From contig NZ_JAUSVK010000001.1 of the NCBI RefSeq assembly GCF_030814655.1, positions 229,501 to 293,500 on the forward strand: a stretch of DNA of 64,000 nucleotides, in the 5' to 3' direction. The notes beneath the pieces were generated by a model. That model saw only the letters and a list, made by a program, of their open reading frames with translations. It searched no databases and was not told where the DNA came from. The DNA is from Labrys monachus. GTDB taxonomy: Bacteria; Pseudomonadota; Alphaproteobacteria; Rhizobiales; Labraceae. This document shows, one piece after another, positions 1 through 64,000 of the stretch; position 1 is the stretch's first letter; the number at the start of each line of letters is the position of its first letter. The position numbers were made by a program, and so were the translations under genes.

Positions 1-370
1 TACGCAGATAGTCGTAGCCGGCGAAATAGCCGGGATAGTTGGCGACGGTACCCTTGGCGATCGTGTCGACCGGTGCGGCATTCCAGATCGCCGAGGACTC
101 GAAGGTGATCGCACCGAAGTTGCTACCGGTCGGCTCCTTGGCAGTGTTGAGCGGATAGGTCGAGAGAAAGAGCTGGACGTCGAAGTCGTCATAAGCTTCG
201 TGGCCGAGCCCACCGTGGCGGTAGTAGCTCGCTGCGCGCCACGTGTTGAGGCTGGCGCCGTCGGTGATCAACACAATGACGTTCTTGGTTGCTCCTTCGG
301 CGGCAAAGCCGGCCGGGGCGAGCGCCGAGCCGACGACCAGCGCGATCAGGGCGGGTTTGACGAGGTGCAT
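1..370 (-). CDS. Alkaline phosphatase, 5' part (runs off the left edge)
   Basis: Minus-strand gene starting with ATG at 370; about 123 codons are visible. A GGAGG ribosome site lies 6 nt upstream of the ATG. The first ~23 residues form a Sec signal peptide ending around AGFAAE, so the enzyme is predicted to be periplasmic. The mature start NVIVLITDGASLN is the first metal-ligand block of the alkaline phosphatase superfamily (Asp in the position of the NVIxxIGDG motif). The family hydrolyses phosphomonoesters with two Zn and one Mg. The nucleophile Ser/Thr and later ligands lie outside the window. A Zur-like palindrome sits about 40 nt upstream, suggesting that this zinc enzyme is controlled by zinc status. 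A second alkaline-phosphatase-like fragment occurs at 14.7 kb. Confidence 0.75.
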   Translation of the reverse strand, partial: MHLVKPALIALVVGSALAPAGFAAEGATKNVIVLITDGASLNTWRAASYYRHGGLGHEAYDDFDVQLFLSTYPLNTAKEPTGSNFGAITFESSAIWNAAPVDTIAKGTVANYPGYFAGYDYLR

Positions 371-408
371 GAGAAGGCCTCCATTGCGAGAATGCCTCAA
401 GTTCTATA

Positions 409-425
409 ATGTTATATCGTAACAT
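409..425. promoter_or_regulatory. Putative Zur box upstream of the alkaline phosphatase gene
   Basis: The sequence ATGTTATATCGTAACAT is an inverted repeat with the layout GTTAT-N3-(A/G)TAAC seen in proteobacterial Zur operators. It lies about 40 nt before the phosphatase ATG, where a repressor would block transcription. A second site of the same form occurs at 18.77 kb in front of the FecB-type operon. The assignment is by pattern only; no zur gene is visible in the window. Confidence 0.55.
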
Positions 426-449
426 CCGCATGACCGATCGTCACGCACT

Positions 450-601
450 ACCCTTGGACCCACCGGACCGCTTCTGCGCTCCGTTCCGGCCGGGCCGGAG
501 AATAGCAAAGTCGATGACGGCCGAGAGTTTCACCAGCGAATCGCCGTTTGCGACAGCCAGCGATACAGCTCATCCAGAACGAAGAAGCCCGGTTGTCCCA
601 T
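450..601 (-). pseudogene. IS5-family transposase, N-terminal remnant with frameshift
   Basis: Reading down from an ATG at 601 with a good upstream AAGGCAGG gives MGQPGFFVLDELYRWLSQ. This matches the start of IS5-group transposases (InsH N-terminal domain). The frame then stops at about 533. In the neighbouring frame the expected continuation appears (GDSLVKLSAVIDF followed by GGSKG), so one frameshift has occurred. The homology stops after GGSKG near 450, so the rest of the transposase is gone. No terminal inverted repeat was recognised. It is a dead scrap of an insertion sequence just upstream of the phosphatase promoter. Confidence 0.6.
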
Positions 602-1223
602 CCCTGCCTTCGCCGTTCCAACATCTCGAGAAAATCATGAACCGCTGGAAACGGCCGGGCCTTTCGATGGTCGTACCGCGCGGCAGCGTTGTTGACGACC
701 GCGCCTGCTCGAAGCTCTCCCGGACATCTTCTCCATCTGCGACCACAGCCGGCGCCCGCGCACGACCGCCCAGGTCCCAGGCGTCGAGTCCCGACGCAAC
801 GCCGGCCCCGATCTTGAGCACACCGTCCATCGGCGCGCACCTCGACACTCCGCTCGCCGGACTCTCCTTCAGAAATGAGGAAAGAACACCGCTGAACCTC
901 GCCCTCGAAGAGATCGAGGTCGCCATCGCCGAGGTGACCGAGCGCTCGCAGCAGCGCAGCAAAGGCCGGGGTGTGTGACGGGGGCAGCGCCGAACCGCCG
1001 GCCCCGGCTCGGTGCGCGCGTCTTCTGGGCATCAAAGCCCGAACGCGATGGAGATGTGCGTCCTACGTGTCTGGTCCAACAACCCGGACAGCAGGTGGTG
1101 CGTAATACTACTTTCGAGACGAAATGGTCTTGAGATGGCGCAGCTCTTCACACTATCGTCACATCCATCGATGCTCGCCGCTCCATTGCGTCTGCGGATT
1201 CGCATCGGGAGAGCCGAGGCGCG
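602..1223. other. Gene-free stretch upstream of the ParA gene
   Basis: Long overlapping frames exist on both strands, as expected at this GC content. None has a recognisable domain, a convincing ribosome site or protein-like composition (they are Arg/Ser/Pro-rich). It is probably eroded DNA flanking the IS5 remnant. The promoter of the ParA gene should lie in its last 150 bases, but no clear -35/-10 pair was picked out. Confidence 0.4.
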
Positions 1224-2075
1224 ATGCGAATGGCGACATCGACGACAATCGTCGTCACTTCCGCCGGGAGGAGCCGCGCGGGACGCGCTTCTGTTTTCGC
1301 CGTCGCCAACAAGAAGGGCGGCACCGGCAAATCGACGACTGTGGTCAATCTCGCGGCCGAGCTGAGCGTTCGTGGCTTCAGGGTGCTGGTCGTCGATCTC
1401 GACGCTCAAGGCCACGCCGGTCTTGGCTTGGGGCGGGTCGCCGCCACCGGCGCTCCGAGCGTGCACGATGTGTTGTGCCATCGCTCATCGAAACTCGTCG
1501 ACGCCATCGTCGAGACCTTGGACCCGTTGATCGATCTGGCGCCGGCCGACCGCAATTTCAACGGTGACGTAAGGATCTCCGATCCCCGTCGGCTGGCCGA
1601 GGCCCTCGCCCCCATCGTGTACGACTACGACGCGATCCTGATCGACACGCCACCCTCATCGCCGCGTCTGATCGTCGCCGGCATGATGGCGGCTGACGCC
1701 GTGGTCGTACCAACCTTGCTCGACCACCTTTCATTCGACGGCGTCGGACAATTCCTGCGCGCCTATCACGGTGTCATCGCCGAACTGAAGGTCGGCTGCG
1801 CCGGAGCCATGATCGTACCATCGCGGGTCGACCTGCGCTCATCGATGCAGAAGGACGTGCTCAGCCGGATGACCAGCAGCTACGGCCGCGCCCAACTCGC
1901 CACCGGCGTGCGCATCGACGTTGCCGTCGCCGAAGCCTTCGGCGCCTGCCGACCACTGCGGTTGTGGCGTCCCTCGGCGCGGGCAGTATCCGATTTCGCG
2001 CGTCTTGCCGATGAGATCTTGTGGCACTTCGTTCCGCATGGCCTGCAGCCGGCACCGGCCGGTCAGTACGCATGA
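1224..2075 (+). CDS. ParA/Soj-family ATPase
   Basis: A 283-residue P-loop ATPase of the ParA/MinD class. The deviant Walker A box KKGGTGKST is at residues ~30-38, followed by VVDLDAQGHAG (Walker A', switch I) and LIDTPPS (switch II). The extra Lys before GG marks the ParA group, which forms ATP-dependent dimers on DNA and partitions plasmids, chromosomes or integrative elements. No parB-like gene follows; the next gene is a broken CYTH-domain gene 65 nt downstream. The N-terminal ~20 residues are low-complexity, so the true start could be internal. In this setting it probably belongs to the mobile element represented by traACD and the recombinase, as an orphan maintenance protein. Confidence 0.8.
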   Translation: MRMATSTTIVVTSAGRSRAGRASVFAVANKKGGTGKSTTVVNLAAELSVRGFRVLVVDLDAQGHAGLGLGRVAATGAPSVHDVLCHRSSKLVDAIVETLDPLIDLAPADRNFNGDVRISDPRRLAEALAPIVYDYDAILIDTPPSSPRLIVAGMMAADAVVVPTLLDHLSFDGVGQFLRAYHGVIAELKVGCAGAMIVPSRVDLRSSMQKDVLSRMTSSYGRAQLATGVRIDVAVAEAFGACRPLRLWRPSARAVSDFARLADEILWHFVPHGLQPAPAGQYA

Positions 2076-2140
2076 CGATGACGGCGAGCGGTATCGCGTC
2101 GGCCAGAACGCACCTGAATGACCATGACGGGTGAAACCCA

Positions 2141-2385
2141 GTGGGAATCGAGATCGAACGCAAGTTCCTCATCGTGACGGACGCTTGGAAAAGCGAGGTC
2201 GTCCAAAGCCATGCGTTGCGCGATGCCGTTCTGCTCCAATGCCGGTTCGGCAAGTTGCGAGTACGTCTCGACGGGGTTCATACTTGGTTGACCCTGAAAG
2301 GCGCGCGACGCGGGTTGCGACGAACCGAGTTCGAATGGCGGATTCCGGCTCTCCTCGCCAAGGCTCTCTTTCGGATGAGCGTGTT
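2141..2385 (+). pseudogene. CYTH-domain protein, 5' fragment
   Basis: Starts at GTG 2141. The product begins GIEIERKFLI, the ExExK signature of the CYTH family (triphosphate tunnel metalloenzymes such as inorganic triphosphatase or class IV adenylate cyclase). It continues through KLRVRL and WLTLKGAR, the second and third strands of the tunnel, to EFEWRIP. Homology ends near 2380, where an IS3-type orfA remnant starts on the opposite strand. The second half of the tunnel, including its basic residues, is missing, so the product cannot be a complete enzyme. Disruption by an insertion sequence followed by decay is the simplest explanation. Confidence 0.65.
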
Positions 2386-2640
2386 CGGTTGCCAGAGGAT
2401 TGACCGGCGCCCGTTTGGGGCCGCGTGCGACGGTCTTCAGCGCCTGATAGGCGCCGGCGTCACGTTGGCGCCGCCAGTCGGTCAGGGTCGAAGAATACAG
2501 CCCCTCGCGCCGCAGGATCGCACCGATACCTCCGGAGCCGGCCCGGTCGACATCGCCAAGAATGCGAAGCTTGTCGGCCGCCGTGAACGTGCGGCGACGG
2601 GGGCGGTCCAAGAGTTCGGGCGACGCCGCCGGTGGTTCTG
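2380..2640 (-). pseudogene. IS3-type transposase OrfA remnant
   Basis: The minus-strand product contains RPRRRTFTAADKLRIL, then GGIGAILRREGLYSS and LTDWRRQRDAGA. This is the helix-turn-helix region of a common rhizobial IS3-family OrfA. The usual leucine-zipper tail and the whole OrfB integrase are absent; homology ends at about PVNPLA near 2380, at the junction with the CYTH fragment. The open frame continues to 2063, but that part is only the antisense of the CYTH remnant. Non-functional. Confidence 0.65.
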
Positions 2641-2782
2641 AAACCAGCGTCGGCCGGCGCCTTCCGAAGGTTCAGCTCCACCGGCGGCAAAGGGCGTTGC
2701 GGCTATCGTGCGTGGCATGACCATGTCGATGTTCTCACCTCAGCCCTCAAGGCTAAACTGGCCGGCGCGTGTTGTCTCATCG

Positions 2783-2945
2783 TCATTGGCACAGAGGGGC
2801 CTCTATGGGCGGTAGTGGCGGGCGATAGCTGCGTCGTTCGATCAAGGCACCGTAGACGTCACAGACCGTGACCATCCGTGTCAGAAGGGGGATCTGGCTG
2901 CCCGCGAGACCGTCCGGGTAAGCGGGAAGGTTTGATTGCAAAAGA
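2783..2945 (-). pseudogene. HD-GYP domain remnant
   Basis: The minus-strand frame reads YPDGLAGSQIP, then RMVTVCDVYGALIERRSYRP. These are the GYP loop and the following helix of HD-GYP cyclic-di-GMP phosphodiesterases. The HD metal-binding motif and the HHExxDGxG lead-in are missing. The sequence to ~3212 has no matching frame. It is a C-terminal scrap of a signalling gene left in the rearranged strip between 2.1 and 3.2 kb. Confidence 0.5.
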
Positions 2946-3212
2946 TCATCGCGCTCGTCGTGCCAAACGCTTGAGGGTGGCGATCTGCCGAAAGAACTCG
3001 GTTCGAGATTGGCCGGGGCTGCTGAGCTGCGCATTCTGGCGCTCGTTGGAAGAACATCGGCGATGATGCCAGCCTGAGCACCAATCTTGGCGCCTTTCCG
3101 ATGCACAGACGCTCCTTCGAGGTCCGCGGCAACACCGCCTGGTCGGTGACGGTGTTGTGAGCTTCACATAATCCTACAGATTCAGAGATCGAGCAAAACC
3201 GCAACTGTAATG

Positions 3213-4199
3213 CTATCTCCGAAGATGTGGACAGGCGATCGCAGCGGGTGCTCGGGCAACATCTCCGACCACAGCCTCTACGGCTTGAGACAGCAGGTCT
3301 CGTCGAGTTGAAAGTGAATATATGTCTTGTGCAAAGGCCGTATTGGCCTTGGCGTCAAATACCAGCTCAGCCATGATCCGGTCACCAATGATGCGCCCCA
3401 TCAAGGTCTGCGCCGACTCAAGATCGGGAACAGCTTCGCTGACGACGACATGCGTTTCGCGTAGCTCCGGCTTCATGAGTGCCTTGATGATCAGTTCATG
3501 CGCGTTTTCCTGTGTGAGGGTCCAGATTGCACCGATGATGACGTACATCTTGTCCCATGCTTCATCGCCGATCATGGCTTTCCAGCCAGTCAGAACATTT
3601 GTCATGACTTCGACCTGATTCTTGGCTGCCCGATTTTGGCAATAAAGAATCATGTCACCGATACTGCGAGCATAGGTGGCGAATTCCGCGTATGTGAATG
3701 ACTTTTGAGAAACTATCTTGCCGATAAAATCGAGAGTTGCGGCAATCATTACATCTGTATTGATCTTGTCCTCCAAATTCATACCTGAGATATAGTTTTT
3801 TGTGTCTCTCACTTTGATGATTTGATCGCGATAACTCTGTAGGGCAGGGGTCCATTGCCCAAACGAGGGATACTCGCCATAGCCTGAAATGATCGAGAAT
3901 ATTCCCAGGGGAATGTGCGAAATGGCCTTTGTCACGTCGTAAATATGTCCAACGCTCTGGTGGACGTAACGGGTGTTCGCGTCCGCCAGAAGCGTGTAGC
4001 GCCCACCATCGAACGTCGATTCAACGTAGAGTAGCGGATATATGGTTTGGCCAATGTTCACGATGTTGACGGCGTAATTTGCGCGCATCGCCGAGTCGAT
4101 GTCCTTAGCGTATTGGAAGGACTGGAGTTGCTGATTGCCTGCGAATTCGGCGTAGTATTCCAAGGTGTGCGGATAGCCGTCTGCGGGGTTCAATGCCAT
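3213..4199 (-). CDS. Unrecognised 328-residue protein
   Basis: The ATG at 4199 (MALNPADGYPHTLEYY) is preferred because a GAGG lies about 8 nt upstream; an ATG at 4211 is possible. No known domain, signal peptide or clear membrane segment was recognised. The protein is rich in Tyr, Ile, Asn and Thr and has a helical look (DIDSAMRANYAVNIV; LEDKINTDVMIAATLDFIGKI), unlike its Ala/Arg-rich neighbours. The gene is also visibly more A+T-rich than the flanking operons, a hint of separate origin. It lies 94 nt downstream of the ABC permease gene in the same direction and could be the last gene of the hydantoinase-type operon or an independent acquisition. Function unknown. Confidence 0.6.
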   Translation of the reverse strand: MALNPADGYPHTLEYYAEFAGNQQLQSFQYAKDIDSAMRANYAVNIVNIGQTIYPLLYVESTFDGGRYTLLADANTRYVHQSVGHIYDVTKAISHIPLGIFSIISGYGEYPSFGQWTPALQSYRDQIIKVRDTKNYISGMNLEDKINTDVMIAATLDFIGKIVSQKSFTYAEFATYARSIGDMILYCQNRAAKNQVEVMTNVLTGWKAMIGDEAWDKMYVIIGAIWTLTQENAHELIIKALMKPELRETHVVVSEAVPDLESAQTLMGRIIGDRIMAELVFDAKANTAFAQDIYSLSTRRDLLSQAVEAVVGDVARAPAAIACPHLRR

Positions 4200-4293
4200 T
4201 TTCAGCCTCATCCTGTTCGAGTTGAAGACCACACGTCTCAGTTTGCGGAAGCGAGCCCCCACATCGACGATAGGCGGGATCCCCCCTCGGGAA

Positions 4294-5073
4294 TCAGCCC
4301 GTGGCGAATTCTTGCTTGCGGTTTGCCCAGCCACAGACACGCTGCTCGATGATTGCGAAGACCACGTAGAGAAGAATGCCGAGAAGAGCGAGCGCGAAGA
4401 GGCCGGCGAAGGCGAGCGGCACGTCGAAGCTCGCCGTCGCCATCATCATCACGGTTCCTATCCCCCGATTTGCGGCGACGGTTTCCGACAGCACGGTGCC
4501 GACGAAGGCGAGTGTCACCGCGACTTTCAACGATGCGAAGAAGTAGGGCATCGTCCGCGGCAGGCTGACGTTCCAGAACACTTGGGACCGGTTGGCGCCG
4601 AGCGCTTTCAGCACGTCCTCCATCTCGGGTTCGGTCGTAGCCAGTCCCGTTGCCACGTTCACGACGATCGGGAAGATGCATGTGGTCAACGCCGTCAAGA
4701 TGGCAGGAACGGTTCCCGAGCCGAACCACAGGACGAAGATCGGCACGACCGCGACTTTGGGAATCGACGAAAAGCCTACGAGGAGAGGATAGGCGACGCT
4801 ATACGCCGTCCGGGACACGCCGACTGCCGCGCCCAGCGCCACACCGATGACCATGCCGGCTATGAAGCCGATTATCGTGGTGGCAAGTGTTTGCAAGATA
4901 TGGGGCCAGAGCGCCGGCATCTGGAGGATCAGTGTCGAGACGATCGCGCTCGGCCTGGGAAGCACGATGGGACTGACCGAAAGGATGACGCACGCCACCT
5001 CCCAGAAAACGAACAGCAACGCGATGAAGACGATCGATTTGATCTGGTCGACTCTGCTTTTTGACAAGGTCAT
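4294..5073 (-). CDS. ABC transporter permease, SsuC/TauC/ThiX type
   Basis: 259 residues starting at ATG 5073, chosen for the AGGAGG 7 nt upstream; an earlier start at 5106 would overlap the ATPase gene. About six hydrophobic segments are visible. The BPD_transp_1 coupling loop for the ATPase is near MEDVLKALGANRSQVFWNV (EAA motif). This is the class of single-permease importers for nitrate, taurine, sulfonates and pyrimidine precursors. It partners the ATPase at 5084-5908 and the NMT1-like binding protein at 8571-9605. Since the operon also encodes a D-hydantoinase-like enzyme, the cargo is inferred to be a cyclic amide, pyrimidine or related N-compound, not demonstrated. Confidence 0.85.
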   Translation of the reverse strand: MTLSKSRVDQIKSIVFIALLFVFWEVACVILSVSPIVLPRPSAIVSTLILQMPALWPHILQTLATTIIGFIAGMVIGVALGAAVGVSRTAYSVAYPLLVGFSSIPKVAVVPIFVLWFGSGTVPAILTALTTCIFPIVVNVATGLATTEPEMEDVLKALGANRSQVFWNVSLPRTMPYFFASLKVAVTLAFVGTVLSETVAANRGIGTVMMMATASFDVPLAFAGLFALALLGILLYVVFAIIEQRVCGWANRKQEFATG

Positions 5074-5083
5074 GTCCGCCCTC

Positions 5084-5908
5084 CTAGCCCCGACGCGCTT
5101 CGGCAATCATTCGCCTCAGATCGTTCGTCAGTGCTGCGAAATCAGGTTCGAAGCTCGTCTCCAGCGTTCGCGGTCGGGCAAAGGCGACGGCTCTGTCTTC
5201 GGTGACGCGCCCGGGACGGGCACTCATCACCAGAATGCGGCTGGCCAGGAAAGCCGCCTCACGCAGGTCATGGGTGACGAGAAACACGGTTGGCCGCGTG
5301 TCCATCCAGAGATCTTGAAGAATGGACCAGAGCTCCTCGCGGGTGAACTGGTCCAGGGCGCCGAAGGGTTCGTCCAGCATCAGAAGCTTCGGCGAGTGGA
5401 TGAGCGCGCGGCATAGGCTGGCCCGTTGCAGCATGCCGCCCGACAGTTCCCACGGTCGCCTGTCGCCGAAGCCCACGAGCCCGACCTTCGACAGCAGTGC
5501 TTCGGCGCGGTCACGAAAGAGAGTGTGCTTGTCTCGCCGGAAGGTCTCGGCATAGGGCGACACGATCTTCAATGGCAACATGATGTTCTCGCGGATCGTC
5601 AGCCAGGGCAGCATGGTCGGATTCTGAAAGGCCATACCGATGCCGATCTGTTTCGCCCCCACTTCCCGTCCGGCGAGGAAGACGTTGCCTTCGGTCGGGC
5701 GCAGCAGACCGGCAACGAGTTTCAGGATGGTGGACTTCCCACAGCCGGAAGGACCGACCATGGCGACGAAATCGCCCGGATGGACGGTGAGATTCGTCCG
5801 GTCGAGCGCCAGGAAGGCGTCCTTTCCCGTGCCGAAACGGACCTGCACGTCTTCGAGGTGGACAATCCGCGCAGGCGGTGACGAGGGCGAACCGTCCACT
5901 GTCATCAC
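5084..5908 (-). CDS. ABC transporter ATP-binding protein, SsuB/TauB type
   Basis: 274 residues with the full ABC set: Walker A GPSGCGKST, Q-loop AFQNPTMLPW, signature LSGGMLQR, Walker B LLMLDEPFGALD and switch His in VTHDLREA. The sequence pattern is that of ATPases energising nitrate/sulfonate/taurine-type importers. Its start overlaps the stop of the GlcG/HbpS-like gene (5905-5908), and its stop lies 10 nt before the permease start, so the genes are translationally linked. Confidence 0.88.
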   Translation of the reverse strand: MMTVDGSPSSPPARIVHLEDVQVRFGTGKDAFLALDRTNLTVHPGDFVAMVGPSGCGKSTILKLVAGLLRPTEGNVFLAGREVGAKQIGIGMAFQNPTMLPWLTIRENIMLPLKIVSPYAETFRRDKHTLFRDRAEALLSKVGLVGFGDRRPWELSGGMLQRASLCRALIHSPKLLMLDEPFGALDQFTREELWSILQDLWMDTRPTVFLVTHDLREAAFLASRILVMSARPGRVTEDRAVAFARPRTLETSFEPDFAALTNDLRRMIAEARRG

Positions 5909-6390
5909 GTGATGTTCCCTTCACCGATTTGGGTTTCGAACGCCGCGACCGCCGCCTTGGCGATCTCCAGATCCTGTTCGCCGGTCCCGGAACCGACGCC
6001 GATGCCGCCGACGATCTGACCGTTCACGAGCAGGGGCAGCCCGCCGAGAAGATTGGTCATACGTCCGCCGGTCGCCTCCGCGAGGGCCAGGGCCTTGTCG
6101 GGAGGGATGTTTCCCGTGGGCAGGCCGGTGGTCGCAGCGGTCATGGCCTTGCGGGTGGCGCTCTCGACCGAGAGCACGCGAGAACCGTCCATCCGAAGGA
6201 AGGCCAATAGGTTGCAGCCTTCGTCGACGATGGCGATGCATTGGGGAACGGTCAGGTTCGTCGCGGCAGCGACCGCCGCGTTCAGCACGAACATGGCGCC
6301 TTCGTGGGTGAGCTTGACGGCGGGGCGCAGAGCCGCTCCGGCTGGAGGTGCGCTGCGCATCGGCGTGCCGGTGTCGTCTTGGTCAGACAT
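5905..6390 (-). CDS. GlcG/HbpS family protein (DUF336)
   Basis: About 161 residues from ATG 6390; starts at 6399 or 6408 are also in frame and the ribosome site does not decide. The domain signature is clear: GCNLLAFLRMDGSRVLSVESA, then KAMTAATTGLPTG and LLGGLPLLVNGQIVGGIGVGSG. Members include the GlcG protein of glycolate operons and haem-binding HbpS; the biochemical role in catabolic operons is poorly defined. The start overlaps the end of the SDR gene and the stop overlaps the ATPase start, placing it firmly inside the transport/hydantoinase operon. Confidence 0.8.
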   Translation of the reverse strand: MSDQDDTGTPMRSAPPAGAALRPAVKLTHEGAMFVLNAAVAAATNLTVPQCIAIVDEGCNLLAFLRMDGSRVLSVESATRKAMTAATTGLPTGNIPPDKALALAEATGGRMTNLLGGLPLLVNGQIVGGIGVGSGTGEQDLEIAKAAVAAFETQIGEGNIT

Positions 6391-7144
6391 GGCGCACATA
6401 TCCACCATCGACGCGATAGACGCTTCCGGTAACGTAGGATGCGGGCTGCCCGCACAGGAAGGCCGCGACCGCAGCGACTTCTCCGGGCGTGGCGTATCGG
6501 CCCATTGGAATCTGCGAGAAGGAACGCTGCCTGACGGTTTCGACGTCGATCTTCTCGCGCTCGGCCACGGCCTGGTCCGTCAGATGAACGCGCTCGGTCG
6601 CCACGCGTCCCGGCATCAGGACGTTGACCGTTACCCCGTCCGTGGCGACTTCGGGCGCGAGAGACTTGGCCCAGGCGACCAGCCCGGCGCGCAGCGTATT
6701 CGAGATACCGAGGACCGGAATGGGCTGGACGGCGCCCGTGCTGACCACGGTGAGGATCCGGCCCCAGCCGTTGCGACGCATGGCGGGCAGGAAGAGGTCG
6801 GTCAGGCGGATGACCGAAAGCGACATGGTCCTGAAACTCTCTTCCCAGTCGGAGGGCGCGCGCCCGAGGGCGCTCCCGTAAGGCGGGCCGCCGGTGTTGT
6901 TCACGAGAATGTCGACATCGCCGACGGCTTCGGCGAACGCGGCGAAGGATGAGGCGTCGGCCAGGTCGAGATGGAAGGCGCGCGCGCCGCCCAGTCCCGC
7001 CGCCGCGGCCGCCAGTACCCTCTCGTCGCGTGCCGCGATGGTGACGTCCACGCCTTCCTCGGCGAGGGCGCCGGCGATCGCCAGCCCCATGCCGCGGTTT
7101 CCGCCGAGCACCAGCGCGCGCTTGCCTTCGATCTTCAGGTCCAT
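6383..7144 (-). CDS. SDR-family protein lacking the YxxxK catalytic pair
   Basis: 253 residues from ATG 7144. The nucleotide-binding start RALVLGGNRGMGLA (residues 9-22) and VNNTGGP (81-87) show the Rossmann fold of short-chain dehydrogenases. Ser135 of the triad is present, but the segment that normally holds Tyr-x3-Lys reads GISNTLRAG (146-154). Ser/Asn and Arg replace the catalytic Tyr and Lys. This substitution is known in a sub-branch of classical SDRs, which may not be ordinary oxidoreductases. The gene overlaps the hydantoinase stop (7135-7144) and the DUF336 start, so it is part of the operon. The reaction is unassigned. Confidence 0.8.
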   Translation of the reverse strand: MDLKIEGKRALVLGGNRGMGLAIAGALAEEGVDVTIAARDERVLAAAAAGLGGARAFHLDLADASSFAAFAEAVGDVDILVNNTGGPPYGSALGRAPSDWEESFRTMSLSVIRLTDLFLPAMRRNGWGRILTVVSTGAVQPIPVLGISNTLRAGLVAWAKSLAPEVATDGVTVNVLMPGRVATERVHLTDQAVAEREKIDVETVRQRSFSQIPMGRYATPGEVAAVAAFLCGQPASYVTGSVYRVDGGYVRHV

Positions 7145-8574
7145 GCCTCGATCTCCCTCTTCTTCCAGGCCGAGGACGTGTCCTGCTCGAGGAAGCGCCC
7201 TCTCCCGGGCTTGCCCTTCAGCTCTCCCTTGTCGACGATGATCTCGCCCCGGCTGATCACCGTTTCCGGCCAGCCCTGTACCTCGAGCCCCTCGAAGGGT
7301 GTGTAGTCGACATTGTGGTGGAGAATGTCGTTGGTGATGGTCACGCGCCGATCCGGATCCCACAGGACCAGATCGGCATCGGCGCCGATGACGATCGAGC
7401 CCTTGCGCGGGTGCAGACCGTAGAGCTTCGCATTGTTGGTCGCCGTCAGGGCGACAAAACGGGGGAGATCGATACGCCCCTTGACCACCCCCTCGCTGAA
7501 CAGGATCGGCAGTCGCGTTTCCAGGCCGGGGACGCCGTTGGCGATGGCCCGGAACGACGGATCAGGACCGGCCTTGAGTTTGCCTTCGGCATCGAAGCAG
7601 TAGGGTGCATGATCGGAATTGAAGATGTCGATCGTGCCATCCTCGATCCTCTGCCAGAGCGCGGCCTGCGCCTGCGCGTCGCGGGGCGGTGGGCTGCACA
7701 TCGCTTTGGCGCCCAGCAGACCCGGCATGTCGAGATCCCGTTCCGTCAGCAGCAGATACTGAGGGCAGGTTTCGGCGATGACGACATGCCCCCGTGCTCG
7801 AGCCCGCCGAATTTCCTCGAGCGGCTCCCCGCCGCTGACATGGACGAAGACGAGGGGCACCCCCGGGATTTCCGCCAGCGTCACCGCCCTGTGCGTCGCT
7901 TCGCGCTCGACCGCGATCGGACGGGACCGCGCATGGTCGACAGGTCGTGTCTGTCCCGCGCGTTCGAGGCGGTCGGCGAGCCAGCCGATGATCTCGTGGT
8001 TTTCGGCATGGATCAGCATGATGGCCTTTTCCTGCCGAGCCGTTTCGAAAACGTCGAGGATCTGGCGATCGCTGAGCCGCATGGCCTCATAGGTCATGTA
8101 GACCTTGATGCTGGTGTGGCCGCTCCGGATCAGTGCCGGCAGCTCCTGCTCGAGGACGACGGGAGTAGGATCGCTGACGATGAGATGAAACCCATAGTCG
8201 CCGACAGTTTGGCCTGCGGCGCGGCTGTGGTAGTCCGCGACCGCGGCCGTCAGGGATTTCCCTCTGTGCTGGACACAGAAGGGTAGGATGGTGGTCGTCC
8301 CACCGAACGCCGCGCTGATGCTGCCCGAGCAGAATCCGTCGGCCATCCGCGCACCCTTGGAGGCAAGGCCAGGCGCCTGCGGCTGGTCGAGATGGCAATG
8401 GGCATCGATGCCGCCGGGAAGGACGAGCTTTCTAGTGGCATCGATGACCTGAAGGCCATCGATGAGCCGATCCGCGATGGTAGCGATGCGACCATCCTGG
8501 ATGCCGATGTCTGCCTTGAAGACATCGGAGGCCGTCGCGATGGTCCCGCCGCGGATGATGAGTTCAAATGTCAT
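7135..8574 (-). CDS. D-hydantoinase/dihydropyrimidinase-type amidohydrolase
   Basis: 479 residues, the usual length of the family. All metal-site residues are visible: HxH in DAHCH (59/61), carboxylatable Lys157 in SIKVYMTYE, His189 in LIHAEN, His245 in FVHVSGGE and Asp321 in FNSDHAPY. The family opens cyclic amides (hydantoins, dihydropyrimidines, allantoin) with a dinuclear zinc centre, in the cytosol. The overlaps with the binding-protein stop (8571-8574) and the SDR start show one operon with a dedicated importer. No carbamoylase (hydC/hydU-like) gene is present, so the second step of classical hydantoin or pyrimidine breakdown is not encoded here. The substrate remains open. Confidence 0.88.
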   Translation of the reverse strand: MTFELIIRGGTIATASDVFKADIGIQDGRIATIADRLIDGLQVIDATRKLVLPGGIDAHCHLDQPQAPGLASKGARMADGFCSGSISAAFGGTTTILPFCVQHRGKSLTAAVADYHSRAAGQTVGDYGFHLIVSDPTPVVLEQELPALIRSGHTSIKVYMTYEAMRLSDRQILDVFETARQEKAIMLIHAENHEIIGWLADRLERAGQTRPVDHARSRPIAVEREATHRAVTLAEIPGVPLVFVHVSGGEPLEEIRRARARGHVVIAETCPQYLLLTERDLDMPGLLGAKAMCSPPPRDAQAQAALWQRIEDGTIDIFNSDHAPYCFDAEGKLKAGPDPSFRAIANGVPGLETRLPILFSEGVVKGRIDLPRFVALTATNNAKLYGLHPRKGSIVIGADADLVLWDPDRRVTITNDILHHNVDYTPFEGLEVQGWPETVISRGEIIVDKGELKGKPGRGRFLEQDTSSAWKKREIEAWT

Positions 8575-9605
8575 GCCGGCAGTCTCCGGATGTCGGCAGA
8601 GGGCTGGAAAGAGGCATCGAAGATATCCGCCACCTTCGGGACGGATGGCAGGCCGAAGCCGACCGCGACGGCCTCCATGCTTCTGGCCAGTTTGCCCTCG
8701 TCGATTGCTCCGAGGCCGTTCCCACTGGATTCGTCCGTGGTCAGCTGGTTCTTGATCAGCCAGAGCAGCTTCTGCTCCTCCAGATCCGCGTTGATCAGCG
8801 GTGAGTGATCCTTCAGCGCCGCGATGGCGGCCTTGGGATCCTTGACAGCTGCTTGCCAGCCCAGGGCACTGACTTCGACAAACGCTTTGGCGACCGCGGC
8901 GTTCTGGGTCCTGAACTTGTCCGACAGGATGATGCCGTTGCCGTACAGGTCGAGCCCGGCATCCGCATAGTAGAGGAACTTGATATCGTCAGGCTTGATA
9001 CCGGCCTTTATCAAGCCGAAGTACATGGTGGAATCGAAGCCCAGAATGGCGTCTACATCACCCCTGGCAAGCACGGCCTCGCGCAACTGAAGACCCACCA
9101 TGTTCCATTTGACGGTCGCCGTATCGATATTCGTCGCTTTGGCATAGGTGGAGAACAGCCGGTAGGCGCCGTCGGGTGCCGCAGCGCCGATGGTCTTTCC
9201 TGCCAGATCCCCGGGCTTGGCAATGCCGGACTTGGCGAGTGTGCCGACGCAAAGCGGGCTGCGGAAGTAGACCATGTAGACCATACGGATCGCCGCGCCG
9301 GCATTCTTGGCGTTGAACTCCGCCATCGAATTGATGTCGGCTATACCGGCGTCGTACACGCCGGAGCCGACGCGCGACACCGCTTCGCCTGAACCGCCGC
9401 CGGCATCGAACTGGCATTCGAGGCCCGCATCCTTGTACCAGCCCTTTTGCTGCGCCAGGAAGAAGGCGGCGTTGGAGCCGTCGAAGGGCGCCGCGAGCGA
9501 AAATTTGACCACGGTCGCGGCGCGCGCGACGCCAGCCTTCAGAACAAAAGGCGCGGCAATTGCGGTCGAAACGAATGATCGGCGCGTCATGTTTGAAATC
9601 GCCAT
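8571..9605 (-). CDS. ABC transporter substrate-binding protein, NMT1/SsuA type
   Basis: 344 residues. The N-terminus MTRRSFVSTAIAAP with cleavage after GVARA is a Tat/Sec-type export signal, so the protein is periplasmic. The mature part (VKFSLAAPFDGSNAAFFLAQQKGWY; GSGEAVSRVGSG; KAGIKPDDIKFLYYADAG) follows the NMT1/THI5-like fold used for nitrate, sulfonate and pyrimidine ligands. It is the first gene of the operon, so its promoter lies in 9606-9735 together with the GntR palindrome. The ligand is inferred to be the hydantoinase substrate. Confidence 0.85.
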   Translation of the reverse strand: MAISNMTRRSFVSTAIAAPFVLKAGVARAATVVKFSLAAPFDGSNAAFFLAQQKGWYKDAGLECQFDAGGGSGEAVSRVGSGVYDAGIADINSMAEFNAKNAGAAIRMVYMVYFRSPLCVGTLAKSGIAKPGDLAGKTIGAAAPDGAYRLFSTYAKATNIDTATVKWNMVGLQLREAVLARGDVDAILGFDSTMYFGLIKAGIKPDDIKFLYYADAGLDLYGNGIILSDKFRTQNAAVAKAFVEVSALGWQAAVKDPKAAIAALKDHSPLINADLEEQKLLWLIKNQLTTDESSGNGLGAIDEGKLARSMEAVAVGFGLPSVPKVADIFDASFQPSADIRRLPA

Positions 9606-9695
9606 CGGCTTTCCCTTTTGCTCAGTTTCGCTGGGAAACTAGTGAGCAAGCCGCATGCCATTTGCGAACTTGAATAAAAACAATGTTGCGCTATA

Positions 9696-9709
9696 AATTG
9701 TGCACAATT
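9696..9709. promoter_or_regulatory. Perfect palindrome AATTGTGCACAATT, likely GntR operator
   Basis: A 14-bp perfect inverted repeat in the 130-bp gap between the divergent SBP gene (start 9605) and the GntR gene (start 9736). It is 27 nt before the regulator start and 91 nt before the SBP start. FadR-subfamily GntR proteins bind short symmetric sites, so this is the natural operator for auto- and operon control. No other palindrome of this quality was seen in the gap. Confidence 0.6.
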
Positions 9710-9735
9710 ATGTGTGTTCTTGGCGGGCAGGACGA

Positions 9736-10482
9736 ATGGCAATGAAGCAGGAAAAACGCCTCGTCGGGGTGATGAACGATCGCACCCGGCCGAAGGTCGA
9801 GGATGCGAACGATGCGTATGAACACCTCTTCGCGGCCATCGTGGATCAGCGGCTGCTGCCAGGGACGAAGCTGACGGAAATGGCTCTCGTCGAGGCCTTC
9901 GGTGTCGGCCGACGCGCGGTGGCAATCGCGTTGCAACGTCTCACATGGGAAAAGCTGGTCGTTTTCTTTCCCAAGCGCGGGGCGTTTGTCGCGGCTCCCG
10001 ACGCGGACGAGGCAAGAGAGGTTTTCGCTGCCCGGACTACGATCGAAGCAGGTACGACCGAGGCCGTGGCGCGCGCGGCGGATGATACGGCAATCGCGCG
10101 CTTGCAAGACAACATTGCCCAGGAACACAGGCTGCGCGAGCAGGGGCACGTGCGCCAGGCGATCCGCCTGTCCGGCGGATTCCATATCCTCATGGCGGAG
10201 CTTTCGGGAAATCGAATTCTTGCCGAGCAGGTTCGCCTTCTGGTCGCGCGCACCAGCCTCATCGTCAATCTGTTCGACAATCACAGCGGGTTGGCTGGCT
10301 GGCACGACCACCACGACGATCTCATCCGTCACTGTGCCAACGGCGATGTGGACCATGCGGTCGGGTTGATGCGGGACCACATCACGGAACTTCGGGAAGC
10401 GCTGGCACTGGATCGCCGCAGGCCCGTTGCCTTCGATATGTTCGGCGTCTTCGGACGAGAACAGGGCTCCCTTTACCCCTAA
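9736..10482 (+). CDS. GntR-family regulator, FadR subfamily
   Basis: 248 residues from ATG 9736. The N-terminal winged helix spans residues ~17-75 (AYEHLFAAIVDQRLLPGTKL, then FGVGRRAVAIALQRL and PKRGAFVA). The remainder is an all-helical FCD ligand domain with conserved acidic/His positions (GGFHILMAELSGNRIL; HHDDLIRHCANGD; LMRDHITEL). Such regulators sense a pathway acid and usually repress the divergent operon. Here that is the hydantoinase/ABC operon on the minus strand. Confidence 0.85.
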   Translation: MAMKQEKRLVGVMNDRTRPKVEDANDAYEHLFAAIVDQRLLPGTKLTEMALVEAFGVGRRAVAIALQRLTWEKLVVFFPKRGAFVAAPDADEAREVFAARTTIEAGTTEAVARAADDTAIARLQDNIAQEHRLREQGHVRQAIRLSGGFHILMAELSGNRILAEQVRLLVARTSLIVNLFDNHSGLAGWHDHHDDLIRHCANGDVDHAVGLMRDHITELREALALDRRRPVAFDMFGVFGREQGSLYP

Positions 10483-10765
10483 AGCGCAGGGATACCGCTG
10501 CGATGGCGATCCCGGCCTGCAGCCGCGTGCTTGGTATATCGATGTTCCCGGAGCTATCTGGGAATTGGGGGGCGATCAGATCAGGCGGCGTTCAGGGAGG
10601 GGCGCAGTATCGCCGACAGCTTGTCGGCATAGGATCGGGCGTACTCACACGGTCGGGAACGTTGAATCGAGGCTCCGCTCGACGGAGCCCGGGTATTTGT
10701 GGACCGTGTTCCTCGAAGACCTGAACCACTCCACGGGAGGGAGGCCGTTTGGCGACAGCGCCGCT

Positions 10766-10984
10766 TCAGTTTTCGTCGAACGTCTGTTTCCCCTTTCCGG
10801 CCCAGAGCGCCAATGCCCTGTCGCGCTCTTCGCTTTTGAGCTTGTCGGCCATCCACAGCAGCGCGCCGAGAATGACGGCGCGGTCGTCGCCGGTCATCTC
10901 GACGACGCCGGATTTGACGACGAGCCCGCCGAGTTCGATCAAGTGTTTCGTGCGCGCGCGGCGCTGCACTTGCCAGTCTCGCAT
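10766..10984 (-). CDS. traD: Conjugal transfer protein TraD
   Basis: 72 residues from ATG 10984. The sequence (MRDWQVQRRARTKHLIELGG, then VEMTGDDRAVILGALLWMAD) is the small TraD of Ti/rhizobial-plasmid-type transfer systems, an accessory of the relaxosome/coupling protein. It starts 1 nt after the traC stop codon. In complete systems traG (the coupling protein) follows traD; here the next 280 bases hold no traG and the GntR gene region begins. The module is therefore truncated on this side. Confidence 0.85.
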   Translation of the reverse strand: MRDWQVQRRARTKHLIELGGLVVKSGVVEMTGDDRAVILGALLWMADKLKSEERDRALALWAGKGKQTFDEN

Positions 10985-10985
10985 G

Positions 10986-11312
10986 TCAGTCCGCGCCTGT
11001 GCCGCTTGATGACGATTGCGTGCCGCCCGGTTGCGGTTGAGCGCCGCCGTTGTCGCCGTCAGGTGCCGGGGCAGATCGGCGCGCCCGTCCTTGAAAGAAT
11101 GCGGCCCCACGTTTCGCCCATGCCTCCCTCTTTCCTGCATCTCTGGTTTCCGCCAGCACGACCAGCGCGCCGGCCAGTTCGTCGGCGGTGAGACTGTCGA
11201 CCCCGGTGGCGATCACCAGCTCGCCGAGCTGTTGCACCTTCTTCGTTTTGAGTTCTTTCGCCCTGTCGTCGAGCGCCTTCAGCTCGGCGTCGAAGTCCCG
11301 TGGTTTGCGCAT
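10986..11312 (-). CDS. traC: Conjugal transfer protein TraC
   Basis: 108 residues beginning MRKPRDFDAELKALDDRAKE. A short coiled-coil-like N-terminus is followed by LGELVIATGVDSLTADELAG and a Gly/Ser/Pro-rich tail. This is the usual TraC layout of Ti-type systems, where it assists TraA at oriT. It is divergent from traA, with the 181-bp oriT-containing gap between them. The tail is longer and lower in complexity than in the Ti plasmid protein. Confidence 0.82.
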   Translation of the reverse strand: MRKPRDFDAELKALDDRAKELKTKKVQQLGELVIATGVDSLTADELAGALVVLAETRDAGKREAWAKRGAAFFQGRARRSAPAPDGDNGGAQPQPGGTQSSSSGTGAD

Positions 11313-11435
11313 GTGCCGTTTCCTTTCCGGTCGGAAGTCATCGATGGAGCGATGATAGTTGCGCGGCGCGCGGAACGCAGTATTGTCGCCGGGACAGGCT
11401 GGGACGGCCCGGTTAGTCCCGAGAAATTCGTTTCG

Positions 11436-11463
11436 AGGGCGCGCTTATACGTCGTTCCGACGT
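11436..11463 (-). other. oriT: Putative oriT: nic consensus plus adjacent hairpin
   Basis: On the minus strand the sequence ACGTCG-GAA-CGACGT (11463 to 11449) forms a perfect 6-bp hairpin. It runs directly into ATAAGCGCGCCCT (11448 to 11436). The nic consensus of the RSF1010/pTi family is ATAAGTGCGCCCT, so 12 of 13 bases agree, and in that family the hairpin sits in the same place just 5' of nic. The location between divergent traC and traA is also the Ti-plasmid location. By analogy the cut would fall between GCG and CCCT, with transfer leading toward traC/traD and traA entering last. Confidence 0.8.
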
Positions 11464-11493
11464 GCGCTCAGAGGTGTCAATGATCAGATCGCG

Positions 11494-14400
11494 ATGGCGA
11501 TCTATCATCTTCACGTCAAGGTCATAGGCCGCAAGGCCGGCTCCAGCGCGGTGGCGTCCGCCGCCTACCGCTCGGGCTCACGGCTGCGCGACGAACGCCT
11601 CGACCGCAGCCACGACTTCTCCAATAAACGCGGCGTCGTCCATTCCGAGGTCATGTTGCCGGACGGCGCCCCCGACCATCTTTCCGACCGCGAACGGCTG
11701 TGGAACGATGTCGAAGCCGGCGAGCTGCGCAAGGACGCCCAGCTCGCCCGCGAGGTCGAATTCTCCCTGCCGCGCGAACTGACGCAGGCGCAGGGCATCG
11801 AACTGGCCCGCGACTTCGTTCAGGCCGAATTCGTCGCGTCCGGCATGATTGCCGACCTCAATGTGCATTGGGATATCGGCGAGGACGGCATGCCGAAACC
11901 CCATGCCCATGTCATGCTGACCATGCGGTCCGTGGACGAGACCGGCTTCGGCCCAAAAGTGCGGGACTGGAACCGCACGGAGATGGTCGAGCACTGGCGC
12001 GAACGTTGGGCCGAGCTTGCCAACGAACGCATGGCGGAACTCGATATCGACGCCCGCATCGACCATCGCACTCTGGAGGTGCAGGGCATCGCGCTGGAGC
12101 CGCAGAGCCAGATCGGTGCGCCCGCGCAGCGGATCGAGGCGGCGGATCGCGCCGAGATGCACCGCGAGATCGCCCGCACCAACGGCGCGCGCATCATCGC
12201 CGATCCCTCTGTTGCGCTGGACGCGATCACGCAGCAGCAATCGACCTTCACGCGCCGCGACATGGCGGTCTTCGCCCACCGCCACAGCGACGGCATCGAC
12301 CAGTTCAACGAGGTGATGGGCGCGATGGGTCGCGCGCCCGATCTCGTCGAACTCGGCAAGGACGGACATGGACAGGACCGCTTCACCACGCGCGACATGA
12401 TCGAGGCGGAACAGCGCCTGCACCGCGCCACGGATCTGATGGCCGAGACGGAACGCCATGCGGTGAACGACGCCGACAGACAGGCCGCACTTGCACGCGC
12501 CGAACAGCGCGGACTCGTGCTGTCCGGCGAGCAGGCCGGTGCGCTGGTGCATATCACGGACGGGCGCGATCTCGGCATCGTCGTCGGCTATGCCGGGACG
12601 GGCAAGAGCGCCATGCTGGGTGTGGCGCGCGAGGCTTGGGAGGCGTCAGGCTACGAGGTTCGCGGCGTGGCGCTCTCCGGCATCGCGGCGGAAAACCTCG
12701 AAAGCGGATCGGGCATCGCCTCGCGCACCATTGCCAGCCTGGAACATGGCTGGCAGCAGGGCCGCGACATGCTCAGCTCCCGCGATGTGCTGGTGATCGA
12801 CGAGGCAGGCATGGTCGGCACGCGCCAGTTGGAACGGGTGCTGTCGCATGCGGCGGAGGCGGGTGCAAAGGTGGTGCTGGTCGGCGATCCGCAGCAGTTG
12901 CAGTCCATCGAGGCGGGCGCGGCGTTCCGGTCGATTCACGAACGGCATGGCGGTGTCGAAATCCATGAAGTGCGCCGGCAGCGCGAGGACTGGCAGCGCG
13001 CCGCGACGCGCGATCTGGCGACCGGCCGAACTGGCAATGCGATCGATGCCTATCGCGCCCATGACAGGGTGCACGAGGCGGCAACCCGCGAAGGGGCGCG
13101 GAACGATCTGATCGAGGGCTGGGACCGCGATCGGCAGGCGTCCCCCGACAAGAGCCGCATCATCCTCACCCACACCAATGACGAAGTGCGGGAACTGAAC
13201 GAGGCCGCGCGGGAAAAAATGCGGGAGGCCGGAGGACTGGGCGACGATGTGCACGTCACCATTCAGCGCGGCATGAACGGCGAGCGTGGCGAACGGTCCT
13301 TTGCCAGCGGTGACCGGGTGATGTTCTTGCAGAACGAGCGCGGGCTTGGCGTCAAGAACGGCACGCTCGGCACCATCGAGACCGTCAGTGCGCAGAGCAT
13401 GAGCGTGCGCACCGACGACGGGCGCAATGTCTCGTTCGACCTGAAGGACTACGACCGTATCGACCACGGCTATGCCGCGACCATCCACAAGGCTCAAGGG
13501 TTGACGGTGGACCGCACCCATGTGCTGGCGACGCCGGGGCTGGACGCCCACGGCAGCTATGTCGCGCTGTCGCGGCACCGCGACGGCATGGAGCTGCATT
13601 ACGGCCGCGACGACTTCGCCGATCAGGACCGGCTCGTCCGCACCCTGTCGCGCGACCGGGCCAAGGACATGGCCTCGGACTATGAGCGGATCGAACCGGC
13701 GCAGTCCGATCCGGCCCGGAGCTACGCCGAGCGGCGGGGAATCAGCTTCCGCGAGCGGGTCGTCGAAATTGTCAGGAAAGTGCCGGAGAAGGTGCGCGGC
13801 ATCTTCGACGGCCTGCGCCTCACCACGGGCTCCCCGTCCGAGCCGGTATCGGGCAAGGACGCTGCGCCGGACCAGAGCAAGGGAGGGCCGGAAAGAGAGG
13901 CGGCGGAGGTCCAGCGAAAGACGGATGCGCTGGAGCGGGGCGTTGCGGCGGACCCGGAAGCGGCGCTGCGCCAGGTCCGCACCGATGCGCTGGTCCGCCA
14001 TGCCCGTGCAGCCGACGCGATCATCGAGGCCAAACGCCAGGGGCTTGACCCCTCCAACGAGGCGCGTCGCGAACTCGGCGCGGCACGACAGGCGTTCGAT
14101 GCGGTGCGCCCGAATGGATGGCAGGACGCGGAGGCGGCCTACTCCAAGGACAACAGCCTCGCACGCGAAGCCGGATCGGGTCGTATCGCCCGCACCATTC
14201 GGGCGCTTCAACTCGAAGCCGAAATCCGCACCGGGCGTGACGCCGATCCGGCTGTCGGCCTTTCCCGGCGTGCCGACCATTTCGTGGAACGCTGGCAGAA
14301 ACTTGGTCAGGCCAGCCAGCACCAATATCAGGTCGGCGACATGTCCGGCTACAAGGCCACGCGCGCCGAAATGGGCGATATGGCGAACAGCCTGAAACGC

Positions 14401-14538
14401 GACCCGCAGATGGAGTCGCTGCTCGCCAACCGCAAGCGAGAACTCGGCATCGCCTTCGACTCGGGCCGCCGACTCGGCGATGAAATCGCCTTCCATGCGG
14501 GTATCGACCTCGGGCGCGGACGCGGCATCGGGATTTGA
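11494..14538 (+). CDS. traA: Ti-type relaxase/helicase TraA
   Basis: 1014 residues from ATG 11494. The MOBQ (MobA/MobL) relaxase domain is at residues 1-~230, with the candidate nicking Tyr25 in SAAYRSGS and the metal His cluster HWDIGEDGMPKPHAHVML (125-142). The SF1 helicase domain (RecD/TraI-like) has Walker A YAGTGKSAM (~366-374), Walker B VLVIDEAGMVG, VGDPQQLQSIEAG and TIHKAQGLTVDRTHVL. The charged C-terminal ~250 residues have no recognised domain. It nicks oriT, stays on the 5' end and unwinds the transferred strand. It is at the short end for TraA but shows no frameshift. The putative oriT lies 31-58 nt upstream. Confidence 0.92.
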   Translation: MAIYHLHVKVIGRKAGSSAVASAAYRSGSRLRDERLDRSHDFSNKRGVVHSEVMLPDGAPDHLSDRERLWNDVEAGELRKDAQLAREVEFSLPRELTQAQGIELARDFVQAEFVASGMIADLNVHWDIGEDGMPKPHAHVMLTMRSVDETGFGPKVRDWNRTEMVEHWRERWAELANERMAELDIDARIDHRTLEVQGIALEPQSQIGAPAQRIEAADRAEMHREIARTNGARIIADPSVALDAITQQQSTFTRRDMAVFAHRHSDGIDQFNEVMGAMGRAPDLVELGKDGHGQDRFTTRDMIEAEQRLHRATDLMAETERHAVNDADRQAALARAEQRGLVLSGEQAGALVHITDGRDLGIVVGYAGTGKSAMLGVAREAWEASGYEVRGVALSGIAAENLESGSGIASRTIASLEHGWQQGRDMLSSRDVLVIDEAGMVGTRQLERVLSHAAEAGAKVVLVGDPQQLQSIEAGAAFRSIHERHGGVEIHEVRRQREDWQRAATRDLATGRTGNAIDAYRAHDRVHEAATREGARNDLIEGWDRDRQASPDKSRIILTHTNDEVRELNEAAREKMREAGGLGDDVHVTIQRGMNGERGERSFASGDRVMFLQNERGLGVKNGTLGTIETVSAQSMSVRTDDGRNVSFDLKDYDRIDHGYAATIHKAQGLTVDRTHVLATPGLDAHGSYVALSRHRDGMELHYGRDDFADQDRLVRTLSRDRAKDMASDYERIEPAQSDPARSYAERRGISFRERVVEIVRKVPEKVRGIFDGLRLTTGSPSEPVSGKDAAPDQSKGGPEREAAEVQRKTDALERGVAADPEAALRQVRTDALVRHARAADAIIEAKRQGLDPSNEARRELGAARQAFDAVRPNGWQDAEAAYSKDNSLAREAGSGRIARTIRALQLEAEIRTGRDADPAVGLSRRADHFVERWQKLGQASQHQYQVGDMSGYKATRAEMGDMANSLKRDPQMESLLANRKRELGIAFDSGRRLGDEIAFHAGIDLGRGRGIGI

Positions 14539-14592
14539 ACCCATCCGATCTGCCGCCGTCTCCACGCCACCGTACGACGGCACTCAAAACCC

Positions 14593-14664
14593 TCTTGTAC
14601 AACGATAATTCCTTGTTCTCTCTGGCTCGGGAGCTGTCAGAAACAGCCAGCAGGAGGCATCGCC
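14593..14664 (+). repeat. 72-nt direct repeat, left copy
   Basis: Begins TCTTGTACAACGATAATTCC, contains CTCTGGCTCGGGAG and ends GGAGGCATCGCC. It matches 23985-24056 over its full 72 nt without gaps, at roughly 86% identity (10 differences). The right copy is the leader just before the alpA-like ATG. Here the similarity stops at the equivalent point and an alkaline phosphatase fragment follows instead. A hairpin CTGGCT...AGCCAG is present inside. Confidence 0.75.
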
Positions 14665-14689
14665 GGGGATGCCGAGTCCTCGGCGCTCA

Positions 14690-14985
14690 ATCACGCCGTT
14701 CCGGCGGTTGCAGAGCAAGGCCGTCGAACCCAAGGACGACAAGGCCTTCCTGTATGTCGGTGGCCGCGATACCTGGGGCAGGCTCAAGGCGGGTGAAACC
14801 CAGTACAGGCTGATCGAAACCCGCGCCGACCTTGAGGCGCTCGCCAGCGGTAAGCTCGATCTCGCCACCATGGGCCGCGGCGGTGCCCTCGATGTGATCT
14901 CCAAGGATCCCGGCGGTTTCTTCCTGATAGTCGAGGGCGGCACCGTCGAGGAGCAGATCGACTTCAACCGTGCCGTCGATCCACA
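14690..14985 (+). pseudogene. Alkaline phosphatase internal fragment
   Basis: The plus-strand frame shows GALDVISKDPGGFFLIVEGG followed by TVEEQIDFNRAVD. This corresponds to the conserved alkaline phosphatase segment around the metal-ligand Glu (in PhoA, LSKNEKGFFLQVEGA). Preceding residues (DKAFLYVGGRDTWGRLKAGE) have the look of a coding exon-like piece, but there is no N-terminal half, no nucleophile site and no C-terminal ligand His. The frame runs out into the convergent methyltransferase gene. It may derive from the same phosphatase family as the gene at the left edge; the parts do not overlap, so this cannot be tested here. Confidence 0.6.
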
Positions 14986-15782
14986 TGCGGGCGCAGTGAA
15001 CCGGCTGCTTCACCGCTCTTCCTGCACGACAGGATGAAGCGCCGGTAAATCAAAGTCCGCAACTTGTTGCGGAGCGTGGCGTGCTTGCGTTGAGCGACCG
15101 CAATGGTCCACTGAGAAGAAAGCTCGATATCGGCGAAGCCGGCATCGGCCAGCATGGGGACGAGACGTTTGGTCGTCAGTCCGCCACCGAAAGGCAATTG
15201 CGCCATGATCGCGGCGTGGCGATCACTCATGCCGCCATGATGGGGATCCGCGCCGACCAACAGGTCGATCACGTGGATGACGAGCGATGCCGCCCGGCCC
15301 ATGAGCGTCGGCCGCGCCCAGTCGCCATCGAAGATCAGCAGAAGACCACCAGGCCTCAAGATCCGCCGCCAGTCGGAGAAGGCCTGTTCGGGTTCCGTCA
15401 GCGTCCACACGAGATGACGGCAAATGATTGCTTCATAACTTGCTTCATCTTCCATAGTGCTTTCCGCGTCGGCGAGAATGAAACGGACCTTCTTGTGGCC
15501 GGCGTGCTTGCGGCGGGCGACCGTCAGCATCGCCTCGGAAAAGTCGAGTGCGGTCACTTCGTGACCGAGGCCGAGAAGGACACCGGTCACCTCTCCCGTG
15601 CCGCAGGCGAGTTCGAGAACGCGGCGTGGCTGAGGGCCAAGGGCTTGTTTGACGGCAGCGGCCCAAGCATCCAACTCCGGTCCCGCCGCGATAGCGTGAC
15701 CAAAGGCAAGATCGAAGGTCTCGGACCGTTTCGACCAATAGTCGCGAATTTCCTCTTTGAGGTCGCGGTTGATCCGTTTCAT
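14964..15782 (-). CDS. Class I SAM-dependent methyltransferase
   Basis: 272 residues. The SAM-binding motif I VLELACGTGEVTG is at ~55-67, followed by ALDFSEAML, ADAESTM and a motif-IV/V region (HLVWTLTEPEQAF; ILRPGGLLLIFDGDW). It resembles small-molecule methyltransferases of the UbiE/Methyltransf_11 type. It is the last gene of the minus-strand unit SBP-permease-ATPase-methyltransferase, 72 nt after the ATPase gene. Association with an FecBCD-type metal-chelate importer suggests modification of a metallophore or of the imported compound, an inference. The final ~25 residues overlap the phosphatase fragment, so the native C-terminus may be shorter. Confidence 0.78.
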   Translation of the reverse strand: MKRINRDLKEEIRDYWSKRSETFDLAFGHAIAAGPELDAWAAAVKQALGPQPRRVLELACGTGEVTGVLLGLGHEVTALDFSEAMLTVARRKHAGHKKVRFILADAESTMEDEASYEAIICRHLVWTLTEPEQAFSDWRRILRPGGLLLIFDGDWARPTLMGRAASLVIHVIDLLVGADPHHGGMSDRHAAIMAQLPFGGGLTTKRLVPMLADAGFADIELSSQWTIAVAQRKHATLRNKLRTLIYRRFILSCRKSGEAAGSLRPHVDRRHG

Positions 15783-15854
15783 TCACTTTTCCCCTGTGCT
15801 TTCAGCACGAAAATCAGGGCCGATTTTAGCGGGCCCGACGGCCGTTCCAACAAA

Positions 15855-16646
15855 TCAGGTCGCCCGATGGGGTCTGCACGGCGCGCCGTCCGGCCGGAAG
15901 CGGATCGCGCACCCTTCCGCGCCATGGTCTTCGATCACAGCATCGACGCCGAAGACCTCGCTGATGAGCGACGGTGTCAACACATTTTGCGGAGCCCCGA
16001 TGGTCAGCAATGTACCGCCACGCAGGACGGCGATCCGATCGCAGAACATCGACGCGTGATTCAAGTCGTGCAGGGCTGCGACGACGGTCAGTCGCTGTTG
16101 CCGAACGAGATCGAGTAGAGCGATCTGATGGCCGATGTCGAGGTGATTGGTCGGCTCGTCGAGGAGCAGAATCTTCGGCTCTTGGGCGAGCGCGCGGGCA
16201 ACGTGCACTCGCTGGCGCTCGCCGCCCGAAAGCGTATGCCAGAAGCGGTCGGCCAGGTGGGCCATGTCGACAGCCTGGAGCGCGGCGTCGACGATCGTCG
16301 CATCAACCGCCGACCACGGCGAGAGCGCGTCGAGATAGGGCGTGCGACCGAGTTCGACCGCTTGCCGTGCGGTGATGTGCTCAGTGGTCTCGGCCTGCTG
16401 CTCGACCAGAGCGATGCAGCGCGCCACTGTGCGGCGTCCAAAGCCAGCGAGCGGTGCACCGTCGAGTAGAATCTCGCCGATCTGAGGTCGCCGGATGCCG
16501 GAAAGAAGCGCGAGCAGACTGGTCTTTCCCGAGCCGTTGGGACCTATGATGCCGAGAAATTCACCCTGGGCGACGTCGAGCGACACGTCGCGCAAGATCC
16601 GGGTGCTGCCGGCAGACCAGGAAACGTTGCGGACGGAGAGTCTCAT
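15855..16646 (-). CDS. ABC ATPase of FecE/BtuD type
   Basis: 263 residues: Walker A GPNGSGKTSLL, Q-loop ALVEQQAE, signature LSGGERQR, Walker B ILLLDEPTNHLD, switch His in ALHDLNHA. The DEPTNHLD and HDLNHA forms are diagnostic of the iron-siderophore/haem/cobalamin importer family. Its start overlaps the permease stop by 4 nt. The cargo cannot be deduced from the ATPase. Confidence 0.88.
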   Translation of the reverse strand: MRLSVRNVSWSAGSTRILRDVSLDVAQGEFLGIIGPNGSGKTSLLALLSGIRRPQIGEILLDGAPLAGFGRRTVARCIALVEQQAETTEHITARQAVELGRTPYLDALSPWSAVDATIVDAALQAVDMAHLADRFWHTLSGGERQRVHVARALAQEPKILLLDEPTNHLDIGHQIALLDLVRQQRLTVVAALHDLNHASMFCDRIAVLRGGTLLTIGAPQNVLTPSLISEVFGVDAVIEDHGAEGCAIRFRPDGAPCRPHRAT

Positions 16647-17671
16647 GAGCGGCTCCCCCCGCGCGCCAGGAGAAGGGCGAAGGCCGGAGCACCGACGAGC
16701 GCAGTGATCACTCCGACCGGCAGAACCTGGCCCGGGATGAGCGTGCGCGAGACGATGTCGGCGATAATCATGAACACTGCTCCGATCAGCGCCACCACTG
16801 GCAGGAGCACGATGTGCCGAAGACCCACCACCATCCGCGCCGCATGTGGAATGACGAGACCGACGAAGCCGATCGAGCCGACGATCGAAACCATCACCGC
16901 CGTCATCATCGCCGAAGTCGCGACCAGCAGGACATAGGTCCGCCGCACCGGGATGCCGAGAGAGGCGGCCGAGGCGGTACCGAACGTGAAGGCATCAAGT
17001 GCCCGCGCGTGCCAGAGGCAGACGAGGAGACCAGAGAGCACCGCCGGAACCGCAATATGGACATCCGGCCAGCGCACGCCGGAAAGATTGCCGAGCAGCC
17101 AGAACATGATGCCGCGCGTCTGTTCGGCGCTCGCCGCCTTGGTGATGATGAAGGAGGTGAGTGCGTGGAAAAGCTGCGACCCGGCGACGCCGGCAAGGAT
17201 GACGGTACCTGTTCCCCGCCCGGCCCTGAGGGCGAGCAGGCTGACGAACGCTAAGGCGACGAGCGCCCCGATGAAGGCACCGACCGGCAGCGCCAACAAG
17301 CCACCGCCGACTCCGAGGATCGCCACCGACACGGCTCCCGCCGATGCGCCGGCGGAAATGCCGAGGATATAGGGATCGGCGAGCGGATTGCGCAGGAGCG
17401 CTTGCAACACCGCGCCGGAGAGCGCAAGCGCCGAGCCGCAGGAGGCAGCCACCACCGCGCGGCTGAGGCGGTAGCTCCACACGATACCCTCGTCGAGGGG
17501 CTCCAAGGGGTAGCCAGCGCCGAACAGACGGTTCGCCACCGTCTTTGCGACGACGGGAAAGGGTATCTCGGTCTCTCCGATAGCTGCTCCGAGCCAGAGT
17601 GCGGCGACGAGAAGAGCGAGCGCCAGAACAGCAGCGCCCGCCCGTCCCACGAGATGCCCGAGGATGACCAT
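16643..17671 (-). CDS. FecCD-family ABC permease
   Basis: 342 residues from ATG 17671. It is highly hydrophobic with about ten membrane segments. Family landmarks are visible: SRAVVAASCGSALALSGAVL, NPLADPYILGISAGASAG and GSIGFVGLVIPHAARM. This is the homodimeric permease of siderophore, haem and vitamin B12 importers. The start ATG shares one base with the stop of the binding-protein gene (TGATG), so the two are translationally coupled. Confidence 0.88.
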   Translation of the reverse strand: MVILGHLVGRAGAAVLALALLVAALWLGAAIGETEIPFPVVAKTVANRLFGAGYPLEPLDEGIVWSYRLSRAVVAASCGSALALSGAVLQALLRNPLADPYILGISAGASAGAVSVAILGVGGGLLALPVGAFIGALVALAFVSLLALRAGRGTGTVILAGVAGSQLFHALTSFIITKAASAEQTRGIMFWLLGNLSGVRWPDVHIAVPAVLSGLLVCLWHARALDAFTFGTASAASLGIPVRRTYVLLVATSAMMTAVMVSIVGSIGFVGLVIPHAARMVVGLRHIVLLPVVALIGAVFMIIADIVSRTLIPGQVLPVGVITALVGAPAFALLLARGGSRS

Positions 17672-18699
17672 CACCGGGCGAGCCCCGCCGAAGCAATGGC
17701 CTCGGCGACGACCTCGATGCCCTGGATGGTCCGCAGCGTCGGGTTCATGGCCTGCGCGTCGAGTTCGAAGACATGGCCGTTCCTGACCGCCGGCATCAGG
17801 CTGGTGACGGGATCGGTAGCGAGAAACCTGCGCTTGGCTTCGATGGCGTCGAGCGGAAAGCGCTGACGATCCAGCTTTCCGGCGACGATGATCGTCGGAT
17901 CGGCTTTGGCGATGGTCTCCCAGCCGACATTCGGCCACTCGTCATCGGCTTCAATCACATTGCGCAGGCCGAGCACCGACATGATGTAGGCTGGTGCACC
18001 CTTTCGGCCGGCGACGTAAGGATCGCCGTCTTTCGGGCTCGAGAACCAGAAGACGGCAGACACCTGGCCGCTGGCCGCTGCGATCTTGGTGCGTGCTGCC
18101 ACCACTCGTGCCTCGAGGCTGGTGACGGCTGCCTCGCCCCTCCCCTGAACGTCATAGATCCGGGCGAGATCTCGGATCTCGCGATAGATCAGGTCCAGTG
18201 AAAAGGCCGCGACGCGTGAGCCGTCACTGACACCTGCATTGTTCTTGCCGGTGCAGTCCGATGGCGAGATGTAGACGGGGATGCCGAGTTCCTCGAACTG
18301 CTCGCGCTTGGCGACCTCGCCCTTGGGGCCGACTTGCCACAGGAACTGGGCGGTGATGAAGTCCGGTTTTTTCGACAGGACCTTCTCGAAGCTCGGATTG
18401 TCTTTGGAGAGGCGCTCGATCTTGGCGTCGACAGCCTCGTATTCCGCAAGGACGGGGGCGATCCAACGCGCCGTGCCGACCATCCGGTCGGATAAACCGA
18501 GCATGTAGAGGATTTCCGCGCTGCCCTGGCCGATGGCGACCGTACGCGAAGGAGCTTGTTTGAACGTGATCGCGTGACCGCAATTGTCGAGGGTGAGCGG
18601 ATAACGGGTCGGCCCGGCGAATGCCCCAGATGACGGGAGACCGAAAAGGGCAACGGCGCTCAGGAGCGCGGAAAACCTCATGACGGTATGGATGAGCAT
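17671..18699 (-). CDS. FecB/BtuF-type periplasmic binding protein
   Basis: 342 residues from ATG 18699, chosen for the AAGGA ribosome site; a longer frame upstream lacks one. A signal peptide ends near SGAFAG. The mature part has the Peripla_BP_2 pattern (RTVAIGQGSAEILYMLGLSDRM; KPDFITAQ; YISPSDCTG; WPNVGWETIAKADPTIIV). Members bind metal chelates, haem or cobalamin. A Zur-like box 69 nt upstream points to zinc control, which would fit a zincophore or metal-complex importer. The cobalamin riboswitch upstream of the neighbouring nrdA leaves corrinoid uptake as the alternative. First gene of a four-gene operon. Confidence 0.85.
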   Translation of the reverse strand: MLIHTVMRFSALLSAVALFGLPSSGAFAGPTRYPLTLDNCGHAITFKQAPSRTVAIGQGSAEILYMLGLSDRMVGTARWIAPVLAEYEAVDAKIERLSKDNPSFEKVLSKKPDFITAQFLWQVGPKGEVAKREQFEELGIPVYISPSDCTGKNNAGVSDGSRVAAFSLDLIYREIRDLARIYDVQGRGEAAVTSLEARVVAARTKIAAASGQVSAVFWFSSPKDGDPYVAGRKGAPAYIMSVLGLRNVIEADDEWPNVGWETIAKADPTIIVAGKLDRQRFPLDAIEAKRRFLATDPVTSLMPAVRNGHVFELDAQAMNPTLRTIQGIEVVAEAIASAGLAR

Positions 18700-18767
18700 A
18701 CGGGGTCCTTTCTGTTCCGGAGAGTGATGGGCGTGCGTTGGACGAACCAGCTGCACCAAGACAGAAT

Positions 18768-18780
18768 GTTATGTTATAAC
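18768..18780. promoter_or_regulatory. Putative Zur box before the FecBCD-type operon
   Basis: GTTATGTTATAAC is a perfect inverted repeat with 5-bp arms and a 3-nt centre. It lies in the 100-bp gap between the nrdB stop (18800) and the binding-protein start (18699). The arms are the same as those of the box at 409-425, and the form matches proteobacterial Zur operators. It implies that the transporter operon has its own promoter rather than reading through from nrdAB. Confidence 0.6.
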
Positions 18781-18799
18781 GTATCTTTTGACAACACGA

Positions 18800-19942
18800 T
18801 CAGTCCCAGGCGAGGGTCCCGCCATTCTGGTATTCGATGACGCGGGTCTCGAAGAAGTTCTTCTCCTTCTTCAGGTCCATCGTCTCGCTCATCCACGGGA
18901 ACGGATTCTCGGCCTCTCCGAAGACGAATGCGAGACCGAGCTGGGCGCAGCGGCGGTTGGTGATGAAGTGCATGTATTGCTCACAGAGCGCGGCGTTGAG
19001 GCCGAGGAAACCGCGCGGCATGGTATCCCGTCCATAGGCGGCTTCGAGTGCGGCGGCTTCTTTCAACATCCCGCGCACCTCGTCTTGGAATTGCGCCGTC
19101 CACAGATGCGGATTTTCGTGTCTGATCTGGTTGATGACGTCGATGCCGAAGTTGAGGTGGATGCTCTCGTCGCGTAGGATGTACTGATACTGCTCGGCGA
19201 TGCCGACCATCTTGTTGCGTCGGCCGAGCGACAGGATCTGCGCAAACCCGGTGTAGAACCACATGCCCTCGAACACGACGTAGAAGGCGACGAGATCGCG
19301 CAGAAACTTTTGATCCGCCTGCGGCGTCCCGGTCTCGAATGTCGGATCGTCGAGGGTCTGGGTGTACTTCAGCGCCCAGGCGGCCTTGTCCGTGATGGAC
19401 GGCACCTCTCGATACATGTTGAACAGCTCACCCTCATCGAGGCCGAGGCTTTCCACGATGTACTGGAAGGTGTGGGTGTGCACCGCTTCCTCGAATGCCT
19501 GGCGCAACAGATATTGCCGGCATTCGGGGTTGGTCAGGTGACGGTAAATGGCCAGTACGATGTTGTTGGCGACGAGGCTTTCCGATGCCGTGAAGAAGCC
19601 GAGGTTGCGCTTGATGGCGCGGCGCTCGTCCTCTGTCAGCCCGTCGCGCGATTTCCACAGCGAGATGTCGGCCTGCATAGAGACCTCGGTGGGCATCCAG
19701 TGGTTGTTGCAGGCGGAGAGATACTTTTCCCAGGCCCACTTGTACTTGAGCGGAAGCAGCTGATTGACGTCGGCACGGCAGTTGATCATCCGCTTCTCAT
19801 CGACGCTCACGCGACCGCCGGAGCGGTCGATGTCGCCAAGGCCAGTGGCATCTCCGGTGGCATCGGCGGGCGGAGGCGCGGCAGGGCGAAGGATGGGGAA
19901 AGCGGCAGGCGGGTTCGGGTCTGACCAGTCGGGCATCGTCAT
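18800..19942 (-). CDS. nrdB: Ribonucleotide reductase small subunit, class Ic-like
   Basis: 380 residues from ATG 19942 (GAGGAC ribosome site); a GTG at 19966 overlaps the nrdA stop. The ferritin-like metal ligands are present: Glu in [10 protein letters not shown], Glu and His in EEAVHTHTF, then the second-half ligands around DESIHLNFG. At the position of the tyrosyl radical of E. coli NrdB (ExxHSRSY) the sequence is EAVHTHTF, so Phe replaces Tyr (codon 19466-19468). The first ligand is Glu rather than Asp. Both changes are the marks of class Ic subunits such as Chlamydia trachomatis NrdB, which use a Mn(IV)/Fe(III) centre instead of a tyrosyl radical. It forms an operon with nrdA under the cobalamin riboswitch. 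Confidence 0.88.
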
Positions 19943-19962
19943 GGGTCCTCGGTTAAGGCCGC

Positions 19963-22872
<2,910 letters not shown>

Positions 22873-22984
22873 CCCCGATGAATGTGGGGACGGAGAGCAG
22901 GCGGACGCGTGCCACGACACGGGAGGCACATGCCGCCCAAAGCAAGCGCCTCACCGGAACACCCCGCCCGTGGACGTACATAGT

Positions 22985-23150
22985 GTCGCGGCAGGTCTCC
23001 TGGCTCGCGGGTCATCATCCTTGTACGTCTTCCCAAGGCTTTGCGGCCTCAGTGACATGGCTGAACAAGAACTCGCCACTTACAGTTGCGGGGGCAGCGC
23101 CGGCCTTGCGATAGAGCGCACCGACTTCCCTCTTAGCTTCCACGTCTTAA
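22985..23150 (-). promoter_or_regulatory. Cobalamin (B12) riboswitch in the nrdA leader
   Basis: Read on the minus strand, the leader contains GGGAAGTCGGTGCG, then GCTGCCCCCGCAACTGTAAG, a GCCAnGTCACTG-like segment and finally CGAGCCAGGAGACCTGCC. These are the conserved core elements of the AdoCbl riboswitch, ending in the B12 box (about 23004 to 22990). The expression platform lies in the ~110 nt before the nrdA start. The known logic is that cobalamin binding lowers expression; class I RNR genes under B12 riboswitches are established in bacteria that also own class II RNR. Confidence 0.93.
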
Positions 23151-23420
23151 CAGACTAGGAAGAACCACGATGTCTACATTTAGTGACAATTTATGGCGCC
23201 ATGTCAATAGGTGGTGAGCTGTTTTGTCGAACGGCTACGAAAACAGGTCGCATCCGCTCCGTACGCAGGAGACGAGCTCGTCACCTCGCAAACAAAAAGC
23301 GGTTCCGGTGCGCCACATTATGATCGATTTTTCGCTTGAAGGTATGTTCTCAGGTCACCACTCGTCTCTTGGGATCCAGGTTGCGAGGGTGCGACCAAAG
23401 CGCAGCAATAGGCCAATCCA
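23151..23420. other. No gene seen between riboswitch and broken-gene junction
   Basis: Upstream of the nrdA leader. The nrdA promoter should lie within the first ~80 bases, which are A/T-rich (around ACATTTAGTGACAATTTATGG). Short frames on both strands have no recognisable content. Confidence 0.4.
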
Positions 23421-23595
23421 TCAATCGGCGACCTCGTCCAACTTCCCGTCCTTGGCCTCGAAACGCTTCTGAAACCCCGGCTGAATCAGTCCGGTGCCGG
23501 ACCACTCGATCAAGGGCGTGCCGGCGGGACTTGGCTTGCGCAAATAGTTTGCCGCAGCCTTGGGATCGCCAGCTCCGGCGTAGGACGCGATGAAG
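23421..23595 (-). pseudogene. C-terminal fragment of an unidentified protein
   Basis: A clean minus-strand frame of 57 codons ending in TGA at 23421 reads FIASYAGAGDPKAAANYLRK, then PAGTPLIEWSGTGLIQPGFQ. It has protein-like composition and a natural-looking end, but its 5' side stops dead at 23595. There the sequence switches to a plus-strand Lrp fragment. No start or ribosome site is present. The parent family was not recognised. Confidence 0.4.
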
Positions 23596-23596
23596 G

Positions 23597-23752
23597 GATC
23601 TGGCGGGCTATGAGCGCTTTCTGCTCGAGACGCTGCTCAAGATGCCGGGGGGCTGCGATATCCGCAGCAACTCCGCCATCCAGACCGTGAAGGCGCAAGC
23701 GCCGCTTCCGTTGAATCATCTGCCAAAGGAAGACATCGTACAGAAGCTCTGA
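23597..23752 (+). pseudogene. Lrp/AsnC-family regulator, C-terminal remnant
   Basis: The frame GYERFLLETLLKMPGGCDIR, then SNSAIQTVKAQAPLPLNHL, is the end of the RAM ligand-binding domain of Lrp-type regulators (usual form YERFVVERLLKLPGVxxIRSxFALxxVK). It runs to a natural stop at 23750-23752. The helix-turn-helix and most of the protein are absent. It abuts the minus-strand fragment at 23595 exactly, so a rearrangement joined two unrelated gene ends. Confidence 0.6.
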
Positions 23753-23984
23753 CTTCCGACGCGGGCTTACTCCAAATCCAACGAAAAGTGCCCGTGCTGG
23801 TCCTGCGTCGAGCGATGAATAAATCTCGCGGCTCTCTCAGGCGATGGCTTGTATTGACGGATCGCTTCCGCGTCGCCGGGAGCGAAGTCTGAGGGCTGAT
23901 TCGGGCGGCTCAGACAAAAAACCGGGCTCTCGAAACAGCCGATTCTTGCCCTTACTTCGCTATGGTACTCTGACGCTAAATATT
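23753..23984. other. Gene-free gap between the Lrp remnant and the right repeat
   Basis: No frame with recognisable content and no strong hairpin was seen. The last bases (TATGGTACTCTGACGCTAAAT) run into the 72-nt repeat. Confidence 0.35.
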
Positions 23985-24056
23985 TCTTGCACAAAGATAA
24001 TTCCTTGCTCCCTCTGGCTCGGGAGCCGTCAGGAACCGCCAGTGCGAGGCATCGCC
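23985..24056 (+). repeat. 72-nt direct repeat, right copy; leader of the alpA-like gene
   Basis: Begins TCTTGCACAAAGATAATTCC, contains CTCTGGCTCGGGAG and ends CGAGGCATCGCC, 3 nt before the alpA-like ATG. It matches 14593-14664 gap-free at about 86%. Because it leads straight into a gene start, it is most likely a promoter/5'-leader segment. The left copy then represents the same leader detached from its gene. Confidence 0.75.
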
Positions 24057-24059
24057 ACC

Positions 24060-24275
24060 ATGCGAGAACCAGACCGTATCATCCGTCTCAAAACCGTCCT
24101 CGCCAGGACCGGTCTGTCCCGATCCACGCTCTACCGCAAGATCGCCGAGGGCACGTTCCCGGCCCAGCTCAGGATCAGCACCAACGGCTCCGGCTGGCAC
24201 GAATCCGACGTCGACCGATGGATCGCCGATCCCGTGAAATGGCGGCCGGGGAGCGAAGGCGGCGAGAGGCGGTGA
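24060..24275 (+). CDS. AlpA-family excisionase-like regulator
   Basis: 71 residues from ATG 24060. RIIRLKTVLARTGLSRSTLY, then KIAEGTFPAQL, GWHESDVDRWI and a short basic tail give the MerR-like winged-helix of AlpA/phage regulatory proteins. These small DNA-binding proteins activate excision or transfer genes of integrative elements. Such a gene normally lies near traA in rhizobial elements; here it is 9.5 kb away, separated by the RNR/transport cargo block whose left end carries a copy of its leader. Confidence 0.85.
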   Translation: MREPDRIIRLKTVLARTGLSRSTLYRKIAEGTFPAQLRISTNGSGWHESDVDRWIADPVKWRPGSEGGERR

Positions 24276-24513
24276 CGCAGGAGACGGCACGAACAACGGA
24301 TTGGGTGTCGGCCCTCTTTTCCACGCTTGGCGCTTCATCGGGGTCGCGCGCGAGCCGGGCAGCATTCTTGGCGCTTTGGGTTCCGGCCGGGTCGAGATCT
24401 CGGCGGACGTTGCCATTATCGCGGAAGTCCCTATTCTGCACCGGAGTGGGTATCGAGCGCGAAAGACCGACAAAGTTCGGGAGTTTTGCGACAGACTTTC
24501 TTGAAAGTTTCAC

Positions 24514-25404
24514 ATGCGCATAGTGCTTACGGGTAGTTCCGGACGGGTCGGTCGGGCCATTTTCAGGGCCTTGGCGGAGCAACACAAGGTCGTTGGGGTC
24601 GATCGCTCTCCCTTTTCCACCACCCATGTCGTCGGAGACTTCGCCAGCGAAGCGCTACTATACTCCGCTTTGAAGGGCGTGGATGCCGTTATCCATACGG
24701 CTGCGCTCCATGCTCCGCATGTCGGTATTATTCCAGATGAGGAGTTTCAGCGCATCAACGTGGAGGGAACCCGACTTGTCGTAAAGGTGGCGATTGCCGC
24801 TGGCGTGAAACGGCTGATCTTCACCAGCACGACAGCCTTATATGGGCGTGCTGTTTCTCCCGGCTCATGCACATGGATAGACGAGAATACGACCCCTCTA
24901 CCGAAGAGCATCTATCATCGGACGAAACTCGAAGCCGAGCGCCTTCTGGAAGGCATGGCCTGTTCTGAATTGGCCGTGCGGGTTTTGCGCATGTCCCGCA
25001 GCTTTCCGGAGCCGGGCGATGTGATGGCTACCTATCGGCTACATCGTGGGGTTGATGTTCGGGACGTGGCCGATGCCCACTTGGCCGCGCTGACGAACGG
25101 CGGGCCGCACTTCCGGCGCTATATCATCTCGGCCGCCACCCCTTTCGCAATGCAGGATTGCCCGACTTTGGCCTCGGACGCGGAATCCCTTGTCAGGCTG
25201 CGTGCACCAGCTCTTGCCGCCGAGTTCGACCGGAGAGGGTGGAGCCTCCCAAGCTCCATCGACCGCGTATATGATTCCGCTCAGGCCGAGCGTGCGCTTG
25301 GATGGCACCCCCGCTTTGGCTTTAGCGAGGTGCTGGCGCAAATGGACCGACGTAGTCTGGAAGTCTTGCCCTGCGGCTCGGTTATTAACAGGAAAGCGGA
25401 GTAG
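24514..25404 (+). CDS. NAD-dependent epimerase/dehydratase-like protein
   Basis: 296 residues, extended SDR fold: MRIVLTGSSGRVGRAIFRAL (Gly-rich NAD site), GVDAVIHTAA, NVEGTRLVV, and the catalytic Thr/Ser in FTSTTALYG with YHRTK as the Tyr-x3-Lys pair. Members act on nucleotide sugars or related keto groups. It lies between the alpA-like gene and the GNAT gene as cargo. The 240 nt upstream (24276-24513) hold no recognisable gene. The substrate cannot be named. Confidence 0.8.
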   Translation: MRIVLTGSSGRVGRAIFRALAEQHKVVGVDRSPFSTTHVVGDFASEALLYSALKGVDAVIHTAALHAPHVGIIPDEEFQRINVEGTRLVVKVAIAAGVKRLIFTSTTALYGRAVSPGSCTWIDENTTPLPKSIYHRTKLEAERLLEGMACSELAVRVLRMSRSFPEPGDVMATYRLHRGVDVRDVADAHLAALTNGGPHFRRYIISAATPFAMQDCPTLASDAESLVRLRAPALAAEFDRRGWSLPSSIDRVYDSAQAERALGWHPRFGFSEVLAQMDRRSLEVLPCGSVINRKAE

Positions 25405-25600
25405 AATTTTCGCAGAGATGATGACGTCGTTCCGAAGGCAATATTTATGTGGCGTTTTCAAGGTACAAGGCAGGTGTAATGCAGGTCTCTAAGAATAACC
25501 CTCTGTGCCGTGTTGAAGATCTCATGTCGCGGAAATTCTGATTTTTGGAGACTATTAACATGGCGAAGAAAAGGATGGTCGGTTCGACCGAACTGCGCCC

Positions 25601-26065
25601 TTAGAACTCGCGGTTCATGATCGTCATCGCATCACCTTGTCTCGTGACCGTTTCGACCGCAATCCAACCCGCCTTCGCATAGAGCTTGGCCGCGCCGGTC
25701 GTGAAAAGCCATAGTCGGTCGATCCCCTTTTCTCTTGCCTTGGCTTCCAGTCCCTGCACAAGGCGCAAACCGTGTCCGCGTCCCCGGAACGGCTCGGCAA
25801 CATACAAATCGGCCAGCCAGGGATTGAGGTTGGGTCTGATCTCCAGATCGTTCTCCGCCAGAGTCACCATTCCGACGGGTTCGCGTTCCTCCAATAGAAC
25901 AAAGGTGCGTGGAAGGTGCTCACGACTGGACGCGCGCTCACGCTCATATCGGAGCACGTCCTGCAAAGCGATGCCCCGCTCCTTGAAAAAGCCTTGCCAA
26001 CGCCAGCGCCCGGTCACAGGCACAAGCTCGGAATGGTCGTGCGTCGATACGATGCAGTAAGTCAA
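25601..26065 (-). CDS. GNAT-family N-acetyltransferase
   Basis: 154 residues. TTG 26065 is chosen as the start (TYCIVSTHDHSELVPV), overlapping the stop of the upstream frame as TTGA; an earlier TTG at 26080 is possible. The acetyl-CoA site is visible in LYVAEPFRGRGHGLRLVQGL (motif A, R/QxxGxG/A) and YAKAGWIAV (motif B). The acceptor is unknown. It is convergent with the epimerase-like gene, with about 200 nt between them and nothing recognisable in the gap. Confidence 0.78.
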   Translation of the reverse strand: MTYCIVSTHDHSELVPVTGRWRWQGFFKERGIALQDVLRYERERASSREHLPRTFVLLEEREPVGMVTLAENDLEIRPNLNPWLADLYVAEPFRGRGHGLRLVQGLEAKAREKGIDRLWLFTTGAAKLYAKAGWIAVETVTRQGDAMTIMNREF

Positions 26066-26334
26066 TCTGGGACCTCGCAAAATGCAATCACGCCACGAAT
26101 ACGGTCTTGCTCTGCCGATTGGTAGTCTATGCTTTCAGCCTGCCTGATCGGAATTCCCTCCTGGGTGTTGACGACGAGTTTGCCTGCTTTGCCGATGGGG
26201 CCAGACCGGTTCCAGCCCGTCAAGGCCGAGCCGCTACGCGGTGGCGCGTGCCGCGCCAGCCCTGACTGCCTGTCCCCGGTCCGGCAAGGGCTTTCCAAGC
26301 AGACCAGGACGGATTGTGAGCGCCAGCGCTCCAA
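26062..26334 (-). CDS. Unrecognised frame coupled to the GNAT gene, probably truncated
   Basis: The last ~55 residues (GWNRSGPIGKAGKLVVNTQE, then SAEQDRIRGVIAFCEVPD) look like real protein, and the stop codon overlaps the GNAT start. The first ~35 residues (Arg/Ser/Cys-rich) do not, so the upstream half was probably lost where the toxin-antitoxin segment begins near 26340. No family was recognised. Confidence 0.35.
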   Translation of the reverse strand: MERWRSQSVLVCLESPCRTGDRQSGLARHAPPRSGSALTGWNRSGPIGKAGKLVVNTQEGIPIRQAESIDYQSAEQDRIRGVIAFCEVPD

Positions 26335-26414
26335 TGCCGACCGAAGGGCGAGCGGCGGCGGGGGCCTCTGATAAGGCTCTTGTTGAAAGTCTCTTTATGG
26401 AATAATATTCCCTC

Positions 26415-26780
26415 ATGCAATGGCCGGTCGAATATACGGACGAGTTCGGCGCTTGGTGGGACGGCCTCGCCGAGTCCGAGCAGATCAGCATCGACGCCCA
26501 CGTCCGCAAGCTGGAACAGCGCGGCCCCAATCTGCCGTTTCCCTATTCGAGCGGCATCAGCGGTTCGCGCCACGCCCATATGCGGGAACTGCGCGTGCAG
26601 AGTGGAGGCAAGCCCATGCGGGTGTTCTATGCCTTCGATCCGCGCCGCTCGGCCATCCTGCTGATCGGGGGCGACAAGACCGGCGACAAGCGTTTCTACG
26701 AAACGATGATCCCGGTGGCCGATGCTCTCTATGACGAGCATCTGGCCGAACTGGAAAAGGAAAAGGACGATGGCCGGTAG
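26415..26780 (+). CDS. HigB/RelE-superfamily toxin
   Basis: 121 residues. WPVEYTDEFGAWWDGLAESE, then LPFPYSSGISGSRHAHMREL, GKPMRVFYAFDPRRSAILL and DKRFYETMIPVA match the Gp49/HigB-like RelE-fold toxins, mRNA interferases that act at the ribosome. The gene order is toxin first, with the antitoxin start inside the toxin's last codons, the usual HigBA order. It probably stabilises the mobile element next to the recombinase. Confidence 0.88.
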   Translation: MQWPVEYTDEFGAWWDGLAESEQISIDAHVRKLEQRGPNLPFPYSSGISGSRHAHMRELRVQSGGKPMRVFYAFDPRRSAILLIGGDKTGDKRFYETMIPVADALYDEHLAELEKEKDDGR

Positions 26781-27102
26781 GAGAACCTTCGCGGAGCTTC
26801 GCGCCCGCATGACACCGGCGGCGCAGGCGGCGGCCGAAGCGGAGGCCGTGCGCCTCGGCGCGGAAATGGACCTCGGCGAGATGCGGCGAGCCATGAAGCT
26901 GTCGCAGGAGGAAATCGGCCAGACACTCCAGATCAATCAGGGCTCGGTCGCCAAGATCGAGAAGCGCGCGGACATGTATGTCAGCACCCTGCGCCGCTTC
27001 ATCGAAGCGATGGGCGGGGAGTTGGAAATCGTCGCCCGCTTCCCCGACCACGCCGTCAAGATCAAGAACTTCTCCGATCTGTCGGAGAAACCGCAGGGTT
27101 GA
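26770..27102 (+). CDS. XRE-family antitoxin of the HigBA-type pair
   Basis: 110 residues from ATG 26770, overlapping the toxin gene by 11 nt. The HTH_3 fold is at residues ~38-90: DLGEMRRAMKLSQEEIGQTL, then INQGSVAKIEKRADMYVSTL. Antitoxins of this type neutralise the toxin and repress the shared promoter, which should lie in the A/T-rich stretch just before 26415 (TCTTTATGGAATAATATTCC, itself a partly symmetric sequence). Confidence 0.88.
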   Translation: MAGRRTFAELRARMTPAAQAAAEAEAVRLGAEMDLGEMRRAMKLSQEEIGQTLQINQGSVAKIEKRADMYVSTLRRFIEAMGGELEIVARFPDHAVKIKNFSDLSEKPQG

Positions 27103-27231
27103 GATCGGCGGATGACCGCCGATTGCCGACGTTTCTTCGCTGTGGCTCTCCGACCGTATTATACATTTTCACAGCCCGATTTTGCTGTCGCTTCATGCCT
27201 GTTTGTCTCCAAAAGCAGGGCGAGAAGTGGC

Positions 27232-27471
27232 ATGGTAGACGACAGCAAACGACCACTGATGCGATCGCCCCCGGCCAACGACAACGGTCGGGAACCGGGC
27301 GGCGAGATTGATGCCGCCGGCCCGTCGCAGCGGTTGGACCGGGTGGTGCTCGACATCGCCCGGCTGATCGGCCGTCAAATGGCGCGGGAAGACTTCGAGC
27401 GGCTGCGCGCCGACAACGACAACCAGCCTCGCAGCGCCGGGACCGGCGACGGCGAGGCCGACGAGGACTGA
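27232..27471 (+). CDS. Small protein preceding the serine recombinase
   Basis: 79 residues from ATG 27232 (GAGAAG upstream). It is hydrophilic, with an N-terminal PPANDNGREPGG and a helix-like core LDRVVLDIARLIGRQMARED, ending DNDNQPRSAG and an acidic tail. It lies 21 nt before the recombinase start in the same direction. Its constant position next to the recombinase would fit an accessory or directionality factor, but that is only inference from position. Confidence 0.6.
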   Translation: MVDDSKRPLMRSPPANDNGREPGGEIDAAGPSQRLDRVVLDIARLIGRQMAREDFERLRADNDNQPRSAGTGDGEADED

Positions 27472-27492
27472 CCGACCTTTACCGGAGACGCC

Positions 27493-29637
27493 ATGACCCG
27501 CCATCTTGCCCCCCGCGTCGCGCTCTATGCCCGCTATTCCTCCGACAATCAGAGCGAGGCGTCGATCGAAGACCAGTTCCGGATCTGCCGCGAGCACGCG
27601 CGCCGGGAACGCTGGGAGATCGTCGGGTCTTATGAGGATGCGGCGATCTCGGGCGCGAGCACGGTGTTGCGCTCGGGCATCCAGCGCCTCATCCGTGACG
27701 CCCAGCGCGGTGAATTCAAGATCGTGCTGGCCGAGGCGCTCGACCGCATCAGCCGCGATCAGGCCGACGTGGCGACGCTCTACAAGCATCTGAAGTTCGC
27801 CGGTATCACCATCGTCACCATGGCCGAAGGAGAAATCTCCGAACTGCATGTCGGCCTGAAGGGCACGATGAACGCGCTGTTCCTCAAAGACCTCGCGATG
27901 AAGACCCATCGCGGCCTGCGCGGTCGCGTCGAGAAGGGCAAGGCCGGCGGCGGCCTCTGCTACGGCTACAAGGTGGTGAAGCGGTTCGACGCGGCGGGCG
28001 AGCCGATCCGGGGCGACCGGGAAATCATCCCGCAAGAGGCCGACACCATCCGCCGTATCTTCCGGGACTTCGCCAGCGGCAAGAGCCCGAAGGCGATTGC
28101 GGTCGATCTCAATCGCGAGGGCGTTCCCGGTCCGCTCGGCCGCGCCTGGGGCGACACCAGCATTCGCGGTCACGTCACGCGCGGCACCGGCATCGTCAAC
28201 AACGAACTCTATGCCGGTGTGCTGGTGTGGAACCGCCAGCGTTTCGTCAAGGACCCGTCGACCGGCAAGCGCGTCTCGCGTCCCAACCCGGAAAGCGCCT
28301 GGATCAGGACGGAAGTGCCGCATCTCAGGATCGTCGATGATGCGCTCTGGAGCGCCGCCCGGGCGCGGCAGAAGCAGATCTCCGCGCTGTTCGGCCCCAA
28401 CCCGGCCAATACGCTGGAAGGGCGGATGAAGCGGCTGCATCTGGCGAACCGGCCGGTCTCCCTTCTTTCCGGGCTGCTCACCTGCGGCTGTTGTGGCGGC
28501 AAGTTCGGCATCATCACGCCGAACCGCTATGGCTGTCTCAACCATCATCGGCGCGGCACCTGCGACAACAACCACACCATCACCCGCGACAAGATCGAGG
28601 CGCGTGTGCTCGCCGGTCTCAAGGAGAAGCTGGTGTCGTCGGAGGCCGTCGCGGCGGCGGTTCGCGCCTATGCCGAAGAGATGAACCGGCTGAACCACGA
28701 CCGCCGGGCGCAGGCCGAGGTCGATCGCCGAGCGCTCGTCAAGATCGACAAGGCGATAGCCGGGATCATGGCGGCGATCGAGGACGGCCTCTATCAGCCG
28801 TCGATGAAGGCGCGGATGGAAGACCTCGAACGGCAGAAGGCGGAGATCGGCGAACGCCTGTCGCAGGCTCCGGTCGACATTCCCGACGTTCACCCCAACA
28901 TCGCCAACGCCTACCGGCTGCGCATCGATCGCTTCACCGAAGCGCTCGACGACCCGGACGGCGGTCGGCAGGCGGCGGAAGCGCTGCGCTCGCTGATCGG
29001 GGAGATCGTGCTCACCCCCGGCGAGAAGCGCGGCGAAGTCCATGCCGAGCTACGCGGCGAGCTGTTCGGGATTCTCGATTTCATCAAAGACGAGCAAAAT
29101 CAAAGCACTACCGCTTTTATGCCAGCGGTCGCAGCGTGCCCCCGCAACCAACGATTCCAACAAAGCCCTCGTCCGTATGAAACCGGACGAGGGCTTTTTG
29201 CGCTCCAATCAACGCAACGCACCAGGCGCAGTAGTAAGCGTGCCGTGAACCGCGTCTTGCCGGCGGTCCCGGATGCAGGCGATATCGCGAGTATGAGCAC
29301 AGCGATCGGACAGGAAGTGTCCACTTCAGGGATGGTGGACACCCCTGAAGCGGGACGAAGCGATAGTCGGCGTCGGCGGCCGTACGCTTACGATCGCGCG
29401 CCGCCGATCAGTGTGGCGCTGCGCGCCCGTCCCGCGGCGCGAATGTGCTCGACCGTAGCGGCTTCGAACGGCGCCGTCCTGCCAGGGACGTTGTCTCCTT
29501 CTGATGGCGGCGGTCTTGGCAATCGTCGTCTTCGTGTCGCCAGCCCATGCGATAGACTGTCGCAAGGCCTCGACCCCCATCGACCATATGATCTGTGCCG
29601 ACAAGCGGCTTCAGAAGGCCGACGCCGCCATGGGTGA
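27493..29637 (+). CDS. Large serine recombinase with read-through C-terminus
   Basis: The frame of 714 codons has a resolvase domain at ~1-150 (VALYARYSSDNQ, nucleophile Ser in RYSSDNQ, then LAEALDRISRDQADVATLY). A Recombinase domain follows (~170-290), then a zinc ribbon with LLTCGCCGGKFG and YGCLNHHRRGTCDN, and a coiled-coil segment. These enzymes integrate and excise elements at short att sites. Family-like sequence ends near LRGELFGILDFIKDE (29090). The remaining ~180 residues are Arg/Ser-rich, span a strong terminator at 29.16-29.20 kb and overlap the next gene. They are probably chromosomal DNA read in frame, marking the element's right junction near 29.1 kb. Confidence 0.85.
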   Translation: MTRHLAPRVALYARYSSDNQSEASIEDQFRICREHARRERWEIVGSYEDAAISGASTVLRSGIQRLIRDAQRGEFKIVLAEALDRISRDQADVATLYKHLKFAGITIVTMAEGEISELHVGLKGTMNALFLKDLAMKTHRGLRGRVEKGKAGGGLCYGYKVVKRFDAAGEPIRGDREIIPQEADTIRRIFRDFASGKSPKAIAVDLNREGVPGPLGRAWGDTSIRGHVTRGTGIVNNELYAGVLVWNRQRFVKDPSTGKRVSRPNPESAWIRTEVPHLRIVDDALWSAARARQKQISALFGPNPANTLEGRMKRLHLANRPVSLLSGLLTCGCCGGKFGIITPNRYGCLNHHRRGTCDNNHTITRDKIEARVLAGLKEKLVSSEAVAAAVRAYAEEMNRLNHDRRAQAEVDRRALVKIDKAIAGIMAAIEDGLYQPSMKARMEDLERQKAEIGERLSQAPVDIPDVHPNIANAYRLRIDRFTEALDDPDGGRQAAEALRSLIGEIVLTPGEKRGEVHAELRGELFGILDFIKDEQNQSTTAFMPAVAACPRNQRFQQSPRPYETGRGLFALQSTQRTRRSSKRAVNRVLPAVPDAGDIASMSTAIGQEVSTSGMVDTPEAGRSDSRRRRPYAYDRAPPISVALRARPAARMCSTVAASNGAVLPGTLSPSDGGGLGNRRLRVASPCDRLSQGLDPHRPYDLCRQAASEGRRRHG
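29162..29199. terminator. Strong rho-independent terminator
   Basis: AAAGCCCTCGTCCG, a TATGAAAC loop and CGGACGAGGGCTTTTT form a perfect ~14-bp stem with an A-run on one side and a T-run on the other, so it can act in both directions. It lies inside the open frame of the recombinase, which suggests it belonged to the chromosomal locus beside the integration point. Confidence 0.85.
29200..29503. other. No gene seen between terminator and LprI-like gene
   Basis: Only the read-through extension of the recombinase frame crosses this stretch. It contains the paired words GTGTCCACTTCAGGGATGGTGG and ACACCCCTGAAG, a weak dyad. The promoter of the LprI-like gene should be here. Confidence 0.35.
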
Positions 29638-30349
29638 AGCGTATGCGACCATCCTGAAGGCCACGGTGGACGCGGAGATCCGCAGCGCGCTCGTTGCCAG
29701 CCAGAAACGATGGCTGTCTCGCCGGGACGAACAGCTCGGTCAAGTGAACGAGAACGACGCCTCCGGCGAGGACTCCCGCGGAATCCTGCTGCAGGCCATG
29801 CAGGACCGCACCAGGGATCTGGCCCGCCGCTCCGATACCGATCCGAAGCTGCCGCGCCTGGTCGCGATCATGCTCGAGCAACAGAAATTCGCGGCACAGT
29901 TCACAGGCGGCGCTTTCGCCGGCTTCGACACCTCCTGCGACTTTCTGCCCGGAGGCGGCCGCTACAGTTACGGATGCTTCGCCATTCAGCACTATCAGAA
30001 CCGCGATCGGGTCTGCACGCTGGATCAGGATTGGGCGAGCGGCAGCGTCTATGAGAAGCATGCGGTCGCTGAAGTCGTCGACGGCCGGTTGAAAACGATC
30101 GCGACCTGTTCGATCGGGGGGGACGACGACAATCCCTGTCCGGGCGCCGAGGCCCAATCGGGCCAGAGCGCGAGCTGGAATATTCATCCCAAAGTCTCGT
30201 CCGGGGCGGGCAATCCGCCCGCTCATCCTCTTCCCCGGCTGGATGCCGACGTGAACGCCGAAACCGATGCGCCGTGGCTGCACGCCTGCCTGACGGACAG
30301 TGCTTATCCGCTGGCCGATCCGGCCAGCGGCGGCTCAGGGGCGCCGTAA
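29504..30349 (+). CDS. Secreted protein with LprI-like N-terminal domain (DUF1311)
   Basis: 281 residues from ATG 29504. A short signal peptide ends AHAIDC. The mature N-terminus IDCRKASTPIDHMICADKRL, then ADAAMGEAYATIL and QKRWLSRRD, is the Cys-paired helical LprI/DUF1311 domain known from lysozyme-inhibitor-type proteins. The rest contains several Cys pairs (DTSCDF, YGCFAI, RVCTLD, TCSIGG, PCPGAE) and no recognised fold. Probably a periplasmic envelope protein. It is the first complete gene right of the recombinase junction. Confidence 0.7.
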   Translation: MAAVLAIVVFVSPAHAIDCRKASTPIDHMICADKRLQKADAAMGEAYATILKATVDAEIRSALVASQKRWLSRRDEQLGQVNENDASGEDSRGILLQAMQDRTRDLARRSDTDPKLPRLVAIMLEQQKFAAQFTGGAFAGFDTSCDFLPGGGRYSYGCFAIQHYQNRDRVCTLDQDWASGSVYEKHAVAEVVDGRLKTIATCSIGGDDDNPCPGAEAQSGQSASWNIHPKVSSGAGNPPAHPLPRLDADVNAETDAPWLHACLTDSAYPLADPASGGSGAP

Positions 30350-30424
30350 TGACGAAGCCATCCGGGGAGCGGACGCATGAGACCGATCGCGTCGTCGGGG
30401 CGCAGCGTCAGCCTTGCCGCTCCG

Positions 30425-30799
30425 TCAGCGGGCCATGAAGAGGCCCTGGTTGACCGTTCTGTCGTAGCACTCCTCGGAAAAGCCGGGATGCCCCTGGCGG
30501 AGCCTGTGGATGCTCTCCGGATATGTCAGTCGATTCGAGAGCACATCGTCGCCGGCCTGATAGGCGTCCTGCAGGAGTGCAATCACCCGGCGACAGGCGT
30601 CGCTGATTTCGCTCTCCGAAAAGCGATTTCTCAGGACATCCAGATCGATCGGAAGCGGGTGAGGAAGGGGGCCGAACCGCCGATCAAAGTCGCTATAGGA
30701 AATAACAGCAAACGCTGCATCCAGCAGCCCGGCGTTCAGCGCTTGTCTCTCGACCCTGGCGCGGGCCGTGGTTTGAAGCTGTTCGCTCCCTTCGTCCAT
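30425..30799 (-). CDS. Hypothetical protein, 124 residues
   Basis: Starts at ATG 30799. No signal peptide or known domain. Helical sequence with QALNAGLLDAAFAVISYSDF, DLDVLRNRFSESEISDACRR and ALLQDAYQAGDDVLSNRL. It is convergent with the LprI-like gene and divergent from the small secreted protein at 30985. Function unknown. Confidence 0.55.
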   Translation of the reverse strand: MDEGSEQLQTTARARVERQALNAGLLDAAFAVISYSDFDRRFGPLPHPLPIDLDVLRNRFSESEISDACRRVIALLQDAYQAGDDVLSNRLTYPESIHRLRQGHPGFSEECYDRTVNQGLFMAR

Positions 30800-30984
30800 A
30801 GGACATCTCAGAGCTGTTTCATTCGGCAAGGTTACACATAATCGATGGAGGTATCGATGAAGGTTCTCCGCGACCGTCGCGAGATTGCCGCCGGTGTCGC
30901 CTTGCTCGTCGCGAAGCGGCTGCTTTTCGGAGCCGGAATGCCATCCTCCGTACGACGCCAACTCGACATTGGAGAAAATTCGTA

Positions 30985-31371
30985 ATGCATAGCCGACTTG
31001 CAGGCCTTCTCGTCACGGGGCTCATTGTGCTCAATACGCCAGCGATCGCGGCCGAAGGCCGGGCGCGCGATAGCGCCGATCCCAGCGAGATTGCGGAAAG
31101 GACGCGATCGTTCGAACAGGATCTGACGGGTTTCGGCCTCCCGGCCGGTTTGACGTGTTCGTCGCTGGTCGAGGTTCTCAGCGACGCCGGAGGCCAGGAC
31201 CAGAGCTTTGGCGGCATCTGCGCCATGCGACTGCGGGGTAAGAAGCCGGCCACGATCATGCTCTGCAACGATACGACGGTCGGGAGGCTGACAATCAAGG
31301 CTTACGGCTTCACCGAAGACAAAAGCGACTTGGTGAACTTCACGGCCGCCAATTGCCCGGCAGGCGGCTGA
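30985..31371 (+). CDS. Small secreted hypothetical protein, 128 residues
   Basis: Starts at ATG 30985 with a GGAGAAA-type ribosome site. A signal peptide (LAGLLVTGLIVLNTPAIAAE) is followed by a 105-residue mature part with four Cys (LTCSSL, GICAMR, MLCNDT, ANCPAG), which could form two disulfides. No family was recognised. Predicted periplasmic. Confidence 0.65.
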   Translation: MHSRLAGLLVTGLIVLNTPAIAAEGRARDSADPSEIAERTRSFEQDLTGFGLPAGLTCSSLVEVLSDAGGQDQSFGGICAMRLRGKKPATIMLCNDTTVGRLTIKAYGFTEDKSDLVNFTAANCPAGG

Positions 31372-31552
31372 CGGCCGCCGGGCGAGGGCGTGACGGCGTC
31401 GGCTGGATGGAGATCCCATCGCTTGCCTCTGCCTCGGAGACCGCACCTCTCTCAGCCGCCAGCCGACTCTTGCGCGTCGGCCCGGCGCGGTCCAGAAGAT
31501 ACCCTTATTCCGCTCAGTCGTGCGGGACGCTGCGCCGGAAAGAGGACGAGGC

Positions 31553-32005
31553 ATGCACCTGCTGGTGAACGAAACGCGCTCCTATCATTGGCACAGGGAC
31601 GGCTACACGATCAGCACCGATCGGAGCCGCCTCGACATGGACATGATCACGCGTTTCCTCGCCGAGGAGGCCTATTGGTCCCCGGGAATCCAGCCGGAAC
31701 TGGTCGTGAAGGCGATCAACGGCTCCATACCCTTCGGACTCTACGACGATCGGGGCGACCAGGCGGGGTTCGCCCGCGTCGTCACGGACGGCTCTCTCTT
31801 CGCCTATCTGCGGGATGTCTTCGTCCTCAAGGATCATCGCGGCAAGGGCCTCGGACGATGGCTTGCGGAGGCTGCCGTGGAGCACCCCGACCTCAGCACG
31901 GTCAAGGGGTGGATGCTCGCCACGGACGACGCGCATGCCGTGTATGCAAAAGTGGGGTTTCAGCCGCTGAAACGGCCCGATTGGTACATGCAGATCGTGC
32001 GCTGA
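31553..32005 (+). CDS. GNAT-family N-acetyltransferase
   Basis: 150 residues from ATG 31553. AFARVVTDGSLFAYLRDVFV-like motif D/A region (FARVVTDGSLFAYLRDVFVL), then DHRGKGLGRWLAEAAVEH (acetyl-CoA loop) and YAKVGFQPLKRPDWYMQI at the end. This matches the small GNATs with the conserved VLKDHRGKGLG and PDWYMQI blocks found next to many proteobacterial genes. Acceptor unknown; monocistronic between the secreted protein and arsH. Confidence 0.82.
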   Translation: MHLLVNETRSYHWHRDGYTISTDRSRLDMDMITRFLAEEAYWSPGIQPELVVKAINGSIPFGLYDDRGDQAGFARVVTDGSLFAYLRDVFVLKDHRGKGLGRWLAEAAVEHPDLSTVKGWMLATDDAHAVYAKVGFQPLKRPDWYMQIVR

Positions 32006-32139
32006 GGCGTTTCGTCGCCACGGCCCTGTCCATCGACGGCGGTCCGCGGCGGCGCTGAACACCGAGACCCCGGCGCCGGAAAGCGGGCGCTGCGGCGGGA
32101 CATTCCGCACAGGCGAGAACCAGCCGCGTCCCGGGGCCG

Positions 32140-32856
32140 TCAGATCGAGGCGAGCCTGACCCGTGCCTCCAGCTTCGCGGCTGCTTCCTTGCGCTCGCTG
32201 TAGCGGTCCGTCAGGCAGGCGGAGACGTCCCGCGTCAGCAGCGTGAACTTCACCAGCTCCTCCATGACGTCGACGACACGGTCGTAAGAGGAAGACGGCT
32301 TCATCCGGCCGTCCGGCTCGAACTGCTCGAAGGCCTTGGCGACGGAAGACTGATTGGGGATGGTGATCATCCGCATCCAGCGGCCGAGAATGCGCAGCTG
32401 GTTGACGGCATTGAACGACTGGGATCCGCCGCTGACCTGCATGACCGCGAGGGTGCGGCCCTGCGTCGGGCGGATCGCCCCGATGGCGAGGGGAATCCAG
32501 TCGATCTGCGCCTTCATGACGGCGCTCATCGCGCCATGACGCTCGGGACTGCACCAGACCTGGCCCTCGGACCAGAGCGACAGCTCGCGCAGTTCGCGGA
32601 CCTTGGGATGATCGGCCGCCGCCGCATCCGGGAGTGGCAGGCCGTCGGCGTGGAATACCCGGGTTTCGGCACCGAAATGGCGCAACAGGCGCTCGGCCTC
32701 CAAGGTCAGCAGGCGGCTGTAGGAGCGTTCGCGCAGCGAGCCGTAGAGCAGGAGAATGCGCGGCGGATGCGTGGAGAAACGCGGCGGCTGCAGATCCCCG
32801 AGGGTTGGAATAGCGAGGGCCCCGGCCTCGACATTCGGCAGGTCGACGGTCTTCAT
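32140..32856 (-). CDS. arsH: ArsH, NADPH-dependent organoarsenical oxidase/FMN reductase
   Basis: 238 residues from ATG 32856. The flavodoxin-like NADPH/FMN motif [19 protein letters not shown] is at ~33-51, followed by [40 protein letters not shown] and [14 protein letters not shown]. All of these are ArsH signatures. ArsH oxidises trivalent organoarsenicals and is an accessory detoxification enzyme. Last gene of the ars operon; its start overlaps the acr3 stop by 4 nt. Confidence 0.93.
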
Positions 32857-33908
32857 GGCCGGGCTCCCGACGGCGCCGACCGGCGGGCGCCGCGATCGTA
32901 CCAGCCGCGGCTGCCATTGACGATCCACACCACCGTCAGCATCACCGGAACCTCGATCAGCACGCCGACGACCGTCGCCAGCGCCGCGCCGGAATGAAAG
33001 CCGAACAGGCTGATCGCCGCGGCGACGGCGAGCTCGAAGAAGTTGCTGGCGCCGATGAGGGCCGAGGGGCCGGCCACGCAATGTTCCTCGCCGGCGAGCC
33101 GGTTGAGGACATAGGCGAGGCCGGCGTTGAAATAGACCTGGATGAGGATCGGCACCGCGAGCAGCGCGATCACCACCGGCTGGGCGATGATCTGCTCGCC
33201 CTGGAAACCGAACAGCAGGACGAGGGTCGCGAGCAGCGCCAGCAGCGAAACCGGCCCGATCCGCGCCAGCAAGCCGGCGAGGGCGGCCTCGCCGCCGGAA
33301 ACGAGGACCTGGCGCCGGATGAGCTGCGCGATGATCACGGGCACGACGATATAGAGGATGACCGAGAGCGTCAGCGTATCCCAAGGCACGGTGATCGCCG
33401 ACAGGCCGAGCAGCAGGCCGACGATCGGCGCGAAGGCGACGATCATGATGGCGTCGTTGAGCGCCACCTGGCTGAGCGTGAAATGCGGCTCGCCGCGCGT
33501 CAGGTTCGACCAGACGAACACCATGGCGGTGCAGGGCGCCGCCGCCAGGAGGATGAGGCCGGCGATGTAGGAATCGATCTGTCCCGCCGGCAGATAGGGG
33601 CGGAAGAGGTAGCCGACGAAAAGCCAGCCGAGCGCCGCCATCGAGAACGGCTTGACGGCCCAGTTGATGAACAGCGTCACGCCGATGCCGCGCCAGTGCC
33701 GGCCCACGGTCTTCAGCGCGGCGAAGTCGATCTTCATGAGCATGGGAATGATCATGAGCCAGATCAGCACGGCAACAGGCAGGTTGACCTTGGCGAGCTC
33801 GAGTGAGCCGATCGCCTGGAACAGGCCGGGCAGGGCGTGGCCGAGGGCGACGCCTGCGACGATGCACAAGGCGACCCAGACGGTCAGGTAGCGTTCGAAG
33901 CGGGACAT
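32853..33908 (-). CDS. acr3: ACR3-family arsenite efflux permease
   Basis: 351 residues, about ten membrane helices. The key cysteine lies in [20 protein letters not shown], with [20 protein letters not shown] toward the end, as in ACR3 transporters (bile acid:Na+ symporter superfamily). It extrudes As(III) produced by the two reductases of the operon. It starts 9 nt after the arsC (Grx-type) stop. Confidence 0.93.
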
Positions 33909-33917
33909 GGTCGGTTC

Positions 33918-34343
33918 CTATGCCGCGCCGATGCGGCGGCCGTGCTCGTCGACGACGCGCTCGCCGTCTTCCTTGACGAAGGCGCCGCGCTGCGGCGGCA
34001 GCAGGTCGAGAACCTGTTCGGAAGGCCGGCACAGCCGCACGCCCTTCGGCGAGACCACGATGGGACGGTTGATCAGGATCGGATGGGCCATCATCGCATC
34101 GAGAAGCGCGTCGTCGCTCAGCGCCGGATCGGACAGGCCGAGCTCGGCGAAGGGCGTTCCCTTTTCGCGCAGCAAGGCGCGCACGGGAATGCCCATGCGC
34201 TCGATCAATTGACGCAGGAGGGCGCGGGCCGGCGGCGTCTTGAGATATTCGATGACATGCGGCTCGACGCCGGCATTGCGGATCAGCGCCAGCGTGTTGC
34301 GCGAGGTGCCGCAATCGGGGTTGTGGTAGATGATGACGTCCAT
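33918..34343 (-). CDS. arsC: Arsenate reductase, glutaredoxin-dependent type
   Basis: 141 residues from ATG 34343. The active Cys is in [13 protein letters not shown], with the anion-binding Arg in [20 protein letters not shown], the plasmid R773 ArsC pattern. It converts arsenate to arsenite with glutathione/glutaredoxin. The start shares a base with the arsR stop (TGATG), so the genes are translationally coupled. Confidence 0.92.
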
Positions 34344-34705
34344 CAGGCGGGAACCTTTTCGGTGCTTTCGGCCGGGCAGCATGCGGAGATATCCGCGATC
34401 AAAGGCGCGCAGATCTCCGCATGCCCGCCGCAGCAATCCTTGAGCAGGAACGCCAGGACATTCCTGAGCTTGTCGAGGTCGGCGCGGTAGATGATCAGGC
34501 GGCTTCTGCGCTCGGGCCGGATCAGACCGGCCCGCGTGAGAATGCCCAGATGCGTCGACATCGTATTGTGCGGAACGGCCGTCTGCCGGGCGATCTCGCC
34601 GGCAGGCAGCCCTTCGGGCTCGTGTTGAACCAGCAGGCGGAACACGTCGAGACGGGTTCCCTGTGCGAGGGCCGCGAGGGCCGAGATGGTTTCTTGCGTG
34701 TCCAT
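34343..34705 (-). CDS. arsR: ArsR-family repressor
   Basis: 120 residues from ATG 34705. The winged helix [20 protein letters not shown], then [19 protein letters not shown], is typical. The classic ELCVCDL site is absent; instead Cys91, Cys92 and Cys99 in [11 protein letters not shown] form a C-terminal thiol cluster, similar in idea to the CC-x5-C site of Acidithiobacillus ArsR. This marks an independently evolved As(III) sensor. It should repress the ars operon from a site in 34706-34788 and perhaps upstream of the first arsC. Confidence 0.88.
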
Positions 34706-34788
34706 GATGCCAGAATAGAAGACGCATGGACGTGTCACAAGCACAGGACGATGGCCCGGCGGATCGTCGGACAGGCGCAAGGGAGGCA

Positions 34789-35301
34789 TCATCCGGCTTC
34801 GGCCAGATCGCCGCGGCCGATGTCGCGAAGGCGTGAGCCGAGAGCGACGGCGTCGAGCGTCGCCAAGGGGAGGGCGGTGAAGATGGCGATGCGGTTCTTC
34901 AGATAGCGCAGCGCCGTCACGAATGCCCTTTCCTTGTCGATATCGGTGCCTTCGACGGCTGCGGGATCTTCGATGCCCCAATGCGCGGTCATCGGCTGCC
35001 CCGGCCACAGGGGGCAGGTTTCGCCGGCCGCATCGTCGCAGACGGTGAAGACGAAATCCATCACCGGCGCTCCGGGCGCCGCGAACGTCTCCCAGCTCTT
35101 GGAGCGTAAGCCCTGCGTCGGATAGCCGGCGCGCTCCAGCACGCGAAGAGCGAAGGGATTGACAGCGCCTTTCGGGTGGCTTCCGGCCGAAAAGGCCCTG
35201 AACCGGCCGCGCCCCTCGTGGTTCAGGACGGCTTCCGCCAGGATCGAACGAGCCGAATTGCCGGTGCAGAGGAACAGGACGTTGTAGAGGGGGTCGCTCA
35301 T
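34789..35301 (-). CDS. arsC: Arsenate reductase, thioredoxin-dependent (LMW-PTP fold)
   Basis: 170 residues from ATG 35301. The P-loop LFLCTGNSARS (Cys12) and the redox pair in TVCDDAAGETCPLWP, then HWGIEDPAA, match the low-molecular-weight-phosphatase ArsC class that uses a three-Cys relay and thioredoxin. It is the first gene of the ars block, 83 nt before arsR, so the block carries two unrelated arsenate reductases. Confidence 0.9.
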   Translation of the reverse strand: MSDPLYNVLFLCTGNSARSILAEAVLNHEGRGRFRAFSAGSHPKGAVNPFALRVLERAGYPTQGLRSKSWETFAAPGAPVMDFVFTVCDDAAGETCPLWPGQPMTAHWGIEDPAAVEGTDIDKERAFVTALRYLKNRIAIFTALPLATLDAVALGSRLRDIGRGDLAEAG

Positions 35302-35567
35302 GGTTGCCTCCCGACCTGGCGCCCGTCGTGCGCCTCTATAGGTCGTTATATCGAGACTAGCCGACATGTGGAGCGATTGCAATGGCAAGCTTCGGCCGTC
35401 GCATGCGCCCGCACCCGGAGGCCTCACGCCCGGGCCGCATCGCTTTCGCCGAGCGCAGGGATCTCGTTTTGCGGCGCGATGCTCTATAATCCTAGCCGAC
35501 AACGGCAGATCCCTGCTCTTCGATGCGAGGGGCGGGGCCGGCACGACACGCACGGGAACGCTCTCCA

Positions 35568-36383
35568 ATGGACAAGCCTCGCAACGGCGATCCGGCTGTG
35601 ATGACGGTGCCGGCCGACCCGCTGCAGGGCCGCCCTCACGAAGCGAGGGCGCTTCTGCAACGCTCTCTCGCGGCCAGGCCCGACCATGTCCCGACATGGC
35701 TCGCCTTCGGCCGGCTCGCTCGCAGGATGGGGAACGATGCCGAGGCCCTCGCGGCCTTCGAGCGGGCTTTTCACCTGGCGCCCGCTTCCCCCGAGCCGGC
35801 GTTCCTGCTCTGCGCCGCCTTGCTGCGAGCGGGCAATCCCAGGGCGCAAGCCATGCTCGGCATGCTCCTCGCGCGCTTCCCGCAGGAAGCCGGCGGGTGG
35901 GAGGAACTGGGCGACGCGCTCTTGAAGCTCGACAAGCTGGAGGCGGCCCTGGTCTGCTTCATGCGCGCAGGAGAGGCGGCGCCGAGCTTCGCATCGGCGA
36001 TGCGGCGGGGATTGGTCCTCAGGGAACTCGGACGGGCCGGCGAGGCCGCCATCGCCTTCGAGCAGGCCGTGACCCTGGACCCGACCTCCTCCCGCGGCTG
36101 GTTCCTGCTGGGCGCGAGCCTGCAGGACGCACGCAATCTCGGCCCTGCCGCCGCCGCCTATCGCGAGGCGCTGGCCGTCGATCCCGCTCTTGTCGAAGCC
36201 GTCGTCAACCTCGGGACGGTCCTGCAGGAGATGGGCGACCTTGAGGCCGCCAAAGCGGCCTATGGCGAGGCGGTGCGGATGCACGCCCCGGCGTTCGGCC
36301 GCATCGCCCAGGCGATGACATCCTCGCCCAAGGGCGAATTATGGCTCGATCTCGCCGCTTTGCGGCACGCCCTTGTCGGATGA
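35568..36383 (+). CDS. Tetratricopeptide-repeat protein
   Basis: 271 residues from ATG 35568. About six TPR units with the usual W/L-G-Y/F-A-P spacing are visible: ARALLQRSLAARPDHVPTWL, DAEALAAFERAFHLAPASPE, GWEELGDALLKLDKLEAALV, AAIAFEQAVTLDPTSSRGWF, and AAAYREALAVDPALVEAVVN. No signal peptide or enzymatic domain; a scaffold for protein contacts. Its 3' end overlaps the convergent DUF6065 gene by 45 nt. Confidence 0.8.
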   Translation: MDKPRNGDPAVMTVPADPLQGRPHEARALLQRSLAARPDHVPTWLAFGRLARRMGNDAEALAAFERAFHLAPASPEPAFLLCAALLRAGNPRAQAMLGMLLARFPQEAGGWEELGDALLKLDKLEAALVCFMRAGEAAPSFASAMRRGLVLRELGRAGEAAIAFEQAVTLDPTSSRGWFLLGASLQDARNLGPAAAAYREALAVDPALVEAVVNLGTVLQEMGDLEAAKAAYGEAVRMHAPAFGRIAQAMTSSPKGELWLDLAALRHALVG

Positions 36384-37085
36384 GCGCGGCCTTTTTGCCC
36401 GCAGCGATTTCCTGTACAGGCCTTTCGTGCTCATCAGCATGCGCGCCGTGCGGTCGTAGCGCCGGCTGTCGTCGGGCGAAAAGGCTTCGAATGCCAGGTC
36501 GAGCGGTGCGCGCGAGACCGGGAAGCACTGGGCCACGGGCGTGCCTTTCGGCAGGACCCCCTCGAAGTCCTGCGCCACCCACACGGCCGGGAACAGGATG
36601 CCGACATCGGTGAACCGGTCGGAATCGACCATGCCGGTCAGCAGCCGGAAAGGCAGATCGTCGCGATTGACCGGATGGGTTGCGAACAGCGAATAGCCGG
36701 GCTCCAGCTCGATCGTCCAGAAGCTGTTGAACTTGACGATCGCCCGGTCGCCGCGATGGAAGGGCGTGCCGGTAACCTGGGCGGGAACGTGGAACGAGAT
36801 CGGCGACCGCGGATGCGAATCGACCGACAGCGGCGGCAGGTCCCAGTCCCAGGAGAGCCGGCCCTGGCCGACCGTGACATCGCAAGGCAGCGTGACGACG
36901 AAGCCATGCGCCATCGCGTCGACGAAGGGAGGGCATTGCTTGACCGTGCGCACGTCGGCGTCGTGAACATGCGAAAACGCGTCGGACGGCATGGAGCGGA
37001 GCCAGTCGGGCAGCATCATCCGGGCCGGAGCCGGCCGCTCGAGCCGGTCGATCAAGGCGGGATCGCAGCGGAAGATGATGCGCAT
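36339..37085 (-). CDS. DUF6065-type cupin-like protein
   Basis: 248 residues. The sequence MLPDWLRSMPSDAF, then DADVRTVKQCPPFVDAMAHG, LPCDVTVGQGRLSWDWDLPP and DGFWTIEL-like KFNSFWTIELEPGYSLFATH recalls the DUF6065 family, a beta-rich protein with GYSLFxTHP and DDLPFRLLTGMVDSDRF blocks. TPR proteins, 2OG-oxygenase-like and DUF6065 proteins often occur together in alphaproteobacteria. Here a TPR gene is adjacent, and an oxygenase-like gene lies 8 kb away. The biochemical role is unknown. Confidence 0.7.
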   Translation of the reverse strand: MRIIFRCDPALIDRLERPAPARMMLPDWLRSMPSDAFSHVHDADVRTVKQCPPFVDAMAHGFVVTLPCDVTVGQGRLSWDWDLPPLSVDSHPRSPISFHVPAQVTGTPFHRGDRAIVKFNSFWTIELEPGYSLFATHPVNRDDLPFRLLTGMVDSDRFTDVGILFPAVWVAQDFEGVLPKGTPVAQCFPVSRAPLDLAFEAFSPDDSRRYDRTARMLMSTKGLYRKSLRAKRPRSSDKGVPQSGEIEP

Positions 37086-37288
37086 GGCGGCAGGCTACTC
37101 TCTCGGAGCGGCCGGGGAAAGGCGCCCGGACCTCCGGACCACCCGGCATGGGCACAGACGGCAAGAGGTTCGCGGCAAGGCGCCGGACCCGCCGCGAGAA
37201 ACGGCCCTTCGCCCTGTGGGAGAGCGAAGAGCCTGGCGAGCGGCACGCCGGTTCCGGAGCCGGGAGGCCCCGAAACCGGTGTGGTGGA

Positions 37289-39058
37289 TCAGCTCTTCTT
37301 GGGCGGGGTCGAGGGCCAGCTCTTGATCAGGGTGTCGTAGTCGATCGTCTCACCCTGGGGCTTCTCGTTCGCGAGCTTGCGCTGCGGAGCGAGATTGCCG
37401 TCCTTCTCCGCCTTGGCGAACCAATATTCGGCGGTTTCCGGCTTGTTGAGCTTCGGTCCGAGCGGCCCCTGCACGCCCGATTTCTCGATGCGGGCCATGA
37501 TCGCGTCCTGGTCGCGGGCAAGTCCGTCCATGGCTTCCTGCGGGGTGACCTGGCCCGAAATCGCATTGGCGATGTTCTGCCACCAGACCTGGGCCATCTT
37601 GCCGTAATCGGGCACGTTGACGCCGGTGGGCGTCCACTGCTTGCGGGCCGGGCTGCGGTAGAACTCGACGAGGCCGCCGACCTTGGGGGCGAGTTCGGTC
37701 AGCGCGGGGTGCCAGACGTCGCTTTCCCGGATCAGATGCAGGGAGACGAGCGCCTTCTTGAGGGTCACGGTCTTCGACGTGCAGAACTGCGCATAGAGCC
37801 AGCCCGCCTTGACGTTCTGCAGCGGTGCATATTTCAGCATCGTCCAGCAGCCGACGTCCTGGTAGCCGAGCTTCATGCCTTCCTTCCAATAGGCGCCGTG
37901 GGGGGAAGGCGCCATGCGCCATTTCGGCGTCCCGTCCGGGTTCATGACGGCGGCCGAGGACCGGGCGCTGTCGGTGAAGGCGGAATACCAGAAGATCTGC
38001 TGGGCGACATGGCCCTGCCCGACGACGGGGCCGGACTCAAGGAAGTCCATGCCGGCGGCTTCCGGCGGCGCGTATTTCTTCAGCCACTCGATATATTTGG
38101 TGAGGGCATAGACGGCCGCGGGGCCGTTGGCGTCGCCGCCGCGGGTGATCGACGAGCCGACGGGAACGCCGTTTTCGAGGCGGATGCCCCATTCGTCGAC
38201 CGGCTTGCCGTTGGGCAGGCCGCGATCGCCCGCACCGGCCATGGAGAGCCACGCGTCGGTGAAGCGCCAGCCGAGGGACGGGTCCTTCTTGCCGTAATCC
38301 ATATGGCCATAGACGCGCTGGCCGTCGATTTCCTTCACCTCGTTGGTGAAGAAGTCGGCGATGTCTTCATAGGCCGACCAGTTGACGGGAACGCCGAGCT
38401 CGTAGCCATATTTGCTCTTGAAGCGCGACTTCAGGTCGGGGCGCTGGAACCAGTCATACCGGAACCAGTAGAGGTTGGCGAATTGCTGGTCCGGGAGCTG
38501 GTAGAGCTTGCCGTCGGTGAAGGTACCGAAGCTCAGGCCCATGAAGTCCTCGAGGTCGAGCGTCGGGCTGGTCACGTCCTTGCCGTCGCCGGCCATGAAA
38601 TCGGTCAGCGAGCCGCCGACGATGTCCTTGTAGCGGGGATGGGTTCCGATGAAGTCGGAATCGTTCATCCAGAAATCGTAGATCGGGCGGCCGGACTGCA
38701 TCTCCACTTCGATCTTGTCGACGAGCGTGCCCTCGTCCATGATGTCGTGGTTGACGTCGATGCCGGTGATCTCACCGAAGGCCTTGGTCAGGACCTTGGA
38801 TTCGTAGTCGTGGACCTTCAGCGACTCCGAGACGGCGCTCAGCTTCATGCCGGCAAAGGGCTTGGCGGCGTTGACGAACCATTCCATCTCCGCCATCTGC
38901 TCGTCCTTGGACAGCGTCGACGGATTGAACTCGTTCTCCACCCATTTCTTGGCCGCGTCCATCTTCTGCGCATAGCTCGGCGAGCTCTTCAAGATGCCCG
39001 TGACACCGGCTATGCCCAGGGCGGCGCCGCCCTTGAGCACGCTGCGACGATCAACCAT
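37289..39058 (-). CDS. glpV: Glycerol ABC transporter substrate-binding protein
   Basis: 589 residues. A Tat-like signal (VDRRSVLKGGAALGIAGVTG, cleavage near SYAQ) directs it to the periplasm. It belongs to the unusually long family-1 solute-binding proteins of the rhizobial GlpSTPQUV glycerol system (DFWMNDSDFIGTHPRYKDIV; LYWFRYDWFQRPDLKSRF; GDRGLPNGKPVDEWGIRLEN). Last gene of the transporter operon, 69 nt after glpU. Confidence 0.9.
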   Translation of the reverse strand: MVDRRSVLKGGAALGIAGVTGILKSSPSYAQKMDAAKKWVENEFNPSTLSKDEQMAEMEWFVNAAKPFAGMKLSAVSESLKVHDYESKVLTKAFGEITGIDVNHDIMDEGTLVDKIEVEMQSGRPIYDFWMNDSDFIGTHPRYKDIVGGSLTDFMAGDGKDVTSPTLDLEDFMGLSFGTFTDGKLYQLPDQQFANLYWFRYDWFQRPDLKSRFKSKYGYELGVPVNWSAYEDIADFFTNEVKEIDGQRVYGHMDYGKKDPSLGWRFTDAWLSMAGAGDRGLPNGKPVDEWGIRLENGVPVGSSITRGGDANGPAAVYALTKYIEWLKKYAPPEAAGMDFLESGPVVGQGHVAQQIFWYSAFTDSARSSAAVMNPDGTPKWRMAPSPHGAYWKEGMKLGYQDVGCWTMLKYAPLQNVKAGWLYAQFCTSKTVTLKKALVSLHLIRESDVWHPALTELAPKVGGLVEFYRSPARKQWTPTGVNVPDYGKMAQVWWQNIANAISGQVTPQEAMDGLARDQDAIMARIEKSGVQGPLGPKLNKPETAEYWFAKAEKDGNLAPQRKLANEKPQGETIDYDTLIKSWPSTPPKKS

Positions 39059-39127
39059 GGTTTCCTCCGCGATTGGTGAGGCCGGATGCAGGATCGCTCC
39101 GGTTTCTTGTTTGTATTGGCCCCGCCT

Positions 39128-39421
39128 TCAGGCGAAGCGGAACATGATCGCCGCCACGAGGAGGGATGCGATCGCGGGGAAAAGAAACTCTTCGCCCCCA
39201 AAACGGATAAAGCCCAGAAAGATGTAGGCAGTGGCCAGCAGCGACACGAACAGCCGGTCGCCGCGCGTGGTCGCGAAGCGCAGAATGCCGACCCGCGGGG
39301 TCTCGGGCCTGTAGATCGCGAGCAGCGTCATGACGACGAGGACGCAGGCGACCGCGGCGAAGAAGGCGACGGTCTGCCACGTCCAGGCCATCCATGCGAA
39401 ATGATCGGCGAGGGTTTCCAT
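39128..39421 (-). CDS. glpU: GlpU-type small membrane protein (DUF2160)
   Basis: 97 residues with three hydrophobic segments (WQTVAFFAAVACVLVVMTLL; LFVSLLATAYIFLGFI; LFPAIASLLVAAIMFRF). The position between glpQ and glpV and the PETPRVGILRFATTRGDRLF loop identify it as the GlpU/DUF2160 component of this transporter. Its exact contribution is not known. Separated from glpQ by 10 nt. Confidence 0.88.
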   Translation of the reverse strand: METLADHFAWMAWTWQTVAFFAAVACVLVVMTLLAIYRPETPRVGILRFATTRGDRLFVSLLATAYIFLGFIRFGGEEFLFPAIASLLVAAIMFRFA

Positions 39422-39431
39422 GCGAGGCTCC

Positions 39432-40238
39432 TCAGACCCGGCCCAGGGCGAAGCCCTTGGCGATGTGGTTGCGCACGAACCAGATGACGATCGCCCCGGG
39501 TATCATCGTCAGAACGCCGGCGGCCGACAGCAGCCCCCAGTCGAGGCCTGCGGCGGAATAGGCCCGCGACATCATGCCGGCGATCGGCTTGGCGTCGACC
39601 GTCGTCAGGGTCGTCGCCAGCAACTGCTCGACCCAGGAGAACATGAAGCAGAAGAAGGCGGCCACACCGATGCCGTTGGCGATCAGCGGCAGGAAGATCC
39701 GCACGAAGAAGCGGGGAAAGGAATAGCCGTCGATCATCGCGGTCTCGTCGATCTCCCGCGGGATTCCTGAAATGAACCCTTCGAGGATCCATACCGCCAG
39801 GGGGACGTTGAACAGGCAATGGGCGAGCGCCACGGCCCAGATCGAGTCGAACAGACCCGCCGCCGAATAGAGATTGAAGAACGGCATGGCATAGATGGCC
39901 GGGGGCGCCATCAGGTTCGACAGCAGCCAGAAGAACAGATGCTTGTCGCCGATGAAGCGGTAGCGGCTGAAGGCATAGGCCGCCGGAAGCGCGACGCCGA
40001 CCGAAAGCACGGTGTTGATCAGGACGTAGGAAATCGAATTGGCGAAGCTGGCGTGCCAGTCCGGATCGATGAAGATCTTCCGGTAGTTGTCGAGCGTGGG
40101 ATGGGGTGGCAGGAAGGACAGGCTCGACAGGATGTCCGTATTGGTCTTGAAGCTCATGTTGAGCAGCCAATAGATCGGCACGAACAGGAAGACGATATAG
40201 AGGGCCATGCCGATGGAGCGCGAAAGAGACTTTTGCAT
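39432..40238 (-). CDS. glpQ: Glycerol ABC transporter permease GlpQ
   Basis: 268 residues from ATG 40238. Six membrane segments, MalG-type permease; the coupling loop is EIDETAMIDGYSFPRFFVRI (EAA region). ATG shares a base with the glpP stop (TGATG), so synthesis of the two permeases is coupled. Confidence 0.88.
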   Translation of the reverse strand: MQKSLSRSIGMALYIVFLFVPIYWLLNMSFKTNTDILSSLSFLPPHPTLDNYRKIFIDPDWHASFANSISYVLINTVLSVGVALPAAYAFSRYRFIGDKHLFFWLLSNLMAPPAIYAMPFFNLYSAAGLFDSIWAVALAHCLFNVPLAVWILEGFISGIPREIDETAMIDGYSFPRFFVRIFLPLIANGIGVAAFFCFMFSWVEQLLATTLTTVDAKPIAGMMSRAYSAAGLDWGLLSAAGVLTMIPGAIVIWFVRNHIAKGFALGRV

Positions 40239-41131
40239 CAGCTGCCCTTCCGCTGATCGATATGGGTCGTGTAGGTGAAGAAGATCCAGCAGACGGTGAG
40301 CGTGATCAGGTTGTAGACCAGCGACATCGCCGCGCCGTTGCCGAGGTCGACCTGTCCCAGCGCGGTCTTGACGAGGTCGATCGACAGGAAGCTGGTGGAT
40401 TCGCCCGGACCGCCGCCGGTGAGCACGAAGGGCTCGGTATAGATCATGAAGCTGCCCATGAAGCGCAGCAGCATGGCGATCACCAGCACCTTGCGCAGCT
40501 TGGGGAATTCGATATTGGCGAAGACCGCCCAGCGGCCCGCCCCGTCGATGCGGGCCGCCTGGTAATAGGCATCCGGGATCGCCTTCAGGCCCGCATAGCA
40601 CAGCAGGGCGACCATCGACGTCCAGTGCCAGACATCCATGACGACGATGGTGAACCAGGCCGAGGCCGCGTCCTGCCGGGTGTCGAAGGGAATGTTCAGG
40701 CCCCGCAGCGCCGTGCCGAGCAGGCCGATGTCGGTTCTGGTGAACAGCTGCCAGATCACGCCGACGACGTTGTAGGGAATGAGAAGCGGCAGGGCGATGA
40801 TCACCAGCGTGGCGCCGACCGTCCAGCCCCGCTTCGGGATGCAGAGCGAGACCGCGATGCCGAGGGGGATCTCGACGGTGAGCACCAGGAAGGAGAAGGC
40901 GAGGTTGCGGACGAGGGCGCCCTGAAAGCGCTGGCCGACCTCGGTGGTCGGATCCAGCAGGTTCTGGAACCAGCCGACGCCGTTCCAGAAGAAGTTGTTC
41001 TGCCCCATCGTGTCCTGGAACGAATAGTTCACCACCGTCATCATCGGCAGGAGCGACGAGAACAGGACGAAGCAGAGCACCGGCACGACGAAGAACCAGG
41101 CGCGGTTGTCGGAGATCTTCAGCTCGTTCAT
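40238..41131 (-). CDS. glpP: Glycerol ABC transporter permease GlpP
   Basis: 297 residues. MalF-type permease with six membrane segments; coupling loop AYYQAARIDGAGRWAVFANI. The start overlaps the glpT stop by 4 nt. With GlpQ it forms the heterodimeric pore. Confidence 0.88.
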   Translation of the reverse strand: MNELKISDNRAWFFVVPVLCFVLFSSLLPMMTVVNYSFQDTMGQNNFFWNGVGWFQNLLDPTTEVGQRFQGALVRNLAFSFLVLTVEIPLGIAVSLCIPKRGWTVGATLVIIALPLLIPYNVVGVIWQLFTRTDIGLLGTALRGLNIPFDTRQDAASAWFTIVVMDVWHWTSMVALLCYAGLKAIPDAYYQAARIDGAGRWAVFANIEFPKLRKVLVIAMLLRFMGSFMIYTEPFVLTGGGPGESTSFLSIDLVKTALGQVDLGNGAAMSLVYNLITLTVCWIFFTYTTHIDQRKGS

Positions 41132-42213
41132 AGCGGCTTGCCCTCGACCCTCAGCTCCTCGAAATAGACATGCATGCGGGCGGGATCGAGCCTCAGCCGG
41201 GCCTCGCCGTCGCCGACGGCCATGCCGTTCGGAACGGTCGCCACCAGGGGCTGGCCGCCCAGGCTGAGATGGGCGAGGCGCTTGCGGCCGAGGTCGTCGA
41301 CCCGGCGCACCCGCACGGGTAGCCCGTCCGCCTCGGTCAGCGTGGCATAATCCGGCCGGATGCCGAGCTTGACGCGCGTGCCGGCGGCAAGGCCCGGATA
41401 GGCGGCGCCGAGCGTGATCGCATGGCCCTCCACCAGGATGCCCGCGCCCTCGATCGTCCCCTCGAGGAAGTTCATGCCGGGCGAGCCGATGAAATAGCCG
41501 ACGAAGGTGTGCTCGGGCTTCTCGAAGAGTTCCGCCGGCGTGCCGATCTGCACCGCCCGTCCGTCATTGAGCACCACGACCCTGTCGGCGAAGGTCAGGG
41601 CCTCGACCTGGTCGTGGGTGACGTAGATCATCAGCAGATCGAGGGCGCGATGCACCGCCTTGAGCTTGGAGCGGAGCTCCCATTTCAGGGCGGGATCGAT
41701 TACCGTCAACGGCTCGTCGAACAGCACGGCGGACACGTCCGAGCGCACCAGGCCGCGCCCGAGCGAGATCTTCTGCTTGGCGTCGGCGGTCAGGCCCTGG
41801 GCGCGGCGGCCGAGATCCTTGGTCAGGTCCAGCATCGCGGCGATTTCGCTGACGCGCGCCTCGATCTGCGGGCGCGGCATGCGCCTGTTCCGGAGCGGGA
41901 AGGCGAGGTTTTCCGCCACCGTCATGGTGTCGTAGATCACCGGGAACTGGAAGACCTGGGCGATGTTGCGCTGTTCGGTCGGCAGGCGCGTCACGTCGCG
42001 CCCGTCGAACAGCAGCCGACCCGCCGAGGGGATCACCAGGCCGGATATGATGTTGAGCAGCGTGGTCTTTCCGCACCCCGAAGGCCCGAGCAGCGCATAG
42101 GCCTTGCCCGCCTCCCAGATGTGATGGAGCGGCTTCAAGGCATAGTCGGCGTCCGTCTTCGCCGCGCGCCCGCCATAGGTGTGGCCGATGCCGTCCAGGG
42201 TGATCTGCGCCAT
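41128..42213 (-). CDS. glpT: Glycerol ABC transporter ATPase GlpT, degenerate signature motif
   Basis: 361 residues. Walker A GPSGCGKT (43-50), Walker B LFDEPLTVID (165-173) and the switch His200 in YVTHDQVEAL are intact. Where LSGGQ is expected the sequence is GLTADAKQKISLGRG (from 140), so the signature motif is lost. A C-terminal MalK-like TOBE/OB domain follows (LGIRPDYATL). It pairs with GlpS, which has the opposite set of defects. One composite ATP site would therefore be canonical and the other degenerate. It lies 3 nt after glpS. Confidence 0.9.
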   Translation of the reverse strand: MAQITLDGIGHTYGGRAAKTDADYALKPLHHIWEAGKAYALLGPSGCGKTTLLNIISGLVIPSAGRLLFDGRDVTRLPTEQRNIAQVFQFPVIYDTMTVAENLAFPLRNRRMPRPQIEARVSEIAAMLDLTKDLGRRAQGLTADAKQKISLGRGLVRSDVSAVLFDEPLTVIDPALKWELRSKLKAVHRALDLLMIYVTHDQVEALTFADRVVVLNDGRAVQIGTPAELFEKPEHTFVGYFIGSPGMNFLEGTIEGAGILVEGHAITLGAAYPGLAAGTRVKLGIRPDYATLTEADGLPVRVRRVDDLGRKRLAHLSLGGQPLVATVPNGMAVGDGEARLRLDPARMHVYFEELRVEGKPL

Positions 42214-42216
42214 GCG

Positions 42217-43299
42217 CTAGCGCTCCCGGTCTGAAGGATGGTTGAGGCGCTCGCCGCCCGGCCCGAACAGGAAGGCACCGGCAAGATCGAGCTGGACTTC
42301 GACGCTGTCGCCGGGCTCCCATTCCTGGATGCCGCTCGCCAGGCAGACCCAGGTTCCCACGCCGACATCGACATGGACGAAGCTTTCCGAGCCGCTGAGC
42401 TCGGTCACCGAGACCGTTCCGGGAAAGCCCAGCCTTCCGTCCCGGGCCGGACCGATGGCGACCGCATCCGCCCGGAAGCCGAGGCGGCACGGCCCTTCCG
42501 GCATGCCGGAAGGGAACTCGCCCGCAATGACGCGCCCATTGTCCAGCCTGACGGCGGTCCCGGACTTGACCAAAGCGAGCTCGTTCAGAGGCGGATCCGA
42601 AAAGACGCGGGCCGCATCGAGATTGCCCGGCTGGTGATAGACCTCGGCGGTCGGGCCGGCCTGCGTCATACGGCCCTCCCAGAGCGTGGCCGTGGTGCCG
42701 CGCAGCAGGAGCGCCTCCGTCGGTTCCGTCGTCGCATAGACGAGGACCGCACCGGTCTCGGCGAAGATGCGCGGCAATTCCTCGCGCAATTCCTCGCGCA
42801 GCTTGTAGTCGAGATTGGCGAGCGGCTCGTCGAGGAGCACGAGCCTGGCCTGCTTGACCAGTGCCCTGGCGATCGCCGTACGCTGCTGCTGGCCGCCCGA
42901 CAATTGGGAGGGGGTGCGGCCCAGCATGGCATCGAGCCGCAGCAGCTTCGCGGCGCGGCCGACACGGGCGTCGATCTCGGCTTTCGGCAGGCCCTGCACG
43001 CGCAGCGGCGAAGCGATGTTCTCATAGACCGACAGCGTCGGGTAGTTGACGAATTGCTGGTAGACCATCGCGACCGAGCGCTTGCGCACCGCCACGCCGG
43101 TGATGTCGACGCCGTCGTCGACGATCCTTCCCGATGTCGGCCGGTCGAGGCCCGCCATCAGCCGCATCAGCGTGGTCTTGCCGGCGAGCGTCGGCCCCAG
43201 CAGCACGTTCATCGTGCCGGGCTGGAAACGCAGGGACACGTCACGGATGAACGTTTCCTGGCCGACCTTGTAGGTGATTTGATCGAGATCGAAGCTCAC
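42217..43299 (-). CDS. glpS: Glycerol ABC transporter ATPase GlpS, switch His replaced
   Basis: 360 residues. Walker A is GPTLAGKT (35-42), fitting G-x4-GKT but without the usual SGxGK form. The signature LSGGQQQR (133-140) and Walker B LLDEPLANLD (155-164) are intact. The switch region reads VYATTEPTEAL, so Thr191 stands where His is expected. TOBE-type C-terminal domain (LGFRADAVAIG). First gene of glpSTPQUV; the 204-bp gap to glpR carries a likely GlpR operator. Confidence 0.9.
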   Translation of the reverse strand: MSFDLDQITYKVGQETFIRDVSLRFQPGTMNVLLGPTLAGKTTLMRLMAGLDRPTSGRIVDDGVDITGVAVRKRSVAMVYQQFVNYPTLSVYENIASPLRVQGLPKAEIDARVGRAAKLLRLDAMLGRTPSQLSGGQQQRTAIARALVKQARLVLLDEPLANLDYKLREELREELPRIFAETGAVLVYATTEPTEALLLRGTTATLWEGRMTQAGPTAEVYHQPGNLDAARVFSDPPLNELALVKSGTAVRLDNGRVIAGEFPSGMPEGPCRLGFRADAVAIGPARDGRLGFPGTVSVTELSGSESFVHVDVGVGTWVCLASGIQEWEPGDSVEVQLDLAGAFLFGPGGERLNHPSDRER

Positions 43300-43483
43300 G
43301 CGACCCGCTTTCCCTGCCTTGGGATCCGGCCGTCACGCTTTCGCGGTGGCCTCACAATGTCCGGTTCGGCGACGACGGATTATGGGCCCACAACGCTCTC
43401 CCGTCACGGCTCGCTCTTCGTATCGCCGGAGCCTGCCTGACGTTATGTTGAAAATGCGAAGCTCTGCAAGCGAATAAAACGAT

Positions 43484-43500
43484 CATACGAACGAAAATCG
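43484..43500. promoter_or_regulatory. Putative GlpR operator in the glpS promoter region
   Basis: The minus strand reads CGATTTTCGTTCGTATGATC, containing ATTTTCGTT. The same 9-mer occurs at 45043-45051 and 45210-45218 in front of glpD. DeoR-type GlpR proteins bind such short repeated T/A-rich elements, so this is a candidate operator. Assigned from repetition only. Confidence 0.5.
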
Positions 43501-43503
43501 AAT

Positions 43504-44316
43504 TTAGTCCAACTCGTCGCTTTCCGGCGCCGCGGGGTCGCCGGTCTCGATCGTCTCGACCTTGTGGATGCGGCAGAGATCGGCGATGGCGGGCGAGGGC
43601 AGGCGGTCGGTGACGAACAGGTCGATCTCGCTGAGATGCGCGACTCGCACCGGCGCCGACCGCGCGAACTTGCTGCTGTCGGCGACCAGTATGACCTTGC
43701 GCGCATGCTCGATGATGGCGCGCGAGGCCTGGACCTCGAAGATGTCGTAGTCGAGCAGCGTGCCGTCGGTGTCGATGGCGGACGTCCCGATGATGGCGAG
43801 GTCGGCCCGGAACTGGCCGATCATGTCGACGACCTGCGCACCGACGATGCCGCCATCGGTCTGGCGCACCGAGCCGCCGAGCACGAAGACGTTGATGTTG
43901 TCGTTGCGATACAGCTCCGCGGCGACATGGAGATTGTTGGTGATGACCAGGAGGCCCCGGTGCCCGCTCAGCGCGCGCGCAACCTCTTCCGTCGTGGTGC
44001 CGATGTTGATGAACACCGTCGAATGGTCGGGGATCAGGGCCGCGGTAACCTCGCCGATGCGCTTCTTGTGCTCGCCGGCGATCATCTTGCGCGCTTCGTA
44101 GCTGAGATTGACGACGCCGGAGGAAACCATCGCGCCGCCATGGACGCGCACGATGATCTGCGCCTTGCTGAGGTCGGTGAGATCGCGGCGGATGGTCTGC
44201 GGGGTTACGCTGAAATGCATCGCCAGGTCCTCGACGGTGGCGCGGCCCCTGATCCGCAGCCATTCGACGATCTCCATCTGCCGGCGGGACGTGGTCTTGG
44301 AGGTCAATACGGCCAT
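43504..44316 (-). CDS. glpR: GlpR, DeoR-family glycerol regulator
   Basis: 270 residues. N-terminal DeoR winged helix (RRQMEIVEWLRIRGRATVED, then VTPQTIRRDLTDLSKAQIIV and RVHGGA) and a sugar-phosphate isomerase-like sensor domain (FINIGTTTEEVARALSGHRG, then DLAIIGTSAIDTDGTLLDYD). DeoR regulators of this type respond to glycerol-3-phosphate. It lies 18 nt after the oxygenase-like gene on the same strand, between the transporter operon and glpDK, all of which it should control. Confidence 0.85.
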   Translation of the reverse strand: MAVLTSKTTSRRQMEIVEWLRIRGRATVEDLAMHFSVTPQTIRRDLTDLSKAQIIVRVHGGAMVSSGVVNLSYEARKMIAGEHKKRIGEVTAALIPDHSTVFINIGTTTEEVARALSGHRGLLVITNNLHVAAELYRNDNINVFVLGGSVRQTDGGIVGAQVVDMIGQFRADLAIIGTSAIDTDGTLLDYDIFEVQASRAIIEHARKVILVADSSKFARSAPVRVAHLSEIDLFVTDRLPSPAIADLCRIHKVETIETGDPAAPESDELD

Positions 44317-44334
44317 AACGCTATGGGATCCCGG

Positions 44335-44967
44335 TCAGAGGCTGAGGTTGAAGGCGATCGAAATGCGCGTCGCCTCACCCCAATAGGGCCGAACCTGGTG
44401 CATGAGCCAGGACGGAAACAGGAAAAGCAGGCCCGGTTTCGGGCGGATGATCTCCGCCCCGCCGACGGAGGCACCGTCCTCGCCCGCAAATTTGAGCGCG
44501 GGAGCGTACATGCCCGGGCCCGGCCCCCGCGGATCGAGCATCTCGAACTCGCCGCCGAGCGTGTGGTCGGTCGCGCAGCCGCCATCCGCGACGTAATAGG
44601 TGCCCGACCAGAACGAGCCGGCATGATAGTGGCAGACATTGGCATGGCCGGCGGTGTTGACGTTTGCCCAGGCCTGCACCTTCCAGGCCGGACGGATCCT
44701 CTGGCCCTGGCGGTCGGCGGTCAGCTGCGCGGCCATGCCCTTGGCCAGCTCCACGATATGGGCGACCCCCGGCCCGCCCCATTCCAGGATCTTGTGGTCG
44801 GAGTGCCAGCCGCCGGCATTGGAGGCCTGCACCGAGGGGGTTTCCTCCCTGCGGGCCAGGATGGCCGCCGCCAATTGCGTGTTGAGGATCTCCGCGTCGG
44901 GAACCTCGAGTGCGGCCACCGGGGTGGCGAACAGGCCTCTGACGGCGATGTTGAGCCGGGTCGACAT
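44335..44967 (-). CDS. Putative 2OG-Fe(II) oxygenase (TIGR02466-like)
   Basis: 210 residues from ATG 44967, chosen for the AAGGGG ribosome site; an upstream start at 44985 is possible. The pattern AWANVNTAGHANVCHYHAGS, then FWSGTYYVADGG, PGLLFLFPSWLMHQVRPYWG and TRISIAFNL resembles the putative 2-oxoglutarate-type oxygenases with HxH...H and a terminal Arg-x-Ser. Candidate iron ligands are His in CHYH and His in LMHQV. It shares an operon with glpR inside the glycerol locus; a substrate is not evident. Confidence 0.72.
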   Translation of the reverse strand: MSTRLNIAVRGLFATPVAALEVPDAEILNTQLAAAILARREETPSVQASNAGGWHSDHKILEWGGPGVAHIVELAKGMAAQLTADRQGQRIRPAWKVQAWANVNTAGHANVCHYHAGSFWSGTYYVADGGCATDHTLGGEFEMLDPRGPGPGMYAPALKFAGEDGASVGGAEIIRPKPGLLFLFPSWLMHQVRPYWGEATRISIAFNLSL

Positions 44968-45035
44968 GGGTTTGTCCCCTTCCATCCTGTATTCTCGATC
45001 GAAGGCGTCCCGCTCGAAAGCAACGGCGCTACGCT

Positions 45036-45218
45036 CGATCGTATTTTCGTTATGATCGCTCTCCGCGACGAAAATTGCGATATTTATCGGTCGTCCTCGG
45101 GCCGAATCCGTTCGATCGGCGTCGGGAAAGGTGGAAACCTCGTCTTTCCTGGTGCCAAAATACCTTTTTTGATCGCCATGATCGAATTCGTCTTGACAGA
45201 AGCGCGTCGATTTTCGTT
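45036..45218. promoter_or_regulatory. Divergent control region of glpD and the oxygenase-glpR operon
   Basis: Contains ATTTTCGTT at 45043-45051 (inside the dyad CGATCGTATTTTCGTTATGA, then TCG) and at 45210-45218, plus an inverted ACGAAAAT at 45068-45075. TTGACA at 45193-45198 is a good -35 candidate for glpD; the -10 is not clear, and the second element would cover the promoter. These features suit GlpR repression of both directions. Confidence 0.5.
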
Positions 45219-45345
45219 TTCCCTAGAAGGGGTGCCGAATAACGAACATGGAATTTCGTGATACGAAGACGGGGCGCCGGGTGACGCGCGGGCGCCGGTA
45301 GAGCGCCATCGCACCAACGGGTCGGGAAAAGGGAGAGCGAACGCC

Positions 45346-45414
45346 ATGGCTTGGACCATCTTCGTGTGTGCCGACGAGAGGCCGGGAGCCGATTCCCACG
45401 GCAGCGCCGAGTGA
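45346..45414 (+). CDS. 22-codon leader ORF overlapping the glpD start
   Basis: ATG at 45346 is preceded by a strong purine-rich site (GGGAAAAGGGAGAGCGAACG). The frame encodes MAWTIFVCADERPGADSHGS, then AE, and stops at TGA 45412-45414, whose A is the first base of the glpD ATG (TGATG). glpD itself has no convincing ribosome site, so ribosomes probably reach it by terminating on the leader. Too short for a structural role; a translational-coupling or attenuation leader is the likely function. Confidence 0.55.
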   Translation: MAWTIFVCADERPGADSHGSAE

Positions 45415-46961
45415 TGGCACGAATCCCCTCCGCCCAGCCAGTGCCGCCGGCCGACGGGCCCTTCGACGTCTTCGTCATCGGCGGCGGCGTCAATGGCTGC
45501 GGCATTGCCCGCGACGCCGTCGGGCGCGGTTATTCGGTGCATCTGGCCGAGATGGACGATCTCGCCAGCGGAACCTCCTCCAAGGCCACCAAGCTCATAC
45601 ATGGCGGCCTGCGCTATCTCGAATATTACGAGTTCCGCCTCGTGCGCGAGGCGCTGATGGAGCGCGAGGTGCTGTGGCGCAACGCCCCGCATCTCATCCA
45701 TCCCCTGCGCTTCGTGCTGCCCTTCTTCAAGGGGCTGCGGCCGGCCTGGATGCTGCGGCTCGGGCTGCTGCTCTACGATCACATCGGCGGGCGCCGGAGG
45801 CTGCCACCCACCCGCACGCTGGATCTGCGCGTCGACGCGGCGGGCGTGCCGCTGAAGCCGGTCTTCCGCAAAGCCTTCGAATATTCCGATTGCTGGGTCG
45901 ACGATGCGCGCTTCGTGGCCCTCAACGCCCGCGACGCCGCGGATCGCGGCGCCACCATCCGCACCCGCTGCAAGGTGGTTTCCGCCCGGCGCGACGGCGG
46001 CGTCTGGCGCCTCACCCTGCATGACCGGCTCAGCGGCGAGGACAACGAGGTCACCGCCAGCATGATCGTCAACGCGGCGGGGCCCTGGGTCGATTCGGTG
46101 ATGGAGGGGGTGCTCTCGCACAACGACCCCCATCGGGTCCGCCTGGTCCAGGGCAGCCATATCGTCGTGCCGCGCATGTATGAGCACGACCGCTGCTACA
46201 TCTTCCAGAACCCGGACGGGCGCATCATCTTCGCCATCCCCTATGAGGGCGCGTTCACCCTGATCGGCACCACCGACCAGGATTATCCGGGCGATCCGGC
46301 GAAGGTGGCCATCACGGCGCAGGAGACGGAGTATCTGTGCAAGGCGGCGAGCGAATATTTCCTCAAGCCGATCACGCCGGCCGACGTGGTGTGGACCTAT
46401 TCGGGCGTGCGCCCGCTCTATGACGACCACGCCTCGGAGGCCCAGGCCGCCACCCGCGACTACGTCATCAAGGACGAAGCGATCGGCGGCGTGCCGCTGG
46501 TCAATATCTTCGGCGGCAAGATCACCACCTATCGCCGCCTGTCGGAGGAGGTCCTCAGCCATGTCGAGCGCCATCTCGGCGCCCGCGGCGCTCCCTGGAC
46601 GGCGGATGCGCCCCTGCCGGGCGGCGACATGCCGGGCGCCGACCTCGAGGCCTTCATCAGCGACCTGAGGGCGCGCCGGCCCTTCCTGCCGCCGGCTCTG
46701 GCGCGCCGGCTGGCGGGGGCATACGGCACGCATGTCCATCGCCTTCTCGGCGATGCGCGCGCGCTCGCCGATCTCGGGCGCGATTTCGGCGCCGGCCTCA
46801 GCGCAGCGGAGATCGATTATCTGGTGGCGCAGGAATGGGCCGTCACCGCCGACGACATCCTGTGGCGCCGCTCCAAGCTCGGCCTGCATCTGCCGCCCTC
46901 CGCCGCCGCGGAGATCGACGCCTATCTCGCGGCGAGACGGGGCGCCCGTCCCGGGATATGA
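45414..46961 (+). CDS. glpD: Aerobic glycerol-3-phosphate dehydrogenase
   Basis: 515 residues. FAD-binding GxGxxG in [20 protein letters not shown] (~18-37), [20 protein letters not shown], and the substrate/FAD loop [17 protein letters not shown]-terminal DAO_C domain ([35 protein letters not shown]) completes it. It oxidises glycerol-3-phosphate to DHAP at the membrane and passes electrons to quinone. The start ATG overlaps the leader ORF stop. It is followed by glpK after 82 nt. Confidence 0.94.
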
Positions 46962-47043
46962 ACCGCCGCGGACGGCGCCGGCCGTCCGCGCGACCCGATG
47001 GAAGGGCCGCGGCGCCCCACGACAAGAAAAGCAGAGGAAACCC

Positions 47044-48540
<1,497 letters not shown>

Positions 48541-48587
48541 CCGGGGCCGCGGCCCCTGTGCCCCGAAATAACAGGAAGAGGCGCAAC

Positions 48588-48682
48588 TTTGTCATTCGGC
48601 TTTGTCCCAGGTATCCAGGCTTCGTCCGGAACCAGGGCAAACGGGCCGGCTGGATTGCCGGGACGCGCTCGGCAATGACAAA
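48588..48682. repeat. Intergenic palindromic element with TTTGTCATT ends
   Basis: A ~95-bp element bounded by TTTGTCATT and AATGACAAA (9-bp perfect inverted ends). An inner dyad GATTGCCGGGACGCGCTCGG, then CAATGAC, resembles the extragenic palindromes common in Hyphomicrobiales (TGGATTGCCGGGTCAAGCCC type). It lies between the convergent glpK and oxidoreductase genes. A GC-rich palindrome GGGGCCGCGGCCCC just after glpK (48544-48557) could serve as a terminator stem but has no T-run. Confidence 0.5.
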
Positions 48683-48752
48683 TCCCGAGCCTTGTCCTGG
48701 CGCATAGGGGGCCGCGGCCTCTTGCGCAAGGAACCCTCCGGGCGCGTCCGGC

Positions 48753-50777
48753 CTACAGGTTCTGGCACAGTCGCAGGGCGTCCAGGATCGCGGCATGGAT
48801 GTCGCGCGAGGAGACGGCGTCGCCGATACGGTGGACTTCGTATCGGCCCTCGGGGTTGAGCGGCAGGTTCTGCCTTCGTCCGGCGATGAAGGCGTCGATA
48901 TCGGTGACGCCCTCGTTCCGGGAAGCGCTGCGCATGTCGAGATAGAGCTCGTCCATCGGGATCGTGCCGGCTTCGACGATGATGGTGTCGCAGACGATGG
49001 CCTCCTCGGCGTCGCTGTATTCGTTGACGAAGATCGCCTCGAGCCGGTTCCCGCTGCGGGCGATGCGGCGCAGGCGGCGATCCGGATGCATCGGCGTGCC
49101 CGCCTTGTAGAGTTCGCGCATGATGAAGGGACGGTCGAGATAGCTCGCCTCCTGCGCGACGAAATGGTCCGGCGTGACATAGACGAGGCTGGCGCCCTGG
49201 CGGGCCAGCATCTCCGCGGCGGCCGCGCCGGTGATGTTGCCGGTGCCGTCATAGAACAGGATGGTGCCCTGGGCGGCCTTCGGGGCTTCCAGCAGGTCCC
49301 AGACGGTCTGGGCGAGCGCCGCTCCGGGAATCTCGTCCTCCATCCGGTCCGGCACGCCGCCGGTGGCGATGATGACGACATCAGGCTCTTGGGCGGCGAC
49401 CGTCGCCGCGTCGGCATAGGTGTTGTAGCGGAAGGTCACGCCCAGCCGCTCGGCCTCGGCGAGACGCCAGTCGACGATGCCGATGAGATCCCGTCGCAGG
49501 GGCATGCGGCTGGCCAGCAGCACCTGGCCGCCCGCCTTCGAGGCGGCCTCGAACAGGATGACCTCGTGCCCCCGTTCCGCACAGACGCGGGCCGCCTCCA
49601 GGCCGCCGGGGCCGGCGCCGACGATGACGACGCGCCGGCGCGCCGCCGCCGGCACGATGCGGTGGGGCAGGGTCCTTTCATTGCCGATCGAAGGGTTGTG
49701 GATGCAGCGCCGCTGCCAGGAGCAATAGGTGGCGCCCACGCAGGGTCGGATGCGCTCCTCCTCGCCCCGCTCGATCTTCTCGACGATATGCGGATCGGCG
49801 ATGTGGGCCCTGGTCATGCCGACGAGGTCGACGATGCCGTTCTGGATCGCATAGCGGGCGGTGGCAAGGTCGTTGATGCGGGCGGCATGGAAGACCGGCC
49901 GGGTCAGGTTCTGGTTGAAGGCGGCGACGGCCGCCAATTGGGGCGACAAGCCCACATGCATGCCCGGCATGTAATGGGCGAGGCCGACCTCGGTATCGAT
50001 CCGCCCATAGGTGAGGTTGAAGAAATCGATCAGGCCCGAGCGGTCGTGCAGCCTGGCGATCTCGGCATAGTCCTCGTCCCTTAGGCCGTCCTCCCGGCCT
50101 TCGCCCACCGCCATGCGGATGCCGACGAGGAAATCGTCGCCGACCCTGCGGCGGATTTCCTCCAGCACCATCAGCCCGAAGCGGCAGCGATTGTCGAGCG
50201 AGCCGCCGAACTCGTCGCTGCGCCGGTTGACGAGGGGAGACCAGAACTGCCCGATCAGGTGGCCGTGGACATGGACCTCGACGCCGTCCAGCCCGCCTTC
50301 GCGGCAACGCCGGGCGGCGTCACCGAATTCGGTGACGATCCGCCGGATGTCGTGGCGGTCGATTTCCTTGGTGAAGCCGCGATGCGAGGGTTCCCGATAG
50401 CGGGACGGCGCCACCGTCGGCAGCCAATTGTCGGCGCGCCAGTGGCTGCGGCCGCCGAGATGGGTGATCTGGCACATGAGCGCGGTGCCGTGGCGGTGGA
50501 TCCTGTCGGCGAATTCGCGGAAATGGGGCACGATGTCGTCATTGCCGACATAGAGCTGGCCGAACACCGAGCCCGAATCCGTGGAGACGTTGGACGACCC
50601 GCCGAACATCGTGAGGCCGATGCCGCCCTTCGCCTTCTCCTCGTGATAGAGCTGGTAGCGTTCCCTTGGCTTGGCATCCTCGCCGTAGCTGATGGCGTGG
50701 CTGGTGCTCATGACCCGGTTCTTCAGGGTCAGATGCCTGATCGTCAGGGGCTGGAGCAACGGATCGTTGGATGGCAT
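48753..50777 (-). CDS. Old-yellow-enzyme/FAD-NAD oxidoreductase, N-methyl-demethylase type
   Basis: 674 residues from ATG 50777. The N-terminal TIM barrel of the OYE family (LLQPLTIRHLTLKNRVMSTS; GVEVHVHGHLIGQFWSPLVN, then RRSDEFGG) is followed by an Fe-S-type Cys segment (RPCVGATYC...RRCIHNP). A FAD/NAD domain (RRVVIVGAGPGGLEAARVCA) completes it. The GATYC form resembles enzymes annotated as dimethylglycine or N-methylproline demethylases; 2,4-dienoyl-CoA reductase and trimethylamine dehydrogenase are relatives. Last gene of the TetR-aminotransferase-cyclodeaminase operon, which favours an N-methylated amino acid or betaine as substrate (inference). Confidence 0.78.
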   Translation of the reverse strand: MPSNDPLLQPLTIRHLTLKNRVMSTSHAISYGEDAKPRERYQLYHEEKAKGGIGLTMFGGSSNVSTDSGSVFGQLYVGNDDIVPHFREFADRIHRHGTALMCQITHLGGRSHWRADNWLPTVAPSRYREPSHRGFTKEIDRHDIRRIVTEFGDAARRCREGGLDGVEVHVHGHLIGQFWSPLVNRRSDEFGGSLDNRCRFGLMVLEEIRRRVGDDFLVGIRMAVGEGREDGLRDEDYAEIARLHDRSGLIDFFNLTYGRIDTEVGLAHYMPGMHVGLSPQLAAVAAFNQNLTRPVFHAARINDLATARYAIQNGIVDLVGMTRAHIADPHIVEKIERGEEERIRPCVGATYCSWQRRCIHNPSIGNERTLPHRIVPAAARRRVVIVGAGPGGLEAARVCAERGHEVILFEAASKAGGQVLLASRMPLRRDLIGIVDWRLAEAERLGVTFRYNTYADAATVAAQEPDVVIIATGGVPDRMEDEIPGAALAQTVWDLLEAPKAAQGTILFYDGTGNITGAAAAEMLARQGASLVYVTPDHFVAQEASYLDRPFIMRELYKAGTPMHPDRRLRRIARSGNRLEAIFVNEYSDAEEAIVCDTIIVEAGTIPMDELYLDMRSASRNEGVTDIDAFIAGRRQNLPLNPEGRYEVHRIGDAVSSRDIHAAILDALRLCQNL

Positions 50778-50830
50778 CTTCTGCTCTCCGGGGGAACGGC
50801 GGCCATGCTTGGCGGGGAGCGGGGGCGGCG

Positions 50831-51778
50831 TCACGGCGCCGTGACGATCCCGGCGCGCCTCGCGAGATGGCGGGCGGTGAAGAGATCCAGGTGGCCGCCG
50901 CCAGCGTTCTTGAACAGCGTGATCTCATCGGGCCCCGCCCGGCCGGGGGCATCGCCGGCGCACAGGGAGAACAGGTCGCCCCGGATGTCCTCGATACGCA
51001 GGAGGCCCTGGTCCAGCGGTTGGCGGATATCGCCGCAATCCCCGCTCAAGGCCTTGCTGTCGACATAGATGGAACTGCGCCGGATGGCGTCGTCGTCCGC
51101 TTCCCGCATGCCGGGATGCCAGCCGCCGATCAGGTCGACATGGGCGCCGGGCTTCAGCAGCCCGCCGCGCACCAGGGGAGAGGCCGTCATCGTGGCGCAG
51201 GAGACGATGTCCGCTTCGCCGAGGGCCGCATCGAGATCGGCGACGGCCGCGACGGCGACACCCGCGATGCTCAAGCGCGCCGCCAGCTGTTCGGCGCGCG
51301 CCGCCGTCCGGTTCCAGATCGCGATGCGGCGCAGGCCGGGGCGGACGGCGAGGAAGGCGGCGATGACGTGCGGGGCCAGGGCGCCGGCCCCGATCATCAG
51401 CATGGTTTCCGCGTCCGGGCGGGCCAGGAGGTCGGCCCCCAGCGCCGAGTCCGCCGCCGTCTTGCGCAGCGTCAGCGCGGTGCCGTCGGCAATCAGGATC
51501 GGTGCGCCGGTCCTGCCGTCGAAAGCGGCATAGAGGCCTTGGATCGACGGCAGATGCTCGTTTTCCGGAAAGCTCGTGGCCAGCTTGATGCCGAGCATGT
51601 CGCCGGCCTGCCAGGCGGGCAAGGCGAGGAAATGCCGCGCGACGGCGGGCTGCCCGGGATCGGACAGGCAGATCTCGCCCGTCTCGGGCATGGCGCCCCG
51701 GTGCGCCCGGCGCAAGGCTTCGACCAGGCCCTCATAGTCGAGGAGGCGGTGGACGGCGTCGGCATCGATCATCTGCAT
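50831..51778 (-). CDS. Ornithine cyclodeaminase/mu-crystallin family protein
   Basis: 315 residues. NAD-binding part MLMIGAGALAPHVIAAFLAV (~124-143), and family segments FPENEHLPSIQGLYAAFDGR, TALTLRKTAADSALGADLLA and CATMTASPLVRGGLLKPGAH. Members include ornithine cyclodeaminase, alanine dehydrogenase, and ketimine or pyrroline reductases. In this operon an imine reductase or amino-acid deaminase acting beside the flavin demethylase is plausible. 53 nt before the OYE gene start and 43 nt after the aminotransferase stop. Confidence 0.8.
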   Translation of the reverse strand: MQMIDADAVHRLLDYEGLVEALRRAHRGAMPETGEICLSDPGQPAVARHFLALPAWQAGDMLGIKLATSFPENEHLPSIQGLYAAFDGRTGAPILIADGTALTLRKTAADSALGADLLARPDAETMLMIGAGALAPHVIAAFLAVRPGLRRIAIWNRTAARAEQLAARLSIAGVAVAAVADLDAALGEADIVSCATMTASPLVRGGLLKPGAHVDLIGGWHPGMREADDDAIRRSSIYVDSKALSGDCGDIRQPLDQGLLRIEDIRGDLFSLCAGDAPGRAGPDEITLFKNAGGGHLDLFTARHLARRAGIVTAP

Positions 51779-51821
51779 GGGACATCCCTCGGAATGGCGG
51801 CCGGCGCGATCCTGCCTGCCG

Positions 51822-53222
51822 TCAGGACCAGCGGCCTTCGGCCCTCAGCTCGTCCTGGGTAAGCACGATGCTGCGGCGCAGGATGGCGATCAGGCTGTCG
51901 ATCTCGGCCTTGGTGATCACCAGCGGCGGCGAGAGAACGCACATATTGCCGATCGGCCTGACGATCAGGCCGAGCTCGTAGCAATGATGGTCGATCCTTC
52001 GGCTGACCTCCTTGTCGAAGTCGGTCGCCTCCGGCGCGGCGGGGTCGGTCACGCATTCGACGCAGGCGACCAGCCCGGTGCCGCGGGTGTCGCCGACGAG
52101 CGGCAGCTGCTTCAGGCTCCGGATCTGCTCCTGGAAATAGGGGGCGATGTCGCGGACATGGGCCAGGATGCCGTCGCGCTCGATCACCTCGATATTGGCC
52201 AGCGCCGCGGCGCAGCTGACGGGATGCCCGCTATAGGTGTAGCCGTTGGTGTAGAAGCTGCCCTTGGCATTCTCCCCGCTCACCCGCGCCAGCACGGCAT
52301 CCGAGAGCGCGAAGCCGCCGAGCGGTACGTAGCCCGACGTCACGCCCTTGGCGAAGGTGATGATGTCGGGCGTGATGCCGAACACCGCCTCGGAGGCGAA
52401 CCAGTGGCCGCAGCGGCCGAAGCCGGTCACGACCTCGTCGGAGATATAGAGGATGTCGTGGCGGCGGCAGATGTCGAGGATGCGCCGATGATAGCCCTCG
52501 GGGGGGATGAGGATGCCGCCCGACGCCAGCAGCGGCTCGGCCAGGAACGCGCCGATCCGGTCGGGGCCGATGGCGGCGACCCTGTCCTCGAACTCGCCGA
52601 TGAGGAATTCGAGGAAATCGGCCTCGGTCATGCCCTTGGGGCGCCGGTAGACGTTGGGCGCCGACAGGAAGGAGACCGTATCGAGGGCGAGGTCGAAATT
52701 GGGACGGTTGCCGGCCCGTCCCGAGCAGGCGGCCGTCAGATGGGTGCTGCCGTGATAGCCGTCGATGCGGCAGAGAATGGTCTTCTTGTCGGGACGTCCG
52801 AGCACGTTGTTGTAGAACTGCACGAAGCGGAGGGCGGAATCGACCGCCGACGAGCCGCCGGTGGTGAAGAAGACGTGGTCGAGGTCGCCCGGCGTGAGGC
52901 TGGCGATGCGGGCGGCGAGTTCCGCCGACGGGCCGTTCACCGAATACCAGGGGGAATTGTAGGACAGGCGCAGCGCCTGCGCCGAAATGGCGTCGGCGAT
53001 CTCGCGCCGATTATAGCCGATCTGGGTGCACCACATGCCGGCCGGCCCGTCGAGCAGCCGGCGGCCCTGCGCATTGGTGACGTAGACGCCGTCTCCCGTG
53101 GTCAGCATGGGGCGCGTCACCGTGCCGAGCTTGGCCATTTCCTCGGCGGGGCTGATCAGATGTTCGCGCGCCGCCTCGACCAGTTCGGCGGCGTTCCACT
53201 GCGATCCAACGTCGTTGGGCAT
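51822..53222 (-). CDS. Class III PLP-dependent aminotransferase
   Basis: 466 residues. DGVYVTNAQGRRLLDGPAGM, HVFFTTGGSSAVDSALRFVQ, DGYHGSTHLTAACSG, LYISDEVVTGFGRCGHWF and the PLP lysine in ITFAKGVTSGYVPLGG show a complete omega-amino-acid:pyruvate/4-aminobutyrate-type transaminase. It removes terminal amino groups, usually with pyruvate as acceptor. It starts 6 nt after the TetR gene stop, so it is in the same operon. Confidence 0.88.
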   Translation of the reverse strand: MPNDVGSQWNAAELVEAAREHLISPAEEMAKLGTVTRPMLTTGDGVYVTNAQGRRLLDGPAGMWCTQIGYNRREIADAISAQALRLSYNSPWYSVNGPSAELAARIASLTPGDLDHVFFTTGGSSAVDSALRFVQFYNNVLGRPDKKTILCRIDGYHGSTHLTAACSGRAGNRPNFDLALDTVSFLSAPNVYRRPKGMTEADFLEFLIGEFEDRVAAIGPDRIGAFLAEPLLASGGILIPPEGYHRRILDICRRHDILYISDEVVTGFGRCGHWFASEAVFGITPDIITFAKGVTSGYVPLGGFALSDAVLARVSGENAKGSFYTNGYTYSGHPVSCAAALANIEVIERDGILAHVRDIAPYFQEQIRSLKQLPLVGDTRGTGLVACVECVTDPAAPEATDFDKEVSRRIDHHCYELGLIVRPIGNMCVLSPPLVITKAEIDSLIAILRRSIVLTQDELRAEGRWS

Positions 53223-53228
53223 TCCAAG

Positions 53229-53996
53229 CTACTCCTGTGAGGTTCCGGCACGTGCGCTGGTCGGTTCGGTCTTGGGTTTCGGGGCTCCGGCCGTCTTGCG
53301 CGGCGATCCGGCCTTGGACGGCCGCTCGTCGCCGGGTGGGCGCCGGGTCCCCTTCGGCGGGGGCAGGGTGCGGAATTCCTCGGGGAAGAACCGGGCGAGA
53401 TAGGCGTTGCACAATTGGCGGTCGCGCTCGCGGTCCGCCGGGCTGATCTCGCCCGTCACATGGTTGTAGATCCAGCAGCCGTCGCTGATCGCGTAGAAGC
53501 CCCGGGCGATCATCTCGGCGGGAAGCCCGATGTCGCGGCCGGCGGCCAGTTCGGTGACGAGGTCCGTCAATCGTTGCAGCGAGCGGCGCTTGAGCTCGCC
53601 GCATCGGGCCCGATAGGCGGGAACCCGCGAGGTCTCGGCCCAGAACGCCGTCCATACCGCCATGTTCTTGGGCGTGGCGACGCGGCGGTCGAAATCGATG
53701 TCGATGACGGCGCGCAGGCGATCGGCCGGCGTGGACGCCGTATCGGCCATCATCCGCTGCCAATAGGCTTCATATTCCTGCTCGAGCATGTCGAGCGCGG
53801 CGAGCAGCAGGCGCTCCTTCGTCTTGAAATAGAAATTCACCACGCCGTAGCTGCAGCCCACCTCGACCGCGATGTCGTTGATGGTGATGCCCGACAGGCC
53901 CTTGCGGGCGATCACCGACAAGGTCCCCTTCAGCAGTTCCTGGCGCCGTTCCGCTGCGTGGTTCAGCTTGTCGGCGCTCTCTTTCGCATAAGCCAT
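53229..53996 (-). CDS. TetR-family regulator, BetI-like
   Basis: 255 residues from ATG 53996 (GAGGAC upstream). HTH region RRQELLKGTLSVIARKGLSG, then DIAVEVGCSYGVVNFYFKTK, close in style to BetI-type TetR proteins. The C-terminal ~45 residues are an unusual Pro/Lys/Arg-rich tail (PPPKGTRRPPGDERPSKAGS and on) not needed for the TetR fold. It heads the operon and faces the oligopeptide-type ABC genes across a gap with two dyads, so it probably controls both directions. Confidence 0.85.
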   Translation of the reverse strand: MAYAKESADKLNHAAERRQELLKGTLSVIARKGLSGITINDIAVEVGCSYGVVNFYFKTKERLLLAALDMLEQEYEAYWQRMMADTASTPADRLRAVIDIDFDRRVATPKNMAVWTAFWAETSRVPAYRARCGELKRRSLQRLTDLVTELAAGRDIGLPAEMIARGFYAISDGCWIYNHVTGEISPADRERDRQLCNAYLARFFPEEFRTLPPPKGTRRPPGDERPSKAGSPRKTAGAPKPKTEPTSARAGTSQE

Positions 53997-54077
53997 TGCT
54001 GTCCTCGAGCCCCTTCGTTCCGCTCGGATCCTACGCCCCGCCGGCGGTTCCATCCATCGACCTTGCCGCAAATATGT

Positions 54078-54116
54078 TTGATTAGTCAATCAAAATGCAT
54101 TGACTGAGTAATCAAT
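54078..54116. promoter_or_regulatory. Tandem dyads, likely TetR operators
   Basis: Two neighbouring imperfect palindromes, TTGATTAGTCAATCAA (54078-54093) and ATTGACTGAGTAATCAAT (54099-54116), share TTGA/TCAA arms. They lie 82-120 nt before the TetR start and ~220 nt before the binding-protein start. Spacing of about 22 nt centre to centre puts them on the same DNA face, suiting two TetR dimers. Confidence 0.65.
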
Positions 54117-54333
54117 GTGATCCTAGGTTCATCGCATAAGGGCTCGATTTTCCGGAGTCTCGCATTCGGTGGCGCCGTTCGTCGCCGATGTGTGACGGGT
54201 GTCCTGATGGCGAAGAACAGGCGTGCAACGGCGGCAAAGCCGCGTTCCCGGGGGGCGGTCCGGCACGGGCCCCGACCGGTAGCCCTGCGCGCATCCAGAG
54301 ATCAGCGTCGACAATAACCATAAGGGGAACGAC

Positions 54334-55929
54334 ATGACGAAGACCGACGATCAAATGCCCGAAGGGGGCAAGCCCGGCCTTTCCCGCCGCCGGTTCATGG
54401 AGTGCGCGGCGGCGCTCGGCCTGGCGGCGCCCTTCGCGGCGAGCTTCCTGGGCGCCGGCCCGGCCCGTGCCGAGCCCAAGCAGGGCGGCACGGCCCGCTT
54501 CGCCATCAACGACGGCACCCAGACCGACTCCTACAACCCGGCGAGCTGGCTGACGTCGTTCGCGCAGGCCGCCTTCGGCGGAACCCTTTGCAACGGATTG
54601 ACCGAGATCGCCGTCGACGGTTCGGTGAAGCCCGACCTGGCGGAGAGCTATTCGGCCAGCCCCGATCTCAAGACCTGGACGTTCAAGCTGCGGCCGGGCC
54701 TGGCGTTTCACGACGGCCGCGCCGTCACCGCGACGGACGTCATCGAGTCCTTCCGCCACCATATGGGGCCGAAATCGACATCGGCCGCCAAGGCCCTGGT
54801 CGATGCCATCGCCGACATCAAGGCGGACGGCGCCGGGACGGTGGTCTTCACGCTGAGCGGGGGCAATGCGGACTTCCCCTTCCTCGTCTCGGACAACCAC
54901 CTCGCCATCATGCCGGCAAAGGCCGGCGGCGGCATCGAGTGGGAGAAGGGCATCGCGACCGGCCCGTTCAAGATCGTCGATTTCCAGCCCGGCATCTCGC
55001 TGAAGATGACGCGCAATCCGAAATACCACAAACCGGGCCTGCCCTATTTCGATGCGGTCGAGTTCGTCAGCATCATCGACGTGGCGGCGCGCACCAATGC
55101 GCTCGTCACCGGCGAGATCGACTATATGGTCGATGCCGACATCAAGACGCTGACCATGCTGGAGCGCAATCCGGCGGTGGAGATCTCGAAGGTCGCCGGG
55201 GTCCGGCACTTCACCTTCGACATGAACACGAAGGTCGCCCCCTTCGACAACGCCGATTTCCGCATGGCGATGAAATATGCCATCGACCGCGAGGAGATCC
55301 TCGCCAAGGCCTTCCTCGGCAATGCGAGGGTCGCCAACGACAATCCGGTGGCGGCGCAGATCAAGTTCGCCGTCGATCCCAAGCCCGCCCATGCCTATGA
55401 CGTCGAGAAGGCCAAGTCCTATCTCGCGGCGTCGGGCCTGAAGGACGTGACGGTCGACCTGTCGGTCGCCGACACCGCCTTTCCCGGCGCCGTCGACGCC
55501 GCCCTGCTGTTCAAGGAGCAGGCGGCCAAGGCCGGCATCACCATCAACGTGATCCGCGAAGCGGACGACGGCTATTGGGACAATATCTGGCAGCACAAGC
55601 CCTTCGTCGGCACGGACTGGCTGGGCAAGCCCACCATCGATTCCCTGTTCACCACGGTCTATGCCAGCGACGGCCCCTGGAACGATACCGGCTGGGCCAA
55701 TGCCCATTTCGATGATCTGCTCAAGACGGCCAGGGGCGAGGCCGACGAGGCCAAGCGTGCCTCGATGTATGCCGAGATGCAGCAGATGATCCATGACGAA
55801 GGCGGGGCGATCGTCATCGTCTATGCCTATTTCATCGATGCCCTGTCCCGGAAGATCGGCCATGGGCCGATCGGAAACATGCTTCAATGCGACAATTTCC
55901 GCATGGCGGAGCGGTGGTGGACGGCCTGA
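54334..55929 (+). CDS. Oligopeptide/dipeptide-type ABC substrate-binding protein
   Basis: 531 residues. Tat signal SRRRFMECAAALGLAAPFAA with cleavage near PARA. SBP_bac_5 landmarks: GTLCNGLTEIAVDGSVKPDL, LKTWTFKLRPGLAFHDGRAV, ATGPFKIVDFQPGISLKMTR and FRMAMKYAIDREEIL. First gene of a four-gene importer operon. The regulatory and metabolic neighbours suggest small N-containing solutes rather than true peptides. Confidence 0.88.
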   Translation: MTKTDDQMPEGGKPGLSRRRFMECAAALGLAAPFAASFLGAGPARAEPKQGGTARFAINDGTQTDSYNPASWLTSFAQAAFGGTLCNGLTEIAVDGSVKPDLAESYSASPDLKTWTFKLRPGLAFHDGRAVTATDVIESFRHHMGPKSTSAAKALVDAIADIKADGAGTVVFTLSGGNADFPFLVSDNHLAIMPAKAGGGIEWEKGIATGPFKIVDFQPGISLKMTRNPKYHKPGLPYFDAVEFVSIIDVAARTNALVTGEIDYMVDADIKTLTMLERNPAVEISKVAGVRHFTFDMNTKVAPFDNADFRMAMKYAIDREEILAKAFLGNARVANDNPVAAQIKFAVDPKPAHAYDVEKAKSYLAASGLKDVTVDLSVADTAFPGAVDAALLFKEQAAKAGITINVIREADDGYWDNIWQHKPFVGTDWLGKPTIDSLFTTVYASDGPWNDTGWANAHFDDLLKTARGEADEAKRASMYAEMQQMIHDEGGAIVIVYAYFIDALSRKIGHGPIGNMLQCDNFRMAERWWTA

Positions 55930-56020
55930 GAGCCGCGACACCGCCGACCGTCCACAAAGGGGCCCGCCGCCGCGTCCGGCGGGCACCGCCTGGCAAGGAT
56001 ATCGACTGTTGCTGGCTGCC

Positions 56021-56995
56021 ATGATCGCCCACCCCCTGGTCCGGACCATCGGCCACCGCCTGGCCATGGGGGTGCTGTCGCTGTTCGTCGTCTCGCTGAT
56101 CATCTTCGCGGCCATCGCGGTCCTGCCCGGCGATTTCGCCCGGGCGACGCTGGGACGGTCGGCGACACCGGCCACGGTCGCGGCCTTCCAGAAGCAGCTC
56201 GGCCTCGACCGACCCGTGCCCGTGCGCTATCTCGACTGGATCGGCGGCGTCGTGCAGGGCGATTTCGGCAATTCCTTTTCCTCCGGCGTCGCCAGGCCGC
56301 GCACGGTGATGAGCATCGTCGGGCCGCGCCTGCGCAACACCCTGCTCCTGGCCGGGGTGACGGCGCTCCTCGCGGTGCCCCTGGCGCTGGGGCTCGGCCT
56401 GCTGGCGGCGATCTACCGCAACAGCTGGTTCGATCGCCTGGTCAACGCCATCACCCTCGTCGCCATCTCCTTCCCGGAATTCTTCGTGGCCTATGCCCTG
56501 ATGCTGTTCCTGGCGGTGAAATATCCGCTGTTCTATTCCCTGGCGCGCATCTCGCCGGAGATGACGGCCGGGGACATCGCGCTGCGGATCGGCCTGCCGG
56601 TGCTGACCCTGATGCTGGGCACCGTCGCGCATATGATGCGGATGACGCGAGCATCGATCGTCGGCCTGCTGGCCAGTCCCTATATCGAGATGGCGAGGCT
56701 GAAGGGGATCGCCCCCGGCCGGGTCATCCTGTGGCACGCTTTGCCCAATGCCTGGGCTCCCATCCTGTCGGTGATCGCCTTCAACCTCGCTTATCTGATC
56801 GTCGGGGTCGTGGTGGTCGAGGTGGTTTTCGTCTATCCGGGCATCGGCCAGGCCATGGTCGACGCGGTGCGCACCCGCGACATCCCGGTGGTGCAGGCCT
56901 GCGCGCTGATCTTTGCCGTCACCTTCATCCTGCTCAATCTCGTCGCCGATATCGTCGCCATCGCGACCAATCCCAAGCTGCTCCATCCCCGATGA
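56021..56995 (+). CDS. DppB/OppB-type ABC permease
   Basis: 324 residues from ATG 56021; the 90 nt after the binding-protein stop hold no other gene. Six membrane segments, with the N-terminal LGLDRPVPVRYLDWIGGVVQ, then GDFGNSF, and the coupling loop YIEMARLKGIAPGRVILWHA. The stop overlaps the start of the next permease (ATGA). Confidence 0.88.
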   Translation: MIAHPLVRTIGHRLAMGVLSLFVVSLIIFAAIAVLPGDFARATLGRSATPATVAAFQKQLGLDRPVPVRYLDWIGGVVQGDFGNSFSSGVARPRTVMSIVGPRLRNTLLLAGVTALLAVPLALGLGLLAAIYRNSWFDRLVNAITLVAISFPEFFVAYALMLFLAVKYPLFYSLARISPEMTAGDIALRIGLPVLTLMLGTVAHMMRMTRASIVGLLASPYIEMARLKGIAPGRVILWHALPNAWAPILSVIAFNLAYLIVGVVVVEVVFVYPGIGQAMVDAVRTRDIPVVQACALIFAVTFILLNLVADIVAIATNPKLLHPR

Positions 56996-57879
56996 TTCAC
57001 AAGCACGCCTCGCCCCTGGCGGCACATCGACTGCGGCCCCGGTTCCGCACCGCCGGCCGCCATATGCGGGGCGCGCCGGCGACCGCCTGGTTCGGCCTCG
57101 TCGTGATGGCGGTCTACGCGCTGCTGGCGGTGTTCGCGCCCCTGATCGCGCCCCATGGCGAAGCCGAGGTCGTGTCGTCCCAGCCCTTCGCGCCCTGGAG
57201 CTGGGCCTATCCGTTCGGGACCGACCAGCTCGGCCGGGACGTGCTGACCCGCCTCATCTACGGCGCGCGCAATTCGGTCGGCATCGCCGTCGTCACCACG
57301 TCGCTCGCCTTCGGCGCGGGCGGCGGGCTCGGCATCCTCTCGGCGATCACCGGGGGATGGGCCGATCAGGTGCTTTCCGCGCTGGTCGACACGCTGATGT
57401 CGATCCCGCAGCTGATCTTCGCACTGATCCTTCTCGCCCTCTTCGGCTCCTCGATTCCCAACATCGTGCTGATCATCGCGCTGCTGACGGCAACCCAGAT
57501 CTTCCGCCTGGCGCGGGCTACGGCCAGGGGCGTCGCGGTGATGGACTTCGTCGAATCCGCCCGGCTGCGGGGCGAGAAGCGGGGCTGGATCGTGATGCAG
57601 GAAATCCTGCCCAACATCCTGCCGATGCTGGTGGCGGAATTCGGCCTGCGCTTCTGCTTCGTCTTCCTGACGATCTCGGCCCTCTCCTTCCTCGGCTTGG
57701 GCATTCAGCCGCCATCGGCGGATTGGGGGACGATGGTGCGGGAAGGGGCCACCTTCATCAGCTATGGCGACATCACCCCGCTGATCCCCGCGGGGGCCAT
57801 CGCCGTGCTGACGGTGGCCGTCAATTTCGTGGTCGACTGGCTGCTGGACAAGACGAGCGGGCTGCGTGATGGACATTGA
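56992..57879 (+). CDS. DppC/OppC-type ABC permease
   Basis: 295 residues from ATG 56992. YPFGTDQLGRDVLTRLIYGA, then ARNSVGIA, is diagnostic of DppC proteins; coupling loop FVESARLRGEKRGWIVMQEI; LGLGIQPPSADWGTMV near the end. Partner of the DppB-type permease; overlaps the ATPase gene by 11 nt. Confidence 0.88.
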   Translation: MIHKHASPLAAHRLRPRFRTAGRHMRGAPATAWFGLVVMAVYALLAVFAPLIAPHGEAEVVSSQPFAPWSWAYPFGTDQLGRDVLTRLIYGARNSVGIAVVTTSLAFGAGGGLGILSAITGGWADQVLSALVDTLMSIPQLIFALILLALFGSSIPNIVLIIALLTATQIFRLARATARGVAVMDFVESARLRGEKRGWIVMQEILPNILPMLVAEFGLRFCFVFLTISALSFLGLGIQPPSADWGTMVREGATFISYGDITPLIPAGAIAVLTVAVNFVVDWLLDKTSGLRDGH

Positions 57880-59524
57880 CAGGGACGGCAGACACAAAAG
57901 GCCGCCGGGCGGCGTCCTGCTCGACATCCGCAATCTCGAGGTCGAGGGCCAGAGCGACGGCACCTGGCATCCGATCGTCAGGAATGTCAGCCTGACGCTG
58001 AGGCGCGGGGAAGTCCTCGGGGTGATCGGCGAGTCGGGGGCCGGAAAGTCGACGCTCGGCCTGGCGGCGGCCGGCTTCGCGCGCCCGGGATGCCGGTTCA
58101 CGGGAGGATCGGTCGTCTTCGACGGCGTCGATCTCCTGTCCCTGTCCGAAACCCGCAAGCGCCGGCTTCGCGGCGCGCGCATCGCCTATGTCGCGCAGAG
58201 CGCCGCCGCGGCCTTCAATCCGGCGCGAAGGCTGATCGACCAGACCGTCGAAACCGCGACCGTCCATGGCACGGCGCGGCGCCGGGAGGCGATCCTCGAC
58301 GCCCGGGATCTCTACCGGCGGCTCCGCCTGCCGGATCCGGACAGGGTGGGGGAGCGCTTCCCCCACCAGGTGTCGGGCGGGCAGCTGCAGCGCGTCATGA
58401 CCGCCATGGCGATGTCCTGCCGGCCCGACCTGATCATCTTCGACGAGCCGACGACGGCCCTCGACGTCACCACGCAGGTCGAGGTGCTCGCCGCCATCCG
58501 CCGCGTGGTCGAGGAATTCGGCACCGCCGCCCTCTACATCACCCACGACCTCGCGGTCGTCGCCCAGATGGCGGACCGCATCATGGTCCTGCGGCATGGC
58601 GGCACGGTCGAGGAAGCCCCGACGCGGCAGATGCTGTCGGCCCCGCGGGAGGCCTATACGAAGACCCTCTGGGCGGTGCGGGACCTCGCCAAGCCGGAAG
58701 CGGCGGGCGGCGAACCGATCCTGACGATATCCGGCATCACGGCCGCCTATGGATCGATGACCGCGCTGGACGATGTGTCCGTCACCATCCCGCGCGGCAC
58801 CACGGTGGCGGTCGTCGGCGAATCCGGCTCGGGCAAGTCGACCCTGGCACGGACCATCACCGGCCTGCTCCTGCCGAAGGCGGGCCATATCCTGTTCGAG
58901 GGCAAGCGCCTGCCGCCGGGCCTGCCGCAGCGGACGGCCGAGGACCTGCGCCGCATCCAGATGATCTATCAGTCGGCGGATACTGCGCTCAATCCCCGGC
59001 ATACCGTGCGCAAGCTGATCGGCCGGCCCCTCCAGTTCTATCGCGGCCTCAAGGGCGCGGCGCGCGATCGCCGCATCGTCGAGCTCCTGGAGATGATCGA
59101 GCTGAAGAGCGAGTATCTCGATCGCCTGCCCAGCGAGCTTTCAGGGGGGCAGAAACAGCGCATCTCGATCGCCCGGGCCTTGGCGGCGAGCCCCGATCTG
59201 ATCATCTGCGACGAAATCACCTCGGCGCTCGACCAGGTGGTGCAGGAGGAGATCCTGAAGCTCCTGCTGCGGCTGCAGCGCGAGCTGGCGATTTCCTACC
59301 TGTTCATCACGCATGACATCGCGACCGTGCGCGCCATCGCCGACGAGATCGTGGTCATGCATCGGGGCAAGGTCGTCGAGCAGGGGCCGAAGAGCCGCAT
59401 CCTGTCACCGCCGCACGATGCCTATACCGGCCTGCTCCTCTCCTCCGTTCCCCAGATGGACCCCGACTGGCTCGACGGCATCCTCGCCGGCAAGGAGGGC
59501 AGCCGCGATCCGGCGGCCGGATGA
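57869..59524 (+). CDS. Fused double ABC ATPase (DppD-DppF type)
   Basis: 551 residues from ATG 57869. Two ABC domains in one chain. First: Walker A GESGAGKST, signature VSGGQLQR, Walker B LIIFDEPTTALD, switch YITHDLAVVAQ. Second: Walker A GESGSGKST, signature LSGGQKQR, Walker B LIICDEITSALD, switch FITHDIATVRA. The tail of domain one has the Opp/Dpp element (PREAYTKTLW). The fusion supplies both ATPase subunits of the importer. Confidence 0.9.
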   Translation: MDIDRDGRHKRPPGGVLLDIRNLEVEGQSDGTWHPIVRNVSLTLRRGEVLGVIGESGAGKSTLGLAAAGFARPGCRFTGGSVVFDGVDLLSLSETRKRRLRGARIAYVAQSAAAAFNPARRLIDQTVETATVHGTARRREAILDARDLYRRLRLPDPDRVGERFPHQVSGGQLQRVMTAMAMSCRPDLIIFDEPTTALDVTTQVEVLAAIRRVVEEFGTAALYITHDLAVVAQMADRIMVLRHGGTVEEAPTRQMLSAPREAYTKTLWAVRDLAKPEAAGGEPILTISGITAAYGSMTALDDVSVTIPRGTTVAVVGESGSGKSTLARTITGLLLPKAGHILFEGKRLPPGLPQRTAEDLRRIQMIYQSADTALNPRHTVRKLIGRPLQFYRGLKGAARDRRIVELLEMIELKSEYLDRLPSELSGGQKQRISIARALAASPDLIICDEITSALDQVVQEEILKLLLRLQRELAISYLFITHDIATVRAIADEIVVMHRGKVVEQGPKSRILSPPHDAYTGLLLSSVPQMDPDWLDGILAGKEGSRDPAAG

Positions 59525-59649
59525 GCGGGCAGGCGCCGGCCATCGCCCGGACCGGTCGCCTGCCCAGGATTTGGGCACGCCTGTGCAAAACTCCTCCTTG
59601 TGCGGGTTTCCGTGCTTGATATCTTACGAAGAATATCAGGAGGTTTTCG

Positions 59650-60465
59650 ATGTCGAACAAAGCGGGCCTTGCGGCCGGACTTCTCTGCTCCGTCCTTCTG
59701 ACGCTCAATGCCCATGCGGCCGACGGCAAGGCGGAACTGCTCACGACGGGCACGATCGCCGTGGGCACGACGGGATCGGCCCCGCCGACCTCGATGATCG
59801 ACAAGTCCGGGGCCCTGGCCGGCTACGACATCGACGTCATGGACAAGATCGCGGCCGACCTCGGCGTCAAGGCGAAATTCACGCAGCTCGATTGGGCCGG
59901 CCTGCTGCCGGGGCTCGCCGCGCACCGCTTCGACGTCGTCGCTTCGGGCGTCACCCGCACCGGTGCCCGCCTGGCCTCCAAGCAATTCATCATGCTGTCG
60001 CCCTATATCGTGAACGGCGTGGCGATCACCAGGCTCGCAAGCAACGACACGATCAAGGGCTGGGCCGACGTTTGCGGCAAGCGCATGGGCACCGTCCGCG
60101 GGGCCAGCGAAGGCAAGGCGATCCTGGCGACGCTGCCCAAGGACTGCGTGACGAAAGTGGTGGAATATCCGGGCTGGACCGAGCTTTCGCTCGATCTCAA
60201 GAACCATCGCATCGACTGGATCGGCATGGATTATCTCGGCCCTTCCTACGAGGCTTCGCACGATCATGACCTCGTGACGCTGTCCGACGTCCGCGAGCGG
60301 GCGACGCAGAGCATCGCCGTGTCGGCCTCGGAACCGGAACTGGCCAAGGCGATGGACGGCCTGCTGGACAAATACCGCAAGGACGGCACACTGGCGGCCC
60401 TCGTCGAAAAATGGTTCGGCCAGAAGGTCGATTTCGGCAACCTGCCGCCGGATCCCAAGACCTGA
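59650..60465 (+). CDS. Amino-acid-type ABC substrate-binding protein (SBP_bac_3)
   Basis: 271 residues from ATG 59650, preceded by a strong AGGAGGT site. Signal peptide ends NAHAAD. Mature part: GTIAVGTTGSAPPTSMIDKS, GYDIDVMDKIAADLGVKAKF and GLAAHRFDVVASGVTRT, the polar amino acid binding fold. First gene of the next operon; its promoter lies in 59525-59649. Confidence 0.88.
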   Translation: MSNKAGLAAGLLCSVLLTLNAHAADGKAELLTTGTIAVGTTGSAPPTSMIDKSGALAGYDIDVMDKIAADLGVKAKFTQLDWAGLLPGLAAHRFDVVASGVTRTGARLASKQFIMLSPYIVNGVAITRLASNDTIKGWADVCGKRMGTVRGASEGKAILATLPKDCVTKVVEYPGWTELSLDLKNHRIDWIGMDYLGPSYEASHDHDLVTLSDVRERATQSIAVSASEPELAKAMDGLLDKYRKDGTLAALVEKWFGQKVDFGNLPPDPKT

Positions 60466-60532
60466 TATCGCCACCCCGGACGCGGCCCCGCCCCGCCAGG
60501 GATGATCGAAGGCGTCCAGAAAAGCAGGCTTC

Positions 60533-61312
60533 ATGAAGAAGAAAGTCGGGATCGTCACCACGGGCCAGAGTCCGCGGCACGAATATCGGTCGTTCCACAG
60601 GAATGCGCTGGCCGCCCTGGGCATCGATGCGGAGGTGTTCGAGCGCGCCTGCCTGGACGGCCACGGCCGCGAGGAGATCCGGGCGCATCAGATCGAGCCG
60701 AAGGACGGCCTCGGCATCGGCTGCTACGTCCATGACGACACGCCGGCGGACCGCCGCATGGGCCGGGGCTGGGAGGAGATCTTCGTCGATCAGGCCTGGT
60801 ATATCGAACGGGCCCAGGCCGCCATCGCCGCCCATGAGGCCGACGGCATGGACATCATCCTGATGTGCTGCGCGGAAATGTATCCGCCGCATTCCTTCAA
60901 GACGGGCGTGCCCCTGCTGCTGCCCTACCAGCTCATGTTCGACCTCGTCCGCCGGCAGGCCGAGGCGAAAGGCCATTTTCGCCTGGCTCTCCTGCTGCCG
61001 ACGCCGTGGCATATCGAACAGGATCGCGCGACCTGGACCTCGCAGCCCTGGATGGCGCAGGTGGAGGCCTCCTTCGGCGTCGGCATCGCCGGCGGCGAGG
61101 CCGTCGACCAGCTCCGGCACGGCGCTCCCTACGACCTCGCCTTGATCTGGGGCTATGGCGACGGCTTGGCGCCGCATGATCCCGAGGATCTCCTGGAGAG
61201 CATATCAAAGGCGTTGCGGTGTCCCGTGGTTACGCCCAATGTCCTCAACGTCTTCCAGGCGCGAGTCCTGCTCGCACCCGCCTGGCCGGAACGCATCCAC
61301 GTGGAGTTCTGA
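60533..61312 (+). CDS. AroM-family protein
   Basis: 259 residues. KKKVGIVTTGQSPRHEYRS at the start, then GMDIILMCCAEMYPPHSF and CPVVTPNVLNVFQARVLLAP at the end, fits the AroM family, relatives of the Asp/Glu racemase fold with paired-Cys positions (Cys in MCCAE). The in vivo role of AroM proteins is unsettled. Insertion between the binding protein and the ATPase of an amino-acid ABC operon suggests an enzyme acting on the imported solute, perhaps racemase-like. Starts 67 nt after the binding-protein gene and ends 3 nt before the ATPase gene. Confidence 0.7.
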   Translation: MKKKVGIVTTGQSPRHEYRSFHRNALAALGIDAEVFERACLDGHGREEIRAHQIEPKDGLGIGCYVHDDTPADRRMGRGWEEIFVDQAWYIERAQAAIAAHEADGMDIILMCCAEMYPPHSFKTGVPLLLPYQLMFDLVRRQAEAKGHFRLALLLPTPWHIEQDRATWTSQPWMAQVEASFGVGIAGGEAVDQLRHGAPYDLALIWGYGDGLAPHDPEDLLESISKALRCPVVTPNVLNVFQARVLLAPAWPERIHVEF

Positions 61313-61315
61313 CCG

Positions 61316-62104
61316 ATGACCGCCGACAGGGGACGCCCGGCACCCCCGATTCTCGAGGTGCATGGCGTCGTCAAGCGGCTCGGCGGCACCGACATCCTCA
61401 AGGGCATCAGCTTCACCGTCGCCGAAGGCAGCGTCGTGGCGATCATCGGGGCGTCGGGATCGGGCAAGAGCACGCTGCTGCGCTGCCTGAACATGCTCGT
61501 CGTCCCCGAGGACGGGGAGATCGTCTGGAAGGGCAAGCGCGTCGGCTGGACCCGCAGGGGCGAGGCCTGGCTGCGGCAGAAGGAGCGGGACCTGCTCGCC
61601 TACCGGACGAAGGTCGGCATGGTCTTCCAGAGCTTCAACCTGTTCCCGCAGATGACGGCCCTGGAAAACATCATCGAGGCGCCAATGATGGTGCTGAAGC
61701 GCTCGCGCGAAGAGGCGACCGCCCAGGCGAGGCAGCTTCTGGACAAGGTGCGGCTGTCCCACCGGTCGATGGCCTATCCGCACCAGATGTCCGGCGGCGA
61801 ACAGCAGCGCGTGGCGATCGCCCGGGCCCTCGCGATGCAGCCGGAGGCCATGCTGTTCGACGAGGTGACCTCGGCGCTCGATCCGGAACTGAAGGGCGAG
61901 GTGCTCGCTGTCATGCGCGGCCTCGCGGCGGAGGGGATGACCATGATCCTCGTCAGCCACGAGATGGGCTTCGTCCGCCAGGTCGCCGATGAGGTGCTGT
62001 TCATGCATCAGGGCGTGGTGCGCGAGCGGGGCCGGCCGGAGGATATCCTGGTTTCGCCCCGAACGCCCGAATTGCAGAGCTTTCTGCAGCGTGTCGTCGA
62101 TTGA
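61316..62104 (+). CDS. Polar amino acid ABC ATPase (GlnQ/HisP type)
   Basis: 262 residues. Walker A GASGSGKST, Q-loop VFQSFNLFPQMTALEN, signature MSGGEQQR, Walker B LFDEVTSALDPEL, switch VSHEMGFVRQVAD. All are typical of the amino-acid importer ATPases. The C-terminal PRTPELQSFLQRV matches as well. Confidence 0.9.
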   Translation: MTADRGRPAPPILEVHGVVKRLGGTDILKGISFTVAEGSVVAIIGASGSGKSTLLRCLNMLVVPEDGEIVWKGKRVGWTRRGEAWLRQKERDLLAYRTKVGMVFQSFNLFPQMTALENIIEAPMMVLKRSREEATAQARQLLDKVRLSHRSMAYPHQMSGGEQQRVAIARALAMQPEAMLFDEVTSALDPELKGEVLAVMRGLAAEGMTMILVSHEMGFVRQVADEVLFMHQGVVRERGRPEDILVSPRTPELQSFLQRVVD

Positions 62105-62109
62105 CGCGC

Positions 62110-62772
62110 ATGGACGTCCTGATCGCCCAGCTTCCCCGTTTCGCCGCCGCGGCCTGGCTCACGCTCTGGATGTTCGCGCTCGTCACCGTCCTCTCCACCG
62201 TGATCGGCGCAGGGCTCGCCGTGCTGTCCGAGGCTGCCGGGAAATGGGTGGCGGCGCCCCTTGCCCTCTTCGGCTGGATCTTCCGCGGCCTGCCGGAACT
62301 GGTGGTGCTGCTCGCCTGCTACCTCGCGCTGCCGGCCGTCGGCCTCGATCTCGGAGCGGTCGGGTCGGCCATCCTGGGGTTCACCCTCATCGGCATCGCC
62401 TATCAGGTCGAGATCTTCCGCGCCGGCCTTGCTTCCATCGACCGCAGGCTGTTCGAAGCGACGCGCGCCCTCGGCATGGGCTGGAGCCTCACCATGCGGC
62501 GCATCGTCCTGCCGCAGGTCGTCCGCATCGTCCTGCCGGCATGGGCCACCTTCGCCGCCGGCAACGTCAAGGCGTTCGCGGTCGCCTCGGCGATCGCGGT
62601 GACGGAGATCATGGCGGTCACCCGCCAGACGATCGCCATCTCCGACCAGCCCTTCCTCGTCATCCTGTTCGCGGCCGGCATCTATGCGGCCATGGCCAGC
62701 GTGCTGATGATCTTCGAGGCTTTCGTGTCGAGACGTTTCGCCGGCCGCTACGGCAGCGGCACGCGCGGGTGA
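62110..62772 (+). CDS. Amino acid ABC permease 1 (HisM/GlnP type)
   Basis: 220 residues from ATG 62110; a TTG at 62101 overlapping the ATPase stop is an alternative. FRGLPELVVLLACYLALPAV is the family's LFRGTPxLVQ region, and FEATRALGMGWSLTMRRIVL the coupling loop. Five or so membrane segments. Pairs with the next permease. Confidence 0.87.
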   Translation: MDVLIAQLPRFAAAAWLTLWMFALVTVLSTVIGAGLAVLSEAAGKWVAAPLALFGWIFRGLPELVVLLACYLALPAVGLDLGAVGSAILGFTLIGIAYQVEIFRAGLASIDRRLFEATRALGMGWSLTMRRIVLPQVVRIVLPAWATFAAGNVKAFAVASAIAVTEIMAVTRQTIAISDQPFLVILFAAGIYAAMASVLMIFEAFVSRRFAGRYGSGTRG

Positions 62773-62783
62773 GGGATTTCGGC

Positions 62784-63434
62784 ATGGATTGGACCGTCGT
62801 CACCGACAATGCCGGCCTGTTCGTCTCGGCGACGCTGAACACCGTCGCCATCGCCGCCACGACCATCGTCCTGTCGGTGCTGCTCGCCGTTCCGCTGGCG
62901 CTGATGCGCGATGCGCGATCGCCGCCGCTGCGCGTCGCCGGTGCCGTCTACAGCTGGTCGACACGGGCGATGCCGACCCTGTCGCTGCTGTTCCTGGCCT
63001 ATTACGGCTTGCCGCAACTCGGCATCTATCTCGATCCGCTGCCCGCCGCCATCGCCGGCCTGACGATCTCGGCCGCCGGCTACAACATGGAATATATCCG
63101 TGCCGCCCTCAAGGCGGTGCCGGCCGGGCAATACGAGGCCTGCCGCGCCCTGGGCATCCCCTTCGGACTGGCGCTTCGGCGGCTGATCCTGCCCCAGGCG
63201 ATGCGCATCCTGCTGCCGCCGCTCTCCTCCAACCTGACCCTTCTCCTCAAGGGCAGCGCGCTTGCGAGCCTCGTCGCCGTCAATGAACTGACGGGCCAGG
63301 CCATGGCCCTGATCTCCGACACCTACCGGCCGATCGAGATCCTCACCGTCGTCGGGCTGGTCTATCTCGCCCTCAACGGCGTCCTCGTCGGCGTGCAGAA
63401 GGCGGTGGAGAGACATTACCGCCTGCCGGCCTGA
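62784..63434 (+). CDS. Amino acid ABC permease 2 (HisQ/GlnP type)
   Basis: 216 residues from ATG 62784; a GTG at 62769 overlaps the previous stop and may be the true start. STRAMPTLSLLFLAYYGLPQ and QYEACRALGIPFGLALRRLI mark a histidine/glutamine-type permease. It completes the SBP-AroM-ATPase-permease-permease operon. Confidence 0.87.
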   Translation: MDWTVVTDNAGLFVSATLNTVAIAATTIVLSVLLAVPLALMRDARSPPLRVAGAVYSWSTRAMPTLSLLFLAYYGLPQLGIYLDPLPAAIAGLTISAAGYNMEYIRAALKAVPAGQYEACRALGIPFGLALRRLILPQAMRILLPPLSSNLTLLLKGSALASLVAVNELTGQAMALISDTYRPIEILTVVGLVYLALNGVLVGVQKAVERHYRLPA

Positions 63435-63463
63435 AATGCGCCGGCTTTCCCGGCGAGCCGCGG

Positions 63464-64000
63464 TCAGGCGGCAATGCGCCGGGAAAGGGCGGCGCGCAGG
63501 GCGCGGGCGGTGCCTTCGATACCGGCGGGCGTCACACGGGCGACGTCTACGCCGAACAGGTCCCGCATCATCTCCCGGCACCTCGCGGTTGCGACCAGGG
63601 TGCCGTCGGCCTCGACCGCCTCGATGCCGCCGGCCCTCTGGCCGGCTTCGTTGATGGCGTGCGCCTTCGCCGGATCCAGCCCCGGCACGTCCACCAGTTC
63701 CAGCCGGTCGGCCCACAGGCGCGCCGGCCATCCGCCCGCCCGGCCGAGCGGGCCCGCCGAGTGCAGATAGCGGCCCTCGTCACGCAGGACGGCGAGCACC
63801 GCCTTCACGCCGGACGCCGCCGTCCGCTGCTCCTGCGGCACCGGACGGATCCTCGCCGCGCTCTCGGCCATCAGCGCCGCCAGGTCGAAATTGCCGGAGA
63901 CGTCCCTGCCGTCCACGAAAACGCGGGCGAACCAGGGCGCCTCGCCGGCCGATCCCGAGCGCTGGAACCATTCGCCGACGCTGTGATGGGCGACGATCAT
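63464..64000 (-). CDS. Unrecognised protein, possibly truncated by the right edge
   Basis: 178 residues in the window, the first Met codon coinciding with base 64000, so the real start may lie outside. The C-terminal half (ELVDVPGLDPAKAHAINEAG, then EAVEADGTLVATARCREMMR) is protein-like, with no recognised domain or membrane segment. Convergent with the amino-acid ABC operon, with a 29-nt gap. It may belong to the same catabolic theme, but nothing proves it. Confidence 0.5.
   Translation of the reverse strand: MIVAHHSVGEWFQRSGSAGEAPWFARVFVDGRDVSGNFDLAALMAESAARIRPVPQEQRTAASGVKAVLAVLRDEGRYLHSAGPLGRAGGWPARLWADRLELVDVPGLDPAKAHAINEAGQRAGGIEAVEADGTLVATARCREMMRDLFGVDVARVTPAGIEGTARALRAALSRRIAA

Follow-up and report, generated by a model that had tools for sequence, protein, structure and literature searches.

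Why bacteria retain a manganese/iron (Mn/Fe) ribonucleotide reductase is an open question. In excerpts of PMC4118035, reductases of class Ic are discussed in relation to iron limitation and nitric oxide and are assigned primarily to extremophiles and pathogens. The window, that is, the whole 64-kb stretch of alphaproteobacterial DNA analysed here, contains an nrdAB pair of class Ic type. This is a known kind of enzyme in an uncommon host, and its regulatory setting suggests a likely purpose. Class Ic residues, a B12 switch and the B12-dependent reductase NrdJ occur together in many alphaproteobacterial relatives as well, and this combination offers a different, testable reason: cobalt would be swapped for manganese/iron when B12 fails. 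We assign a probability of roughly 0.8 to the reading that nrdAB is a B12-repressed, B12-independent spare reductase of class Ic type for NrdJ, probably with an Mn/Fe cofactor and probably co-transcribed with a corrinoid importer. What the sequence itself shows is the set of class Ic residues, the order of the genes, the riboswitch and NrdJ; the metal, the sign of regulation, the co-transcription and the transporter cargo are inferred. The features of the locus are listed in Table 1.

Table 1. Features of the nrdAB locus and its neighbourhood (positions within the window)
Feature	Position	Strand	Evidence
MobA/MobL relaxase-helicase	11359..14538	plus	PF03389 237 bits, AAA_30 204 bits
Class I SAM-dependent methyltransferase, closing the same-strand run	14964..15782	minus	Methyltransf_11 76 bits
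ABC ATPase of the same transporter, overlaps the permease end	15855..16646	minus	ABC_tran 120.8 bits
FecCD/BtuC-type permease	16643..17671	minus	PF01032 281 bits
Periplasmic binding protein, BtuF/FecB-type ABC transporter	17671..18702	minus	Peripla_BP_2
nrdB, class Ic-type (R2c) small subunit	18800..19942	minus	NF005550 673.3 bits, cut-off 309
Phe159 codon TTC, radical-tyrosine position	19466..19468 (read 19468-19466)	minus	Codon check and alignment to C. trachomatis
nrdA, class I large subunit, two ATP-cone stretches	19963..22929	minus	NF005544 1677.5 bits, cut-off 965
Cobalamin (B12) riboswitch aptamer, nrdAB operon leader	22973..23184	minus	RF00174 120.2 bits
Large serine recombinase	27493..29637	plus	Resolvase, Recombinase and Zn_ribbon_recom domains

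The nrdB gene starts with an ATG at 19942 on the minus strand and encodes a protein of 380 aa, which is not a chance match, as its NF005550 score of 673 bits stands against a cut-off of 309. The first-pass annotation had claimed a phenylalanine at the radical-tyrosine site and an apparent glutamate as the first metal ligand, and had proposed an R2 alignment as a check. In this alignment, all 13 checked positions (W82, E121, E152, H155, F159, Y161, E225, F229, Y254, D258, E259, H262 and Y371) were identical to those of Chlamydia trachomatis R2c. Phe159, a redox-inert residue in the motif EEAVHTHTF, replaces the radical tyrosine and aligns with C. trachomatis F127, no tyrosine being present at that position, and its TTC codon was found exactly where it had been placed. 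The first metal ligand is Glu121, aligned with C. trachomatis E89; in E. coli and in the 27 alphaproteobacterial rows of class Ia-like type, this position is Asp. Y254, W82 and F229 are the equivalents of C. trachomatis Y222, W51 and F197, but are also kept in the 25 nearest rows with Asp and Tyr (D/Y) at the ligand and radical positions, so they are not diagnostic alone. The C. trachomatis numbers W51, Y222 and F197 come from excerpts of PMC4118035, where Y222 and W51 are involved in electron injection and F197 lies between the metals.

The closest solved structures to NrdB are PDB 6y2n, which we take to be the R2 of Saccharopolyspora erythraea (84% identity), and C. trachomatis R2c (58%). 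Thus, the ligand set, the phenylalanine, the equivalents of Y222, W51 and F197 and a shared clade with 6y2n make the class Ic assignment well supported at the level of sequence, in agreement with the first-pass annotation. By analogy with C. trachomatis R2c, which is most active with Mn/Fe according to excerpts of PMC4118035 and PMC8463856, NrdB probably uses an Mn(IV)/Fe(III) pair without a radical tyrosine. For an alphaproteobacterium such an R2 is uncommon, though not without precedent: in a sample of 385 genomes of the class, 3 passed the family cut-off, one of them the source genome.

Phylogenetic trees, also proposed in that annotation, were built from 97 and 45 of the 144 aligned rows with the two diagnostic columns masked. 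NrdB was placed in a 51-row clade composed entirely of rows with Glu and Phe (E/F) at the two positions (SH-aLRT 98), and in a 17-row clade in the second tree (98/95). The all-E/F clade includes 6y2n, Alphaproteobacteria, Actinomycetota, a few Gammaproteobacteria and scattered others; C. trachomatis, the haloarchaeal plasmid proteins and most E-type viral proteins fall outside it. NrdB thus grouped with E/F proteins. It did not make up a clade of its own with C. trachomatis, and a topology that unites every E row in one clade was not rejected. The first ligand and the radical site were coupled in all 144 rows, with Glu accompanied by Phe (77), Val (13) or Ile (1) and Asp by Tyr (53). Two further scenarios were considered and dropped. 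Several origins of the E/F state were suggested by D/Y rows standing among E/F groups in both trees, but the all-E clade was not rejected (p = 0.325). Horizontal entry into the genus was suggested by the window row standing apart from its three congeners, but a clade of these four rows was not rejected either (AU p = 0.405).

Among the viral loci, 21 of 80 were read for residues. On 14 viral contigs (L147-L149, L151, L152, L161, L167, L171, L175, L177, L186, L194, L205 and L210), the glutamate ligand goes with a radical site occupied by Val (13) or Ile (1). According to excerpts of PMC6370689, the NrdBz group of RNRdb includes both Tyr (Ia) and Phe/Leu/Val (Ic) proteins, so that Val is listed there for class Ic. 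The relatives gathered here likewise mix D/Y with E/F, E/V or E/I, and from this mixture NrdB appears to belong to NrdBz. Note that the R2 of L107, titled as a Klebsiella pneumoniae MAG, groups with environmental Gammaproteobacteria and may come from a mislabelled bin.

The partner gene nrdA starts with GTG as listed, and an alternative ATG at 22872 was noted by eye. Its product (988 aa) matched the Pfam barrel, all-alpha and ATP-cone domains, and the second ATP-cone segment reported in the first-pass annotation was recovered as one of two such stretches in the Pfam search. All nine checked catalytic and radical-path residues (C395, N607, C609, E611, C624, Y926, Y927, C984 and C987) match those of E. 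coli NrdA; the window NrdA retains the active-site Cys triad, the Asn/Glu residues, the paired radical-path Tyr and the C-terminal Cys pair. The NF005544 model fits NrdA better (1677 bits, above the cut-off) than NF009029, presumably the chlamydial NrdA model (1128 bits, below the cut-off of 1350).

The leader of nrdAB contains a cobalamin riboswitch that covers the full RF00174 model (1-189; E = 1.4e-29, gathering score 31.5), ends 43 bases before the listed nrdA start and is the only Rfam match above the gathering score in the window. Folding of the leader RNA gave z = -1.3 without a clear switching structure. The source genome (6.92 Mb, one contig) contains six cobalamin riboswitch matches, one of them partial, and others among them precede cobW-cobN, a NicO-type transporter and a Rieske oxygenase-reductase pair. 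It has one R2 gene and, besides nrdA, one other class I/II large-subunit gene, which encodes a class II NrdJ (NF005736, 2288 bits, cut-off 1737). A class III reductase gene was not found in the genome by a search that was positive in 6 of 14 control genomes. The riboswitch and the NrdJ partner, both missed by the first-pass annotation, say more about the function of nrdAB than the metal does: since nrdAB stands behind a B12 riboswitch, it is most likely a spare for the B12-dependent NrdJ.

Under this proposal, plentiful adenosylcobalamin would bind the leader riboswitch and turn the nrdAB operon off, while NrdJ would make the deoxyribonucleotides. When B12 or cobalt is short, the riboswitch would release its ligand and the operon would be turned on, and a tyrosine-free, probably Mn/Fe reductase would take over without a need for B12, its oxidising equivalent probably being stored in the Mn(IV)/Fe(III) pair of NrdB. 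The importer, probably made from the same transcript, would scavenge corrinoid.

In the genus, NrdJ above the cut-off was found in all five genomes and nrdAB in four of them, each with a riboswitch (two by Rfam and two by pattern scan). The genome without nrdAB (G001) contains, next to a complete NrdJ, a further NrdJ-like gene that is shorter (C11:101864-104695; profile 1-942 of 1222, 1447 bits, below the cut-off). The wider scan of named genomes covered 80 loci, the best 80 of at least 409 relatives, and a two-part pattern of the aptamer core was sought in the 900 bases upstream of the nrdA portion that aligned. This pattern gave no matches in 1.5 Mb of base-shuffled sequence and agreed with Rfam at 21 of the 21 loci tested. 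Among these best 80 of at least 409 relatives, a riboswitch was detected at 41 loci, comprising 40 of 65 E/F loci and 1 of 15 D/Y loci (Fisher p = 1.1e-4, which, like the p-value below, is only a guide because the genomes are related). The sole D/Y locus with a match, L119, was found by the pattern scan alone, without Rfam, and its spacing is unusually long. Five loci without a usable nrdA start (L043, L059, L095, L117 and L121) were counted as negative, as was L103, where the pattern lies upstream of the expected nrdA start and outside the rule; L082, L085 and L103, whose translations were broken, stand outside the rows of the main residue alignment and were typed as E/F from BLAST alignments. 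The E/F plasmid copies of two haloarchaea and the two scanned D/Y plasmid relatives, L223 and L224, had no riboswitch.

The search for large subunits covered 42 of the genomes behind the 80 named loci; NrdJ was sought at the curated cut-off in 29 genomes, namely the five of the genus and 24 named alphaproteobacterial ones (G404 is the same strain as G002). In the latter 24, riboswitch and NrdJ were both present in 19, both absent in 4, NrdJ alone was found in 1 (L068) and the riboswitch alone in none (Fisher p = 4.7e-4). In two of the alphaproteobacteria with neither (L067 and L070), a further NrdA of class I is present. Outside Alphaproteobacteria the link is not clean, and it fails in Actinomycetota. 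Seven actinobacterial genomes (L078, L079, L080, L082, L085, L086 and L096) contain a second, NrdJ-like large subunit and no riboswitch by scan, with NrdJ confirmed by NCBIfam for L079 only and the absence of the riboswitch by Rfam for L078 and L079 only; in L091, also from Actinomycetota, a riboswitch is present and no second large subunit was found. In addition, the B12-independent metE was found in the fetched flanks of 11 of the 80 loci (again the best 80 of at least 409 relatives), one as a partial match; in Labrys sp. WJW and on a plasmid of Methylocella, separate riboswitches precede nrdA and metE. A cobalamin riboswitch was also seen on a contig catalogued as viral (L140:1796-1999), together with an NrdB with 82% identity that groups with the alphaproteobacterial ones.

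These counts bear on the view that class Ic is constitutive or stress-induced, its advantage being a metal-centred oxidant that withstands nitric oxide or peroxide or lowers the need for iron, and that the B12 switch is of secondary importance. We regard this as improbable. Hypotheses in excerpts of PMC4118035 speak for it, as do alphaproteobacteria with the class Ic type and without the riboswitch (L053, L067, L068, L070 and L077). However, four of these five have no NrdJ above the family cut-off, and the switch is present in 19 of 20 tested alphaproteobacterial NrdJ carriers, so that a spare for NrdJ fits the data better.

The genes that follow nrdB on the same strand encode a binding protein, a permease, an ATPase and a methyltransferase, and the transporter genes overlap by a few bases with the starts chosen. 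The ATG start of the binding protein and its signal-like N-terminus were chosen by eye (a longer TTG ORF reaches 18759), and so was the permease start, an ATG overlapping the stop of the binding-protein gene (the listed ORF reaches 17938). Among 239 further genomes of the class, four have a relative of the binding protein (E of 1e-40 or better, 44-54% identity). The transporter gene order was kept in all four, and in three of them a cobalamin riboswitch lies within about 300 bases in front; the transporter is therefore likely to be a corrinoid-type (B12-type) importer. Its sequence also matches siderophore and haem systems, and the window transporter did not reach the curated cut-offs of B12 transporter models. 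Between nrdB and the binding-protein gene there is a weak promoter-like site (9 of 12), so the transporter may be transcribed separately. Sites of this kind are to be expected by chance (two found, 1.5 expected), and perhaps nrdAB and the transporter share one transcript. The two were also considered as a conserved neighbour pair, which was not borne out in the 80 named loci (the best 80 of at least 409 relatives) and a Phyllobacterium plasmid; the sole related arrangement there was a more distant transporter upstream of nrdAB in two Phyllobacterium.

In one of the four relatives, a partial counterpart of the methyltransferase (48% over 71 aa) follows the transporter genes. As unexplained members of the run, the methyltransferase and the metal-type transporter could be taken to mean that nrdAB runs on di-iron, di-manganese or another oxidant. 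Such a cofactor seems doubtful, given that all 13 positions agree with those of C. trachomatis R2c and that this protein is most active with Mn/Fe (excerpts of PMC4118035 and PMC8463856).

The first-pass annotation had also placed nrdAB on a mobile cargo block. The relaxase-helicase neighbour suggests a mobilisable element, a serine recombinase gene lies nearby, and relatives with 85-88% identity were found on plasmids of Phyllobacterium, Methylocella and Aureimonas. These findings support a mobile block only in part, as no element ends were found. No tRNA was found in the 64-kb window. In the search for an empty site, the DNA of 29000-46000 was compared with the other genomes of the genus, and the matches listed were short pieces at dispersed places. 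Beside the serine recombinase, two short overlapping frames (26415-27102) form a candidate HigB/HigA-type toxin-antitoxin pair, identified by eye. Three plasmids, of Acidithiobacillus (L223), Flagellatimonas (L228) and Massilia (L229), have a D/Y-type nrdB and no annotated nrdA in the fetched stretch, their gene tables being incomplete.

The same relaxase-helicase and recombinase genes, together with the plasmid and phage relatives, could also mean that nrdAB is passive cargo of a mobile element, either selfish or supplying dNTPs for the replication of the element, with little role for the host. This is less probable still, since a copy is present in four of the five genomes of the genus, with a riboswitch in all four, and the switch is missing from the scanned D/Y plasmid relatives L223 and L224. 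No sign of decay or inactivity of nrdAB was found, and this reading can practically be dismissed, as both frames are open and all checked catalytic, radical-path and ligand residues are kept.

Both class Ic itself and control of a class I reductase by a B12 riboswitch, in Streptomyces, were already known, and R2s of class Ic type are annotated on many plasmids. The C. trachomatis enzyme (PDB 1syy and 4d8f) shares with NrdB the phenylalanine at the radical site, the glutamate as the first ligand, the Y222/W51/F197 equivalents and 58% identity, whereas nrdAB of the window stands behind a cobalamin riboswitch in a genome with NrdJ, and its NrdA fits NF005544 over NF009029. The S. erythraea R2, studied in PMC7467353 (seen as excerpts), has the same residue set at 84% identity, its host being an actinomycete. 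The nrdABS operon of Streptomyces coelicolor (Borovok 2002, 2006, via excerpts of PMC4991794; the 2006 work is also cited in those of PMC5962746) is likewise a class I operon behind a B12 riboswitch in a genome with B12-dependent NrdJ; however, it is described as class Ia and includes an AraC-type nrdS. Where cobalamin riboswitches control B12 transport or B12-independent isozymes (metE, for example), both the switch and the logic are the same, but in the window the transporter and the reductase form one same-strand run. No description of a class Ic reductase under a B12 riboswitch was found in the literature searched, which consisted mainly of open-access titles and excerpts.

A broader proposal, to which we give even odds, sees the Mn/Fe class Ic reductase of Hyphomicrobiales and neighbouring groups as a travelling "B12-insurance" cassette, composed of the riboswitch and nrdAB and sometimes B12 uptake or metE, which would move between chromosomes and plasmids of bacteria with NrdJ as the core reductase. 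Mn/Fe would then be selected for its freedom from cobalt and not for hostile hosts or extreme places.

Other genes were seen in similar settings. In L060, an anaerobic class III gene (NRDD, L060:3895-5919) lies just upstream of nrdAB and behind a further cobalamin riboswitch at 3573-3780, making it a second reductase class under such a switch. The Rieske oxygenase and reductase behind a cobalamin riboswitch in the source genome resemble GbcA/GbcB (glycine betaine monooxygenase), and a pair of this kind adjoins nrdAB in relatives (L134:2538-5196, L109:11212-13802, L062:11504-14388 and L060:11334-14029). Two GbcA-like proteins that were scanned scored 520 and 523 bits, below the curated 670, and the pair is perhaps another B12-independent isozyme under B12 control.
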